64,000 nt of DNA, from positions 603,533 through 667,532 of the forward strand of contig JAJEKV010000236.1 in the NCBI GenBank assembly GCA_021234155.1, written 5' to 3'. Positions 1-64,000 of this stretch are shown here, in pieces. This stretch comes from Isoetes taiwanensis. Taxonomy: Eukaryota > Streptophyta > Lycopodiopsida > Isoetales > Isoetaceae. The position numbers and the translations under genes were made by a program. Numbering within the stretch: position 1 is the first letter of the stretch; each line of letters opens with the position of its first letter. Below the pieces are notes generated by a model. That model was not told the origin of the DNA. It was given only the letters and a program-made list of their open reading frames with translations, and ran no database searches.

Positions 1-13
1 GAAGGGAATCTTC

Positions 14-41
14 AAACGGGAGTGCTGCAACACTCCCGTTT
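14..41. repeat. Perfect 11-bp inverted repeat (hairpin)
   Basis: The arms at 14-24 (AAACGGGAGTG) and 31-41 (CACTCCCGTTT) are exact reverse complements around a 6-nt loop. No gene can be tied to it. It sits beyond the visible part of the copia remnant that enters from the right. Confidence 0.8.
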
Positions 42-329
42 AGTATGCAATCTTGTTTGTTTCATATTCTAAAATCTTAGGCAAAGTCGTATGGAGGTTC
101 GATATTTTCGCAAAACCTTAGGCGAAATCGTATTTCATATTTCAAAATCATAGGCGCTTCCAATCATAAATGACTATAAGCAAAATGAGAGGTGCTCAGG
201 GTCCCCAACATACGATCTGAGTCGTAGGATCGACGAATCTGACGACTGTGTTTGTCCACGGTGCACCTCGTTTAGAATATACTAAAATCAATGCTTTCTT
301 GAGAATTCAATCAAAGCAATAAGGGTACA

Positions 330-838
330 TTACTTTGTAAAATGGCAGTTGGTAGTCTCTTTTGTATCATGATGGCAGTTTTGAGTGCTTCTTCCCATAG
401 ATAGTTTGGCAGCCCACTCTGTTTGATCATTGATCTTATAGTATCCATGAGGGTCCTCTTCTTCCTCTCTGCAATACCATTTTATGTGGGGTGTCCATGC
501 AAGTGAGTTGTCCTTTTATCCCATTAGCAATGCAAAATAATTTAAATTTGGTGGAAAGATACTCTCCTCCACAGTCTCTTCAACTTTCGACCTGTTTTTC
601 TTTCCACTTCAGAAACATTAAAAGTAGTCAGGGTTTGAGGTTTCTTTTCAAGACAAAAACTTTTGCATTTCCTGTTGTAGTCATCAATGAAGATGATGAA
701 ATATCTTTTGTTAGTTCTTCTCTTAATATTCAAGAGGCCACATAGATCTGTGTGCACCAGTTCTAACACATTGTTTGCTCTGTGGCTAACCTTTGAGAAT
801 GGTAATCTATTGATTTTTGCCCAGCATGCAACCTTCAC
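330..838 (-). pseudogene. copia GAG-pre-integrase and integrase core remnant
   Basis: The open stretch 838-542 carries the end of the GAG-pre-integrase motif (CWAKINRLPF) and the start of the rve integrase core (LELVHTDLCG, then FIDDYNRK). The first catalytic Asp of the DDE triad is the D in HTDLCG. In another frame at about 481-330 the conserved integrase block NGIAERKKRTLMD and a following GLPNYLWEEALKTA segment are visible, containing the Glu of the triad region. At least one frameshift lies between them near 482-540. The integrase would insert the cDNA; this copy is broken. Confidence 0.85.
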
Positions 839-1147
839 ACTGATTTTTCAGCCTGCACTGCTTTGCATGTAATCCATCCGTTTTTGTCTAAAAGCTTAAT
901 GTTATTGTAATTTGTATGGCCTAATCGATTATGCCATACTTCTATTTCAGATACATTCATATTGTTTGTGCTAAGCTCAAACAAACAATCCATTTGAAAT
1001 AAGTTTCAACTCTTAATGCATAAAATTTTAACATTATCCAAAAAGATTCTACATCCACTTGATTAAAAAAAACTCTATATCCCAGATCTACAAGTTGACT
1101 AACTAAGATCAAGTTGTTTGGAACACATAAAACATTTTCAATGCTTA

Positions 1148-1372
1148 CTACTTCGCATTTAGGTCTAACAATTGCAGTCGTCCTCTTCCTTCTCTGGGTA
1201 TCATTTCTCCACTCCCAACTTGGATATTTCTTGAGCTTGTTGGAATGACGTTCTTGAAAATATCAGTAGATTGGACTACTAATTTCTCAGCTCCACTATC
1301 AACTCCAATAGCATCATCATGTTTGTTAGCATCAGAACTTTTGTCAATGATGGAAAGGCTAAGTTTTACCAT
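1148..1372 (-). pseudogene. copia aspartic protease remnant
   Basis: A short open stretch contains VDSGAE, corresponding to the DSGA(T/S) catalytic aspartate motif of copia proteases, which normally sits some 60-100 residues after the gag zinc knuckle, as here. The flap region and C-terminal half are not recoverable in frame. Function in intact relatives: processing of the Gag-Pol polyprotein. Confidence 0.65.
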
Positions 1373-2345
1373 CTTCTACTTCATTTTTCTCATTTCCTTT
1401 TTGAGTAATATGTATTCCAGCAGATCTTCTACCTCCTCGTCCTCTGAAACTTCTTCCTTCTATGCCATCTCTTTCCCTACCTCTACCCTTTCCATAATCC
1501 TTGGATGTTGAGCATTTTGCTACAACGTGATCCTTTTCTCCACAATGATAGCCAGTAAATTCCGTACTTAGCTTTGGGCAGTCACTCTTAAAGTGTCCTG
1601 TCTCATGACAGTAATAACAACTCCCTTTATTTTGAGTTTTATTTTCGGCATACAATATTTCACTAGAATCTTCTCCTTCTCTTGTTAATTTTTTTTGCTC
1701 ATACTCAGTTCTTAGAACCCTTTCTTCCTCTTCTCTATTCTTATTCATGTTTTGAATAAATAGAGCTAAGTTTTCATTTTCTAATATAGCTCTAGATATT
1801 TGAAGAACCTAACTTCTTTCAGATACACCTGCCCCATTTAGACCTGCAATAATGTGATCAAATCTATTACAAATTTAGCCACATCCCCATCAAGTTGCAG
1901 TTTAAGACCCCTCAATTCATTTTCTAATAGATCCATTTGGGAAGAAGTTTTTTCTTTATAATGTTTGAGTAAGTAAATCCACAATTGTCTAGGAGCGTTT
2001 GAGCCTGATGGTGGGGCTTACCTTGCATGTAATAATGCCTTGAGCTTCCTTGACTTTTGCATAAACGGACTTGACTGCAACATTAACACTCACAACCGAG
2101 GTCACCCAAAGTTGCACCTCCTGTACTAGCACCATCAACATTAGTTCCATTGTTTAATGATCTCTTAGATACAGACCTAAGAAAGTATTTCTCCCTATTT
2201 TCAAGGCATCAGAATCTCCTTTTGGATCAACAAGATCCCATAAATGTTCAACTTCTAAAATATGCTTGATTGCATCCTTCCAGATTCGAAAACCATCTCC
2301 TCCTTTATAGGCTTTCACAATGCTTAAAAGGCTTGCACCGAATCT
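1359..2345 (-). pseudogene. copia gag remnant with CCHC zinc knuckle
   Basis: The N-terminal part, read around 2320-2200, matches the copia gag (UBN2/DUF4219-like) domain, with a readable segment resembling FRIWKDAIKHILEVEHLWDL. The C-terminal part, in an open frame at 1748-1359, contains the zinc knuckle CYYCHETGHFKSDC (CX2CX4HX4C spacing) followed by a second, imperfect Cys/His cluster and an Arg/Gly-rich tail. Several stops lie between 2200 and 1750. Gag would package RNA into cytoplasmic particles; this copy cannot encode a full protein. Confidence 0.8.
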
Positions 2346-2385
2346 ACTTTAATCAATAGTCAAATATTTAGGAATTAAGCAACCA

Positions 2386-3103
2386 TTGCCTTCAAGGGCT
2401 AAGTCGCTCAAATCTTCGAAGGTCAGATTACTTATATCTTCCAAGACAAAGTCCAAAGAGTCAGAGAAAGACCATGTTCCGGATATAAGTGAGGAAACTA
2501 GCAAACTGTCAAAGAAGAAAAAAAGTGAAGACTCCGCTTCAGCCTCTAGACATTCCACACCAGCAGTTAGAGAACTTCGCGGGACCAAGGCCACAGCCCC
2601 CAAGTTCCCAGAAAATGCGTTGCAGGTTGTTCTCCATATTGCTCCGACATCCATTTCAGCATCATATGCTCTGCCGAAGGAGCTTAAATCTAACCTCGAC
2701 GACGAGAGAAAACTGCATGTTCTACGTCCTCATGCCAATGGACCTTGTCCCATTTGATCCTGTGCTGGAGGAAAAATTATCATGGAGTGATCCCACGCAC
2801 CTAGAGGGAAAAAAATATTTTATCTCTGGGAACCATTCCATGGTGGCAGCTCAAATCCTGTGTAGAATGCTCGGGTCAGCTAAACAGAAAGCCGAATTCT
2901 CGAAAGTGTATGCAAGGAGGAGGGCAAGAATATTAAGTGGTAACTTGAAGACCGCAGAATATGTATGCCTATCCATCGAGTGCAATGAAATCATTACCAA
3001 CACAATATACAAGGAGCGTATACAAGGAGCCTATCATTGGGAAACTACAACAGCTCAGAAATCAGTATCAGGCACTAGGCTCACCTGTGCAAGGCAAATC
3101 TAA
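2386..3103 (+). pseudogene. Unrecognised gene remnant with a G-N-H-S motif
   Basis: Two overlapping open frames (2386-2757 and 2489-3103) appear to be one gene with a single frameshift near 2690-2760. The first part is Lys/Ser-rich and probably disordered. The second contains MDLVPFDPVLEEKLSWSDPT and then YFISGNHSMVAAQILCRMLG, followed by a basic helical segment. The GNHSMVAA block resembles the G-x-H-R/S...AA nucleotide-handling motif of the ParB/sulfiredoxin-like fold, but this is pattern recall only. Product and origin (host or mobile element) are unknown. No promoter or partner gene was identified. Confidence 0.4.
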
Positions 3104-3177
3104 TAACTAGCTAGTATGTTGGCAGTCTTATTTTTGCTCCTTGGAACAATATATGTCGTGTTTTGCTTTTCTCATAA

Positions 3178-3720
3178 GAATCGCATCGATCCGAGACATC
3201 GGATCGCCATTCTAGAATGGGACGAGCATGCATGTCATGCATGCATGCATCTTGGCGCGATGCCCGCTTTTGGTTGGGAGTTCGCTATTTCAGCGCCAAG
3301 CCCAGATCCACGCCTCATCGGGCTTCCTCTTCTCTCGCCAGCACCTTATTCTCTTTGATTTGTTTCCAGGCGGGGAGGGGCTTCTTCCCGCCCTGGTTTA
3401 GCCAATTTGGCGTATCTTTCATGCTATCCTTTCGCCGGCCGTTGGCCCGTCCCCGTGACCTTCGGCCCTCGATCCTAGTTTGTAAGGAAGTTCTCTCGGT
3501 AGTCGGGCGGTTTGTTGGTTTCTTGCGAGTCCCATTCTAGAATCGCATCGATCCGAGACATCGGATCGCCATTCTAGAATGGGACGAGCATGCATGTCAT
3601 GCATGCATGCGGCGGCGCATGCCCGTTTTGGTTGGGAGTTCGCTATTTCAGCGCATTTCTCAAGATCCACGCCTCATCGGGCTTCCTCTTCTCTCGCCAT
3701 ACCTTATTCTCTTTGAACCC
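3178..3720 (+). repeat. Direct repeat of ~180 bp, period ~362 bp
   Basis: The block 3178-3358 recurs at 3540-3720 with small changes. Each begins GAATCGCATCGATCCGAGAC, contains ATGCATGTCATGCATGCATG and ends near CTTATTCTCTTTGA. A shorter 35-bp part (GGTTTCTTGCGAGTCCCATT) occurs at 3512-3541 and again at 4199-4228, so the ancestral unit was longer. Short open frames here, including ATG-starting ones, follow the repeats and look non-coding. Confidence 0.8.
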
Positions 3721-3957
3721 CCCTCCCCCTTCTTTGTTTATTATATTTTGTACAAGTTACGTTTATCATGTTTTTCCACCCATTTGGGTGATGCTTTTTT
3801 TTCCACCATTTGGGTGATGCTATTCTCGGTATGTTTTTCGTTTGTTGTGTTGGTGATGTGCGTGTGGCTGGGTTGGCGAGCGGCATCCGTTTCGACTTCT
3901 CCATGCGGGGGTTTTGGGGCGATTCTATGCCTTACGTTTTGTCTAAGCCCCTTGCCG

Positions 3958-4025
3958 AAGGCTTATCACTAGGGTTTTTCCTCGAAAACCCGAAGGGCGG
4001 GTTTTTAATCCCGGTGATAAGCTTT
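3958..4025. repeat. Imperfect fold-back hairpin
   Basis: Outer arms read GCTTATCAC and GTGATAAGC (about 3960-3968 and 4013-4022), and an inner AAACCC/GGGTTT pair lies between them. A palindromic unit of about 62 bp results. No gene end is recognisable next to it. The rest of 3721-4420 is pyrimidine-rich without a supported gene. Confidence 0.6.
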
Positions 4026-4508
4026 TCAGTACATCACCACTCATCTATTAGCATTGTATCTTTTTTGGGGTCCAAATGATATAATTGGATTTTCCCTTTA
4101 TTTTTCGTGGGTAGTTCGCATGTGTGTGGCTACCCACTGTCCACCATATTGTAGAAAATCTGCTGAGATGAATGAGAAGCCTATCTATGGCGGTTTGTTG
4201 GTTTCTTGCGAGTCCCATTCTAGAATTGCCATCACAATTCCAGCGAGCTTTTATTTATTCTATTTTGCTTTGTTTTACTTGTCAGGATCACGCAGGCGAT
4301 TTTCCTGACCTGTTCTTCTTTTATAGGAATTCGCTTAAGTCGCAACAACCACTTTCAGAGTCAAGGAACCGAAAGAAAAAAAGCAATGGATCTTTATGCC
4401 GGAAGTGACCTGGTCTAAGTCTATGGTTGTGGTGAACAAGTGGGTGAAGAGGAAATTGGGTGATGATCAAGACAATGTCCCTGACAAGCCGACAAAGGAG
4501 TTTTTAAC

Positions 4509-4766
4509 AAGACCTTCCTTTGGATTCTCAAGGGCATGTCCGACACAGAAATGAATTCTTTGATGAATGAGATACTTGTAGACAATTGTATTCTAAAAAC
4601 CACCTCAGACTACACGGGTCGTTTGGAATACAAGCAATGGGCATCGGACTTGAGGATGCTAACTCTGATGGAGAGAGAAATCCTGCATCATGTGAACTCC
4701 AGCATAGTCCTAACTCCATTTAAAATGCAAGCACCTTTCTTAGCCCACACGATCCATAGTTTGTAG
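4509..4766 (+). pseudogene. Unrecognised short coding remnant interrupted by a LINE
   Basis: An open stretch from about 4509 to 4766 encodes MSDTEMNSLMNEILVDNC and a helical tail ending TIHSL. It resembles no family I recognise. It ends a few bases before the LINE target duplication at 4774, so it may be the last exon of something damaged by that insertion. It is equally possible that it is a chance open frame. Confidence 0.25.
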
Positions 4767-4782
4767 TAAGAAGAGCCTGTGT

Positions 4783-6979
4783 ACTATATATAAAATTATT
4801 GCAAAAGCCTATGCAGAAAGACTTAAACAGGTTTTGGGATTGAGAATAGATGCGGCTCAGTCAGCCTTTCTTCCAGGTCGGCAAATTTTTCATAATATAG
4901 TGGCAGCATATGAAGGAGTTCATTGGGCCCAATGTTCAGGTCAAAATCTTCTATATTTAAAATTGGATTTTGCTAAAGCTTATGATAGTGTAAAGTGGAC
5001 TTTCTTGGATGCCATGCTTTTGAAATTGGGATTTGGGTCTGGTTTCAGATCTATGATGCATAAAATGTTGATTTACGCTAAAAGGGGTAGTCTTGTATCA
5101 TGGAGAACCATTGGTGCTTTTTCCAATTGAGCGTGGAATAAGGCAAGGTTGCCCTTTAGCTCCTTTTTTATTTACTATAGTGGCGAAGGACTTTTCGCAA
5201 CTATTGCATGAATTTGAAAAGGATGGTTTGGTAAAGGGATTATTATTGGTGGAAGGTGAACAGGTTTTGGTTAATCAGTTTGCCGACGATACCTTCTTGC
5301 TAGTGGATGGTGACGAGAATAATGTGCAGATAATCAAAAAGATTTTGGATATATTTTCAATTGCATCTGGTTGTCTCCTTAATTGGGCTAAGTGTAGTGC
5401 TTTATGGGCGGGGAAGGAAGCAGTTCCGCATTTTTTATATGAGTATGCCTGGAAGGTTGTTGTACCATCTGCAAAGACAAAGCTTCTAAGAGTCCCCTTT
5501 GGTCTAGATATTGACATGAATGAAGCATGGGATGAAATTATCTTAAATTTACAAAGGCAACTGATTTGGTGGAGAGGTTCAAAGTTATCCTTGGCAGGTA
5601 GAATTCAAGTAACTAAGTCAGTATTGAACAATACGCATATTTATTTGGTTTCGGTTCTTTTGGCTCCGGCTTCTAAGTTTGCAGAGATAAAAAAAATTGT
5701 AAGAGATTTTGTTTGGTGTACTGATCAACAAGGCACTGTGAAGGTGGCGTGGAAGAAATGTATGTTGTTTAAACAACAAGGAGGACTTGGTATGTTGGAT
5801 CTTTCTTTACAGGGCAAGGTCTTAGCTTCTAAGCTATTGTTGAAAGATGATTGTGCATCACTAGGTATGAAGTTACTTAAACAATCAGTAAAGAAGTGTA
5901 TCATTTTTCATAAGCGAGGTGTGAGAATTGAGCTCCCTTGGGCATTGTTATATCCATTGAAAGCTTATTCACATGCCTCTCCAGTACCAAAAGGCTTGCT
6001 TCGGGCCTGGAAGGTAGTCCAGCAGGTGATTACATTTGATTGGGAAGCTTGTCTCCAGACATCTTCGCCCTTCATGTGGTTGCCTTTGTATACTCATGGA
6101 CAACTACACCCAGTTGTAGAATTTATGCATGCACATTCCCAAGCGAGGTGGAGGAGAGCAGGTATTATTTCTATTGAACAGTGGTATTTTGGTATTGACA
6201 TTGCTCCTTGGCAATGGTTTCAGGAGACCTATGGGTTGTTGGATAAAGATATCCGTATATGGGCTTATGTAGCAAGTGCTCTTCCTCTAATTAAGAAGGT
6301 GGGTAACAAGAGATGCTGGAACTTTGTTCAAGCTATTAAAAAAGGCAAGAAGCTAGTAAGTTCATGCTACAGATTGCTTACCTCCTCAAGTACTTTATCA
6401 CCTTCTCGAAAATGGCACTTATAGACTTTGCCTTCTCAATGGCAATCCATCTGGAACCTTGTTTGGTCTAAATATAATCCTCAAAAGGTAAATGTTCTAC
6501 TTTGGCAGGTGATTCATCGCTCTTTGAGAGTTAATGAGATGGTTCATCGCTTTAAGCCGGGAGTAAGCCCACTTTGCCCAATGTGTGAGCGGTGCATTGA
6601 AACATTGGAGCACTGTTTATATTTGTGTGCAGAGTTGAGTAGTCTTAGGTCCTGGCTGCATTCTCTTTTTGGAGTATCTTTGGATAGTCAAGACTTTCTT
6701 TTGGTATTTATCCAAATCGATTGGATCGCTTCTAAAAGGATTGCATTTCACATGGCAAAGTCTTGGCTAATATGGAGTGTATGGAAGCGAAGGCGAAGAA
6801 AGGTCTTTTATGATAAGCATATTTCTTCTCAGGTGGTGCTTCAAGAAATTCGTAAGAAGTTGTATAATTGCTTTCAGATCTCCAATTTGCCTGATCGTAT
6901 TAAAATTCCAATATGCAGTGATCATCTAAAAGTGATTGATGCTTCAGGGACATTTCTTACTTCTGGAAGTACTTTGTAA
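4783..6979 (+). pseudogene. LINE ORF2 fragment: reverse transcriptase and zf-RVT
   Basis: Domains in order: RT fingers/palm from TIYKIIAKAYAERLK (4783 on), AQSAFLPGRQIFHNI, KLDFAKAYDSVKW (first catalytic Asp region), then after a frameshift GIRQGCPLAPFLF and FADDTFLL near 5280, the plant-L1 version of the YADD catalytic box. The thumb and connector lie at 5300-6420. After a single stop, the zf-RVT zinc-binding segment follows at 6428-6979, with CPMCERCIETLEHCLYLC supplying the C..C..H..C ligands. This is the usual C-terminal half of plant L1 ORF2. The first and second parts are in different frames. Confidence 0.9.
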
Positions 6980-7030
6980 TATTTTGAGTGTATAATATGA
7001 AGTAAAACACGTTCTTCAAAAAAAAAAAAG
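4783..7030 (+). mobile_element. 5'-truncated L1-type LINE with poly(A) and target-site duplication
   Basis: The element starts inside the RT domain and ends in an A-run at about 7018-7028. The 9 bases before it (AGCCTGTGT, 4774-4782) are repeated right after the A-run (7029-7037), as expected for target-primed reverse transcription. At 2.25 kb it keeps the RT domain and the plant zf-RVT region; ORF1, endonuclease and the N-terminal RT are missing. One frameshift (near 5095-5130) and one stop (6422) inactivate it. The long open stretches suggest it is not very old. Confidence 0.85.
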
Positions 7031-7036
7031 CCTGTG

Positions 7037-7537
7037 TTACCACCTATAAAGGCACATAAAAATAGCAATTGGTAGTATGAAAAGCAAATCAATATATACG
7101 TCTATGTTATTTGGATGTTCTACTTTGCACGTTATGTTCTAGAACTCGTGTTTGTAATATACCTGGATGAACATGCAAAGCAAGACAAATGCAATCTAAA
7201 TAACTCACTTTCTAGATTTAGATGGATGGATGGATATAAATTTGATATCTACTGAACCTAAATGTGCATGGAATGGTACAGAGCATGTGCATCATGCCTA
7301 AACAATACAAAATAAAACAAAGTAAAATAGATAATCATAAACTTAGCAAGGTCATCCAACGCACAATTACTATGTTACAAAAGATGATCTAGTAACCAAA
7401 TCATGGACAATATGTGGAATATCAATAACAACTGCTCAATCCCCTAAGGTCACATTTCTTGCTCTGTTGGTGCTGTAGGAGAAGCTTCGGGTTTTATGAT
7501 TTTTCCCTTTTGCTCCGTCCCTTCTCTCTCTTCTCTT
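7037..7537. other. Spacer without recognised genes
   Basis: AT-rich DNA between the L1-type LINE and the tandem repeat at 7538. I see no coding region, RNA gene or terminal repeats in it. Confidence 0.5.
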
Positions 7538-7626
7538 CTCTCTAGCTCCTTGCTCCTCTCTCTAGTGCCTTGCTCCTAGCCTTCTCTCTAGCTCCTTGCA
7601 CCTCTCTCTAGTGCCTTGCTCCTAGC
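7538..7626 (+). repeat. Two-copy 45-bp tandem repeat
   Basis: CTCTCTAGCTCCTTGC.CCTCTCTCTAGTGCCTTGCTCCTAGCC occurs twice head to tail with one substitution. It may be a LINE-associated pyrimidine-rich repeat; the LINE remnant begins about 40 bp further on. Confidence 0.75.
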
Positions 7627-7659
7627 CTATAATTAGTATATTTGGCTTGAATTGAAAGG

Positions 7660-10442
7660 TTATCATGCTTTGTACTATATGGCTATTTGTTATTTTGCTC
7701 CCAAACATAAGAAAATATACACAGAGACATAAGCTTCTAGTGATGACTTGTTCTTTGCATTGGAGCAAGATATTATGCATTACTAGGAGACGGGCAGTGT
7801 GATCTTAGCAGGAGATTTCAACGGAAGGACAGGGTTACACAGGAAATAAAGATACATTGTGGTTAGAATCTATGAGTGATGATGAGCTAAAATTATATGG
7901 TAGGAAGAGGGATTCTAAGGATCCGGTAGTGACTAAATCTGGTAGGCAATTTCTCAGCCTATATAGCAGCACAAACCTCATGATCTGTAATGGATTAAAT
8001 AGGTTCCCAGGCACTTTAAAGAATACATGCAGAGCTAGAAGCACAGTTGACTATTTGGCAATGGCAGAGGAGACTCTGGAAGGGATATTAGATTTTGTAG
8101 TCAGTGATGAAGAGCTCGAATCAGATCACAGCAGATTGTCTTTTAGTCTACGGATCAGCCATCCAGGGGTTGTTTCCCCCATTGGGCAGAAGCTTATGTG
8201 TTAAGGCCATTATTACATGCCAATTATCAAGCTTGTGTTGAATTGAAAGTATCTTTCTTGCATTGGGATGGGGATTTGGCCACTATAAGTAAGCAATTGC
8301 ACACGGTGTTGGAAGAGGCAGCACAAGAGACTTTCACATCTCACAGAGTCAGGAAGGGGTTACCATGCAAATCTTGGTTTGACCAGGAATGCCGTGAAGC
8401 AAAATTCAGATGGAAGAAAAGTGGCCTGAGTGATAAAGACTCATATAAGCATCAATATAAGCGCATTGTGCGGTTTAAGAAGCAACAATTCATTAAAAAT
8501 TGGCAACAACTCTTATGCATGCGATACTTAGATGAATAGAATAGAATACTTAGATGAGCCGAACTCTTTTGGAATGCTCTGAGAAAGAATAAACAGGCTA
8601 ATATCCCTTTTTCAGCACATGATATTTAGAGACATGTTATTAATCTATATCATAGTGCAGACATTCCCACTAAGGGAGGGAGCATAAGGTCAGAACTGGT
8701 TATTACAGGAGGTGGCAGAGAAGCACATGATGCTTTTGGATTAAGCGCAGAGCATCTAAAATGGGCAGGTACTTGTATCCATCCTTTAGTTGCAAAAATA
8801 TTTACAATGACTATGAGACAGGGATTTCCACTTTATTGGTGTCGGAACAAGGTGGTTCCCATATATAAAGGTGGGGCGAGGCATGATGCAAACAATTATC
8901 GAACCATTATGGTAAGTAATCTATTTTCTAAGCTTTTTGCCACTATCTTAGAAAAAAAGATAAGTATTTGGGCAGAGCACAATCAAAAGCGTGCAGAGTC
9001 ACAGGCAGGTTTTAGAGCAGGAAACTTTAGACCATCTATTAGTATTAAAAACTATATGTGACATGGTTAAAGATACTAAAAACCCAGTTTACATGGCATT
9101 TGTAGACTTTAAGAAAGCATTTGATAAGGTGCCACGTGACCAATTGTGGGAAAGGTTGGATAAGTTGAAGGTGCCCAAGGAGCTTAGAGATGCAGTCCGG
9201 GTTCTGTATGAAAATATGCTTGTGCAATTAACTTGACCATTTTCATTGGATATCCAGGACCATGTTGAAAGTAATCTTGGGGTCAAACAGGGATGTCCGC
9301 TATCCCCCACATTGTTTGGACTTTTTATTGATGGTCTAGAGGATTGGTTGCTTAAGAATTGCCCAGGGGGAATGGAAATACATGGATATGTAATCCAGTT
9401 GCTAATGTATGCAGATGATGTAGTCATTTTTGCACGTTCTAAGGATCATATGCAAAACACTTGGAAGGGTTGGCTGATTTTTGTGATCAAATAGGTATGT
9501 AGGTGAACCTTGAAAAAACGAGCATCATGACTGTAGGAGCGCTTAAACAAGAATCAATTTTCAGATATAAGGGGAGTGTGGTAAGTATATTCATACAAAT
9601 ATTTGGGCCTTGTATTTAGCAGGAATCATAGGTGGAATGTATGCATCACACAACGAATTGATGGTGGACAAAGGGCTTTATATGTATTGTAGAGCATGTG
9701 TAGCAGAACACACCTTTGGTCATGGAATCTTAAGGTGAGACTCTTTCAGTCACTTGTGCAGAGCGTAGTCCTATATGGATGTGAAATTTGGGGACCAAGT
9801 TTGCCACAATGCTTATGGGATGATATTGAACAGGTCTTGAAAAAAATTGGAATTAGGAGTTAAAGCCCAAATACCCTATTCTATGATGTTAGCATAATGT
9901 GGTCTCATGCCTTTGGAAGGGGAAGTGATCCTTAGATGCATTACGTATTTTAAGAAGGTGTTACTCATGGATGACACTAGAATTACACGTAGGGCTCTGT
10001 TAGCCAGCAAGGAGAAAGGTTTGTTTCAAGATGTCAAGAAGTGTCTCAATAAATGGGATATACAATGGGATGAAGTGGTCTTAGTAAAATCTGATTTAAG
10101 ATAATGGATATCCAGGAAGGTAGATAAGAAGACGTGGTCGCAGCCCAAGACCAAAATGATTTTGTATGAACAGAATATTAACCCCACGTTGGAAATGGTA
10201 GGGCACCTGAGGGAAAATATTTCCATCCAAAAAAGACATGCTATTTGCAGGATTCGGCTTAGTTCACATCATTTAGGTGTGGAAGTGGATAGATGGGGAC
10301 ATAATATTCCTAGAGATCAAAGATACTGTGAAATATGTGGGGAAGATAAAGTAGAGGAGTAGAGGATGAGGACCATGCATTGCTTCGATGTACGGCATAC
10401 AATATATTGCGTGATAAGTTTGGAATATACTATGAAGATCTG

Positions 10443-10445
<3 letters not shown>
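7660..10445 (+). mobile_element. Degenerate microsatellite-tailed LINE (family A, copy 1)
   Basis: The order of recognisable segments is endonuclease (YFAPKHKK and ILAGDFNGR near 7690-7830, ESDHSRLSF near 8120), RT (KVVPIYKGGARHDANNYRTI near 8850; AFVDFKKAFDKVPRDQLWER near 9095; VKQGCPLSPTLFGLFIDGLE near 9282; MYADDVVIFA near 9408) and a C-terminal Cys-rich end (YCEICGEDKVE near 10325). This is one ORF2 split by more than ten stops or frameshifts, although the catalytic YADD is intact. The 5' end is truncated and the 3' end runs into an (AC)n tract. The sister copies lie at 19.9-21.1 kb and 38.2-42.6 kb. No RNase H domain is visible. Confidence 0.85.
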
Positions 10446-10446
<1 letters not shown>

Positions 10447-10474
<28 letters not shown>

Positions 10475-10521
10475 GAGAGAGAGACACACGCACACGCACG
10501 CACGCACGCACACACACACAA
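10447..10521 (+). repeat. (AC)n / (CACG)n microsatellite at the LINE end
   Basis: A CA-repeat with an interior GAGAGAGA and (CACG)n part directly follows the last LINE coding homology. Related copies carry microsatellites at the same place, so it is probably part of the LINE 3' end and not an independent repeat. Confidence 0.85.
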
Positions 10522-10620
10522 TGTCATTCTCTCTCATACACACCCACATGCTCTCTCTCTCTATACTACTATTGCTACTGCAGTCATTATCTGTAGTGGC
10601 TAGAAGCATGATTTGGTCTA

Positions 10621-10902
10621 GTTTTTCCGTTGCTAATTGGTGGTTTTTAAATAAAATTCTTTTTAGCTTGTAGTCCTTTAAACAGGGTATCTCTTTGACC
10701 TTCATTTGCTCCATAGTGGTTTTATGGAATAGGTCTTATCCCCTTTGCATGGCTCCCTTTAGTTTTTCCGTTGCTAATTGGTGGTTTTTAAATAAAATTC
10801 TTTTTAGCTTGTAGTCCTTTAAACAGGGTATCTCTTTGACCTTCATTTGCTCCATAGTGGTTTTATGGTATAGGTCTTATCCCCTTTGCATGGCTCCCTT
10901 TA
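10621..10902 (+). repeat. Nearly perfect 141-bp tandem duplication
   Basis: Units 10621-10761 and 10762-10902 differ at one base (GGAATAGG versus GGTATAGG), which indicates a recent event. Neither unit encodes a recognisable protein. Confidence 0.9.
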
Positions 10903-11952
10903 GTATAACTAGTAATGGTGCCCGGCGTTGCCAGGCATAAGTAGTTTCTTATGTAGGTAGCGAAAAAAACTTTACGGATCTTCTTTTTTTTTTTTTTTTT
11001 AACAATCTATTAAATTTAAAAGTGAAATGGGAATTTTTTTATTAGATAGGTAGAAAGATAAGATTAGAAAGAAGATGCTATGTTTTATGTTCATATTTGT
11101 AGTTTGGTATGTATTTACATTACAATTGCTGTCGTATTTGCATTATAATAAGAAGATTCCTAGATGGGGAGGTGTGGCACATGAAGACATAATTATAATA
11201 TAATACCAACTTGATCAAATTATGATGATAAAAAAACTTCATGTCGGCAAAATGTTGATTGGTTGTCCTAAAGTTTGGGAAAAAGTTCCTCTATGGGCCA
11301 AAAATGAAAAACCAGAAAATATGATTCATATGATTCTGGAGGGGGTATGATGTTGAAGAGGTTTCTTTTATGGGCTCATATTGTAGGTGTCGAAGCATTG
11401 CCTGTTCGGAAAAGATATACCATATACTATTCGTGATGTCCGCTCTAAGATTGAACAGGTAGATTTTCTTGTGCATGTGATATTTTCGTGAACATGACAC
11501 TTTTGTGTTCAAACATGCAAATAATCAAAGCCTTAGAAGCCTTAGGCTGATAACATTGCTTAGATAATGTTGTTCTTGACTTTAGCTTATATTATAAAGA
11601 CAGAATTGAGATAACCATGAGTCTTAATGATGTGTTGATACTGGTATAGTGATCGTGATGTTCGACCAATATACCTTTATTGTATCCATTTGAATGGGGG
11701 ATGAGGTAGGATTATGAACGTTTTTTCGTTTGCACTTGGCAAATAGGATAAGAACATTGAACTGGTACAAAGCCCTTATAATTCTCATAGTCATACATAT
11801 AGATTTAGTTGGCCATCTCCATACTCTTCCGAATCTTCCAAACAGTTAGTTGATACAGTTATGTGCAATTTTAGACCTTTAAGTGCTTGAAAACATTGAT
11901 TAGGGAACCTTATTTGGCATTTGGACTAAAGGCTTTGATCCAAACTGAATAA
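10903..11952. other. AT-rich spacer without recognised genes
   Basis: Contains a T-run at about 10985-11000 and short open frames of at most 73 codons, none resembling a known family. I see no RNA gene or terminal repeat. Confidence 0.5.
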
Positions 11953-12144
11953 AACTTTGGAGCCACACTCTAAATAACCATCTCCTTTTATACTAAGACA
12001 TGATGAACATCCAAATGTATGAAGTTGGTACTTTGTGGAAGCAAAGTTAAATTTGGAGCCACACTCTAAGTAACCATTTCCCTTGTACTAAAACATAATA
12101 AACATCCAAATGTATGAAGTTGGTACTTCGTGGAAGCAAAGTTG
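11953..12144 (+). repeat. 96-bp tandem duplication
   Basis: GGAGCCACACTCTAA...ATGAAGTTGGTACTT...GGAAGCAAAGTT is present twice head to tail with about 10 substitutions. A further two-copy 41-45-bp repeat (GCATATGCAACATTAAT) lies at about 12345-12430. Confidence 0.8.
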
Positions 12145-13169
12145 CTTGTTTGAAACAACGTGATATTATTCTAAATCATCATCGTATTCGCCTGCAATAT
12201 TGCCCTTTGTAACTTAAAATTATAGCCCTCAAGTTTCATCGCCTCATTTAAAATGTCTATTTCATTGCAACGGCTGTGTCAACCTTGTGAATACTATGGC
12301 ATTATTGCAAAGCCATGCATCAATAACATTTTGTTCGACATTGCATATGCAACATTAATGGATTGGCATACAAATGTATGAATTAGCATAGCATATGCAA
12401 CATTAATAGAATTGGCATATAACTATATGAATCGAAGAAATCTAGCAACAAATGTATCAAGAATTTATGGGGCTAAAATCAACTCCTTAAGCAATGGCTT
12501 GTAACTTTTATTTTTAGAAGACAGTGCCAACAATTGAACCAGCATAATGTAGTATCAAAAATAAAGAGAACATTGTAATTCAAAAATACAAAATTCTGTT
12601 AAGCCGTCTGGCATATCTTAAGGCATACATATTCTAGATTTAGAGAATCTATCAACACAATTGCAAGACATAACAGGAGAATTTGGCCAGGGCAATGATA
12701 TTTGGGTATGCAGAAAATGGGCAGTGCATGTCCGATGTACAATTATTAAATGCATCTGCAACAACCTACTGCTCCTTGAAGCAAGAAGGAAATGATGTTT
12801 TGATTTGCAATACGACTCCAGAATGCTCTGCAAATGTCACTCCATAATGCACTGTTCTTTGCAATAACTTTCTGATCCTTGAAGCAAGAATAAAATGATG
12901 CCTATCACTCAATTCAACCTCTGTTATACCTTCAGAACCACCAGTTACTTGGGACTCTAGGAAGGCCTGTTAGATATAGACCTGTCAGAAGAAAGTGCGA
13001 ACTTAAAAGCAGAGAAAAACAGCAGAGAAAAACATGTAGCGCAGGATAAATCTAGACATCCTTATTCAATATGACTCCAGAACGCTCTGCTTGTGGTAGA
13101 ATGCTCTACTCGTGGCAATTGATTATGGAAAATAATTATGTGATTAAACATGAGCAAATTTTCTTGCCT

Positions 13170-13339
13170 TGAACTGAGAATCCATGAACTGCCCATGATG
13201 TCCTGAATAGGGAATGTATAAACTTGTGACATGCATGAAGACAGTTGATACGCATGAACTGAGAATCCATGAACTGCCTATGATGTCCTGAATAGGGAAT
13301 GTATAAACTTGTGACATGCATGAAGACAGTTGATACGCA
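13170..13339 (+). repeat. 85-bp tandem duplication
   Basis: Units 13170-13254 and 13255-13339 start TGAACTGAGAATCCATGAAC and differ at one position. A 56-bp two-copy repeat (ACTGGATGAATAT.ACA.TGAGCC) follows at about 13423-13532. Confidence 0.85.
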
Positions 13340-13896
13340 TAGCATGTTTTTGCTTCATTGTTGCCAGGTTTTCAAAAGATGGATTATTTGTGGAGAGAAT
13401 ATTCTGGGAGGAGGTGGAGAAGTTACTGGATGAATATAACATTGAGCCAAGGAAAACCAAGTAGGCAGAGAATCTACATTTACTGGATGAATATTACAGT
13501 GAGCCAAGGGAAACCAAGTCGGCAGAGAATTTGCTTCTGCTTGTGGCTATTTCGTACATACAAATATCTTAGTTTTATTGTTGTGTAGCCAATTGTGCAG
13601 GAAAGTCATCTTAGAAAATTTAAGTTTACTTGTACCCATACAACGCTTGAGCATGCACTGCATGCTGGCTAACTGAAAATTTTCATAATCATTAACTGTA
13701 TCTTCAGTCAACTTGTTTGCATGATGGTGGTAATGTGCCTGCTCAAGGAGCACTGATTTCGCAGTTGGTCAGAATGCATTTTTTCAAAGTAAAAGTTTAT
13801 AGGATGTAACAGCTGATGGCGCAAGGCAAGAATTCAACAGAACTCATTTTAAATTTGAAAGTCTGACTCAAAAGTAGAAGTGGCAGTACCACTCCT

Positions 13897-14337
13897 ACTT
13901 GCTATAATCTGCAACAATAAAATTCATGCAGCTATAAAGTATCAATGCTTACTTTGACTTCTGCTAACAACTAACAGACTTCTGCTAACAACTAACAGCA
14001 CAATAATATATTCAAAGCAATAATGGGACAATAACAAATATCATAAAGCTTTTGAAATACTTTTGTGCTAACCTGTGAGACTGACAAAAGCTACACTACT
14101 ATAATCTGCAACACTACTACCTGTATTAATCACTAAATGAAGCTACACTACTATAATCTGCAACAATAAAATTCGTGCAGCTATAAAGTATAATGCTTAC
14201 TTTGACTTCTGCTAACAACTAACAGACTGCGAACAACTAACAGCACAATAATATATTCAAAGCAATAGTGGGACAATAACAAATAACATCATAAAGCTTG
14301 AAATACTTTTGTGCTAACCTGTGAGACTGGCAAAAGC
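13897..14337 (+). repeat. ~190-bp direct repeat, period ~250 bp
   Basis: The block from CTATAATCTGCAACAATAAA to AACCTGTGAGACTG.CAAAAGC occurs at about 13901-14092 and again at about 14151-14335, with a partial third start in between. Internal 20-bp repeats (CTTCTGCTAACAACTAACAG) are nested in it. No coding potential is seen. Confidence 0.8.
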
Positions 14338-14339
14338 TT

Positions 14340-15600
14340 TTGACGGCAAGGAGTTCCAACCCTGCAATTTACAATGCCCCTTCATAGTAAATCGTTATGA
14401 GATAGAACAAAAGTTTGTATTCCCACTTATATCTCACTCTGGATCAAGATTCAAATGGACATAATGGGATTGAAAGATACAAATAAGGAACTGTACCTTA
14501 GTTCTTGTAAAAACACCAAACAAAAGATTCCCAAACAGAAGCATTCTAGAACAGGACAAATTGTTTCTTCGGAATATGCTTTACCACAACTTAACGTTAA
14601 AAGAACAACAAACATTGAAACATAATCTTACTTGGAAAGGAAAGGATTGAAATACCATTTTGTTCCTTCATGAAACGGAGTAAGCATAGCCTTCATAGGG
14701 CAGGGGCCTTTAGTGCACGCTAAGTTCATATCAGATGCCTGCTTCATATGAAAAACACTCCAAATTTGTTGCACAGTGGAAAGAAAAGTCCATATTCTTG
14801 CCGATCCAATGGCCAAGGGGAATTTATACACTTTATCTTGAACAACAGCCTGGACTGTTTGAGAAATGCATCAGAGTTTTGCTATTGATTCAGCAAACTA
14901 TAAATCCGGCACAACCATCTGCGAATAAATAAAAAATGAAAAGAAATCAAGCCTAAGAAGCCAGAAGGTGCTACGACCTGTTATAACATAAGACGGTTAT
15001 CAATAAACTAAACTTGGACTTATGCTTCCAGAACAGAAGGATCCGATGCCAAAACTAAGCTTTACCGTGAAGTGCATCCACTTGCACAATAGAAGATAAA
15101 AGAAACTTAATCATATAGTATAAGCAGCCGGCTGAAGAAGAATCTGAATTAACCTCATCAAGGAGCAACAATATTTACACTGATACAATAAGAAATCGCA
15201 ACATATCTTTGCTCAAAATATAAGATCTTCCAGTCGAATGAGGGAGCTGCTAACATATTTTTTCCAGACTGGCGGCCACTCAGAAACCCCATCTACATCA
15301 AATCGACCAGATAAGATGAGCTAGCATAACCATTCTCCATTTCATCCATCTTCCTCCTTATACCTGGCAAATGCATGTGCATGCCAGCCGCCACCATCTC
15401 CTGCCATCCAATCCGCTCCCAAAACAGAAACCTCTCCAAAATCATACCCATCGGACCCTAATTCTTTGTTTCTCATTTTTAGACCACCGGACATTTTTGT
15501 CGGCAATAAAAAATACCCCAAACCTTAGGCAAACCAATCTGAAAAAAAATCCAAGAAGTTTTCGGAACCCCGGAAAAACTGAATTTAAACAATAGGATAG
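14340..15600. other. Spacer without recognised genes
   Basis: Mixed-composition DNA with only short open frames on both strands. Nothing resembles a known protein, tRNA or repeat end until the LINE-type tail at 15601. Confidence 0.5.
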
Positions 15601-15730
15601 TAATTTCAATGCCCACCATTGTGGGGTTTAAAAAAAAAAAAAATTCGTGTCTTTCCTTTTGTATTGGGTCCCATAGACCGATTGGTCTCCGTGGACGATA
15701 AAAGTACCTTCCTTCCTTCCTTCCTTCCTT
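15601..15730 (+). mobile_element. LINE-type 3' terminus with (TTCC)n tail
   Basis: A hairpin CCCACCATTGTGGG, an A-run, then GGGTCCCATAGACCGATTGG, TCTCCGTGGACGATAAAA and a (CTTC)n microsatellite. The same terminal motif ends the LINE at 46246-46322. No RT coding lies upstream, so this is either a strongly 5'-truncated LINE copy or a SINE using the LINE tail. Confidence 0.75.
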
Positions 15731-15739
15731 GGACTTTTC

Positions 15740-17695
15740 TCCATTGTGTGTTGCCATGGCTGGCTAGTTTTTACTCCTTTTTGGTGGGTTGTTTATCTAC
15801 TTTGTCTTGTTCTAACTCTTTTGTTTATTGCAAATAGTGGTTCCCTAATTTAGAAGGTTGTTAAACGTGCCTTTGGTTCTTTGCACTTTCGATCCCGCGT
15901 ACATTTTAAACCGGGTCTTCCTCTTCTTTATTCTTGCCTCCTCTTTAATCTTGACTTTTCACAAGTATTGTGCTCGTCTCTTCACTGATCTATTGTGCTC
16001 TTCGAATCCTTTCCTATCTCCATCATTGGTCGTCTATAAGGTAAGCTATTGATTCTATTTTTGGGACGTCATAGAATAGGCATTTCTTCTTTGATTGTTG
16101 TATCTTCTTACTGTTTACTGTTTTTGGGAATTCGCTTTTCTATGAGTAATTGGATTGCAGGTGGAGCATCTCATATTTTTCTGTGTTTTTGCAACTTGCA
16201 TAATTGCTTGATCTAGTTGGTTGCTATTTGCAAATTTATTTGATCATGTTGCATTTGTACCCTTTATGTTGCTGAATGTTAATAGTCTATTGTAATGTTG
16301 CTTTGCTCAGTTTAGTTCTTGCTTCTGCAATTTCGTCCCTTGGTTAATTTTGCTCATTTTTTACTGTCTCAGCATTTTGTAGCTGGCCTCCTTTGTTGCA
16401 ATTTTTTCACCTCATTTATTGTCATGTTTTGCACCTTGCCTTCCTCTTGCCCTGCTGACATTTAACCATTGACTGTAGCAACTATTGTTCTCATGTTTTG
16501 CTGGTTTCATTTGTTTCTAACCTTTGGTGCTACACAAGACTTTTCCTTTTATTCTTATACCTTGCTTGTTACGAGGTCTTTTCTCTGTGCTGGTTGCTAT
16601 ATTTTATTTTCTTTTCGTACTGACCTTTGTCCTCCTGCCTTTGCTGTGTTTATAAGTCTAACTTGTGTTCAGGCCTTTGCATGTATGAATCGTGGCCATT
16701 CCTTTAAATTATGCCTCTACTGAGCAGTGCAGCCTTTACTTACAGTGTAGCCTGCTCCCTGACAATTTATTTAGCTTCTGCTGCAGCATGGTATTGTGTC
16801 ATGTTCTCAGTTCTCTTCATGTTGTACCACTTCTTCTTCTCCTTTGTCTTTCCTTTGTTCCTTGTTTATTATTTGCAGTGCATTTGTTTCTATTGTCTTC
16901 TTGCTTTAATGGTGCATTTGTTTCTATTTTCTTCTTGCTTTAATGTTGCTAAGTTATAACAGTCTATTGTGGTGCCACTTTACTGGGCCTCTTTCTTATT
17001 TCTGCAATTTCTTCCCTTGATTATTTCATGGTTTCGTTGTGTTTTCTTTTCATGTTGATTTCCTCTCTTTAGTGTTTCCTTTCTGCCATGCGTATTATTT
17101 GCAGTGCTTGCTCCTTGCTTTTGTCTCAGCTTGCTTCCTTACTTTGTCCCGTAGTCTTTTTCATGCTGGTTGTTTTTGTGCTTTTGCAAACTGCTGGTCT
17201 ATTTATGTTCAAGCGCTTGCATGCTAAAGTCATGTCCTTTCTTGCCATGGTGTAACATGCTCGGGTTGCTTCTTTCCTTTGTCCTATTGTCTTTTTATGT
17301 CGGTGGCTTTTGACAATTTGCCCTCCTGCCTTGGCTGTGCTTATAAGTCTATCTGTTTCTAAATTTTGCCTCTAGTGAACATTGCAGCCTTTGCTTACAG
17401 TATAACTTGCTCCCTGCCAAATTATTTAGACTCTGCTGCAGCATGGTATTCTGTCATGTTTTAAGTTGTCTTCATGTTATACCACTTATTCTTCTCCTTT
17501 GTTTTTCTTTGCTTCTTTGATTACCATTTGCAGTGCATCTGTATCTATTTTCTTCTTGCTTTTATGTTGCCAAATTGTAACAGTCTACTGTGTTTTCAGT
17601 CTGCCATGCTTATTATTTGCAGTGCGTGCTCCTTGGTTTTGTCTAAGTCTAGCTTCTTTGCCACGTCACTATTAAATTTAGCAGAAACCTTGTGA
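15740..17695 (+). repeat. Pyrimidine-rich degenerate long repeats
   Basis: T/C-biased DNA with imperfect repeats: 16727-16975 resembles 17382-17600 (CAGCCTTTRCTTACAGT, TTCTGCTGCAGCATGGTATT, CTTCTTGCTTTTATGTTGC), and a second block near 17075 resembles one near 17590. Open frames on the plus strand are low-complexity Leu/Phe/Cys/Ser stretches caused by composition, and I do not regard them as genes. Confidence 0.65.
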
Positions 17696-17699
17696 AATA

Positions 17700-18379
17700 C
17701 ACACAAGGATGCTAGATGTTTATAGTAAGCATGATGGAACATGCCAGATGAAATCTACATGTGGCTGAGACAACTTAGTATAAGAGAACAGAGCAGGGTG
17801 TAATAGTTTTCTGAAAAAGTTCCAAGAGTGGTATTTTTGAAAATTATGTCATTCTTAAGCTTTTCTTTATGCTCTTATCTATATTTTAGCTTTGACATGG
17901 ATAACAACTAGGTGGTGGCTATGACACCTGCAGTTCCCAGGTCTAGTTACTATTCTTATACTAACTTAAGCTTCTGGATGGTCTGCAGGTACCACGCCTC
18001 TACCCTTGAGCGAAAATTTAGATACGTATATTGAAATTTAAGGATGTGGTGAGATCTTTCTTGTAGCATTTGTAAACCTACAATTAAAAACTTGATGAGT
18101 TTAACCATGCTGCAAACATATTTTTTGAGCTATTTTTTGAGTTGTTTAATGGAAATTATTTATTATGCAACTTTGTGGTATGGTTCCAAAAGATGTACTT
18201 GTTCCATGATTAAATTATGAATTTAAGTGGCTTTCTCTCATGTCTTATGATATGAAATTACACACACCGTGCATAGTCACCCGCCCTGCACTTCTTAGTT
18301 GGAGTGCTAAATTCATAATCTCATCAAATACAAGTACTTTGATGGAACATATGGTCACATAGCATATTTTATTTACTAA
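17700..18379. other. Spacer without recognised genes
   Basis: Non-coding DNA just upstream of the 18380 open frame. No TATA box or splice structure could be assigned with confidence. Confidence 0.4.
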
Positions 18380-18775
18380 ATGGAAATTCTGGATGTGGAA
18401 CAGATGGCACGAAATGAAGCAAGTCAGACTTGGGCAACGGAACTCTTGGAGCTTGGCTATCTTGAAGAAATGCCAGCACCGTCACCTTTATCCCAAGCCC
18501 TGCTCTGTCAGATCAAAGACAGGGAGTTTCATGAATTCCTGATCAGACATGAACAAGCTGTTCAAAATGATGGTGAGTCTATCCTAGCCAATTTTGATAT
18601 TGCTATGTGGCTAGAAATATTTGGAAATAGGAACCCAATGGACAAACCGATGCTCTTCAGAGCCCGACTTGCAACTATTTTGAGAAAAGACTATGACCGG
18701 ATAAAAGAATGCCTTGGCACCATAAATAAGTTCACATTGGCCTTCTTTGCGGGCAAATGTGGAAGGGATACATAA
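18380..18775 (+). CDS. Hypothetical 131-aa open frame, unrecognised
   Basis: An uninterrupted frame begins MEILDVEQMARNEASQTW and encodes an acidic, helix-rich protein of 131 residues without low complexity. Such length and composition make a real coding origin likely, but I recognise no domain. Downstream, 18776-19610 contains further short stretches that read like decayed continuation in several frames. It could be a host gene fragment or part of an unrecognised mobile element whose later part is the RGG-rich frame at 19613. Confidence 0.4.
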   Translation: MEILDVEQMARNEASQTWATELLELGYLEEMPAPSPLSQALLCQIKDREFHEFLIRHEQAVQNDGESILANFDIAMWLEIFGNRNPMDKPMLFRARLATILRKDYDRIKECLGTINKFTLAFFAGKCGRDT

Positions 18776-19612
18776 CCCTTTCCATCGCCATGCCTACTAT
18801 GCCCTGTCAAATCTCACCCTTTGCTACAAGGAAAAGAGCTATGTGAGGAGGCAACGAATATACTAAATGCTTTGAACCTGAGGCCCAACTAGATGAGATA
18901 TCTCCGAGAGTTTCAAAGCATATGTACCCCATTATCCCTGTTCGGGTTATGGAGGACCTTTCTGCAATGAATGGCAACAAGATGTGGACTATGTGGTCAC
19001 CGCAGCTTTGTTGCACCTTTTAGTCTTGATGCTTTAATTACACTATGACTATAAATGGTGGAAAAGCATGGACGAAGTTTAAGGCGTAATGCTACGGGGA
19101 TGCTATCAATAATGTGAGTTAAATGCAGGAGAGATAATCTTAAAAGACATCTCAATGGAAGTATTTGATCTTTGGTAGATGCTCAAAACCGTTAAACTTC
19201 ATTGCAAAGGAAAAATCCCCCTCGATCAAACGAAGTAAGGATTATTACAAAGTTGGTATGGATTTATAGCAGACCATTCATTAAATGCACTCGCCAAAGA
19301 AGGTGATCAAGTGCCCCAAAAGCAACATTTTATGGTTTGATCACGCCCTATGGTATTTGGCAAATAACATTGAAAGCTCTTGGATTACATCGGACAAACT
19401 TGAAGTGCGGTTTATTTCCTTTTGTACGTTGGTCGCTTCTTGATTCTACAAAAGAAGTAATTAGAGAGTGGTCTTTATGTACACTAGAGAATTGATGATA
19501 ACCGCTTGTTGAAGAATAATGAGGGAAAATGAGGCTACTTCAAGGTTATGGTGAGAATGATGGGCCCCGTTATATTGAACAGATGTTTCTTCCATAGGAA
19601 TTCAGTGCAAGT

Positions 19613-19868
19613 TTGGCAAAGAAATGTAATGATTCCTTTAAAAAGAGGTTTACCTTAAACCTAAATGAAGATGCTAGTGAAGGATATTCTGATATGAGTT
19701 CTGCTGTCACACCTCACTACACCACAAGGGGACGTGGCAGAAACAGAGGTGGCAGAGGAAGACAATTCACTCCTCAACATTCATGTACACGTGGATATAC
19801 ACCAAACCCACGTTTGAGCTTTGGAAATGGCAATCGTGGTAACAGCAATCAAGCAACGCCAATCATCA
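19613..19868 (+). pseudogene. RGG/RG-rich protein fragment
   Basis: An open frame contains TTRGRGRNRGGRGRQF, a typical RGG box of RNA-binding proteins, followed by Asn/Gly-rich sequence. At about 19868 it runs directly into LINE family A sequence, so the LINE insertion truncated the original protein. The parent gene was not identified; it may belong with the 18380 open frame. Confidence 0.45.
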
Positions 19869-20599
19869 AGGTCACTTGTGCAGAGCATAGTCCTATATGG
19901 ATGTGAAATTTGGGGACCAAGTTTGCCACAATGCTTATGGGATGATATTGAACAGGTCTTGAAAAAAATTGGAATTAGGAGTTAAAGCCCAAATACCCTA
20001 TTCTATGATGTTGGCATAATGTGGTCTCATGCCTTTGGAAGGGGAAGTGATCCTTAGATGCATTACGTATTTTAAGAAGGTGTTACTCATGGATGACACT
20101 AGAATTACACGTAGGGCTTTGTTAGCCAGCAAGGAGAAAGGTTTGTTTCAAGATGTCAAGAAGTGTCTCAATAAATGGGATATACAATGGGATGAAGTGG
20201 TCTTAGTAAAATCTGATTTAAGACAATGGATATCCAGGAAGGTAGATAAGAAGACGTGGTCGCAGCCCAAGACCAAAATGATTTTGTATGAACAGAATAT
20301 TAACCCCACGTTGGAAATGGCAGGGCACCTGAGGGAAAACATTTCCATCCAAAAAAGACATGCTATTTGCAGGATTCGGCTTAGTTCACATCATTTAGGT
20401 GTGGAAGTGGATAGATGGGGATATAATATTCCTAGAGATCAAAGATACTGTGAAATATGTGGGGAAGATAAAGTAGAGGATGAGGACCATGCATTGCCGA
20501 TGTACGGCATACAATATATTGCGTGATAAGTTTGGAATATACTATGAAGATCTTGACGTGCACGACGTATAGCCTTGTATGCATACAAGACGCACGCCA

Positions 20600-20681
<82 letters not shown>

Positions 20682-21152
20682 CTCTCACGGTTGTTGCACA
20701 ATCCTTTTTTCCCTTTCCATCCTTTCTCTTGGTACAGTTTTCGTTGTTCCATCCTTTCTCCTGGCGCAGTTTGTCTCCTTTGGGATTTGCAGGATTCGGC
20801 TTAGTTCACATCATTTAGGTGTGGAAGTGGATAGATGGGGACATAATATTCCTCGAGATCAAAGATATTGGAAAATATGTGGGGAAGATAAAGTAGAGGA
20901 TGAGGACCATGCATTGCTTCGATGTACGTCATACAAGATATTGCGTGATAAGTTTGGAATATACTATGAAGATCTGCCACGCATGCATGCACGCACGCAC
21001 GCAGGCTCTCACAGTTGTTGCACAATCCTTTTTTTCATGTTCCATCCTTTCTCCTGGCACAGTTTTCCCTGTTCCATCCTTTCTCCTGGCACAGTTTGTC
21101 TCCTTTGGGCCCTCTAGCCATCGTCCTTGCACATTTTTTATCTTCCTGGGGT
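19869..21152 (+). mobile_element. LINE family A, copy 2: ORF2 C-terminus and 3' UTR (left half)
   Basis: Positions 19869-20560 match 9752-10440 almost base for base, including the same frame-breaking lesions. At 20029-20526 a 165-codon frame stays open, whereas copy 1 has a stop and an insertion. A long (AC)n follows (20598-20679), then a 3' UTR module, then a second copy of the ORF2 end (20787-20976) with (CATG/CACG)n, and another 3' UTR module ending TTCCTGGGGT at 21152. There the 13.8-kb element begins; the LINE resumes at 34966. The right end of the UTR is thus split between two places. Confidence 0.85.
20598..20679 (+). repeat. (AC)n microsatellite inside the LINE end
   Basis: About 40 uninterrupted AC units. 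They sit where the other family A copies have other microsatellites, immediately after the ORF2 homology. Poly-His/Thr/Cys-Val open frames here are artefacts of the repeat. Confidence 0.95.
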
Positions 21153-21184
21153 CATTAGGGCGGATTTGGGGTCTGAAAATGGCC
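21153..21184 (+). repeat. Left terminal inverted repeat
   Basis: This 32-bp sequence begins CATTAGGGCGG and ends GAAAATGGCC. It matches the right end in inverted orientation with a single C/T difference. Homology stops after GGCC. The outside T and A bases are complementary, so the repeat could be read as 33 bp. Confidence 0.9.
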
Positions 21185-21791
21185 TCCTATCAGCCATTCC
21201 ACGTCATATTTCCGCTCCCTTTTTCCCATGCCACCTAGGATACCAAACTCTCATAATTACTGATTTGCTTGGAATATTCTTTGGGAATAAGGGGGGATTG
21301 CACATTCATGGGCCATATGTATTTAATTACATTTGGTTGTCGACGGACCGATGCAACACGTGGCGCTTCTAAAATGCCACTTGCATTATAGCATACCGCA
21401 ACTCATGACGGTGTCTCTTGGTAAGCGTCGCGCCACGCCTTCTACATTTCAAAAGTTGAATGTGTAGGTTGAAGCTTTGTATCGATCGGACTTTCATTTC
21501 GAGGCGTCATGCGGGGCAGCGCCTTTAACCGATCTTCACTTCATCCTAATACAGGCTTCCCCCCCTACAATTCCAAATTTGAATTTGCTTAATGTATAAA
21601 AGCATGGATTGTAGGAGAATGGACTTTTCGATTTCCATATGCACGTTGCAAATTTCAAAAACGGTTAGTTACGGACGTTCGGCTCACACGGTTTAATTGT
21701 GTTGGGGCATAAAAATACCACACCTTGATTTCGCTACCGTGCGATCTACACATATGGAAGTTGCTTGTTGTCAAATTAAACTTAAACACAA
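21177..21791 (+). repeat. Subterminal repeat R1
   Basis: About 600 bp starting at AAAATGGCCTCCTATC, repeated in diverged form at 23145-23765. Shared landmarks are ACACGTGGCGCTTCTAAAA, GCCACTTGCATTATAGCATA and GTATAAAAGCATGGATTGTA. R1 includes the inner 8 bp of the terminal repeat. No protein is apparent. Such subterminal repeats may bind a transposase; that is inference. Confidence 0.75.
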
Positions 21792-21950
21792 GTGAGGTCG
21801 GCACTTACGTGGTTTTCTCGAGGAGGGTTTGGAGTGTTTTTTAAATCCCAATTATCGACATAGTGTGACGAAAGCATCTTGGTATTAAATAGTATGTTAA
21901 ATTGAATTATATCGGTGTTCATTTTTCTGGTTAAACTCAAATCATATAGG

Positions 21951-22062
21951 TTTAGGAATAAGGTTAAAAAAGGAAGATATTGGCTATTTAGGAATAAGGT
22001 TAAAAGGGAAGATATTGGATATTTAGGTATAAGGTTAAAAAAGGAAGATATTAGATATGGCT
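21951..22062 (+). repeat. Three-copy ~38-bp tandem repeat
   Basis: GGAATAAGGTTAAAA followed by GGAAGATATTGG and ATTTAG recurs three times in a row with small length changes. It lies between subterminal repeat R1 and the small acidic gene. Confidence 0.85.
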
Positions 22063-22248
22063 CAAATTTGAGATATGCACATAATGGCATGTAATGATGG
22101 TTGATAGGACTGGAATCTGAATCATTCCTACGATTTTTCACGTCTAATCCAGCCTATATCTATTCCAAAAGCCTAGATTGGCCCATTCTCCCCCAATCTC
22201 TGCCCAATCTTTGCTAGATCCTCAGCCCAATTTCTCTAGTCCATCGCC

Positions 22249-22590
22249 ATGAAGAGATCAGCTACTGGAAGAAGGAGGTGTCCTCCAAGAGGCGCCTAAT
22301 ACGGCTGGAAGAGGTGTTCCCTCCAAGAGTTCCCTCCCGCTGCCCACGGTTCTTGCTCGAATGCCTCGATTCCTCGATTCCTCGATTCCTTTGACGAGGA
22401 ATCGGAGAATGAGGAATCGAGGAAATTTCGAGCAGGAGTTCATCCAAGGAGGTGTTCTTGAAGGCTGGATAGGAGATTCTTGAGAAAATGAGTATTCACC
22501 CGGCGGAGAAGAAGCCGAAGATGATGAAGAAGATGAAGAAGTTGAAGACGAATCCGGCGACTTCGAGGAGCTCATGGCGTTAGTTCATGG
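22249..22590 (+). pseudogene. Small gene with basic N-terminus and acidic C-terminus
   Basis: A likely start at 22249 gives MKRSATGRRR. At 22490-22585 another frame reads GGEEAEDDEEDEEVEDESGD followed by FEELMAL, an acidic tail like those of chromatin-associated proteins. One or more frameshifts or an intron separate the two. Between them an imperfect inverted repeat of GATTCCTCG units is present. A possible splice donor (ATG|GTACAT) follows the acidic tail. No domain is recognised. It is the leftmost gene of the 13.8-kb element. Confidence 0.4.
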
Positions 22591-22969
22591 TACATGCATG
22601 TTTTCTTTCTTTTCTTAAGCATTCAACTAACGGTTATTTCTTATTTTTTTTTTTGGATGATGAAGCGGATGAATGAAATTTGTTAGGGCGAGAGCACCTC
22701 TTATTTTTTTTCCTTGTTCTTAGTCGAGCTTGCCTCCGACTTCTTACCATATATTTGCAAGCCTCCCGGTTTTTTGTTGTGAATAGTTGAAGCCTCGGGC
22801 ATTTAAATTTACAAAATGATGTAAAGCCATACTGCCATAAAAATTTTGAATGTAAAAAGTTTTTTGCTTCTAATTCCATTTGAATACCTTTTTTTTTTTC
22901 TTGTACATGTGTTACCACTCTTAAGTACATAAGTCATCATCCCTTTTCAAAGAGCATATTATTTTTCAA
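22591..22969. other. Gap inside the 13.8-kb element
   Basis: AT-rich sequence between the acidic gene and the first hairpin. No gene is recognised. Confidence 0.4.
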
Positions 22970-23037
22970 GGATCACACCAAGCTTAATAGTACATATGCA
23001 ACAAAATGGAACACACTAAATTAAGATCGTGTGATCC
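22970..23037. repeat. Intergenic hairpin unit 1
   Basis: Left arm GGATCACACCAAGCTTA, right arm TAAGATCGTGTGATCC, 68 bp overall. The outer arms GGATCACAC/GTGTGATCC are an exact inverted pair. First of a series in this element. Confidence 0.8.
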
Positions 23038-23144
23038 ACTTTCTTATTTGTTGTCAAATTAAAACTAAACACAAGTCCCTCGTCAATAGTCTCCCATTTG
23101 CATATAAAATATCTATCATTCCAAGTTATATTATGTTTTATGAA

Positions 23145-23765
23145 CTAAAATGGCCTCCTATCGCCCATTCCCGTCATATTTCCCTTTTTTTTCCCCGTCG
23201 ATTTGCTTGGAATATTCTCGGAATAAGGGGAATCGCATATCTATGGCGCCATATGTATTTAATTCTCTTGTTGTCGACAGATTGGCCTTAACACGTGGCG
23301 CTTCTAAAAAGCCACTTGCATTATAGCATACAGGCAACTCATGGCGGTGTCTCTTGGTTTGTCGATACCAAATCATGCGCATCACCGATTCTTGTCTTGC
23401 CCTATTTTCATTTAGAGTCCATTCCTTCTACATTTCAAAATTTGAATGTGTAGGTTGAAGCTTTGTATTAGACTTTCGTTTTCGGGCGCTGCGATTGCGC
23501 CTTAAAAGTTCGTAGAAGGGATCTTTACTTCATCCCAATACAAAGCTTCCCCCCCTACAATTCGAATTTTGAATTTGCTTTTGTATAAAAGCATGGATTG
23601 TAGGAGAATGGACTTTTCCATATGCACGTTGCAAATTTCAAAAACGAGGTTAGTACGGACTGAGCCTCAAACGAATCGAATTGTCGTTGGGGCATACAAA
23701 TTGTACACATTCATTTCGCGCCGTGCGATCCACGCGGTATGGAAGCTCCAAATGATGTGTGGATA
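23145..23765 (+). repeat. Internal subterminal-type repeat R2
   Basis: A diverged direct copy of R1 lacking the outer part of the terminal repeat. A fragment of the R1 end (TTGTTGTCAAATTAAA) sits just before it at about 23046-23074, so the duplication was complex. It precedes the transposase-like gene and may contain its promoter; that is inference. Confidence 0.75.
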
Positions 23766-23799
23766 AGGATCCAACCCGACTTCGGTGAATATGCTCAGT

Positions 23800-26330
23800 C
23801 TTCAATCATAAAAAAGAGGTCTAAAAAATAAGAACTTAGACCTCGACATGTTGCGCCTTGCGTGCTCAAAAAAGTATCGACATCCGGGCGGATGGCGTTT
23901 ATATCCATTGATCCGTTGAGTGGCGTGAAACCGCCATTTCGGGGACGTTTCAAGTTTAGTCCGATTTTTGTGGTGACGGTAACTCGGCCTCTTGGGATAT
24001 TGTGAGAGATTGAGAGGATGAAGGCATTCGAATCGAATAGTTCCTTGAGATGAGCCGCCGATTGTCACAAGAGAATTATAACTTAAACCAGCAGACTCTT
24101 TTTCTCTCGCTTCATTACTCCAACGTGATGAAGGAAAGGAATGACGGCTTGGGGAGGAAACTTCTTTGAGATACTGAAGTGGAGAAGTCCAAATTGGTGA
24201 TAGGGCAGCTGCAAGAAAAGATCCAAGAGCTCGAAAGAGCAAACTTTGGGCTTCAATGTAGGTTAAAGAATTTGAAGAAAACACCCTTGGCTTGCGAGAA
24301 AGGAAGAAGCATTATCGTAGATAGAGGAACTGAAGTTTGGATCAGGTGCATTCAGACCTTAGGTCACGCCACAAGGTCCGTTTACAACACTAGCAAAGGC
24401 CGGTTAAGATCCGGGGAAACTAGAAGCAATCTTGGTTACGTAGTGAAGAACCTAGCGACGAACAGGGAGATAGTGGACATGATTTGTCAGCCCTACAACT
24501 CTCCTCTCATGAAGATGGTATTGGAAATGGTACTAGGGAGATCTACAAGAAGTTAGAAGCGACGGATGTGTGACTGTTTGTGATGATGTAGGCATCGATG
24601 AGGCTTGGTTACCGTTCTCTATTCAAGCCATTCCACGAAGCGTTGAAAAGAATGGGCACAAAAAAAGTATTCGCTCCACGTCCACAAATTGTCGAGAATA
24701 CAAGGGTTACTAGGACAAAGATGGTGTATGCCATATTAGGAGAGATGCACCACGTTGAATGTCTTTGGTCCCGCCATAGCCATAAAAAGATAAGAATGGC
24801 AAGGATTGTTGTGATATAGTTGGAATGAATGAACGCAATAATCTTTGGGTTGACCTGGTTACTCTCTTACAATTCCTTGTCAAATATTATGACTTAACAG
24901 TTGCAGAAACTAATGGTGAGATTGAAGTTTGCATAAAATTGGATGAAATGGAACTGACCAAGTTTGAGAAGTATGAGAGGGTATCCGTTGTCATCATGAA
25001 TAGAGCAATTGAGAATGCAATTGCACATGCTAAATCAAAGAGCAACAAGAATAACAAAAAAGATGTAGAGGTGACGGACGAGGAGAAGAAGCGTGCGGAA
25101 AAATGGTTCTCATGTCAATCTGAAGATGACACCTGGTGGTTAGGTCTCTTTAAAGTTCGAGAAAGAAACCCACGAGGTTTTGAAATGGGTGTTCAATCAA
25201 ACTGACATCCCGAGTCTAATATCTAGATTCGAGGGAGGGGAAAAATTGCAAGTAGATCACTATGGATCTTACAAAGTAATTTTTCACTTGGCGCCTCGAT
25301 TTAAAACCGAGAAAGCAATGTACAACATAAGTGGAGGAGGACAAGGAACATGCAAAAGTTGTCTTGCAATCATGCAAGGAAGTCAAGTACTGGGAAGACT
25401 GTTTCAACCTTGTCCCTTAACCAAGCAAATGCTCCTAATAGAGGAGAAGAAGATCCCAAGTTCCATGGCATTTTCCCCATTCCATTAGAGAGGGTTCATA
25501 TCGCACTTTTGCGGCTTTGTGAGAATCATCGACAAGATGATATTTTTGAGCTGCAGATTCGTGTGGAACATTTTCAGACAAGAAGAAGAGAAAGAGGAAG
25601 GAATTAGTAGAGTTGAACATGTTCTATCGAAGCGAGTTTGCATGGTGGCAATGTAAGATTAGAGCTCGATGAGAAACGGGCGGGAAGAACAAGTGTGCCT
25701 CGTAAAGGTGTCAATTGGAGGGATGAAAGCTTCGGCGCTTCATAAAGAATCATAGAGAGGCTCGAACGGAAACGGATGGGAGAAAAGGTCTATGAATTTG
25801 GAAAATTCTTTGGGTTGATGCGGAGCGGGACCGCCTGAGATGGCGTTCGTTCGGCATTGAGGAAAAAAGCATGGGATGCATTGTGCGAATTGTTCCCATA
25901 CATTTAGAGAATGGATCTCACAAGAGAAGATGCAGAAATGTTCGTGCAAGCGAATAACAAATTTATTAAAGCTTTCATAGACGCATGGGGGGAGAGAGTG
26001 AAGTCACGCACTACTTGCACATCTTTTGGGCTCATGCACCTTGGTTTTTTAGGAAGTATGGAAGCCTAGCAGTGTGGAGTGCACAAGGCATGGAGAAGTC
26101 GCATAAACAAGCTAAAATAGCCTTTCATCGTAACACTCAAAGAGGGGTGGAAATGTGGGAACCAACCCTCTAAGGCGGATGATGAGTGGTTTTATAGAAG
26201 GGCGATGGCTAAATCGACAAGAAGGTCGCTTTAAGGAGCAACCCGAAGTCGTAAACACCATTGGCATAATCTTTGAAGAGAAAACGGAAAGTTGCTTGGC
26301 AAAATTCTAGGGGCCCACTAGCATCGCAAC
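23800..26330 (+). pseudogene. Transposase-like gene of an unrecognised family
   Basis: Consecutive plus-strand segments read as one damaged protein of roughly 800 residues. In order: an N-terminal segment (about 23870-23990), a coiled coil (LVIGQLQEKIQELERANFG, 24192 on), an unknown domain (24300-24830), a long intact stretch at 24825-25205 (NNLWVDLVTLLQFLVKYYDL; VCIKLDEMELTKFEKYERV), then YGSYKVIFHLAPRFKTEKAM near 25259, and a C-terminal block YLHIFWAHAPWFFRKYGSLA plus WSAQGMEKSHKQAK near 26005-26120. That block resembles the C-terminus of uncharacterised element-encoded proteins I recall from marine invertebrates (H..H.P.f.rkygsl...S.QG.Ek). I could not place a DDE triad. It is the best candidate for the mobility enzyme. 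At least six frameshifts or stops. Confidence 0.55.
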
Positions 26331-26384
26331 AGTGGAGATCTAAGAGACAAAGAATCGGTAAAGTATACTTGTAATGTGTAGCAT

Positions 26385-26452
26385 GTTCACACGACGCGAA
26401 GTACTTGCCCCCAACCTTGTTTGCACTAAATGTAGAGCGGCGTCGTGTGATC
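26385..26452. repeat. Intergenic hairpin unit 2
   Basis: Left arm GTTCACACGACGCG, right arm GCGGCGTCGTGTGATC, 68 bp overall. It lies between the 3' end of the plus-strand transposase-like gene and the 3' end of the converging minus-strand gene. An extra right-arm-like copy, CTTCGCGTCGTGTGAAG, follows at about 26510-26526. Confidence 0.85.
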
Positions 26453-26604
26453 TTATTTGTATCATCTGGGCTTGACGATTGGAGTTTGCTATTGCTTGCA
26501 TTTATGTGGCTTCGCGTCGTGTGAAGCTTTACAAGATAATAATAAAAAAGGGTTACTTTTGATTAAAGTTGTGAAAGATATTACATTGAAAAACAAAATA
26601 CAAC

Positions 26605-27047
26605 GACTCATTGTTGCTCCAGTGCGAGCTCTTCTTCATTATCTTCATCATCATCATCAGCTCCGTCCCTCGTCTTAGTCTTCATCTCTTCCCCTCAAGC
26701 GAGCAATCACCCTATCCAAACGTTCCTCCAATCTGTCCACCATCTCTTTGTACATGTCCCGCTCCTGTCCCAACAAAGACAGCGTGTTCTTACGCTGAAT
26801 TAGCATCCTCGTTGCCGTCATAACCACCTCGGTCGCGGTTGTTGGGGCATGTCATCTGTCCGACCTTCTATTCAACCGCTTTGATTTGCCTCTCACGGCT
26901 CTGAAGCATGAGAAGGTTGAATTCATTCTCTTCTTCTTTGCTGAATTGTGCTTGGCGTTTTCCTTTAGAAGATCATCTTGCTCCTTCAACCTCTTCATTA
27001 GAACACCCAACACTATGTCGGAAGGGAGTTCTATCCTCTTCGTTTTC
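26605..27047 (-). pseudogene. Coiled-coil protein gene 1
   Basis: Probable start at 27047 (MENEEDRTP). Read with one or two frameshifts it contains VLMKRLKEQDDLLKENAKHN and later LLGQERDMYKEMVDRLEERL followed by DRVIARLRGRDED, both strong heptad patterns, and ends in an acidic EDNEEELALEQQ-like tail at about 26605. The VMKR(F/L)KE start of the helix is shared with the coiled-coil genes at 28.8-29.2 and 29.7-30.1 kb, so these look like members of one family within the element. Function unknown; oligomerisation is the only safe inference. Confidence 0.5.
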
Positions 27048-27298
27048 CATTATGGGGTTGAGGATGTGGAGGCCATAGATGACAAATGGGAGGGGCGTTA
27101 AGATTATAGAAGTGAGGAGCAAAGACTCTAACCGCGGAAGGAGCACATGCAAGGACCTCAATTTATACATATTAAGCTTGAACATATTAAAACACTCTTT
27201 CTTTGCCTTGCGTGTCGAGGGATTACGTCGGTTGTCCGCTAGAACACATTAATGGTCTTGTCTTTGGAACACATTAATAACTATTCTAACTAATCAGT

Positions 27299-27368
27299 AT
27301 ATCACACCAGCGCTGAAATCGCACCACGAGCTTTAAAACCCTATGAAGGGTTTAAGCCGTGTGATCTG
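27299..27368. repeat. Intergenic hairpin unit 3
   Basis: Left arm TATCACACCAGCGC, right arm AAGCCGTGTGATCTG, 70 bp, more diverged than the others. An internal AAACCC/GGGTTT pair extends the fold. Located between coiled-coil genes 1 and 2. Confidence 0.7.
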
Positions 27369-27514
27369 TCTTGTCATTTCTCTACCACGGATATTGAAAA
27401 TTAAAATAGGAAGCGTAATATTCGGTACATTTGTCAAAAACTTTTCCCATTGAAAAATAAAACCAATTACAAACATTAAAAAAAAAAACGGGCCCCTCTA
27501 GGAGGAGCCCGATG

Positions 27515-28206
27515 CCTATGATCGCCGGGCAAGCTCTTCCTGGAGGGCAGTGATAATTTTTTTCTGCTCCTCCAACATGATTGCCTGCCCCGCAACCACG
27601 TTCTCATATTCCGCAACCTTATCTTCCCGCTCATCGAGTTGGGCTCGGGCAGCCTCTCCCGCTTCGATTGCGGCCCTAAGCCTCTCTTGGAGGATAAAAG
27701 CATGTTAGGGTGTCCCTTAAAAAGTATTATTTAGTGACCAAAAAAGTACCTAAAAAGGTAGCCAGGACTGGGTACTGGGTACCTGTGTAATATCTCAATA
27801 TAAAGTATGTTTTAGAACTTTTTATACACATATTGGTCTCCGATAGCATCATCTTTATCTTAACTTTGAATATTAACATGTCCTTGACTTTTATTTTGGA
27901 TTTTTGTATTAGTTTTAATGAAAAGAAAAATGAGAAAGTACCCAGGTTAAAGTACCTAGTGTATGTACTTTTGCGAGGTCCAAAAGTGGTACACCCTAAC
28001 ATGCTTTTTACCCGGAGGTTATATCTCGCGGGCGCTGCAATTAACCCGGTCTAAGGCAGACCGCGCACTTCCGCACAATTCGGCGTCTTCATCATTCTTT
28101 TCTTTTAGAAGGCGGATCCGTTCCTCTCCCGGTATGAATGTTACGAATTTCCTTGACCAAAACTTGAGACAAGATCTGGCGGGGATGGGGCGGGCTGGAG
28201 GCCATT
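27515..28206 (-). pseudogene. Coiled-coil protein gene 2, split by a MITE
   Basis: Start at 28206: MASSPPHPRQILSQVLVKEI, open for 31 codons, then a frameshift. A TATA box lies 88 bp upstream. The C-terminal part (27690-27515) reads without interruption as a coiled coil, LRAAIEAGEAARAQLDERED then VVAGQAIMLEEQKKIITALQ, ending ELARRS-stop. The two parts are separated by a ~305-bp insertion at 27699-28005. Without it the gene would encode roughly 120-150 residues. The MASS start resembles those of coiled-coil genes 3 and 4. Function unknown. Confidence 0.55.
27699..28005. mobile_element. MITE with TIR AGCATGTTAGGGTGT inside coiled-coil gene 2
   Basis: Left end AGCATGTTAGGGTGTCCC and right end (reverse complement) AGCATGTTAGGGTGTACC match over 18 bp with one difference. 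The interior is AT-rich and lacks coding sequence. The flanks on both sides belong to the same coiled-coil gene. No clear target duplication; the TAAA and TTTA bases next to the ends could be part of longer inverted repeats. Superfamily not assigned. Confidence 0.8.
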
Positions 28207-28293
28207 GAAAGTGATGGGAGAACAGGAGTGATGGCTGAGGGCGGATGTGGTAGAAACGAGAAGATGGCGGATAGGGAAGACAAAGGCCTCCGG

Positions 28294-28302
28294 CGTTTTA
28301 TA
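28294..28302 (-). promoter_or_regulatory. TATA box of coiled-coil gene 2
   Basis: TATATAAAA on the minus strand, 88 bp upstream of the ATG at 28206. The position relative to the start codon agrees with the TATA boxes of the two coiled-coil genes at 29.2 and 30.1 kb. Confidence 0.55.
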
Positions 28303-28379
28303 TAGAAACTAGAGATACGTTGGAATCTACGGTTGCGAACCGAGATAAAGTTGTGTAATAATCCCACGAGGCAAAATTA

Positions 28380-28640
28380 TAGCATGCAATTAGGGCAACG
28401 GTAGCCTATGTTCGCATCATGGGATCCGTCATATCCTAGCCGTCTTGTATCATGCGGGCCGTACAAAAACGATGTTTTTGTGGCGGCGCATGCCCGTCCT
28501 TGGCATGGCGTTGTCATCCACAAAGCCAATATGTGAATAGGCGTTGTCATCCACATGCAAATTCGCATTTACACGCAAGTTATATCACATAATCTAGCTA
28601 GATATTTGTGTTACATACACTTTTCCATTAATAAATTATG
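28380..28640. other. Gap with short direct repeats
   Basis: Contains GGCGTTGTCATCCACA twice (about 28507 and 28540) and the string GGCGGCGCATGCCCGT (about 28482), which also occurs at about 3611. No gene is recognised. Confidence 0.5.
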
Positions 28641-28671
28641 AATTTATACATACAACGAGGTGTGCGTTGTG

Positions 28672-28742
28672 GAGATCATCTGCCACGAAATCCATTGATT
28701 GCTACCTAATTGCAAGAATGGCATTTTCGGCGTCGTGTGATC
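28672..28742. repeat. Intergenic hairpin unit 4
   Basis: Left arm GATCATCTGCCACG (degenerate), right arm GGCGTCGTGTGATC. Part of the tandem duplication shared with unit 6; the spacer GAAATCCATTGATTGCTACC is common to both. Just downstream of coiled-coil gene 3. Confidence 0.75.
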
Positions 28743-28829
28743 TTTAATAAAACAAAACAAGAGAAACGAGATAGAAGCAAGAAATAGAGCAAATTTTTCT
28801 TTGAAACAAAAAATATATATACAATGGCT

Positions 28830-29192
28830 ACGGATCTTCATGATCCTGTAGTCAAGCCAAATAAAAGCTGCGTTCTCATCCTCCATGATTTCGAAGCTTC
28901 TTCTCCATATCTTCTAGCACCTGCGAAATATTGTGTGCGATTAAAGCGCCTCGACCCTCTGACTATTGGCCTCTCGGTACACTGGTTAATGTTGCTTTGC
29001 CGAGCTCAAGGTCTGGCTCATGCGGCTGACCCCTAGTGAATTCTAACGTCCACAGCCTCCATCTTTCGGCGGCGAGGCGGCTGTTTTCGTCGTGAACCTC
29101 CTTGAATCTCTTCATCACCACAGCAAGGGATGTAATGCGAAGCGCAGTTATTGGGGCGCGGTCGCTTCTTTGGAGGAGGATGAAGATGCCAT
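28830..29192 (-). pseudogene. Coiled-coil protein gene 3 (tandem duplicate)
   Basis: Start at 29192 gives MASSSSSKEATAPQ before a stop or frameshift. In the next frame VVMKRFKEVHDENSRLAAER is a clear heptad stretch, and downstream the decayed 3' part resembles the sister gene at 29.7-30.1 kb (EDMEKKL-like and EDENAAF-like segments). A TATA box lies 105 bp upstream. The two copies form an ~880-bp tandem duplication that includes hairpin units 4 and 6. Function unknown. Confidence 0.5.
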
Positions 29193-29296
29193 CGGAGGAG
29201 AAGGCGGGAAGGCGGAAGGCGGAAGGGGAAGAAGATGAGCGTAAGAAGGCGGAAGCGGAAGAGGATCGGAGGTCGAAGGCAAGATAGAAAGTCTTC

Positions 29297-29305
29297 TATT
29301 TATAA
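29297..29305 (-). promoter_or_regulatory. TATA box of coiled-coil gene 3
   Basis: TTATAAATAGAAGAC on the minus strand, 105 bp before the ATG at 29192. The same string occurs before the duplicate gene at 30209-30217. Confidence 0.6.
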
Positions 29306-29327
29306 CTTGGGGATTTCGTAGTAGCTT

Positions 29328-29394
29328 GAGTCACACGCCTTGAAGGATGCCGTGGGTCGGGGGAAAATCCAGACTTCTTCGGCGTCGTGTGAGG
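29328..29394. repeat. Intergenic hairpin unit 5
   Basis: Left arm GAGTCACACGCCTTGAAG, right arm CTTCTTCGGCGTCGTGTGAG, 67 bp. Inner GAAG/CTTC bases extend the fold. It lies just upstream of the TATA box of coiled-coil gene 3. Confidence 0.85.
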
Positions 29395-29552
29395 AAAAAA
29401 GGACCGTTACTTCTTCTAACGTCTTTTCTTCGAGAAAGCTCGTGTGATAATTTTTATTGATAATTTCGGTGATACAATCTATACATAAGTAATTTTCTTG
29501 ATACATAACTAGAGATAGAACTTCTCATTGAAGCAAAATAGAGCGGCATGGA

Positions 29553-29620
29553 GATCACATGCGGCCGAAATCCATTGATTGCTACCTAATTGCAAGCAAG
29601 GCATTTTGGCGTCGTGTGAT
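29553..29620. repeat. Intergenic hairpin unit 6
   Basis: Left arm GATCACATGCGGCCG, right arm GGCGTCGTGTGAT, 68 bp. Downstream of coiled-coil gene 4 and duplicated as unit 4. Confidence 0.8.
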
Positions 29621-29719
29621 ATTTTAATAAAAGCAGAACATACATTGGAACAACATGATAGATAGAAGCAAAAATAGAAAACTTTTCTTTGAAGCAAAAA
29701 ATAGATAGATACAAGCGGC

Positions 29720-30122
29720 TAGGGATCTTCATGATCCTCTAGCTGATTTTCATCATGTCCGGTGAAGTCGTAAAGGCTGCGTTCTCATCCTCCTCTGGCT
29801 GAGCTTCTTCTCCATATCTTCTAAGGCTGCGAAATCATGTGAGCGGTTTCAGCTACCCTCGACCTGCGGCTAAATTAAGCCTCTTGGTACATGGCGAATG
29901 TTTCCACGAGCTCAGCGTCTCGCTTCGTGCGGCAACTCCCTCGTGAAGGCTAATCTGCCGACCGCCTCATTGTTCTCGGCGACGAGGCGGTTGTTTTCAT
30001 CATGGATCTCCTTGAATCTCTTCATCACCTTTGCAAGGGTGATGTCCACGCGGAGCGACTCTTGGGGGCTGGGGAGTGCTATCTTGGCGTGGTCGCTTGC
30101 TAGAGGAAGATGATGATGCCAT
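29720..30122 (-). pseudogene. Coiled-coil protein gene 4 (tandem duplicate)
   Basis: Start at 30122 gives MASSSSSSKRPRQDSTPQPP, a Ser-rich then basic N-terminus. After a frameshift the coiled coil reads VMKRFKEIHDENNRLVAENN followed by EAVGRLAF. The downstream part ends with an EEDENAAFTTSPD-like acidic segment in broken frames. A TATA box lies 87 bp upstream. Sister of gene 3, which diverged after an ~880-bp tandem duplication. Function unknown; possibly a structural or DNA-binding accessory protein of the element. Confidence 0.55.
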
Positions 30123-30208
30123 CGGGGCTTGAAGGTGGAAGGCGGAAGCCGGGAAGTAGAAGATGGCGAGAAGGAAGGCGTCGGAGGTCGGCGTGGACAT
30201 CGGTCTTC

Positions 30209-30217
30209 TATTTATAA
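30209..30217 (-). promoter_or_regulatory. TATA box of coiled-coil gene 4
   Basis: TTATAAATAGAAGAC on the minus strand, 87 bp before the ATG at 30122. Identical to the box of coiled-coil gene 3. Confidence 0.6.
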
Positions 30218-30220
30218 CAT

Positions 30221-30254
30221 GAGTCACACGAGTTGCTTCTCGCATCGTGTGAGG
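30221..30254. repeat. Intergenic hairpin unit 7 (short)
   Basis: GAGTCACACGAG and CGCATCGTGTGAGG face each other over only 34 bp, a shortened version of the unit. A possible further degenerate unit lies at about 30303-30367 (GATATCACTGCGGCGAA ... CGTGATGTGAA). Confidence 0.65.
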
Positions 30255-30509
30255 AATAAATAAATTAATTGTCTTTTCCAATAATATTTCATTTCTTGAG
30301 ATAGATATCACTGCGGCGAAAACCTAGATATGATGAGAAAATCAAACCCGATGTATTTTCGTGATGTGAATAAATACAAATAAAATAATTTTTATTAGGA
30401 ATTTCGGAAGGACAATCGTACATAAATAATTTTACCGATACAAGTTGGAAAACATATAACTTCCAATTTCTCAAGCCTTCGTCAATTTCATGCTCTTTCA
30501 ATCCCCTCA

Positions 30510-31884
30510 TGCTTGATCCAACAAGGCAATGACTTCCATGTTATCGACCCCAGCTTCCAACCTTGGGTGAGTCAAGCCGGCTGACTAAAAATTTAACATA
30601 TTGCTTTCGCCCATGAGACCGGCTTGGTCGTCAAAATATTGTAACACAACATCCCGCCGAATTGCTATCACCCTTCGGTGTTTGATGCCAATTGGGAATG
30701 GTTCGAACATGCATAATGCGGAGGTAATAGACAAACTCTGCACCCTTTGGTGAAAGTTTCTGCTGAAGACGATTATCTCCCCATTAACGAATCTTGAGAT
30801 ATATCTTAACAATGTAGAGTCCTTCAATCTTTTCCTGTCCCAGCGTGCATGTCGGCAAGAAAAATCATCTACTTCCCACAAATAAGAACCCTCAAGATTA
30901 TCTTCTTCACATTTATCCTCATCTACCGGGCTTATCTTTGCGATTGAGTGAAGGGGCACGCCAAACACAGTAGATCCCTGTTGGCAGACTTTGCGGATTT
31001 GATTGGAATTCTTCTTAGTTGGTAGATTCGCCTCATCTTGAGCAAATCGAGACTCCAGACCTCTCATATGCTTCTTTAAGCTTTATAGCATTGCCGTTAT
31101 AATTAGATACTTCAAACATCTCTTTGTCCAAATCCTCTTCAAAATCTAGGCCTAACTTTACCCATTAGGCCAAGATCTTGATAAGCTCGTCTTCCCTAGC
31201 ACACATTAAGTAACATAGGCGGGTTCCTCGGTATATCACTTAGCAATAAGTATTCTTTGCCTTCCACTAAAATTGGCGTTATGTCGGACAACTTCTTTTC
31301 ATCCTCATCCCCATCCTCATCACCTTGAGAATCATCTCCCTCCTACGGTTCACCCAAGGCGGTCGTCGAAGCTAAAACTCCTACATTCTTGCTCTTCTTC
31401 TTGTAGATCTATCTCCATTTCTCGTCATAGTCAGCATCATCACATAACTGACCCCCCTTGGCTTAAAGATTTCATTGTTTCCGGTGTATCTTGGTTTGGC
31501 GAAGCGAGAATGCAATAACTAGCAAATGCAAGCGGCAAAGAGAAATAAGATACCTTCTTAAGCACAAGGACGCAGCCGGGGAGGAGCCCGTTTGCGCGGC
31601 ATTCTTGAAAAACATCTTCCCCTGTTTGCAAATGGGAAGCCGCCTCCCTAGAGCTGGTTTTGGAATCCACGAGCCGGGGACATCTGCAAAGGGCGTCTTG
31701 GCTGAGACCAAGCGGTGCGGGTGAAAGCTAAAAAGCAACCTCGCGATAGCATCAAGCTCGCTCTTGTTTGCCATGATGTCCAACTCCTTGCAATAGAAAC
31801 GGATAAATCGCGGTCGGGCGCAACTTCCTCGTTGTCATGAGGGGCGGATGCATACCATTCCGGGAACTTCACATAACAATCCAT
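30510..31884 (-). pseudogene. Unrecognised gene of the 13.8-kb element
   Basis: Start at 31884: MDCYVKFPEWYASAPHDNEE. A frameshift leads to ANKSELDAIARLLFSFHPHR and on to LCLRR. A plausible intron follows (donor AAGAAG|GTATCT near 31555; acceptor near 31455), after which an acidic region and LSDITPILVEGKEYLLLSDI are readable. The last third is open at 31067-30585 (GSYLWEVDDFSCRHARWDRK; RYISRFVNGEIIVFSRNF). A better reading frame may continue to about 30510, ending NMEVIALLDQA. Roughly 400 residues. I recognise no domain. It lies between histone H3 (upstream) and coiled-coil gene 4 (downstream). Confidence 0.45.
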
Positions 31885-32013
31885 GGCGAAGCAAAAGCGA
31901 AAAAACAAGAAGATGTTTAGGAGCGGTAAAAGTATCGTCACTTTTGAACTCAAGTAGCCGTTGTCGATTATGAAAGGGGACACGGCCGTTGTGGGGAGAT
32001 TTGTCCGTACATT

Positions 32014-32037
32014 TTAGGGTTAGGGTTAGGGTTAGGG
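32014..32037 (+). repeat. (TTAGGG)4 telomere-like tract
   Basis: Four exact TTAGGG units, preceded by TT, lie immediately before hairpin unit 8. Most plants use TTTAGGG, with TTAGGG in some lineages. The tract sits between the histone H3 gene and the next gene. Confidence 0.8.
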
Positions 32038-32039
32038 TT

Positions 32040-32106
32040 GGATCACACGGCGAAGACTACTATGTGCAACAAAAAGCACAATGCTTCTGCTGGCGTCGTG
32101 TGATCC
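32040..32106. repeat. Intergenic hairpin unit 8
   Basis: Left arm GGATCACACGGCGAAG, right arm GGCGTCGTGTGATCC, 67 bp. Inner GAAG/CTTC bases extend the fold. It lies about 200 bp downstream of the histone H3 stop codon. Confidence 0.85.
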
Positions 32107-32304
32107 TCATATAACATTAAAAAAAAAAAAAATACAAAGTCTGAAGCTAGGCTTCTAAGAAAGAAATGGACTAAGAGATTAAGCTTATAAAGCCATTGCA
32201 TTAAGAAATATTATACATATGAAAAAACACAAAGGCACTTCGGCCTTTTTTTACGGGGGTCTTTCTTCTTGTTGTATTCAGCCATAAAATTTTGACCATA
32301 GTAC

Positions 32305-33097
32305 TTTCGGGATCCCTTTATCGTAAGATGAGGCGCATGTCCTTGGGCATGATAGCAGTCCCGCTTGGCATGTATTCTTTGCAAAGGCTGCGAGTCCTCG
32401 AACAGGCCAGACACCAAGCGCTTCGAAGCCATTTGAAGAGCATTTAAAGGCGGTTGCTTGAATTACAGAAGCGGTATGATGTATCGCACCACACTCTTGC
32501 AGAATCTCTCTCACGAGCACGGCAAATGGGAGGCGGAATGACCATCTCGGTGCTCTTCTTGATACTTCTTAATCTCATGGCCTCTTTAATACCGAGCCGT
32601 CTTCCGCTTAGGCCTCTACCCTCACCCACCCGGCATTTGGAGCTGTTGCTCGGCCCGACTCTTCCGGCCGCCTCCTCCCGACATCTGCAGTTTGTTCCTC
32701 GGCCCAGAGCTCTTCCCGTCTCCTCCCATTCTGGTCGCCTTCCCCTTTGGCGTTGGGCCTCCTCCTCTGATTTGAAGGTCCGGCACCTCCACCGGGAGGA
32801 GCGGGAGGGAGGAAAAGCAAGAAGAAGCGGCTGCCCAATAATTAATCCGGCATCATATTACGCTTTCGCGGTCTCTCACATTTTCATCCTCTGTCTCGAG
32901 CCGGAGTGCACCTCCCTACTTACTCGGGGTTGCTTCTCCCGCTGATGCGTCATGCGGATTTCTTTTCGGGTCTTCATTAGGCATGGTGGGAGGAGGAGAA
33001 TCTCTATCGAGACTTGAGTCGAGATGAAGAAGCGGACTAATGTAATCACGGCCTTACACCACGGATGGATCCTTGCGGTTTGCTTAGTTCTTGCCAT
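32305..33097 (-). pseudogene. Divergent histone H3 gene inside the mobile element
   Basis: The start at 33097 gives MARTKQTAR, identical to the N-terminus of histone H3; a 1-nt shift continues with Lys-Asp-Pro in place of KSTGG, so the K4 and K9 positions are kept. A long, non-canonical tail follows (SPLLHLDSSLDRD; Pro/Arg/Gly-rich part at 32840-32610). The histone fold is readable across frameshifts: IKKSTEMVI and RLPFAVLVREIL (canonical QKSTELLI..LPFQRLVREIA), a variant loop 1, ALQMASEA-like helix 2, SGLFEDSQ (canonical VGLFEDTN) and TAIMPKDMRLILR-stop (canonical VTIMPKDIQLARR). The tail makes it longer than the usual 136 residues. At least four frameshifts; some gaps could be introns. It might be CENH3-like. 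Confidence 0.85.
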
Positions 33098-33117
33098 GGC
33101 TTCTCGGCGGATGGCGC

Positions 33118-33123
33118 TTTATA
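33118..33123 (-). promoter_or_regulatory. TATA-like box before the histone H3 gene
   Basis: GTATAAAGCGCC on the minus strand ends about 20 bp before the ATG, unusually close compared with the coiled-coil genes. It could be fortuitous. Confidence 0.3.
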
Positions 33124-33304
33124 CTCTGAACAACGACAAAAATAGACAAGCTGGCGGGGAGATAAATAGTAAAAAGCGAAGTTAAAGTAAAATATGATGG
33201 TAGCGTTTTTAAATAATTATGCGGAACCCTAAAAATATCGGACAAAATCACGGAACCCTAAAAAACATCGGACAAAAACACAAATAAAAAACCGAGATTC
33301 AAAG

Positions 33305-33954
33305 CTAGCCGATAGACAATTTCTTGTTGATCGCGAACTCACTAAACTTTACATTTCCCTCTTTCACGTAACCAACCCTAATGCCATCAATAAAATAATG
33401 GAAGTCGTCGACAATTTCCTCTGTCTCCATTAGCACTCTTAGCTCGATAATGGCCATTCGCTTTCCATGGTGGCGTATAAATGACTTCCCTCCCTCTCCA
33501 TACTCGAATATCCCGCGTCGGAGTGTCTATTATGGTCCTCAAGCGGCTCCCAAAAAGTTGTGCGACCTCTCTTTTTTGTTTCCTTCGTTCTAGTTGGCAA
33601 TTAGCATTATAAATATTGTTTTGGAAGAAAGTATCGAACTTAAAGGAGGACTTAACTTCTGGCGGACCTACGTTAGTTGACCGGATGATTAGGTGGAATC
33701 GAACATCCCAGTCGGAACCAAAAATAAGCCATCCACAAAATCGGCGGGGGAGAAAGCATTATATGTCTTTGAGCTTTTGAACTTCTGCGCCATCCGGAAT
33801 ATGTTAGCAAATACCTCAAAGCGGTGTGAAGATTTTGAAACTCATCCTCACGCCTCCGTTTTTTCGGACATTCCGCTTGCACCTCGTCGACCATGCATTT
33901 CTTCATTGCAATTACATTGTTCTCATTAATTAGTGCGTGGCTTACAAAGTTCAC
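33305..33954 (-). pseudogene. Unrecognised gene of the 13.8-kb element
   Basis: Start at 33954: MNFVSHALINENNVIAMKKC, then KKRRREDEFQNLHTALRYLL, a basic stretch that could be a nuclear localisation signal. A second frame is open for about 110 codons from 33745 (GWLIFGSDWDVRFHLIIRST; REVAQLFGSRLRTIIDTPTR; DIRVWRGREVIYTPPW), and a third ends the gene with MAIIELRVLMETEEIVDDFH then YFIDGIRVGYVKEGNVKF and a stop at 33305. About 210 residues with two frameshifts. No family recognised. It lies directly upstream of the histone H3 gene, same strand. Confidence 0.5.
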
Positions 33955-33964
33955 TTAAAGGGGG

Positions 33965-34816
33965 CAATTCAACCGGCCTCAAGCTCGGTTTCCTGACCTT
34001 TACGTTATAATCATGTCCGTAAAACCAGATGCCTATACCCCGCAAGGTCACGGCATCCATACCTTGGAAAAGGACAATTCCGATGTCTATGTGATACCAC
34101 GACAAAGTACACTACTAATACTTTGGTAGGAATGACATCCACGACGTCTGATAAACATAAACCTGCACAATAAATTTGTTTGTAAACACGTGTCAACGAA
34201 AGAAATGAAAAGATAAGAAGATCACACGACGCGAAACTATCTCTACGCTAGATTAAGTAGGCGGCAGCTAGCCGGCGTCGTGTGATCCGTTTAAAGGTGG
34301 TTACCATTTGCGGGCAATTTTGGGAAATTTGTTTTTGGTGGAGATTAGCTCTTTGGCCATATCAGAAGGGGTATATGCATGTCGTATTGTTATACTTTCC
34401 ACTTTCCGGCCGCTAGAATTCAACTTGAACTCTTTTATCCTACCTATCCAATGTGTCCGCACGTCTGATCGCCTTTGTCGCTTAACTCTATGCTCGCCCC
34501 TCGTTGATGGCAGCATACTCACCCACGAACCTATTGAGACAAAACCTCCCACTTCTTGACCTTGGGAATTACGTAAATGGGGCAAGAACACGAAATTCAG
34601 GAGACATGGATTGCAGATGAGGAGTGAAGGCGGAGAGGATGCACGTAGAGGCCGGAGTGTGTGATCTGAAGTTTGGCGCCAAAATTTGACAAAGGGAGTT
34701 GGTGGCGGCGGGGCGGTCAAAGTCACCATTATTTTTGGCGGGCGGCGACTCCAAAAATACGGGCCATTAAAATGGTTGCAATAAAAGCGCAGGCATCCCC
34801 TATGAAAATACGCCAT
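33965..34816 (-). pseudogene. Possible BAH-domain gene
   Basis: The open frame 34816-34301 contains GSWVSMLPSTRGEHRVKRQR, then THWIGRIKEFKLNSSGRKVE and ITIRHAYTPSDMAKEL. The order (G-x-x-V, a basic loop, YIGRI-like strand, then a W/H-x-Y-x-P-x-D motif) is that of BAH domains. A later segment, SDVVDVIPTKVLVVYFVVVS (34140-34080), fits the BAH 'hlSdhvDvipv..I.gkc.V' strand. Hairpin unit 9 lies between the two parts, in what could be an intron (possible acceptor TTATTGTGCAG near 34162). BAH domains read histones or mediate silencing complexes. The call is by eye and uncertain. Confidence 0.4.
34220..34288. repeat. Intergenic or intronic hairpin unit 9
   Basis: Left arm GATCACACGACGCG, right arm GGCGTCGTGTGATCC, 69 bp. 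The best-preserved unit. It lies between the two parts of the possible BAH gene. Confidence 0.9.
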
Positions 34817-34933
34817 GTGGATGCCAAGTAAGCACGCTCATCCTTCTACACCTTAAGTATCATCGACTTTCGTAAAAAGCATAAAACTGATTGGTCTGGC
34901 GAATCGGCGTGGAAATCTTTAGCCCAAGATAAG

Positions 34934-34965
34934 GGCCATTTTCGGACCCCAAATCCGCCCTAATG
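34934..34965 (-). repeat. Right terminal inverted repeat
   Basis: Inverted copy of 21153-21184 with one substitution, ending CGCCCTAATG. The next bases, ACTTTAGCCAC, resume the LINE 3' UTR. Confidence 0.9.
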
Positions 34966-35549
<584 letters not shown>

Positions 35550-36378
35550 ATGTTTTTGCGCGATCCGCAAGCGTTAATGGTTCTTGGGTTCCAGCAGGTT
35601 AGAAGACCACCAAGAAGATTTTGGATTGCTCAAAGGCGAGAGAGAACACAATGGGATAATATTGATAACCACGCATGGAATTGTATAGCTTCCTTTGAAG
35701 ATGATATGTGGCACCAATTTTACAGGATGAAGAGAGCCACATTTGAGAGATTGGTAGGTTTAATTGTGCCCTATCTTGTCGCCTGGTATTAAAGTAAGGC
35801 CCCCGTTGATCGTGAAAGCAGTTGCTATGGTTCTCGTATTTTCTTGCACACGGGGATATGCCCTTACATGTCGGTCGAGATTTTATGTTGGGAAAGCAAC
35901 AACGATGTAAATATACCAAGAAAATCACGCTTGTTTTGGCTTCAAGACAATGCTTTTACAAACGTTTTGTTGCAATGCCTACGAGGTGCAAGATTAATTG
36001 ATGCATTAAGGAATTCCATGATGCAACAGGGTTGCCCAATATATATGGTGCGGTTCCGGATCCCATATTTTTTTATGGAGGAAACCCAAAAAAAAAGACA
36101 ATGGGGAAGACTATTACAGCAGACATAAGAGGCATTCATGTCTCATGCAAGGAATTGTGACACATAGCAGACTTTTTATAAATGTTTGTGTAACAAGAAC
36201 AGGTTCTGTCCATGATTCAAACCAGTTCAAGAAGAGCTCCATCTATAACAAAATTGCTTCAAAACAAATTTTGCAAGAACCAGTGGTGACTCTTAGTGGC
36301 AGAAAACTGAAGAAGGGGCAGCCTACTGATCAAGATGTTCAGGTAAATGCATGCAAGAATTGGAGGGAGCTTAAGTAG
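35550..36378 (+). pseudogene. PIF/Harbinger transposase (DDE_4-type nuclease) remnant
   Basis: First part: WHQFYRMKRATFERLVGLIV, the N-terminal helical motif of HARBI1-like transposases (35706 on). After frameshifts, DALRNSMMQQGCPIYMVRFR near 36000 and NVCVTRTGSVHDSNQFKKSS near 36184 follow, the latter being the conserved 'pGSvHDs..f..S' block containing a catalytic-region Asp. The third acidic residue region is missing, and the frame is interrupted several times. Such transposases act with a Myb/SANT-like partner, found at 37300-36678 on the opposite strand. Target duplications in this superfamily are TTA/TAA. Confidence 0.85.
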
Positions 36379-36677
36379 CCTTTACGAATTTGGATGACTG
36401 TGACTAGAAGGCAATATTTAATGCTAAAATAATAGGGCTGTACGACTTCTTTAATATTTAAGAATACTGGATGATTTTGTGACAGTTCCAAAAAAGAAAT
36501 TCTAAAAAGCAAATAACTGAAAACGAACCTTTATTCCTTGTTTTTGGCAGCAAGTTTGGCAATTTCGAGCAAGGTCTCCTTTGTCATTTCACATATGCTT
36601 TGAATCATTGCAGCCATTGACTCTGCAATTTTCAATTTGTTTTGCGAGATCTTATTGTTTCCAATTCCCCGACCAAC

Positions 36678-37300
36678 TCAATTTTTCTTGCACTTTCTTC
36701 TTTTTGGAAAATCTAATTTCTTCACCTCTGTGTCCCCAAATGTGCTTGCCATCTGTGATATTCCCATTGCAATGTCCTCATCTATTTGCAACCTGGACTT
36801 CTTTCTACTTGTAGGTTTTCCACAAACTCCAGGCTGATTACATGCTGCTGATCTAGGACTTGAAGAATGCATGCGGTTTCTCGTGGGTGTCCTATTGATT
36901 GGAATTTTCGGCATCACTTTGGACTGCTTGGATTTCGATGTTAACATCATTGTTTGAATTGGGTGGATCAGCAAATTGGTCTTCAAATCTTTGCATCTGT
37001 TCCAATGGTTTCAAAATAACTATCATTCATGAAAGATTCGAGTAATTGGCATGCAAGTCTGCTGCCTCGAAAAGCTTCATTGCCAAATTCACCATCATCA
37101 CCAGACTGGTATTGGATTATCGGAGGTAACACCATATTTAACTTCTTCCATTCGTCATACCATTGCCAACTTGATGGTTCGGAACACGTATGGCTACAAG
37201 CCTCCTTCTCATCTTTAAATTTAGCTTGCAGCTTATCCCATTTGTTCTTTAGTTGTCTCGGCTCCACTAAACCCCCAACAAAGGGCTGCAATTTCATCAT
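36678..37300 (-). pseudogene. PIF/Harbinger Myb/SANT-like partner protein
   Basis: Two adjacent minus-strand frames (37300-36983 and 36986-36678) form one protein with a frameshift at about 36985. The first contains QLKNKWDKLQAKFKDEKEAC and WQWYDEWKKLN, the third helix region of the Myb/SANT-like domain of plant Harbinger ORF1 proteins, and ends with an acidic linker. The second is basic and Ser-rich with KTSRKKSRLQIDEDIA-like sequence. Divergent orientation relative to the transposase is typical of the superfamily. It normally binds the transposon ends and recruits the transposase. Confidence 0.8.
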
Positions 37301-38159
37301 AATTTCCCTCCACTTTGTGTGTTGGAGAGGTTGAGGGTGCCTCGGTTACCAATTTCATCTCGTTCGGAGATTGAGGAATGTGGAGACACCGTGATGCATC
37401 CATTGCAGGGGACTTCCTATTCTTTTGTGTCTATCACTTTCAAATTTTCTGCTCATGCACAACAATAGCCAAAGCGTAATCGGTTTCTAAAGATTCACTC
37501 ACAATATTGGAGGGTGCCTGAATTTATTTGAATACACGCTTGGATCTCTTTTCTTTTGATTATCTTGAAGTCGGAATTGGCTCGAGAATTAGTCTCCAAT
37601 TGAACATCCATGGAGATCCGGCTGTCATTTTCGGGTCCTTCTTGGTGCCATTTTTCAATCAGGAGGCACGAAAGGCTTGTCGGGTTTCTTTGGCAAAGCG
37701 ATCGAGAGGCCTTAGACATCTGAATTCAAGGAAATTGCAGGAATAAGGGCGACACAAAAAGGAAATTGCCGATCAAAAATTAATGAACAAATGCACAAAA
37801 ACATAATGAAAATGCCTGCATTGATGGGATGAATACCCGGATCGTAATCGGCTAATTGCTTCGAGGAATTGGATACTTGTAGCAAGAATAAGGCGGCCTT
37901 GAAGATCAAGAAATGGGGAAATGGCCCACGGTATTCGATGTGGGGGAAACATTTGAGCGTTTTTTCGTGCAAATGTAAAATTAAGGCTAATTGTTTGGTT
38001 AGTGGGCAATGAAAACGCCCCTACTTGGTCGTTAGGGGCGAATCATCTCGAGGTGAGAGTTGGGTTTTCCCACTCTCACCCATCTCTCCCATCTCTCCCC
38101 ATCTCTCATCTCGTATTCTCTCAGATTCTCTCTCGTCATCTCTAAGTCGAGATGTGGCT
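37301..38159. other. Spacer with a small hairpin
   Basis: No supported gene. CGCCCCT ... AGGGGCG at 38012-38037 forms a 25-bp palindrome that could be a Harbinger end, but I could not find a matching partner near 35.1-35.5 kb. Confidence 0.4.
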
Positions 38160-38162
38160 AGC

Positions 38163-38197
<35 letters not shown>

Positions 38198-38239
38198 AAT
38201 CCATTCATGAAGTCCGGCGTTGGCGATAAAGGATTTGAT

Positions 38240-38839
38240 TCTAGAGATGAAATCAACAATTGCAAAGGGATATAAAATCAGAAATAGATAAGGTTCAGGG
38301 AAATCGAATGATATTGCACTCTTTAAAAGAGAAGTGAAGAAAGAACTGGAGCAGCTTGAACAAGATGAATCAGAGGAGGAGGAGGATGTGGAAACACCAA
38401 AAGAGGAGGACACGGCCATCTCTGATCTATCACAGAAACTTGCAAGCTTTATGGAAGAGCAGGAAAGGAAGAGTCGAGCAGCTCAATTTGAGGTTAGTGG
38501 GCTTACCAGAAACTCATAACGAAAAAAAAAAAAGGCGTAGTAGAAAACTTTTTCAAGGAGAAGATGCAGATTGATGAGGCTGGTATAATAGATGCATTTC
38601 GGGTAGGGAAACAGGCAGATTGGACCAGGCACATCATAGTAAGGTTTCAAGATAAGGATCACAGATGGTGTGTGCTTAAAAACAGGGCTGTTCTAAAAGG
38701 TGAGAACGTTTGGATCAATGAGGATTTAACAAAGGAGCAGCTTGCTCTCCACAAAGAAGAAATCAGGAAATTTAAAGAAGCAAGAAGCCAAAATAAAAAG
38801 GTAGCATGGAAGCGAGGGAAGGTGGTCATTGATAACTAG
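38240..38839 (+). pseudogene. LINE ORF1: coiled coil and RRM-like domain
   Basis: The first part is acidic and helical (KKELEQLEQDESEEEEDVET; LSQKLASFMEEQERKSRAAQ), ending with FEVSGLP-like sequence. A frameshift in an A-run near 38520 leads to the second part (38564-38839) with IIVRFQDKDHRWCVLKNRAV and VWINEDLTKEQLALHKEEIR, the conserved central RRM and C-terminal domain of L1-type ORF1 proteins. In related elements ORF1p binds its RNA as a multimer. One base in the A-run separates this from a continuous frame. Confidence 0.8.
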
Positions 38840-38859
38840 GAAAACGAGACCATCAGGAT

Positions 38860-41800
38860 CGGTATGTGGAACATCAATATGCTTACAGTTTCAAAGTAAG
38901 TAGCATGTTTGAAGTTCTCGAATCTTTAGATTTGATTGTATTTATGGAAACATGGGAGCATGAACAGTTTTCATTGCCGGATATACCTGGTTTTCAAAAA
39001 GTCACATCTGTATGGAATGAGATAGGAACAAGTTACAGGGGTAACGGAGGCATTGCATGTTTTGTTCGGGAGAGAGTTTTTGCCCATCTAGTAAAGGAAG
39101 CGAGATGTTAGTTAGTAAGCGAAGCATATTTGGGTGGAAATAATGGGGCATAAGAGGATATATCTAGCGGGATGTTATTATCCTCCTATACACAAGAAGG
39201 CATATGATCTGAGGGGCGTTGGCCGAGCAGATCCTTTCTTTCGGTTAGAACAAGACATTGTCAAACTTAGAGACAAAGGTGATGTAATACTCATGGGGGA
39301 CTTTAATGGGAGAATCGCTAGTAAGCAAGCCTCGATCCTTAACGGGATGGAGATCTCATATGGATGCAAGATATGGATGATGATGAAGCTATGGACGGTG
39401 AGGGTGGGATAGAAAATCGGATGATAAGGCTTATGTGACTCATATGGGTAGAATGTTGCTAGAAATGTGCAGTGGATTGGATATGAGAATATTTAATGGG
39501 CTGAACCGATTCCCAGGATCAGAGAAATGTACATGCAGAGGAAAAAGTGTGGTTGACTATGTTATTGGAGGTGAAGGAATTGCCCAGTATACAACACATC
39601 TTAAAGTATGGGAGTACCAGCCTGAATCCGATCACGTTCCAATCTCATTTCACTTACAAATTGGTAATGTAATCAGCCCAGATCGAGAGAATCAGCAGGG
39701 AAATTATGTGAGACTAGATAGAAAGAAAGCAGATTTATACCAGAAAGCATGTGAGGAAGGCATATCAGGGTTGGTGGATTTGCAGCATGCAGTGGACCTA
39801 GATAGGCATATTACGCAACTCATCCTTGATGCGACGGAACGATGTTTTGCACACAAACGTAAGGCGAAAGGGCTGCCATGTAACAGTTGGTACGATGAGA
39901 TGTGTAAATCTAAGCGTAGAGAATATTTGAAGGCAGAAAGCAATGTCAGAAAAATAAAAAAGAAAGAGTATGTGGCTCTGGTTCGAAAGAAAAAAAGGAT
40001 ATTTTTGAGGGAAAGGCAGACTAAACATATAGAGGATCTAATCCGTGAACCAAAACCTTATACGGAACAAAATGAAAAGGAAATCTGCAGCAGCCCCAGA
40101 CATAGATGCATTTGAGTTATTCCAGTATGTTAAAAGGTTATATCACTTGGAAGGCATTGACGCGGTGGTAGCAACAGGACACATAAGCGATCCTTTTATC
40201 ACAGAAGACGATGTTGCCACAGGGATCAATAGATTGGCTAATGGTAAAGCAGCGGATGCAGGAGGGTTGGTGGCAGAGATGTTGAAATGGGCAGGGGGGG
40301 AGTTAGTGGGACATGTTACGCGGATGTTTAACATGGTAATAACTGAAGGGTTTCCAAAAAATTGGCAGATTAATCGGGTAGTACCTATCTTCAAGGGAGG
40401 TGATAAATCCGATATTAATAATTACAGGACCATTCTAATTTCCAGCATTTTCTCTAAACTCTTTGCATCAGTGTTAGAGGCCAAGATCAACAAGTGGGTT
40501 GAGGAGCATAACTTGAGAGCCAAGGGGCAAGCGGGTTTTAGGCACAAACACTCCACTATTGATCACTTGGTGACAATGCAGGTAGTAATGGAGTCAGTGA
40601 AAGGTAAGAAAAACCTCGTATTTGGCATTTATTGATTTTTAGCAAAAGCTTCGATATGGTCGAGGGAATGCTTGTGGGAGAGGATGAATAAATTAAACAT
40701 TCCAAAGGAATATAGAGAGGCAACGAAGCTTTTGTATGAACAGGTGCTAGTAGAGCTATCTTTGCCTTTTAGAACTATATGTGGTGACGTGGTAGTCAGT
40801 AATGTTGGGGTTAAGCAGGGCTGCCCTTTGTCTCCCACATTGTTGATTTGTTCATAGATGGTTTGGAAGAATGGATTATAGGCGTGGTGGATGTGGCACT
40901 CCTATTGCAGGTTGTGTTCTTAATCTTTTGCTTTATGCGAGATGATGTGGTGCTCATGTCTAGACAGAAAAGCGGGGCTCCAAAACACCTTGATACCTTG
41001 GCTGATTTCTCGGATGTAATGGGAATGCGAAGTGAACTTGATGAAGTCTAAGACAATGACCGGTAGGGTCCGGGAAGAAGCTGTGATTTTTACTATAAAG
41101 GGGAAAAGCTAGAATCGTTGACACATATAAGTATTTGGGGCTGGTGTTGGAAAAGAATTTCAGATGGAATAGATGCATTGAACAGAGAACAAATGGTGGT
41201 CTTAAAGCTCTCTATGCCATGCAAAGGAGTTGCGGGAAGGCACATGTTATGAATCTAGGCCTTAAGAGGATGTTATATAAAGTTTTAGTGCAGTCAGTAG
41301 TCCTTTATGGATGCGAAGTATGGGGACCAGGATTGCCATCGTGCTTATGGACACAGGTGGAAAAAATCCAAAAGCGATTTCTATGCACGGAGTTAGGAGT
41401 GAAAACTCAAATCCCATATGAAATGATGTTAGCGGAGAGTGGTATGATCCCCCTGGAAGGAGAGGCTCTCATTCAGACACTGATGTATGTGATTAAAGTA
41501 AAGGGAATGGATGATACTTTCGATTGCCCTATCTAGCTATGATGGAAAGTGATACAAATGGGTGGTATAAAAAGTTAAGTCTTTGGTTGCAAAATGGAAG
41601 TTTGAACATAGATGATTGTCCAACTCTGAGACATTCGAGAATGGGTGATTAGAGGCATATATGCATTATTATGGGAGAATCCAAAAACCAAAATCACGAG
41701 GCATATCGTACTAACATAAATCGAGGTTCTGAGGAAGCAAGTTATTTGAAAAGTGATATATCGGTGATTAAGCGTAAAGAGATATCCATACGTTTGAGCT

Positions 41801-42170
41801 CCCACCCACGAGTATTGAAGAGGGCGATGGCACCGTATCCCTAGAGACAGACGGTTGTGCAAAGTTTGCGGTCAAGATGAGATTGAAGATGAAGTACATG
41901 CTCTGATGCTGTGCCCAGCATATGAGGTATTGCGACAGAGATATGGAATCCACGGCACATTAGAAGACTTGTTTTGTTTGCCTCCCACTAGTGTTGGGAA
42001 TTTCATTATAGATGTACTAAAGGTTAGAAAAGCATGTATTTCTAGTCTAGAGGTGCTTTTGCAGAATGATGAACATGAGATAGAGGAGTTAGAGCCGACA
42101 GATGATACCTCTGATTTTGGAGGCTCATCAGATGATTGGTTTGATGTAGAAGATAACCTGAACGTCTGAT
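38860..42170 (+). pseudogene. LINE ORF2: endonuclease, reverse transcriptase, Cys-rich end
   Basis: Endonuclease: IRIGMWNINML (about 38857), VFMETWEHE (Glu of the active site), VILMGDFNGR (39288), STV-like VVDYVIGG and ESDHVPISFHL (39630). RT: ADAGGLVAEMLKWAGG (40255), VVPIFKGGDKSDINNYRTIL, KGQAGFRHKHSTIDHL, GVKQGCPLSPTL. The YADD box near 40937 is broken by an extra G at 40939. Then a YLGLVLEKN segment, VVLYGCEVWGPGLP and the C-terminal KVCGQDEIEDEVHALMLCPA (41855 on). About five frameshifts in 3.3 kb. No RNase H. Confidence 0.85.
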
Positions 42171-42185
42171 AGACCTGATGGTCTT

Positions 42186-42213
42186 AGTAGGCGTAATAAT
42201 TAAAAAACATTTC

Positions 42214-42257
<44 letters not shown>

Positions 42258-42600
42258 AGAGTTTTGGTCAAAGGTGGCGCAAATCCTTTCTTCCATGTTC
42301 CATCCTTTCTCCTGGAACAATTTGTCTCTAGCCATCGTCCTTGCACATTTTTTATCTTCCTGGGGTACTTTAGCCACACACTCTCTCTCTAGTGTTTTGG
42401 TCAAAGGTGGCGCAAATCCTTTCTTCCCTGTTCCATCCTTTCTCCTGGCACAGTTTGTCTCCTTTGGGCCCTGTAGCCATCATCCTTGCACATTTTTTCT
42501 CTTCCTGGGGTACTTTAGCCACACACACACACTCTCTCTCTAGGGTTACTTTAGCCACACTCTCTCTCTAGGGTTTTGGTCAAAGGCGACTCTGACTGCG
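42186..42600 (+). repeat. LINE family A 3' UTR: repeated modules with (TC)n
   Basis: After (TC)n at 42218-42254, the module GTTTTGGTCAAAGGTGGCGC ... TTCCATCCTTTCTCCTGG ... CCTTGCACATTTTTT ... CTTCCTGGGGTACTTTAGCC occurs twice (about 42257-42392 and 42393-42543), with a partial third copy to 42590. The same module ends the copies at 20.7-21.15 kb. It defines the intact sequence of the site entered by the 13.8-kb element. Confidence 0.85.
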
Positions 42601-42639
42601 CTTTTGATTGTGTCTAGAGTCTGGCGCGTGGTGTGTCTC

Positions 42640-43010
42640 TTTGAAGCCTAGGTTTTGGTTCTAAGTCTTCAAGTTACATTCTCCCTCTAAACTCAATGCA
42701 CGTGGAAGCCTAGGTTTTGGTTCTAAGTCTTCAAGTTATATTCTCCCTCTAGAGTCAAGGCCAAGAGCTCGAATAGCCCACCTTCTAACTCCGTCCCATT
42801 CGAAAAGAATTAGGCAACAATAACGAGGAATTGAACCCTCACGCATAGAGTTGAACCACCTCCCAAATACCAACCACTAAGGGTGGGCATTCTTTATGCT
42901 TTTCTTTTAATCTTTGAATCCCTATATACTCCTTGTGTGCTTTTAATCTTTATGCTTCCCTTTTAATCTTTAAATTCCTAAATACTCCTTGTGCGCTTTT
43001 AATTCGCTCC
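42640..43010 (+). repeat. Short tandem duplications
   Basis: GAAGCCTAGGTTTTGGTTCT ... CAAGTTA.ATTCTCCCTCTA is repeated at about 42640-42700 and 42704-42762; CTTTTAATCTTT.AAT.CCT and ACTCCTTGTG.GCTTTTAAT are repeated at about 42903-42945 and 42960-43003. Confidence 0.75.
42815..42892 (-). mobile_element. tRNA-derived SINE-like sequence
   Basis: On the minus strand TTAGTGGTTGG (42880-42870) matches the RNA polymerase III A box and GGTTCAATTCC (42837-42827) the B box, about 43 bp apart, as in tRNAs. The sequence between does not fold into a regular tRNA, so a SINE head is more likely than a functional gene. Confidence 0.6.
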
Positions 43011-43293
43011 TTGACCTTGCGGACTCCAATCAACAATGGCCATTTATATACCCCTTACCCAGACCTCCACCGGGATAGAGACACCCCTCAAGTCTGCCCA
43101 CCCATGCCCCCAAGCTACCAATCTCAGACAGGACGAGCCCGGCCAGGAGAATCAAGCGGATGGTCCCCCACGAAAATGGCTCCGACCAGACGGCAAGAAC
43201 AAGGGAGAGGCCACTTCCATGAGGAGAGGGGCACGGGCAAAGGCCCAATCAGCAAGATCGACCCGATAGGAGATTGATTGTTATTCAGACCCG

Positions 43294-43870
43294 ATGGCAG
43301 ACCAGCCACAGATGACGGCCTTGAAAAAACTGGAGGCAAGAATCGCATGCAACAGGACTCGAATTGCAAACATGGCAGAAGAGATCCAGTCCTCGGTGCC
43401 CCATGTTCTTAGAAGACAATTGGCAGCGGAGAGGCAGCGGATTGTAGAGATGGAGATCCTAAACTGGAAGACGACATATGTTTGGCACACTTAGAAAGAA
43501 AATAGCAAAAACAAGATCTTGTCGATCTCGGGCTCGTGTGGACTCCCTCTCCACCATCATAGAGACCATGGCACAAGATAGACAGCGTGCTAATCAGGAG
43601 ACAAGGGCAACCATCTCCCGCCTCCAATCAGAAGTCGCAGAGGTCACCACCACCATGCGAAGCGTGCAGACTGCCTTTGAAGCGAGTCAATCGGAGTTTA
43701 GAGCGCTTCAAAGGAAGGCCGAGACACGAGACCAGGAGTTGCAGGAGCTTCGGGCAACCGTCGTCCAGCAAGGCAATGGCCTTCATGTGGAAGCCCATGA
43801 ACAATTGCGGCAATGCACACATGAATTGGTAATGCAGTAGCAATTCCAGCAGGAGCTGAGCTCTCGACTA
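43294..43870 (+). pseudogene. LINE family B ORF1-like coiled coil
   Basis: Frames at 43294-43494 and 43478-43840 are probably one protein. The first begins MADQPQMTALKKLEARIACN; the second contains TRATISRLQSEVAEVTTTMR and FEASQSEFRALQRKAETRDQ followed by ELQELRATVVQQ, a strong coiled coil of about 90 residues. It is followed by His/Pro-rich sequence (43900-44100). No RRM was recognised. A stop separates it from a Pro/Arg-rich open frame at 43036-43269. Confidence 0.55.
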
Positions 43871-44099
43871 TAGAGAGCAGAGGCCATAGCATGGGACATG
43901 ACAGATCCATATACCCGATGACACGCAAGGCGCCAACCGGGGTGGCCCATCGCGCGCATCACCAAGCTGCCCCATGCCACCACCACACCACTCTGGACCA
44001 CAACCCACCCCGCACGCCAAACAACAAATGCCGCAGCAGCCATTACGAGCCCCCACCACCTCAGAGTTCCAGGGGCCGGAGATGCGGGAACCCACGATG

Positions 44100-46090
44100 T
44101 AGTGGTGCCGCAAAAACATCTCCTGCACCGGTGGGGCAATACCTACAACAGCTCTACAACACTGAGGGTGCACATGTGGTATTACTCCCCCCAGCAGGGC
44201 CCAATACTGGAAATCACAGAGGCAGAGGTAGCGCAAGGGCTGCAACATCTAGCCAATGGAAAAGCACCAGACTTTGATGGCATGCATGTAGAGTTACTCA
44301 AGTGGGCAAGACCATCCATGGCACCGGTACTAACCGACATGTTCAACAAGGCATTGCGGAAGGTTTTCCCCCCAAATGGACCACTAGAAGGGCTGTCTCA
44401 ATCTACAAGGCAGGAGACCAGCATTGCCCCGCCAATTACCGGACCATCATGATCAGCTCAGTGTTTGCAAAGTTCCTCGTCGGGATCCTTGAGCGACAAT
44501 AGACAGGATGGGCGGGCATTCACACATGCAGGATTCAGGCAAAGGCATTCAACCATAGATCATATCTTCATGATGCGGACTCTAGTTGAGGACAGTAGAA
44601 ACCGTTGGCAAGATCTGTATTGTTGCTTCGTAGACTTCGCCAAGGCTTTTGACACTGTTCTCCGGGAAAAGCTGTGGGCAAGATTGCAGCAGCTAGACGT
44701 CCCTGCTGAACTGCAGAATGCGGTGTATAGGCTATATGAGACATGTACCATCCGGCTGCAACTAGCGGGCCAATAATCGAGAGCAGTATCGGGGTCCGCC
44801 AGGGATGGCCTCTCTCTCCCACATTATTTGGCCTGTATATTGATGGAGAGATGGCTCGTTCATAATGGAGGCACTGGGGCTCACCTCCTATACCAGATCA
44901 TCAGGCAGCTGATCAATGCTGATGTGGACCTTCTAGCACACACTCATGCAGACATGCAATGCCATCTCGATGCTCTGGACACATTTTGCCAGGTGACTGA
45001 CATGCGCGTCAACTTAGCCAAAACCAAGGTAGTTCTGGTATCGTCCGCACGTCATCCAAGGCCTCCAATCCTCATTTATCGTGGCCAAAATGTTGAAGTG
45101 GTTTCTGCTTACAAATATTTGGGGGTGGAGTTCCCGTCGGCCATGAACTGGGACAATTCCATCCAGCTGCCTCAACAGGTTGGAAGGCACTGTATGCAAT
45201 GGAGGACAATAGCCACAAGGTAGAGCTATATGATTGAGCTCACCAATCGCACCTATTCAAGATGCTAGTAGAACCTGTGCTTTTGTACGGTGTCGAGGCC
45301 TGGGGCCCAGTGATTTCCCTTGTCACTTGGAATGACTTGGAGCAGGTGCAGAAAGCTTTCTCGACACGGGCTCTGGGGGTGAAGTCCACAGTCCCATACC
45401 AGATACTGTTGCAGGAAACAGGTTTCTTGCCTTTTCAAGGAGAGGCCCTTGATAGACACATCGTCTACTTCTAGAATTTGGTCAACATGGACGTTACTTG
45501 TCTCCCTAACCTCGCTTACATTATGGCAATGGGGCCTCAATGCTAAAAGCCTACTGGCGGAAAAAGAGAGCTCAGTGGCTCACCAGATGGAATGTGCAGG
45601 AGCACGGGTGCATCCAAGTGCAAACGGAGGCAGATCGTTGTAGTCTCAGGCAGTACCTTGATGCATGCTTCGTCAGTAAGCTATGGGATGCTATCACCCT
45701 TGAACAGGTCAAGACGACACATTATCAACGTCACATAAATTCCATGTTGGAGAGGGGCCCACAATGTTACCTGCGCTCATCTACCCATGAAAAAGCACAG
45801 ATCCATTGCCTCTATTTGCACAGGTGCACACCATCTCCGGATTGAGACAGGGAGATGGATTGGGGAGCTGCGTCAGGAGAGGCTTTGTCAACGCTGCCAG
45901 GTTGGAGCTATGGAAGACAAATGCCACACCCTTCAGAGTTATCCGGCATATGATGATATTCGGATATGCTACGCTGAGCTGGTCCATCCTGGCCAGCCCC
46001 TGCATGAGATGCTGCACACGAGCTCAGTGCGGAGGTTTTCAAGAGATCATAGATCGCCAAGATCAGCTCAGTCCTTGGGCACTTACCTGA
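44100..46090 (+). pseudogene. LINE family B reverse transcriptase and C-terminal region
   Basis: RT motifs across frames: LANGKAPDFDGMHVELLKWA (44250), NYRTIMISSVFAKFLVG (44438), HAGFRQRHSTIDHI, CCFVDFAKAFDTVLREKLW (44621), GVRQGWPLSPTLFGLYIDG (44791). The YADD box is replaced by NAD-VDLLA near 44915, with Tyr changed and one Asp lost, so the polymerase site is dead. Then YKYLGVEFPSAMNWD, VLLYGVEAWGP (45280), a W..R.LDACF segment and a degenerate Cys/His end (CQRCQVGAMEDKCH, 45895). At least six frameshifts. Confidence 0.85.
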
Positions 46091-46322
46091 TACATGTACA
46101 TATTATGTCCCCCATGATATATATTTGTATTTGTATTTGTACAGTTTGACAGCAAACCTAACCTGCCACGGTTTTTCCCCCAGACAACCCTTTAAGGCGG
46201 GGAGGGGTTTTTTTTAATCCGGACAGTAATACGCTTGCTGCCTCCTGTTTGGGTCCCATAGGCCAATTGGTCTCCGTGGATGATAAAAACTCTATTCTAT
46301 TCTATTCTATTATATTCTATAC

Positions 46323-48690
46323 ACTATTCATTTATGTGTGAAGTGAGCATCATGTACTTTGGTTAATTAAGAGCTCCATTACGTTAGCAAATTTTTTTAT
46401 TTATTTTTTTATTTTTTTTCCTTTTTAATAGTTTTGGTTGAAAGAAAGAGTTTTTAATCAAAAAAATTGTTTTTTGGGGATTGAGCATTGGTTTTAAGGA
46501 CCTACTATCTAGAAGTTGAGAAGATATTATTACGGCATCAAGCCCGCAATAGAAAAAAGTGGATCATTTAAATATAAAGGACGAAGTTTGGGGTCCATCC
46601 CTTTCTCATGCATTTGGGGTGGTTGTTTGCAGCAACCGCACAAATAGGGTGCCAGAGTTGGAGCTCCTGGCGGTGGCAATGATTTGCATTCCGGAGGAGC
46701 CTAGGCACTTTGTTTTTAGGGTTGATAGCCATAGTTCCATTTTGTGAAAAAAATGGAGACGGTGTATTTTTGGATTTGAAAAAAATAAAAAGGCAAAAAA
46801 TGTCACCGCGTTTTGTAATGGATTTTTTTTTTCAAGTCCATCAAACCCTAAGACCTTAGACTTTTTATCATGAATTGATCTTTGCAAGAACAAAGCATGA
46901 TACAATTGGCAGCCCTAAGTACAATGAGGTGCCCGTATACTCAGGCCAGAGATATGATTACCATAAAAAACTAAACTCAATATATTCCATAAAAAATCTA
47001 CTGCTAGCAATATATGCTACAAGATTACAACTGTTCTCAGAGTTCAAATGAGAACAAATCCAATGATAATTAGTTTAACATATAGTGACAAACATAGCAA
47101 CGTAGTTGCCTTATATTATAACATTCAAATGATCCTCTTGAAGACCCTCGAGTAGCACTTGCTTTTCCCAAGAAATCCATCTTTAAAGCATATTCTTTAC
47201 ACCAAGAAACACAGCAAGGAGTAAAAGACCCTGTTACCTGCAGCCGAACCAAAGGAAAATTAGCCAAGTTCATGGGTAAAAGCATAAGCTACTAGCAGGT
47301 GTCATGGGGCCTCTTAAGTTTATCACCCTTCACCTTGCTTGTAACATAAAAGAAGCAAGGATCTCAAAGTTAAAAGTATTCCCTAAGAACCTGGGCATAC
47401 TACAACTAGCATGCCTCTAATCTTGCTATTATAGGGAAGTTATTTTGTTGCACGAGCATTCTATATAGGTTTGCAACGTATCATTGACTTCAATGGTGGC
47501 AAAATTCAACAAGGTAGCCAATGCACTCAAAGCTTCTTATGCACGTCTCAATAAATCGATTAGATAGGCCATTAAAAGCCAAATGTTTAAACAAAACTCA
47601 ATATACCATGCCGGAAATGTTAGAAAATGGTCCAATCCTAACACAGCTTTATTTAAAAAAAAATCGTACGCATGCATGGCCACTTTGTGAAATGAGCTCC
47701 ACAAAATAATGCCCACCAACTCCTAGATCTGGTCGCAAGTTAATGAACGAACCTTCTAGTTTCAACACTATGTATACATCATAATGCATTTGCAAAGCCC
47801 CAATAGCTCCCACTAGCAGGTTTGCAAGGTAACTCCCAATAGCACCAATCTATATCAAATGCAATAATATCTATGCCCTCAGCCCCTTACAACAGAGATA
47901 TTCATGCTTTAGTATTAAAAAGGATCTATGACATCAACTACATGCAATAGCAAGTAAGAGAAGCAGATTTGTAACTGCATGTATGTGCATGTTCAGACTT
48001 ATTTGTTACATCATCTATTCTTAAGGTTTACTCCAGATCTAGACATGTCTTCAACGTATATATCACAAATAAATCATAGATCACAAATGCATATAGTTAG
48101 CAGCCTGGACTATTAAGACAATAGCGGTCTATCAAGACAATAGCAGTAGCAGTCATCTTGGCAATATGCATTTAACATAATAAAATAAGCAGTCTATAAC
48201 TAGAATACACACTATAACTAGAATACACAGTGTCAGTAATCCTTGCCATAAACCAACTAAAATTTCCTAAGCCATATGCTATACTTAGATCCACAGCCTA
48301 TTTTGTAGCCAAAGCATGTAGTGTAAGAATTTAAAAACATCATGTAAGCATTTAAAAAGAGCCCGAAACCTGTGAGGATGTTGGACATGGAAAATAATCT
48401 CCATTTCCTTGTGTTTCATCCACCTACTCCATATTGGATTTAAGTTGTACAGCCACTACATCTATTGGAATTAGTTCAGCAGTCTGATTCTTCAAGGAAT
48501 AATTCTCAGCTCTCCACGCTGTAGGTCCATCCATATTGTAAGAGGGTATAATGCATGATTATCACGAAGAAATGTCCAATGGGATACCCAGCGGTAGATA
48601 GATCCCAGCAACATTCAAAGCTACCTGGCTCTACTTGGTCACCTCAATTATTGAGAATTATGAGAAAAAACGAAGTAGAAAGCAACAAAA
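46323..48690. other. Spacer with one 62-codon open frame
   Basis: A frame at 46559-46747 (VWGPSLSHAFGVVVCSNRTN; ELELLAVAMICIPEEPRHF) could be a short protein remnant but is not recognised. From 47060 to 48690 only AT-rich non-coding sequence with short duplicated words is seen. Confidence 0.45.
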
Positions 48691-48699
48691 CTCTAATCT

Positions 48700-49110
48700 G
48701 GCCAAACATAGGTAAATGAGGTATATCTGGCCAAGCTGCCTGCTGAGCTTCCATTTGCCATAAATCTCACCTGAAACAGAGCACTGGTTGAAGAGTCATG
48801 AAAAAAATATACAATACCAAGTGATTGGATAGCAGCACAACCATAATCTGGCTGCAAATTTGTTGTTTTCTCTTTCATAACTTGGCCAAACATAGGCAAA
48901 TCAGATATCCTTGAAAGATCTATGGGGGAACTTTCTATTGCCATTAAATCGCACTTGAAACAGAGCTCTAATTGAAGAGTTAAGAGATAAAATGTAATAT
49001 CAAACGATTGAAAAGGAATAAAACCCTAAATTCGACCATAAATTTGTTGTTCAAGGCAAAGTAGATATCGATGGAAAGCTTTACTTGAACGGTTTCCATT
49101 GGCGTAAATC
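48700..49110 (+). repeat. Three degenerate ~170-bp repeats
   Basis: Landmarks GGCCAAACATAGG.AAAT, CTTTC.ATTGCCAT.AAATC and CCTGAAACAGAGC.C recur at about 48700, 48890 and (weakly) 49055, each near AATTTGTTGTT. Non-coding. Confidence 0.6.
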
Positions 49111-49404
49111 TTATTTGGTAGCCACCATAGCGGATTGGAATTGTCAAGTAGAAACAAGAACAAAATAAGGCGCTGGACCAGGAGGAACAATTGCAATACC
49201 TGATTCCTTGTATGAATGGGAAAGAAAACTTTGTTGACTATATATTCAGACATAAATGTCCACACTATGCTCTTGAAATCGACCTCTATTGTTTGACCGT
49301 GGCTCCTTGAAATTAGACACCCCTTTAAAATTGCTTATGCCTTGGTATACTTAATATTAAAAAATTTGCCTATGCCCTAGTATACTTATATTACAAAGTG
49401 TTCC

Positions 49405-49450
49405 ATAGGCCTATTGGTGACGATAAAAATATTCAATTCAATTCTAAACC
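49405..49450 (+). mobile_element. LINE-type 3' terminus with (AATTC)n tail
   Basis: CCATAGGCCTATTGGTGACG followed by ATAAAAATATTCAATTCAA is a shortened version of the terminal motif of LINE family B. Upstream coding is absent, so this is a very short 5'-truncated copy or SINE. Confidence 0.55.
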
Positions 49451-49563
49451 ACTATGCCTGGTCTAGACCTGACCTGCTCCATAGGACCCTTTGATTTAGT
49501 TGGATCTATGCACCTAATGTGGCATACCCATTGCAGTCGCCTAAAAAGCAACTAACGCAAAAG

Positions 49564-50474
49564 TAATGCTCAGTAGGTTTAAATTACGCCATTATTACCC
49601 AAGAATTATAATGCGAAATATTTGTGCAAATATTGGGGGAGCGGCGCCGCTTTTCCTTCCCCTGTTCCAGCGCCCATGGCTTGGCCTTCCTTCCCCTGTT
49701 CCAGCGCTTATGCGACATGCAGATCGAGTTTTATATTCCAGTTTTCCCTGTTCGACATGCAGATCGAGTGCCCATGCGACATGCAGATCTTCTTTTCAGT
49801 CTGCTTTTCAGTCCATGCGCCCATACAGAGCTCAATGCTGAGCTCAACACTGCTGTTTTTTACATGAATCAGTTAGGTTTTTTATGTTTTTTCTTCCTCT
49901 GTATAAGCTAGAGACCAGACATTGAATCCTTACCTTTATATACATGGCCTTTTCAGAGTTTTTCCCTTTTGGAAAAAGGCAAGGACAGCAAAATATATCA
50001 GGGCATCGAACTGTTAAACAGGGATCTACAGAGGGCTGACGTCGAACAGTATTTTCGGGCCATGAACAGTGATTTGTGGACGGTGAACAGGAAACCGTGG
50101 GCGAACTCCAACATCCGAAAATTTGAGTTGCCCAACGGACCGGCTGCTAAGCTGTAACCAAAGTGGGAGATATGAATTGCGGATCAATTGGAGCCGAGAC
50201 CTGCTCCTCTGTAACAGATGGCCTAATGTACAATGGATGCAGCCAAACCGGCTTGTCAAGTTTCCGCTAAGGATGAAATGTATTCCAGTGAAGGAAGCTA
50301 TTCTATTCTGCTGTGCAAATCCCTTGAAGGCTACTTCTTGATCTTGGAAGATCACATAAACCAACCATTTTTTTAAGATTTAACAAAGAAATCTCATCCG
50401 ACTAGCTTCCATTCACGCAAAGAATCTGCCGGATCAAAGCAAAGAGTGGAAATTTAAACCTACTGAGCATTACG
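49564..50474. mobile_element. ~910-bp element with 22-bp terminal inverted repeats
   Basis: Ends start TAATGCTCAGTAGGTTTAAA on both sides (49564 on; complement at 50474 back), 22 bp exact. The interior has repeated GCGACATGCAGATC (three times, 49709-49790) and ATG-containing frames without known domains (to 95 codons). Non-autonomous DNA element; superfamily and target duplication unclear. Confidence 0.65.
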
Positions 50475-50480
50475 TTTGGT

Positions 50481-50637
50481 AATTTTAGGTTGGTGGGTTT
50501 ATGCCCCTTAAAAATTCTCGGCGGCACCGCCAGCCTCGGCGGCGCACTCGCGGCTCCACCGCTCGTGCGCCGCCTCAGCTGGCGGAGCCGCCTCGAATTT
50601 TTACGGGGCATAAAGCCCCACCAACCTAAAATTACCT
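50481..50637. mobile_element. Fold-back MITE, 157 bp, GC-rich core
   Basis: Almost the whole unit is an imperfect palindrome. It starts GGTAATTTTAGGTTGGTGGG and ends with the complement CCCACCAACCTAAAATTACC. The second arm layer is TTATGCCCC.TAAAAATTC and the core is CGG/CCG-rich. The transcript would form a ~70-bp hairpin that could be processed into small RNA; this is inference. Confidence 0.8.
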
Positions 50638-50639
50638 AA

Positions 50640-51335
50640 TACGAAAAACAATTCCCGATCGCTATACAGGCCTTAGTTTGAAAAATATTGGAAGGGGAAA
50701 CTTCGCGGAGCAGGAAGTTTCTGGGAGAAACTTGCACTGGCCCAGAAACTCTCTGCGACCAGAGTTTCCCTCCGTAACCTTAGCGGACCGTTAAATTTCC
50801 CCAGTCTTCCTTTAATCCAGCTCTTTCTGTAACCAGTTCTCGTCTGGATCTGTTGTTCAATCTTTCATGTTCTTTTTTTGTTAGATTTGAAGGCAAGCGG
50901 GAAGTATGGGCACTGGAACAGGGATTGACAAAGGTTTTCCAGCTTTAGGCAATGGTGTTTGCAAACAAACAGCATGCAAATGTCGAAGAAGCTCTATTCC
51001 GGCAATGAAAAAATGCAAGATCCAGCACGAAAGGGGTTTTTCTATTACGACGCTCCTTTTAAGGGAAGCTTTGATCCAGTGAAGCTCCAGCGATCTCTAG
51101 CCTAAAGCAATCTCTGCCAGGCCGCTCACAATCTCTGCCAGGCCTTGATCTGGAACTGAGTTATCAAGAAACAAAGAAGCAGGGCGCAGACTTTGGTGGC
51201 GCCACCAGAAACTGTGGCCCTAAAAGTTACCTTAAAAAGAAGGGTTTGAAACCTTAGGAAATTTGAGGGTCGCTAAGGTTACGATAGAATATTCCCAATC
51301 AACAAGGATTGAAATAGTAGAGCGCAACACACTTA
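50640..51335. other. Spacer with short inverted words
   Basis: Several GAAACTT/AAGTTTC and GGGAAACT/AGTTTCCC words alternate at 50696-50775. No gene or clear element boundary is seen. Confidence 0.4.
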
Positions 51336-51340
51336 ACTTA

Positions 51341-51681
51341 GGGCCTTTTCACACGATGTTTTAAAATGTGGTTGTCCCACTCCAAAGCAAAAAATAAGAC
51401 ACACAAATATAAGTTGTTCTCACACTACATGGTGTCTTATACAAAGGAGACACCCAAATAAGACCACCTCTTATTTTGAATATGATTGGTCAATAAGTGG
51501 TGTCTTATTTTATGGCGGGGGAAGTCCCCCGGTATAAAATAAGACTCCATTTCACTTACCGAACCTACCCAAACCTACCCCAATCTTGTGAAAACAACTT
51601 CACCCTCTTCTGCTTAAGTGGCATCCTCCTATTGGACACTTCTAAAAACTTCTAAAAATAAGACAGTCGTGTGAAAAGGCC
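51341..51681. mobile_element. Harbinger-type MITE 1 (TTA duplication)
   Basis: TTA then GGGCCTTTTCACACGA at the left (51338 on); TCGTGTGAAAAGGCC then TTA at the right (to 51684). The TIR is about 15 bp and the TSD is TTA, both typical of PIF/Harbinger. The interior contains ATAAAATAAGACTCCATTT. No coding. Confidence 0.8.
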
Positions 51682-51684
51682 TTA

Positions 51685-52590
51685 GGGTTATTTTCTACTA
51701 TAGTCATAAAATAAGACTGTCACATTGAGATATGACACCGTTTATGACTCCAAATCAAAAAATACGACACATAGAATTGAAGTTGTTTTTCCACTATAAG
51801 GTGTCATAAAATAAGACACCATCAAAATGCTAGTGGAAAACCCCCCCAAAAAAAGACATGTCTTATTTTAATGATATTTTTAACATATGTGATACTGTCT
51901 TATTTTATACGGGAGAAAAACCCCGGGTATAAAATAAGACTCCATTTCCCTTTGGTTTAGTTTAGTGGCTAGTCCATTGGGGTAGCAATTAAGAGATCTT
52001 GTGTTCAAGCCTCTGGGGTCTGTCATATGTTCTCATGGATGCTGCCAATGTGGCATGACGTAAAGGTCCAAACCTAAATGTATCTATCTTAAACAGAGGA
52101 ACCGAACCTATCCAACCCTAAATGTATCTAACCTAAATGTATCTATTTTAAAAGGAGGAACCGAACCTATAACCTATCCAAACCTAAATGTATCTAACCT
52201 AAATGTATCTATCTTAAAAGGAGGAACAGAACTTATCCAAATCTAAATAGGACATGCGTTATTTTTAAAAGTAGAAAATTATTTTTTTTTCTTATTTTCT
52301 TATGTGGCCCATGTGGCCAGTGTGGGACAAACTCTAAAAACCTAACAAGTATATTTCCTGTAAAATTTAAGTTAGGCGGAAGGAGCCTATGAAAATCTAG
52401 ATTTCATCCGGAAATATATAAAGAAACCCACAGATTTTGATCAGAAAACTTCCTGCGATTTTTTTTCCCTGTCGGAAATTCTCGATTTCAGTAGGTAGGA
52501 TGCTAGTGTTCCTAGGAATTCGGCATACACTGCATGTGGCCCAATAGAAATGGCTAAAATATGAGACACCACTCTTGTGGAAAATCACCC
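51685..52590. mobile_element. Harbinger-type MITE 2 (TTA duplication), containing a SINE
   Basis: TTA then GGGTTATTTTCTAC at the left; GTGGAAAATCACCC then TTA (52591-52593) at the right. The inner sequence shares ATAAAATAAGACTCCATTT with MITE 1. It abuts MITE 1's right TTA. A remnant end resembling MITE 1 (CGTGTGAAAAGG, an AGT insertion, then GGCCTTA) follows at 52594-52614, so insertions are nested or adjacent. Confidence 0.75.
51955..52090 (+). mobile_element. tRNA-derived SINE-like sequence
   Basis: A box TTAGTGGCTAG (51962-51972) and B box GTTCAAGCC (52013-52021) are spaced as in a tRNA head; a tRNA-unrelated body with GTGGCATGACG follows. It lies inside MITE 2. A repeated unit CCTAAATGTATCTA (five times, 52070-52205) follows. 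Confidence 0.6.
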
Positions 52591-52713
52591 TTAACGTGTG
52601 AAAAGGAGTGGCCTTAAATGTAGTTTCTAATTACTAGTTGTTGCTCATTGCACGTCAGAATTCCATTCAACTTAATTCTCCAAAGAATAAGCACAAAATT
52701 TCTCGCCTGAACC

Positions 52714-55700
52714 ATGGCGGCAATGCCTGGCAGAATTTTCTTTCCCTTTGCTTGTTCAAGCTTCAAGAGGCATGCTAAAACTCATACCTGTTTCATTCAA
52801 TTGCCCGTTACCAATATAATAGTACCACGAACATCTTATCCCATTAGCACGAATTTGAAGTCTAGGTGGGCATGCAGCAGTGTTCTGCAGCAAAATAATT
52901 CAGGTTAGTTGATTGTTTCGTTATGTTTGCTGTTTGTCCTCATTGTAGTGATTGGTAGGATTATGAACACAGAATATGGAGGGAAAAATGACGCGAAGCT
53001 GGATAAACTTCTTGAAAAAGTAGAGGTGCTAGGCCTGGATGGCAATTATGTTAGTCTTCCAGAGTTGTGGAAAGGCCGGACTGCCGTTGTTGCCTTTGCT
53101 CGACATTTTGGGTAATTCAAAATGATTTTGCATATGTGTACTCCATACCAGGAAGAATTATATCTAGCAAATGCAGCTAGATATCAACAATCTGATTAGA
53201 ATGTCTTATTTATCCCTTCTCACCGAAGACCTTCAATATGTTCATGATTAAAGTACCTTTTGCTTGCAAAAGCCATATAGGATCATCTCACTGGACATCA
53301 CCATGACAAACTGCAATTTATGGTGCCTGTAGTTAGAGATTGCTTAATTATATCAAAGTGCATAAGTCTAGAAGATAGAACTTCTTCATTGGTTGTTTCT
53401 CTGCAGGTGCATACTTTGCAGGAAACGTGCAGCTTTGCTAGCATCATACAAGGTTTCATCACACATTCTAGAATTTCTTTTTCCTCCCCTCCTTAGTTTT
53501 TGGTAAGATACTGATATTCCATCCTGTTATGAATACATTTACAATGGTGATGCTGGGGATGTTAAGTGTTTTAACACTGGATAAGATCCGTAGATACAGA
53601 TCCTTGGGGTATATAGATTATTATAGAATCTCTGCTAGATATATTGACCACACAAGGAAAAGATAGCCATATGTCCCATGTATACTTCCGTCAGCATTGT
53701 GTTCCGTTTGTGAGATAGGTGAAAGCATGGCTGAGTACTAACTAAGCTTAATTTGTCCTCCAAGTTGAGGAAAGGTGCTTCCAGACAAAGGAAGGCTTCA
53801 CTATTACTAAATTGTTATGGAGTGTATTGTCTGTAGGGTAAGATAACTTCTTTGTAGTTGAAGTATTTTTATATGTCTTAGGCAGATATGGCTGCAGCTG
53901 GGGTCGCGCTTGTGTTGATTGCACCAGGAAAACTTGAACAGGTGAAGCTCCATGCAATTATTGTAGATCAGATTCTCTGTGTTGATCAAATTTGGTGCGA
54001 CGAGGTCTCCACTCTTTAGTTACATTGTTACTTCTAGGATGCATAACGAGAAACTACACTAATAGTGGTATTGGATTGAGAGACACATACGCAATGGAAC
54101 TCTGCACAAATAAAAGACACACAAATGCACACAAATATGATCAGAGACTTGGATTTGTGACATTAAATCTTAGGGCCATAGTTAGTCCTACAATTGTAAG
54201 TTTTAATTGTTTTCATTGCTATCCACAATATTCCAGATATCTCCTTGGTGGGATATGGACTTATCCTGCCTTTGAAACTGTCTAATCAACCCATGTACAA
54301 TTATAATTACATGTGCCTTGAAGTTTAGTTTTCAGTAGAGCCTTTGATATAATTAAGGAATGATGGTGGAAAATTATGTATGCTTATTTTCTGTATCTTG
54401 GACAGGCTAAAGCCTTCATGGAGCAGGTTAACTTCCCTGGAGGTGAGTACATATTTCTATATGATGATAGACCTATTTCTACTGTTTAATATCAACATAC
54501 TGAAAATAACTACAGCTTGACAAAAGCATGGATCCTTACTACAGTTGTCCTTGCCCAGATTGTCCACTATAATGCATCACATAAAATGAGATGGAAAATT
54601 TCCTGAAGTTGTATAGTAGTAGCTAATGTGAATAAAACACTTGCCTTCAGAAGTATATGCAGATCCATCACATGCATCATTTCAGGCCTTGAAATTTGTT
54701 GAAGGTGTAAGCAGCATATTCACAGCTGAGGTACCTTCTTTAAACGGAATCCCTTTTTTTTTTGGAAGAGAGATCACATTATGCAATTGGTTATTTAAAT
54801 TCCATTTTTAGATCATATATACACATAGCATTTACAATTTCAGTTACTACTTACCATATATGACTTCACGTATTTTACATATTGAATTATATATGATTTG
54901 CACCTGAAATTTTTTACGGCCAGGGTGACAGGAAGAAAGCTTATTACTGTTAAAATCCTATTATAATTATACGGGGGAGGCATATTGCTTTGCCTATGAT
55001 TCTAAGCTACGTACACATCTGGAAAATAAAAATGGATGCCTGTTATTTCTACAAGCACAGCTCGTAGAGGTCTGGTTCTGTTCAATGCAGATGAAATTAG
55101 ATATGGCATATGCACCCACATTTGCAAGAGGATAATGATAAATGCACCATACCTTGAGCAATTTTGAAGGTTGTCATCCTTTATAAGGATTTCACGAATA
55201 ATCCCCCACCTTGGTTAGGATTTTGTTGGGGTAGCGAGATTGATGAGACTGCGGCATCATGGGGCCTGTTTTATGGAGCCTCTGAGAAGCATATTGTTTC
55301 ATATAACAAGATGGCCACAACACTGAACTGTTGGAATGCTAAGTTATTGAGGTCAATCACGTATGAGCAAGGATAGCACTTCAGTGTGTGTGGGTTATAT
55401 ATCAGAAGTAGAGGAGTCATGTCAGTTGATTCTTGTCAATTTGACAGAAGAATACCATTAGTGATAGACCCTTTTTAACATTCTACATCAGCTCTCTGTT
55501 ACATACTGCTTCCTGTTGATTTTGAAAGTATTCAATCACCTGTAGGCAATGGGGAAAGATATCTGCATCTAAAGCCCATGAGAAGGTAAGCTAACATATT
55601 TCAGTTGAAAGGCTTTGGAATCTGTAGTGATTCTTGCTTAAAAGCAGAAAAAGATCCATTTTTATACAATAAAGACTAAATAGGAAAATGGATGGCTGTA

Positions 55701-55941
55701 GCTCTTATGGAGTGGCATTCTTGCAGGCTCTAGTGAAGCTAATTACAGCATTTACTGAAGGATATAGGCAAGACTGGGCGCTATCATTACAGGAACAAAC
55801 TGTACGTAAAGGCGGCTGGTATGTGTCATTTTTCAATTGCATATTCAAGCAAATGTGTCTTTATATATGTTATTAATTATGGGCATAAGTGGCAAATTGT
55901 ATGAAGGCAACAAGGTGGACTTCTTGTCATTGGACCTGAAG
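52714..55941 (+). CDS. AAED1/PRXL2-type thioredoxin-like protein, chloroplast-type (partial 3')
   Basis: Exons by splice sites and frame: 52714-52903, 52949-53111, 53407-53452, 53882-53941, 54406-54442, 54651-54730, 55727-55818, 55907-55941. All junctions are GT-AG and phases agree. The first ~65 residues are Ser/Lys-rich and lack acidic residues, like a plastid transit peptide. The thioredoxin fold begins with VEVLGLDGNYVSLPELWKGR; AVVAFARHFGCILCRKRAAL carries the CXXC-type redox motif; LVLIAPG, VYADPSHASFQALKFVEGV, AFTEGYRQDWALSLQ and GGWQQGGLLVIGPE follow in family order. The last exon (family C-terminus with H.D) was not found before 56.2 kb, where LINE-like sequence begins, so the gene may be truncated or the intron expanded. 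Long introns of 45-1000 bp hold no genes. Predicted role: peroxiredoxin-like thiol protein of unknown substrate. Confidence 0.85.
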
Positions 55942-56239
55942 GTACCGTATTATTTATGCATAAGGTACACCTCTTGTTCATCACTCCTCTTGTTCATCAC
56001 TATTTACATTCTACGAAAGATACAACTAACAATGTTTCTAAATAAACAAAAGACAAAATTAGATAATGCAGCTTGCAAGTATTGGCAATAAAGATGTAAT
56101 GGAGGCATAATATTTAAGGCACACCCCCATTACCTTCTAGTCAGCCAAACCAGGATTGGAATCTGGCAACCATTCCCATTGAGCATCACCAAAAATTCAA
56201 ACTAGAGGACAAGAAAATAGGGTAAGAACTAGAATCTTT

Positions 56240-56720
56240 ATGAATGCCGTGTCTAGAAGACAAAGAAATCCCACAAGATCTCAAACTAAAGGACAAACTT
56301 GGTTGCCAAATGGGGAATTTAGAAGTGCATCAGGACTTCTAAAGCGAGGACACGTGCATCGGCCAGGTCCTCGTAGATGGGAAATTTGGAATGCAATGGG
56401 AACATCGTTTATAGAACCGGGTTTGCCATTTGTTTTACGGCCTGCATTAAAACAAGGTTGTTACAACACTGTGCTAGCAAGTAGGACCACCTCTAGATGG
56501 AGCCACATTCAACAGAACTTTTAGGGCCTCCAACCTGGCAGCCTTTCTATGGCGTCCTTACTGTGTAGCCGTCCGACAACGGAAGAGAGGCATCTTATTG
56601 TCACTTGTTCAAGAAAATCATGGTGGAGTGGAATACTTCAAATTGGTCTTCGCTCTTAGATGGGAGCCTCCACCTCCAGTTCTCAGTTCTCCTCTTGAAG
56701 CATTCCTTACTTTCTCCAAA
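56240..56720 (+). pseudogene. LINE-like C-terminal fragment (zf-RVT type), tentative
   Basis: Open frames read GTSFIEPGLPFVLRPALKQG and, in other frames, FLWRPYCVAVR and ERHLIVTCSRKSWW, resembling the plant-L1 zf-RVT region where E.eHl...C supplies zinc ligands. The fragment lies just downstream of the last visible AAED1-like exon. Weak; might be another Cys/His-rich protein. Confidence 0.35.
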
Positions 56721-57260
56721 TAACAAATCTATCTCTGCCCCATAATGCTTATTAGTTACGTGCTAGTGGTTAGAAAAAACATCCCAGTGAGATATTATAG
56801 GAAATTAGAGATGTGAGAGGTCAAGATGTACACATTTGACGCTGAGAGGTGTTGGGATATCCACAAAGAAAACTAGGGCTTTCATAGCTCTTGAAGCTTC
56901 TATTGCAATTTCTAGTCAAATTTTCCAAAGCTTAAATACATTTTTTTGCAGCACATGTAACATCTTGTGCTTTGTCAAACAATAATGTTAGATGATTTTG
57001 GAGAGAACATGACGGTCATCGAACTATTCCAGTGTATTTTTGTTATGCTACATAGTACAAACACCATGTTCCGAGCTTTCATTATATAGAACCTAAAACT
57101 GCTACCAAAGTTATAATCAAGCACATTCGACGCATAGTTTGCAGCACAATCCACATTGAAAAGTCCAGGAACCTATATCAGCTTGCTTTATATACATCTT
57201 CATTGAAAAATAAATTGTGAGAGGCCATTACCCACATGACCCAAGCACGCCCAATATATG
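56721..57260. other. Spacer without recognised genes
   Basis: Nothing supported between the LINE-like fragment and the 5' LTR. Confidence 0.5.
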
Positions 57261-57408
57261 TGTTAGTGGACACTTCTGCTCATCCATTAAACAGCTAGCA
57301 CACGTGGCTTTGCTAACACACGTGGCTAAGGCTGCCTGCACATGTCTCATATGAATACAAGAACCTGATATGATGGGGTAGGTTGTTGTTTGTTTATCCA
57401 CTGTGTTA
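57261..57408 (+). repeat. 5' LTR of the copia element
   Basis: Begins TGTTAGTGGACACTTC and ends CACTGTGTTA directly before the primer site. It includes a CTAACACACGTGGCTAAGG duplication missing from the 3' LTR. Confidence 0.8.
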
Positions 57409-57420
57409 TGGTATCAGAGC
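57409..57420 (+). other. Primer-binding site
   Basis: TGGTATCAGAGC is complementary to the 3' end of plant initiator methionine tRNA and lies immediately after the 5' LTR, as is usual in plant copia elements. Confidence 0.9.
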
Positions 57421-57429
57421 GGGTGGGAG

Positions 57430-58145
57430 ATCAACCTCTGGGGCTGTAGAGCAGCAAAAAGGTGCAATGTCTGGCATGGCATCTCTGCAGATGGATTTGA
57501 AAAACGTAGATAAGCTAGACCGAACAAATGCAACAATATGGTTTTGGAAAGTGCAAGCTATTTTGGAAGAACGGAAAGTCTGGGATGTGGTCTCAGGACG
57601 TTTGCAAAGCCAGGAGAGGCAGCAGCTGCAAAGAAAGCAGAATGGCTTCGAAAGGATGGGGTCAAACGCTAATTGTCCACTCCTTATGAGTAGCATCAAA
57701 ACGGAGTGGCTGAGAGGAAGATCCGTATACTGAAGGAAAGTGCTCGAAGTATGCTTAGATTTGCAGGTCCATCAGACATGTTTTGGGGAGAGGCCATCAT
57801 GACAGCAGCTTATGTATAAAATAGGGCTCCAACCGTGGCTGTGAAGAATTGCACACCAGAAAAAGCATGGTCAGGCAAAAAGCCTAACGTAACACATCTT
57901 AGTTTTTGGATGCCCACCTTATGTCTATGTCTCACCCAACGTAAGAGGAAAAATGGATGATCATGCGCGCAGATTGTTGTAGGCTACTGTGCAGAAAGCA
58001 AGGGATATAGGTTGATTGATGCTCAAACATATAAACTGGTTAAAAGTCGTGACATCAACTTTGATGAACAAGCTCTGGAAGCTACTGGAATTTTTAGAGC
58101 TCAAGTCAATAGTGGATTGTTTCAATCCCTAGTCACAGCAAACTT
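57430..58145 (+). pseudogene. copia gag N-terminus joined to integrase remnant
   Basis: The frame 57383-57733 contains KLDRTNATIWFWKVQAILEE and KVWDVVSG, the gag domain with its conserved W. About 57700 the sequence jumps to integrase: RILKESARSMLRFAGPSDMF then WGEAIMTAAYV (57730-57815) and a following FGCPPYVYVS-like segment. The zinc knuckle, protease and integrase core are missing, so an internal deletion of about 1.5 kb probably occurred near 57680. Confidence 0.8.
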
Positions 58146-58148
58146 TGG

Positions 58149-59480
58149 TTGGAGATAGATGTCCCGGCAACCACGAAAGCTCTAGTACATAGAGTGGCAG
58201 CAAGAGAAGAACAAGCTCCTTATGTTGCCATAAATAGGTCTGATATGCCAATAGATGCACATGTTCCTTGTGGTGCCACAATCAGGCCTGATACACCAGC
58301 AGATATTACGCTCGAAACTGAGCCCTTGTTGAATGTGTCCAATGCCTCACTTAGATCTACAAGAACTCCTAAGCACACGTCTCGTTGCCTGGACTATATT
58401 CAACAAAGGACATCGGCAAGCTTGGCTACGACAGCGTTCCAAGAGGAGGAACTATTGAAAGATTATGCATCGTGTTGGCAGGAAGACCTTGAAGAAATCT
58501 GCGCATGTACTGCTTTCTCCACAGACTTGCTAGAACCACTCACAGTGAACGAAGCACTTAGTGGATCAGATGCTACCCATTGGCGGCATGCAATGCAAGA
58601 GGAAATCAATGCGTGGGAACTCACAGAAATTCCTCCAGACCACAAACCGGTGAGTTGCAAGTGGGTATTTCGGATCAAAGCCAGGGAAGATGGTACGGTG
58701 GATTGGTATAGAGCTAGATTAGTAGCTCGTGGATTTTCACAAATGCCCGGAGTAGATTTTGAGGAGACCTTTTCTCCTGTGGCCAAGATGACATCGATTC
58801 GAGTTGTCCTTGCACTAGCAGCGCAAGAAGATTTTGAGATTCAACAAATGGATGTGAAAACAGCCTTTATGGAAATCTAGAGGAAGAGATTTTCATGCAG
58901 CAGTCGCCAGGATTCAAGGAAAAAGGCAAAGAAGATCTGCTCCGCAGGTTGAAACGAGCTTTGTACGGCTTAAAACAAACGAGCTTTGTATGACTTAAAA
59001 CAAAGTCCACGGGCATGGTATAAGAAAATTGATCAGTTCTTTAAAGCGATCAGTTTCAAGAGATGAGTTTCAAGAGATGTGTTGTGGAATGGAACGTGTA
59101 TGTGAAGCTTACAGGTTAAGATCTCATAATCGTGGTTGTGTATATGGACGATCTCATCTTAGTGGGCAATAGCAAAGAGCAATTTTAGAAATCAAGCAAT
59201 GATTGGCATTGGCATTGAAGATGACAGATCTTGGGGATATCAAAACATGTCTTGGTCTTCAAATAATCAGAAATCGCGCCAAGAAGGAACTCGTAATCCA
59301 TCAAGAGAAGGCAATTCAGAAATTGATTTACCGATTTTGGATGCAACATGCCACTCCTAAAGACACTCCTGCAGCCATGAATGAGAAATTGACAAAAAGA
59401 ATGGGCCCAAGGACTCCAGAGGAAGAAAATTTCATTATAAGTCTCGCAAGTTATGTTATTTTATCCCCTAAGTTGTACTG
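58149..59480 (+). pseudogene. copia reverse transcriptase
   Basis: The open frame 58149-58880 holds the RT start: EALSGSDATHWRHAMQEEIN, KWVFRIKAREDGTVDWYRAR, LVARGFSQMPGVDFEETFSP and QMDVKTAFMEI (first catalytic Asp). A frameshift follows at about 58878. A VYMDDLILVG box at 59140-59170 is the YVDD-type catalytic site and looks intact. 59203-59480 continues with KMTDLGDIKTCLGLQIIRNR. A local duplication of ACGAGCTTTGTA(C/T)G(G/A)CTTAAAACAAA is present at about 58957-59003. Confidence 0.85.
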
Positions 59481-60125
59481 AACACTTTCTACGCTACACA
59501 CCAAAGACCATGTCATATTTTTGAGTCAAAAGCAGGTGGTTGTATTCATGTAATAAAAAAAATACATATGACTCACAGCCAGCCATAAACATCGGAACGT
59601 CAAGAGAGCTCTATTTTTGCCCGAATAAGATCTTCAAGCACAAACTCCACAATGTCATTTCAGCCACACAGATCCAGCTAGCGATCCAAGTTCGTGACAG
59701 AGTGAGTAGTGTTGTCCAAGAGCATGATAGCCACAGCTTCACGCTGCCTTACACGCTGCCTTACACTGCTGCTCATAAAGCTTCCTGAAAATCGGTTTGA
59801 ATGCATTGTGGATCCACAAGTCCTCCATTCTCAGGAGCCTCTTCAGTGCCTTTGCCCCGTAAATGTAGGCTTTGAGAGATACTAGGCATTTTGCCAGCTG
59901 CACCCTGGAGAGCTGAGCTGAGCCTCTGCATTGTACATTCGACCCGAGGCTTGCTCTTGGAGTTTCGTGAGCCTTGCCCTCCAAAGAAGACTATCAAAGA
60001 TACGCTCTTGGTCACTATCATGAATATTTGCAATAACTTGGTTGAATACTTCAAAGATTTCTCCTAAAATTTCTCTTCTCATTCTCAATTTCTTATTCTT
60101 CTTTGAAAGTGAAACTTTAGAGGGA
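59445..60125. mobile_element. Foreign insertion inside the copia RT/RNase H junction
   Basis: Copia coding stops near 59450 and resumes at 60131 with NAIGYFMHIMVSSRPDIAAA (a TRPDI-type block) and HWCAVK. The ~650 bp between read on the minus strand as RREILGEIFEVFNQVIANIH then LLWRARLTKLQEQASG and KALKRLLRMEDLWIHNAFK, a helical protein fragment of unknown family. No terminal repeats were found. Confidence 0.55.
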
Positions 60126-60490
60126 GAATAAAGGACATTCCATATGAATGCAATAGGCTATTTCATGCACATCATGGTCAGTAGCAGGCCAGACATCGCA
60201 GCAGCAGTGGGCATAGTTAGCATGTTCATGCAAAACCTCGGCAAACCACATTGGTGCGCAGTAAAATGAATAATATGCTATTTACTGGGCACACAGCGAA
60301 TGGGGCTTCTGTATGCTCCAGATTCAATTGCCCCTAGTGGACACATACATTGGGACTCAGCTCATCCCTCTAACGGCTAGCTCATCCCTCTAATGGCTAC
60401 GTTCATAATTGTTGTTTGTCAAATTTGTATTTTCTTTATTATGTTTTCTATCCATTCTCAAGTAGTCTGATTTATGAGCAAAACGGGGTG

Positions 60491-60625
60491 TGTTAGTGGA
60501 CAATTCGGCTCATCCATTAAACAGCTAGCACATGTGGCTAAAGCTAACTGTACATGTCTCATATAAACACAAGAACCTCATATGATGGTATAGGTTGTTG
60601 TTTGTTTATCCCTCTAACTGTGTCA
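60491..60625 (+). repeat. 3' LTR of the copia element
   Basis: Begins TGTTAGTGGACAATTCGG and ends ACTGTGTCA. The weak purine-rich stretch GCAAAACGGGG just before it may be the polypurine tract. Confidence 0.8.
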
Positions 60626-61420
60626 ATGTCATTAGAGAATAGCACTGCCATGTAGCTATGGTGGTACAGTGGAGGACATGATATGCGTTCTCTACCACAT
60701 ATCATGTCCTCCAAAGAACACATATCTTGTCCTCCAAAGCATTGGGAAAGCTATTCATTATCAGTGAGGTATGTTATATAGGATGGCTGCAGTTCTGTAG
60801 AGAAATTAACACCTGTAGAGAAATTAACACTGAACATCTTTCATGATAGATAAATTGGTTGAAAGCAGAGCACTGGTATAGTTTAGAGCTCTGGTATAGT
60901 TTATGCATGTATATTTGTTATGCATAAAAAATTGGCTTTGCAATCAGAGGGAAAACCTTTCTTAGATTGTTTAGATAGCTGTATCCAAGGAATAGTTGTA
61001 TCCAAGGGAACAGGTATAGTAGCAGGGAGCTTTGCCATAGTAGGACATGCATACATACCCTATTTCGTTGAGGTTCTAACCATGTGAGATCTTTGTGTGG
61101 ATTGACAGCTGGATTTTTCTCCATGCCAGACTGGATCTTTTGGATGAAACATCACATTTTGTTGAGACATTTTTATAATACAATTTAAGATGGTCATGGC
61201 ACAATATGGGACGATTCACCATACAGAGTGCAAAGCTAGAATTATAATTCTTAACTAGAAACAATGCTCAATGTTTTTGGGCATAAGTTGAGAATCTGTG
61301 AGAACTTGTAAATGTGAGAACTTGTAAATGATACACTGTAGCAATATTCGAATAGAACATTAATAATCCAAAAATACTCCATTGTTAAAGTTCCCCATCT
61401 TTTCTCCCGTCTTCTTTCCA
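60626..61420. other. Spacer without recognised genes
   Basis: Contains short direct repeats (ACACATATC.TGTCCTCCAAAG near 60700-60730) but no supported gene. Confidence 0.5.
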
Positions 61421-61990
61421 ATCGGTCTTCGTCGTGGACATTAAAAGTTCTATCTACTTATCAATCTATATTTTGCCTTCCTGGCTTTCCCTTTCGATTT
61501 TTTCCTTTCCTTTTTATTCTTTTTCTTTTCCCATTCCCATTTTTTCCTTTTCCCCATCTTTTCCCCCCTTCCCTCCCTCCCTTTTCCCCTTCCATTTTTC
61601 GTGCCCTTTCCCCCTTCCTTTCCCTTTTGCATTTCCCTTTTATCTCTTTTTTTTTTTTCATGTTTTCCTCTCCTTTCTTCCCTTTCTTTTTCCCGTTCCT
61701 CTGCCTTCACTTTTCCATTTTTCATTTTTTCATTCCCTACTTTTCACTTTTCTATTTTTCCCTTCTCTTTCCCTTATTGACTATTGGATTGAGTGAATCT
61801 TGGCATCGACCTTTCTCCCTTTTCTTTTTCCCCTTTTTCTCTTCTCATTTCCCTTTCTCCATTTCCCATTTCTATTTTTCAATTTGCCCTTTCCCCTTTC
61901 ATTTTACCATTTCTCTCTTCCCCTTAACGCCCCCCCCCTCCTCTCCTTTTTTTTCCCTTTCTCTTTTCCCATTTACCCCTTCATCGCCTT
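61421..61990 (+). repeat. LINE-type tail followed by ~500-bp polypyrimidine tract
   Basis: CCAATCGGTCTTCGTCGTGG then ACATTAAAAGTTCT resembles the family B terminal motif. 61486-61780 and 61810-61990 are T/C-only stretches of (TTTCCC)-like units, each followed by TTGGATTGAGTGAATC or TTAGATTGAGTGAATC (61781-61798, 61993-62010), so the tract itself is duplicated. Phe/Pro/Ser open frames here are artefacts. Confidence 0.7.
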
Positions 61991-62019
61991 GATTGTTAGA
62001 TTGAGTGAATCGGATTGAG

Positions 62020-64000
62020 TGAAGGCCGTTGGATATTTTATGCAAGACGCGCACACGCGCTAAAACTTTACAAAATAAGAAGATAACTCTAAATAGTGGT
62101 TTGCGGAATGCATTTTTTGATTATAGATGGATAATATGTTGAACTTATATAAAAAATGGGTCGCATAAATCTCTTTACTCTTTCTTTATGTGTTGAACTA
62201 TAACCTATTATGGATTAGATTGATGTGATGACTTGATCAAATTTCATATATGATTGTGTGTAACTAATCATTTGAACTTTAATTGGTATCTAGGACAAGT
62301 ATGCAGGGGACGAACCAAACATGGATGCTATCATATCAGCATGTTGCAAAGGCGCATCATTCAAGCTAACATAGTTACAACATGGTTGTTTAAGGATTAA
62401 ATAAGGATGCATTTCTATTAGCTTGAAAAAATATTCTATTTGCATTAATGAGTTCCGCAATGATCGAAGTAGTTGTAAGAGTATAACATTGAAGTTCCTA
62501 GACATTCTCTTCATTTGCAAGTGTGGTATTTAACTAAACAAGAAATTTATCGTGGCGGCCAACTTTTCTCTTTTCCATGTTTTGAGGAATGAGTCGGTAA
62601 AGAGAGAAGTTCTCATCGTTGGCCGTCATACATCTTGTTTTGCCGACACACACGCTAAGAAAGAACCTTCACTGATTTGAAGGTGGTTGACATCCATATA
62701 ACATTGGGGTAGGGAATGTTCTCAAAGCAATCAATTTGGTGATATGGAAACTGATATAGCTCCATAGAGAACTGTGGGGGTAGTCATATATCTGCTCCTA
62801 GGAAACTGAGCTAGGTAAAGTTTAACTAGAGGGTGATGACTACATGAAATATTAAATATCCTTTTAGTACGTAGGTAATGTCAAGACGACATTGTTACCA
62901 GAAGGAAAAGCATTTTTAATCCTTCACTATCTAAATGACCCCGTCTATCAAGGATAGTTACGTGGAATATATATGAGAGCTCGGGTGAAAGTGCTGAACG
63001 TTGGAAATTGATAAGGTATCCTTATCTTGGATCCATACCCGAAAGAATGGCTATCACGATGTTTGCGATCCCATTTAATGACTGGAAATTAAGCGACCCA
63101 GAAAGGTATACTAAACAATTATGAGGATTGATTGATCTTGTGGCCTATATATTGCCATTCAATGTAGAAGGAGACATGATATAGCACTTGAGATTTATAG
63201 CTATTGCTACTTGAATCGAGGTATAACTCATGGGCACTTGGTCATTTTTCCAAGTGCTAAGGAGGATTGCAAGCCAACACTTCCTTCAATCATGGCCGAT
63301 TAAGTGGAGGAACATGACACTTGGTCATGTTCCGAGTGGACATGTTTAACCTCTAGTAAAGGAACTCTTCTCTTCATTATTTCTGTATTCATACGAAAGT
63401 GAACTAGAAGTTCTATTATACACCCTTTCTTTTTGTTGTTACACTTCACCCTTTAATGGTCCTAGTACGCATATATCACCGAGGAGCACATATATCCTCG
63501 AGATACACATATAGTAACAAGTCCGGAGCACGTTCTCCTTGGTAAGTTGTTCATTGGGCACCTACCTTGTTTATATTCCACACTTGGGCTACTCAAAGTG
63601 TCCCTTCGACTTCCCTTCATAATATAATTTCACCAAAGTTCCAGCATCCTTGCAGCTTTCAGACGATTGCGCCTTCTGCTAGCAATTATCGTCTTCCATT
63701 CCAACCATCTTTTAGAACACTTATCCTCGCCTTCGATCAGTTCGACCTCGATTCTCTTGACCTTGTCTAAAAACTACGTTCCACACTATTGTCCAGTCTT
63801 CTATTCGAGACCCCTTAGCTTCCAGGAGAGACATGATGCGTCCATTCCCTTAACTTGTACCATGCATGATGGCCATGCATTTGACCAACATCACTAAGCG
63901 CATCCACGTGGCACATCACTAAAAGCGATCCCGTGGCTTCACGTTCGCCTTCACGTATACTCTTAAGGTCTATATTGCACACTTAAGGAACTTAAGCTTC
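62020..64000. other. Right-hand spacer without recognised genes
   Basis: AT-rich, then mixed composition. Open frames up to 76 codons resemble nothing I know. No RNA gene or element end is seen before the window edge. Confidence 0.45.

Follow-up and report, generated by a model that had tools for sequence, protein, structure and literature searches.

What kind of mobile DNA encloses a transposase gene and a histone gene between one pair of inverted repeats, and might it shape its own chromatin? This question is raised by a locus in Isoetes taiwanensis (assembly GCA_021234155.1, contig JAJEKV010000236.1, positions 603,533-667,532 of the forward strand). We analyzed this whole 64-kb stretch, hereafter the window, and count all coordinates below from its first base. 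A single large DNA transposon with terminal inverted repeats (TIRs), as the initial annotation proposed, is well supported by exact ends, a RAG1-like transposase, and a paired motif confined to the interior. We further consider it likely that the locus represents one copy of a large, multi-gene transposon of the cut-and-paste type, whose histone H3 gene and paired motifs possibly shape its own chromatin.

Extent and insertion site of the element

The element occupies 21153..34965 (13,813 bp), as defined by a unique empty-site junction and by its TIRs. The inverted arms at 21151-21184 and 34934-34967 are 34 nt long and 97% complementary. We count the TIRs as 32 nt because the two outermost nucleotides of each arm are also present in the empty site and represent a chance extension. 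The left TIR (21153..21184, plus strand) begins CATTAGGGCGGATTTGGGGTC, the right TIR (34934..34965, minus strand) ends ...CCGCCCTAATG, and there is one mismatch between the arms. The element termini are CATTAG...CTAATG, i.e., 5′-CA..TG-3′.

The ends were also located from the flanks by testing 30 × 25 = 750 join points against bases 36001-64000 only. The join 21152|34966 alone rebuilds an empty site, matching a copy at 42326 exactly over 52 bp (41 nt from the left flank and 11 nt from the right), whereas the runner-up among the 750 junctions reached a match of only 13. A second empty-site copy near 42510 has the identical GGGGTACTTTAGCC reading. Two of the three criteria by which the initial annotation had placed the ends, inverted repeats and flank reconstruction, are confirmed. 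The insertion point lies between the T and the A of a repeat, and no target-site duplication is visible against the empty-site copies, a comparison that involves paralogous repeat copies and one insertion. The host repeat is plausibly a LINE 3′ UTR, and a domain scan of the window placed RVT_1 and zf-RVT domains at 5072-6979. Only one copy of the element was seen.

A RAG1-like transposase gene

RAG1 is the cutting enzyme that assembles vertebrate antibody genes. A three-frame reading and matches to RAG1 in the PDB identify a RAG1/CMCT-like transposase gene on the plus strand at 23742..26330, with broken frames and approximate limits. By eye, the three-frame reading contains a C(2)C motif (C-K-S-C, 25351..25362, plus strand). 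The same reading and the RAG1 match place an H(4)H motif and a final catalytic-type E (LHIFWAH...QGMEKS) at 26018..26095 on the same strand, with H(4)H at 26018-26035 and the E at 26093-26095. The C(2)C motif precedes H(4)H by about 222 codons' length of DNA, a spacing that is approximate because the gene is broken. From the second H to the E, the distance is 20 residues in both the transposase and RAG1.

For the C-terminal motif piece, 15 of 16 PDB matches were RAG1 (E 0.0052 to 0.035), and the sixteenth was an unrelated reductase (E 1). A longer joined piece matched RAG1 in 15 of 15 cases (E 0.011-0.085) and the whole joined transposase in 11 of 12 (E 0.16-0.5). Because the RAG1 chains are near-duplicates, these matches count as one. 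The RAG1 motif reached an ungapped score of 78, compared to 16 at the next best site in the window and a maximum of 30 in 25 element resamples. The transposase-like gene of the initial annotation is confirmed on this better evidence. A PDB search with the region expected to hold the first and second catalytic acidic residues (D) returned no match, and neither D was identified. RAG1 domain names follow the available portion of PMC7204232. Sub-threshold Pfam matches to bZIP_2, bZIP_1, INO80F, and FN3_7, all within the transposase gene, were not used. These were the only matches in scans of the frame-joined transposase protein and of ten pieces, eight from the genes at 30.5-34.6 kb and two from the transposase, with none from genes 1-4 or A (below).

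A histone H3 gene and other cargo

On the minus strand at 32307..33097 lies a histone H3-like gene that begins MARTKQTAR and carries a histone core in its 3′ part. Its alignment to H3 scores 187, whereas the best of 60 resamples reached 60, H4 scored 49, and reversed H3 scored 41. Both of its PDB matches are H3 (E 0.21-0.22). The H3 gene named in the initial annotation is real. Two marks were tested, a histone-fold core alignment and the ARTKQTAR tail, and the gene has both. It is nonetheless far from canonical in sequence: the tail is much longer, the K9 position is not securely readable, and the alignment contains 12 frame breaks. At 1 of these 12, the assembly has CAAG where a CAG would be required for the YQK of canonical H3. 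No DNA transposon with a histone H3 gene is named in the titles and abstract openings of the open-access literature searched.

Around these two genes, we infer a layout of about nine genes in total, with limits taken from TATA-like boxes, the positions of motifs, and open pieces running from stop to stop. Two promoter-like duplicates lie on the plus strand, one at 21262..21760 (TATA-like box at 21595; 73% identical to 23200-23745) and one upstream of the transposase gene at 23200..23745 (TATA-like box at 23584). A possible small plus-strand gene with an acidic tail (gene A, 22245..22640) is uncertain and consists of open stretches only. The remaining candidates are on the minus strand. Gene 1 (26600..27054; open pieces, TATA-like box at 27167) and gene 2 (27480..28207) look coiled-coil-like by eye, and gene 2 is split by a nested insertion of 316 bp at about 27693-28008, so this copy of the element is not pristine. 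Gene 3 (28830..29285; TATA-like box at 29304) is a duplicate of gene 4 (29720..30200; open pieces, TATA-like box at 30216), within internal duplicates at 28670-29309 and 29549-30221 that are 71% identical. Further along are one or more genes for which no family was found (30585..31834; open pieces 30585-31082 and 31472-31834) and one or more without a Pfam match (33305..34111; open pieces).

The last gene (34301..34600) resembles a BAH protein by eye, and the earlier suggestion of such a protein was not borne out: there was no Pfam or PDB match to BAH, and structure prediction of two pieces without an alignment gave low pLDDT values of 44.5 and 33.5. No Pfam family reached E ≤ 1 when all six frames of the element were scanned with stops read as X, at a sensitivity reduced by the broken frames. 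A match to ThiS/MoaD at E 0.02 for 30585-31082, and one to a synthase at E 1.8, were judged to be chance, and Rfam matches to MIR5185 (E 0.019) and HOTTIP_3 (E 0.05) were sub-threshold and not used. A tRNA scan found none.

A paired inverted motif within the element

The pair ATCACACG/CGTGTGAT, with one mismatch allowed per half, occurs 9 times inside the element and nowhere else in the window, compared to a mean of 0.175 and a maximum of 1 in 40 element resamples. Exact pairs number 5 inside and 0 outside. Searching the window for GGCGTCGTGTGA with ≤1 mismatch gave 9 sites, which all fall within 26387-34285, against an expectation of 0.07. Exact CGTGTGA is found 11 times inside and twice outside, and exact TCACACG 6 times inside and once outside. 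The motif had been described as interior-only; this stands for the pairs and for the right half, but not for the left half alone, which with one mismatch is unrestricted (10 inside vs. 13 outside).

The pairs lie mostly near inferred gene ends and are spread over nearly the whole element. They occur at 21683..21745 (degenerate), 22972..23035, 26386..26451 (in the gap where the transposase gene and its minus-strand neighbor converge), 27301..27365, 29330..29393, 29554..29620, 30223..30253 (with a short spacing of 23), 32042..32104 (adjoining a 26-nt telomere-like run at 32012), and 34221..34286. Half-to-half spacing is 55-59 bp in 8 of the 9, with a varying middle sequence. Of the 9 pairs, 8 were folded as RNA, without a shuffle control, and in 7 of these the prediction joins one half to the other.

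Base composition and broken frames

The observed/expected CpG ratio is 0.94 inside the element vs. 0.45 and 0.52 in the flanks, and 1-kb windows show it to be raised along the entire element. As assembled, reading frames are broken throughout. CAG/CTG is scarce within the element (162 observed, 357 expected) compared to outside it (1215 observed, 1543 expected), a depletion that is not unique, given values of 0.37 to 1.10 for CAG in 2-kb windows outside. Between the internal duplicates, CAG/CTG was kept in 4 of 29 cases vs. 1136 of 2350 for all trinucleotides, and in flank duplicates in 58 of 74 vs. 2820 of 3406; the two comparisons are of unequal age because divergence is greater between the internal duplicates than between those in the flanks.

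The frame breaks probably reflect, for the most part, errors of the consensus sequence at CAG/CTG sites and not decay. Deamination was rejected as an explanation for the missing CAG, since neither CTA/TAG nor CAA/TTG is enriched within the element (ratios of 0.82 and 0.93). A permissive frame-repair script, which asked what dinucleotide best explains the breaks, did not favor CG sites. The mechanism of such consensus error is one that we infer ourselves; the available part of the Wollemi pine nanopore-assembly paper does not describe nanopore errors at methylated sites.

Weighing the explanations

An H3 gene inside the element and a fold-back motif found almost only inside it suggest that the element may package or mark its own chromatin. 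In this reading, the transposase would act at the TIRs to excise and insert the unit. The paired motifs would be putative binding sites, at gene boundaries, for a protein that the element encodes, and would delimit the chromatin of the element or shield it. Perhaps together with small encoded proteins, the H3 variant would be deposited on the element or compete there and in this way could counter silencing. A sizable, if less than even, chance belongs to the same transposon with motif pairs that are transposase binding sites or transcription terminators unrelated to chromatin, the H3 gene being incidental. This alternative overlaps our preferred explanation on all but function. The position of most pairs near inferred gene ends and the predicted pairing of their halves speak for it. 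By contrast, the pairs extend over nearly the whole element instead of lying at its ends, and in 8 of 9 the spacing stays within 55-59 bp although the sequence between the halves differs, which fits a site bound by protein better than the stem of a terminator.

Two other explanations differ on what the element is. Plant transposons are well known to capture genes, and an EnSpm-like transposon with captured host gene fragments, including H3, would carry functionless, decaying passenger DNA, as the frames broken throughout might suggest. We think this unlikely: the CpG ratio is high over the full length of the unit, motif pairs are found across it, TATA-like boxes precede several of the cargo units, the H3, with its much longer tail, departs far from the canonical form, and the CAG/CTG instability would be left unexplained. 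The initial annotation had also allowed for a virus-derived integrant, which would have compact, apparently intronless genes separated by transcript-ending hairpins, as some giant viruses do. The compact layout and intergenic hairpins, both partly inferred, would fit, yet we found no positive evidence for it and consider it very improbable. Capsid, polymerase, and packaging domains were absent in six frames (Pfam E ≤ 1, with sensitivity lowered by broken frames), protein and TIR scans of IMG/VR contigs, which reach close relatives only, found no relative, and the transposase and precise TIRs already account for the ends. Searches of prokaryote genomes likewise found no relative.

A bolder form of our preferred reading, a multi-gene transposon shaping its own chromatin, is speculative and rather doubtful as a whole. 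It would make the element a new RAG1-related giant transposon lineage that builds distinctive chromatin with its own H3, in which ARTKQTAR at the extreme N terminus is kept and the rest of the tail replaced, placed by element proteins at the paired motifs of gene boundaries. Such a lineage would evade silencing by H3K9 methylation and CHG methylation, and its insertion at TA would leave no target duplication. Should the same set recur in further copies, this would establish that mobile DNA can bring along a core histone, perhaps in defense against silencing, and would add a large multi-gene branch to the clade of RAG1-type transposases. One could then ask directly, with this element, whether a transposon is able to determine the composition of its own nucleosomes.

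Comparison with known systems

Teratorn is a giant TIR element with many genes, fused to a herpesvirus, and resembles our element as a large multi-gene TIR element. However, its 180-kb size and piggyBac-like base, as given in the part of its description available, are not seen here, nor is the herpesvirus fusion.

The closest likeness in transposase and termini is to the CMCT clade. C(2)C, H(3-4)H, and CA..TG termini mark this clade, including EnSpm, Mirage, Chapaev, and Transib/RAG1, according to the available portion of PMC12730594; the C(2)C of the clade is expected after the second D and before the last E. With the clade (EnSpm/CACTA, Mirage, Chapaev, Transib, Plavaka, ESTA, and Lanisha) and RAG1, the element shares the order of C(2)C, H(3-4)H, and final E, and CA..TG termini are common to both. 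By contrast, the same portion gives 2-5 bp target-site duplications for the RAG1/EnSpm group, and our copy has none; nor does that text mention an H3 gene or paired motifs like those of the element. ESTA, an EnSpm-like group of fungi, shares a RAG1-like transposase and TA insertion in the material available on it. Yet ESTA duplicates the TA, and the families described there carry a TET/JBP gene where our element carries H3.

For the motif, the nearest parallel is VANDAL with its VANC anti-silencing proteins, in which an element-encoded protein reads a short motif enriched in non-coding sequence (available part of PMC5735166). The element is similar in having a non-coding motif restricted to it, which applies to the pairs and to the right half; the left half alone, with one mismatch, is unrestricted. 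VANDAL is MuDR-type (PMC12730594, as far as available), and the VANC21 motifs described form same-orientation arrays, whereas those of our element form inverted pairs at 55-59 bp.

Element limits and insertion site

The element occupies positions 21153–34965, because the junction 21152|34966 alone rebuilds the repeat into which it inserted and a second copy of that repeat agrees. Among 30 left × 25 right join points compared with bases 36001–64000, only this junction produced a long exact match (41 nt on the left plus 11 nt on the right, against the copy of the repeat at 42326), and the runner-up reached 13 nt. The second copy, near 42510, also contains GGGGTACTTTAGCC. These copies belong to tandem units of the receiving repeat (42248–42547); the reference used was paralogous sequence within the window, not an empty allele. 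The initial annotation had proposed both inverted-repeat ends and a repeat restored from the two flanks, and both proposals held. The arms (21151–21184 and 34934–34967) span 34 nt with 97% complementarity, and a 16-mer from them has two exact matches in the window, one per arm, with nothing else at ≤3 mismatches. The element begins with CATTAG, ends with CTAATG and lies between a T and an A; judged by the paralogous copies in the window, there was no target-site duplication.

This copy is not brand new, because a 316-bp sequence (27693–28008, limits chosen by eye) interrupts gene 2, an inferred minus-strand gene at 27480–28207. With inverted ends of about 21 nt, a GC content of 0.33 and a CpG observed/expected ratio of 0.24, this AT-rich insertion resembles a MITE nested in the element. 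Immediately beyond the right end, at 35550–36128, short open frames resemble an interrupted transposase gene of Harbinger type, judged by eye; the first had no Pfam match.

Transposase, histone H3 and other genes

The predicted transposase-like protein was borne out by a plus-strand gene at about 23742–26330, broken across all three frames. Its C-terminal 60-residue piece matched RAG1 in 15 of 16 Protein Data Bank hits (E 0.0052–0.035; the sixteenth was an unrelated reductase, E 1), which we count as one match since the RAG1 chains are near-duplicates. Longer joined pieces gave RAG1 in 15/15 (E 0.011–0.085) and 11/12 (E 0.16–0.5). In an ungapped six-frame scan of the window, the RAG1 segment scored 78 at this gene versus 16 at the next best place and a maximum of 30 among 25 Markov resamples of the element. 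The match includes two histidines and the last glutamate at identical spacing. The gene and termini share C(2)C, H(4)H, E and CA..TG with the EnSpm-Mirage-Chapaev-Transib/RAG1 (CMCT) group (PMC12730594) but lack its target-site duplication, and the two catalytic aspartates were not found when the region was queried against the Protein Data Bank. We therefore read its mechanism as that of this group and assign it to no single superfamily.

The claimed histone H3 is likewise upheld. A minus-strand gene with its ATG at 33097 begins MARTKQTAR, and frameshift-tolerant alignment to canonical H3 scored 187, versus a maximum of 60 (mean 43) over 60 Markov resamples and control scores of 49 for H4 and 41 for reversed H3. 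A single-frame reading had two Protein Data Bank matches, both H3 (E 0.21–0.22). The H3 core lies at the 3′ end of the gene, and the tail spans several times the canonical length when judged by distance. The alignment requires 12 frame breaks; one may fall exactly at lysine 9, so retention of that residue is not readable.

A promoter-like stretch is duplicated in two plus-strand units (21262–21760 and 23200–23745, 73% identity), with TATA-like boxes at 21595 and 23584; minus-strand units have such boxes at 27167, 28304, 29304 and 30216. Further TATA-like matches (four plus-strand, several minus-strand) fall outside these assignments. Two minus-strand units are duplicates (71%). Six-frame Pfam scans gave no match for the possible gene A (22245–22640, plus strand) or the inferred minus-strand genes 1–4 (26600–27054, 27480–28207, 28830–29285 and 29720–30200), and eight pieces from the 30.5–34.6-kb genes had no family match. 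The suggested BAH protein found no support in family or Protein Data Bank searches or in predicted structures of gene pieces, and the coiled-coil label was assigned by eye. Scans of viral and prokaryote contigs returned no match.

Composition and broken frames

CpG observed/expected was 0.94 in the element, versus 0.45 and 0.52 in the flanks. The excess depended on context: around two-fold for most, 1.2-fold for ACGT and four-fold for CCGC. CAG/CTG was depleted (162 observed vs. 357 expected, or 0.45; outside, 1215 vs. 1543), below the 0.73–0.95 of 31 overlapping element-sized flank windows. Single 2-kb windows outside descended to 0.37, the value at 62001–64000, where the window ends, and some other stretches were near 1. 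The depletion in the element and at 62001–64000 may flag places where the assembly is misread or unpolished. Two internal duplicate pairs kept 4/29 CAG/CTG and 1136/2350 of all trinucleotides (next lowest, ACG 0.31 and CCG 0.33); six less diverged flank pairs kept 58/74 and 2820/3406. One H3 frame break is at CAAG, where CAG would continue the canonical YQKSTE. We infer that CAG/CTG sites were misread, which could stem from methylated CHG sites and uncorrected nanopore consensus; in that case, some of the CpG excess may be artefactual. However, a dinucleotide repair test of the frame breaks did not favour CG, which counts against misreading. Nearby retroelements keep long open frames (a LINE-type reverse transcriptase with RVT_1 and zf-RVT, 5072–6979; a Copia-type with RVT_2, 58113–58880), so the window is not generally as broken as the element. 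These retroelements are also compatible with the plant host assumed in the initial annotation.

Paired inverted motifs

The hairpin motif, said to be restricted to the element, is restricted as a pair. Requiring ATCACACG...CGTGTGAT with ≤1 mismatch per half and starts 8–100 bp apart, we found nine pairs inside and none outside (40 resamples: mean 0.175, maximum 1), spaced 55, 56, 58, 57, 56, 59, 23, 55 and 58. Exact pairs numbered five inside and none outside. The restriction failed for the left half alone (10 inside, 13 outside at one mismatch), so pairing is what marks the element; the right half alone gave 16 and 5. Exact CGTGTGA occurred 11 times inside and twice outside, and exact TCACACG six times and once. 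Pairs lie mostly between inferred genes, and in predicted RNA folds the halves base-pair mutually in seven of the eight counted pairs folded, the exception being 29330. One pair adjoins a 26-nt telomere-like run (32012–32037), the only one detected in the window with ≥3 TTAGGG units.

VANDAL transposons encode VANC proteins, which are described as binding short non-coding motifs of their own elements and causing methylation loss (PMC5735166); the parallel is one of analogy, not homology.
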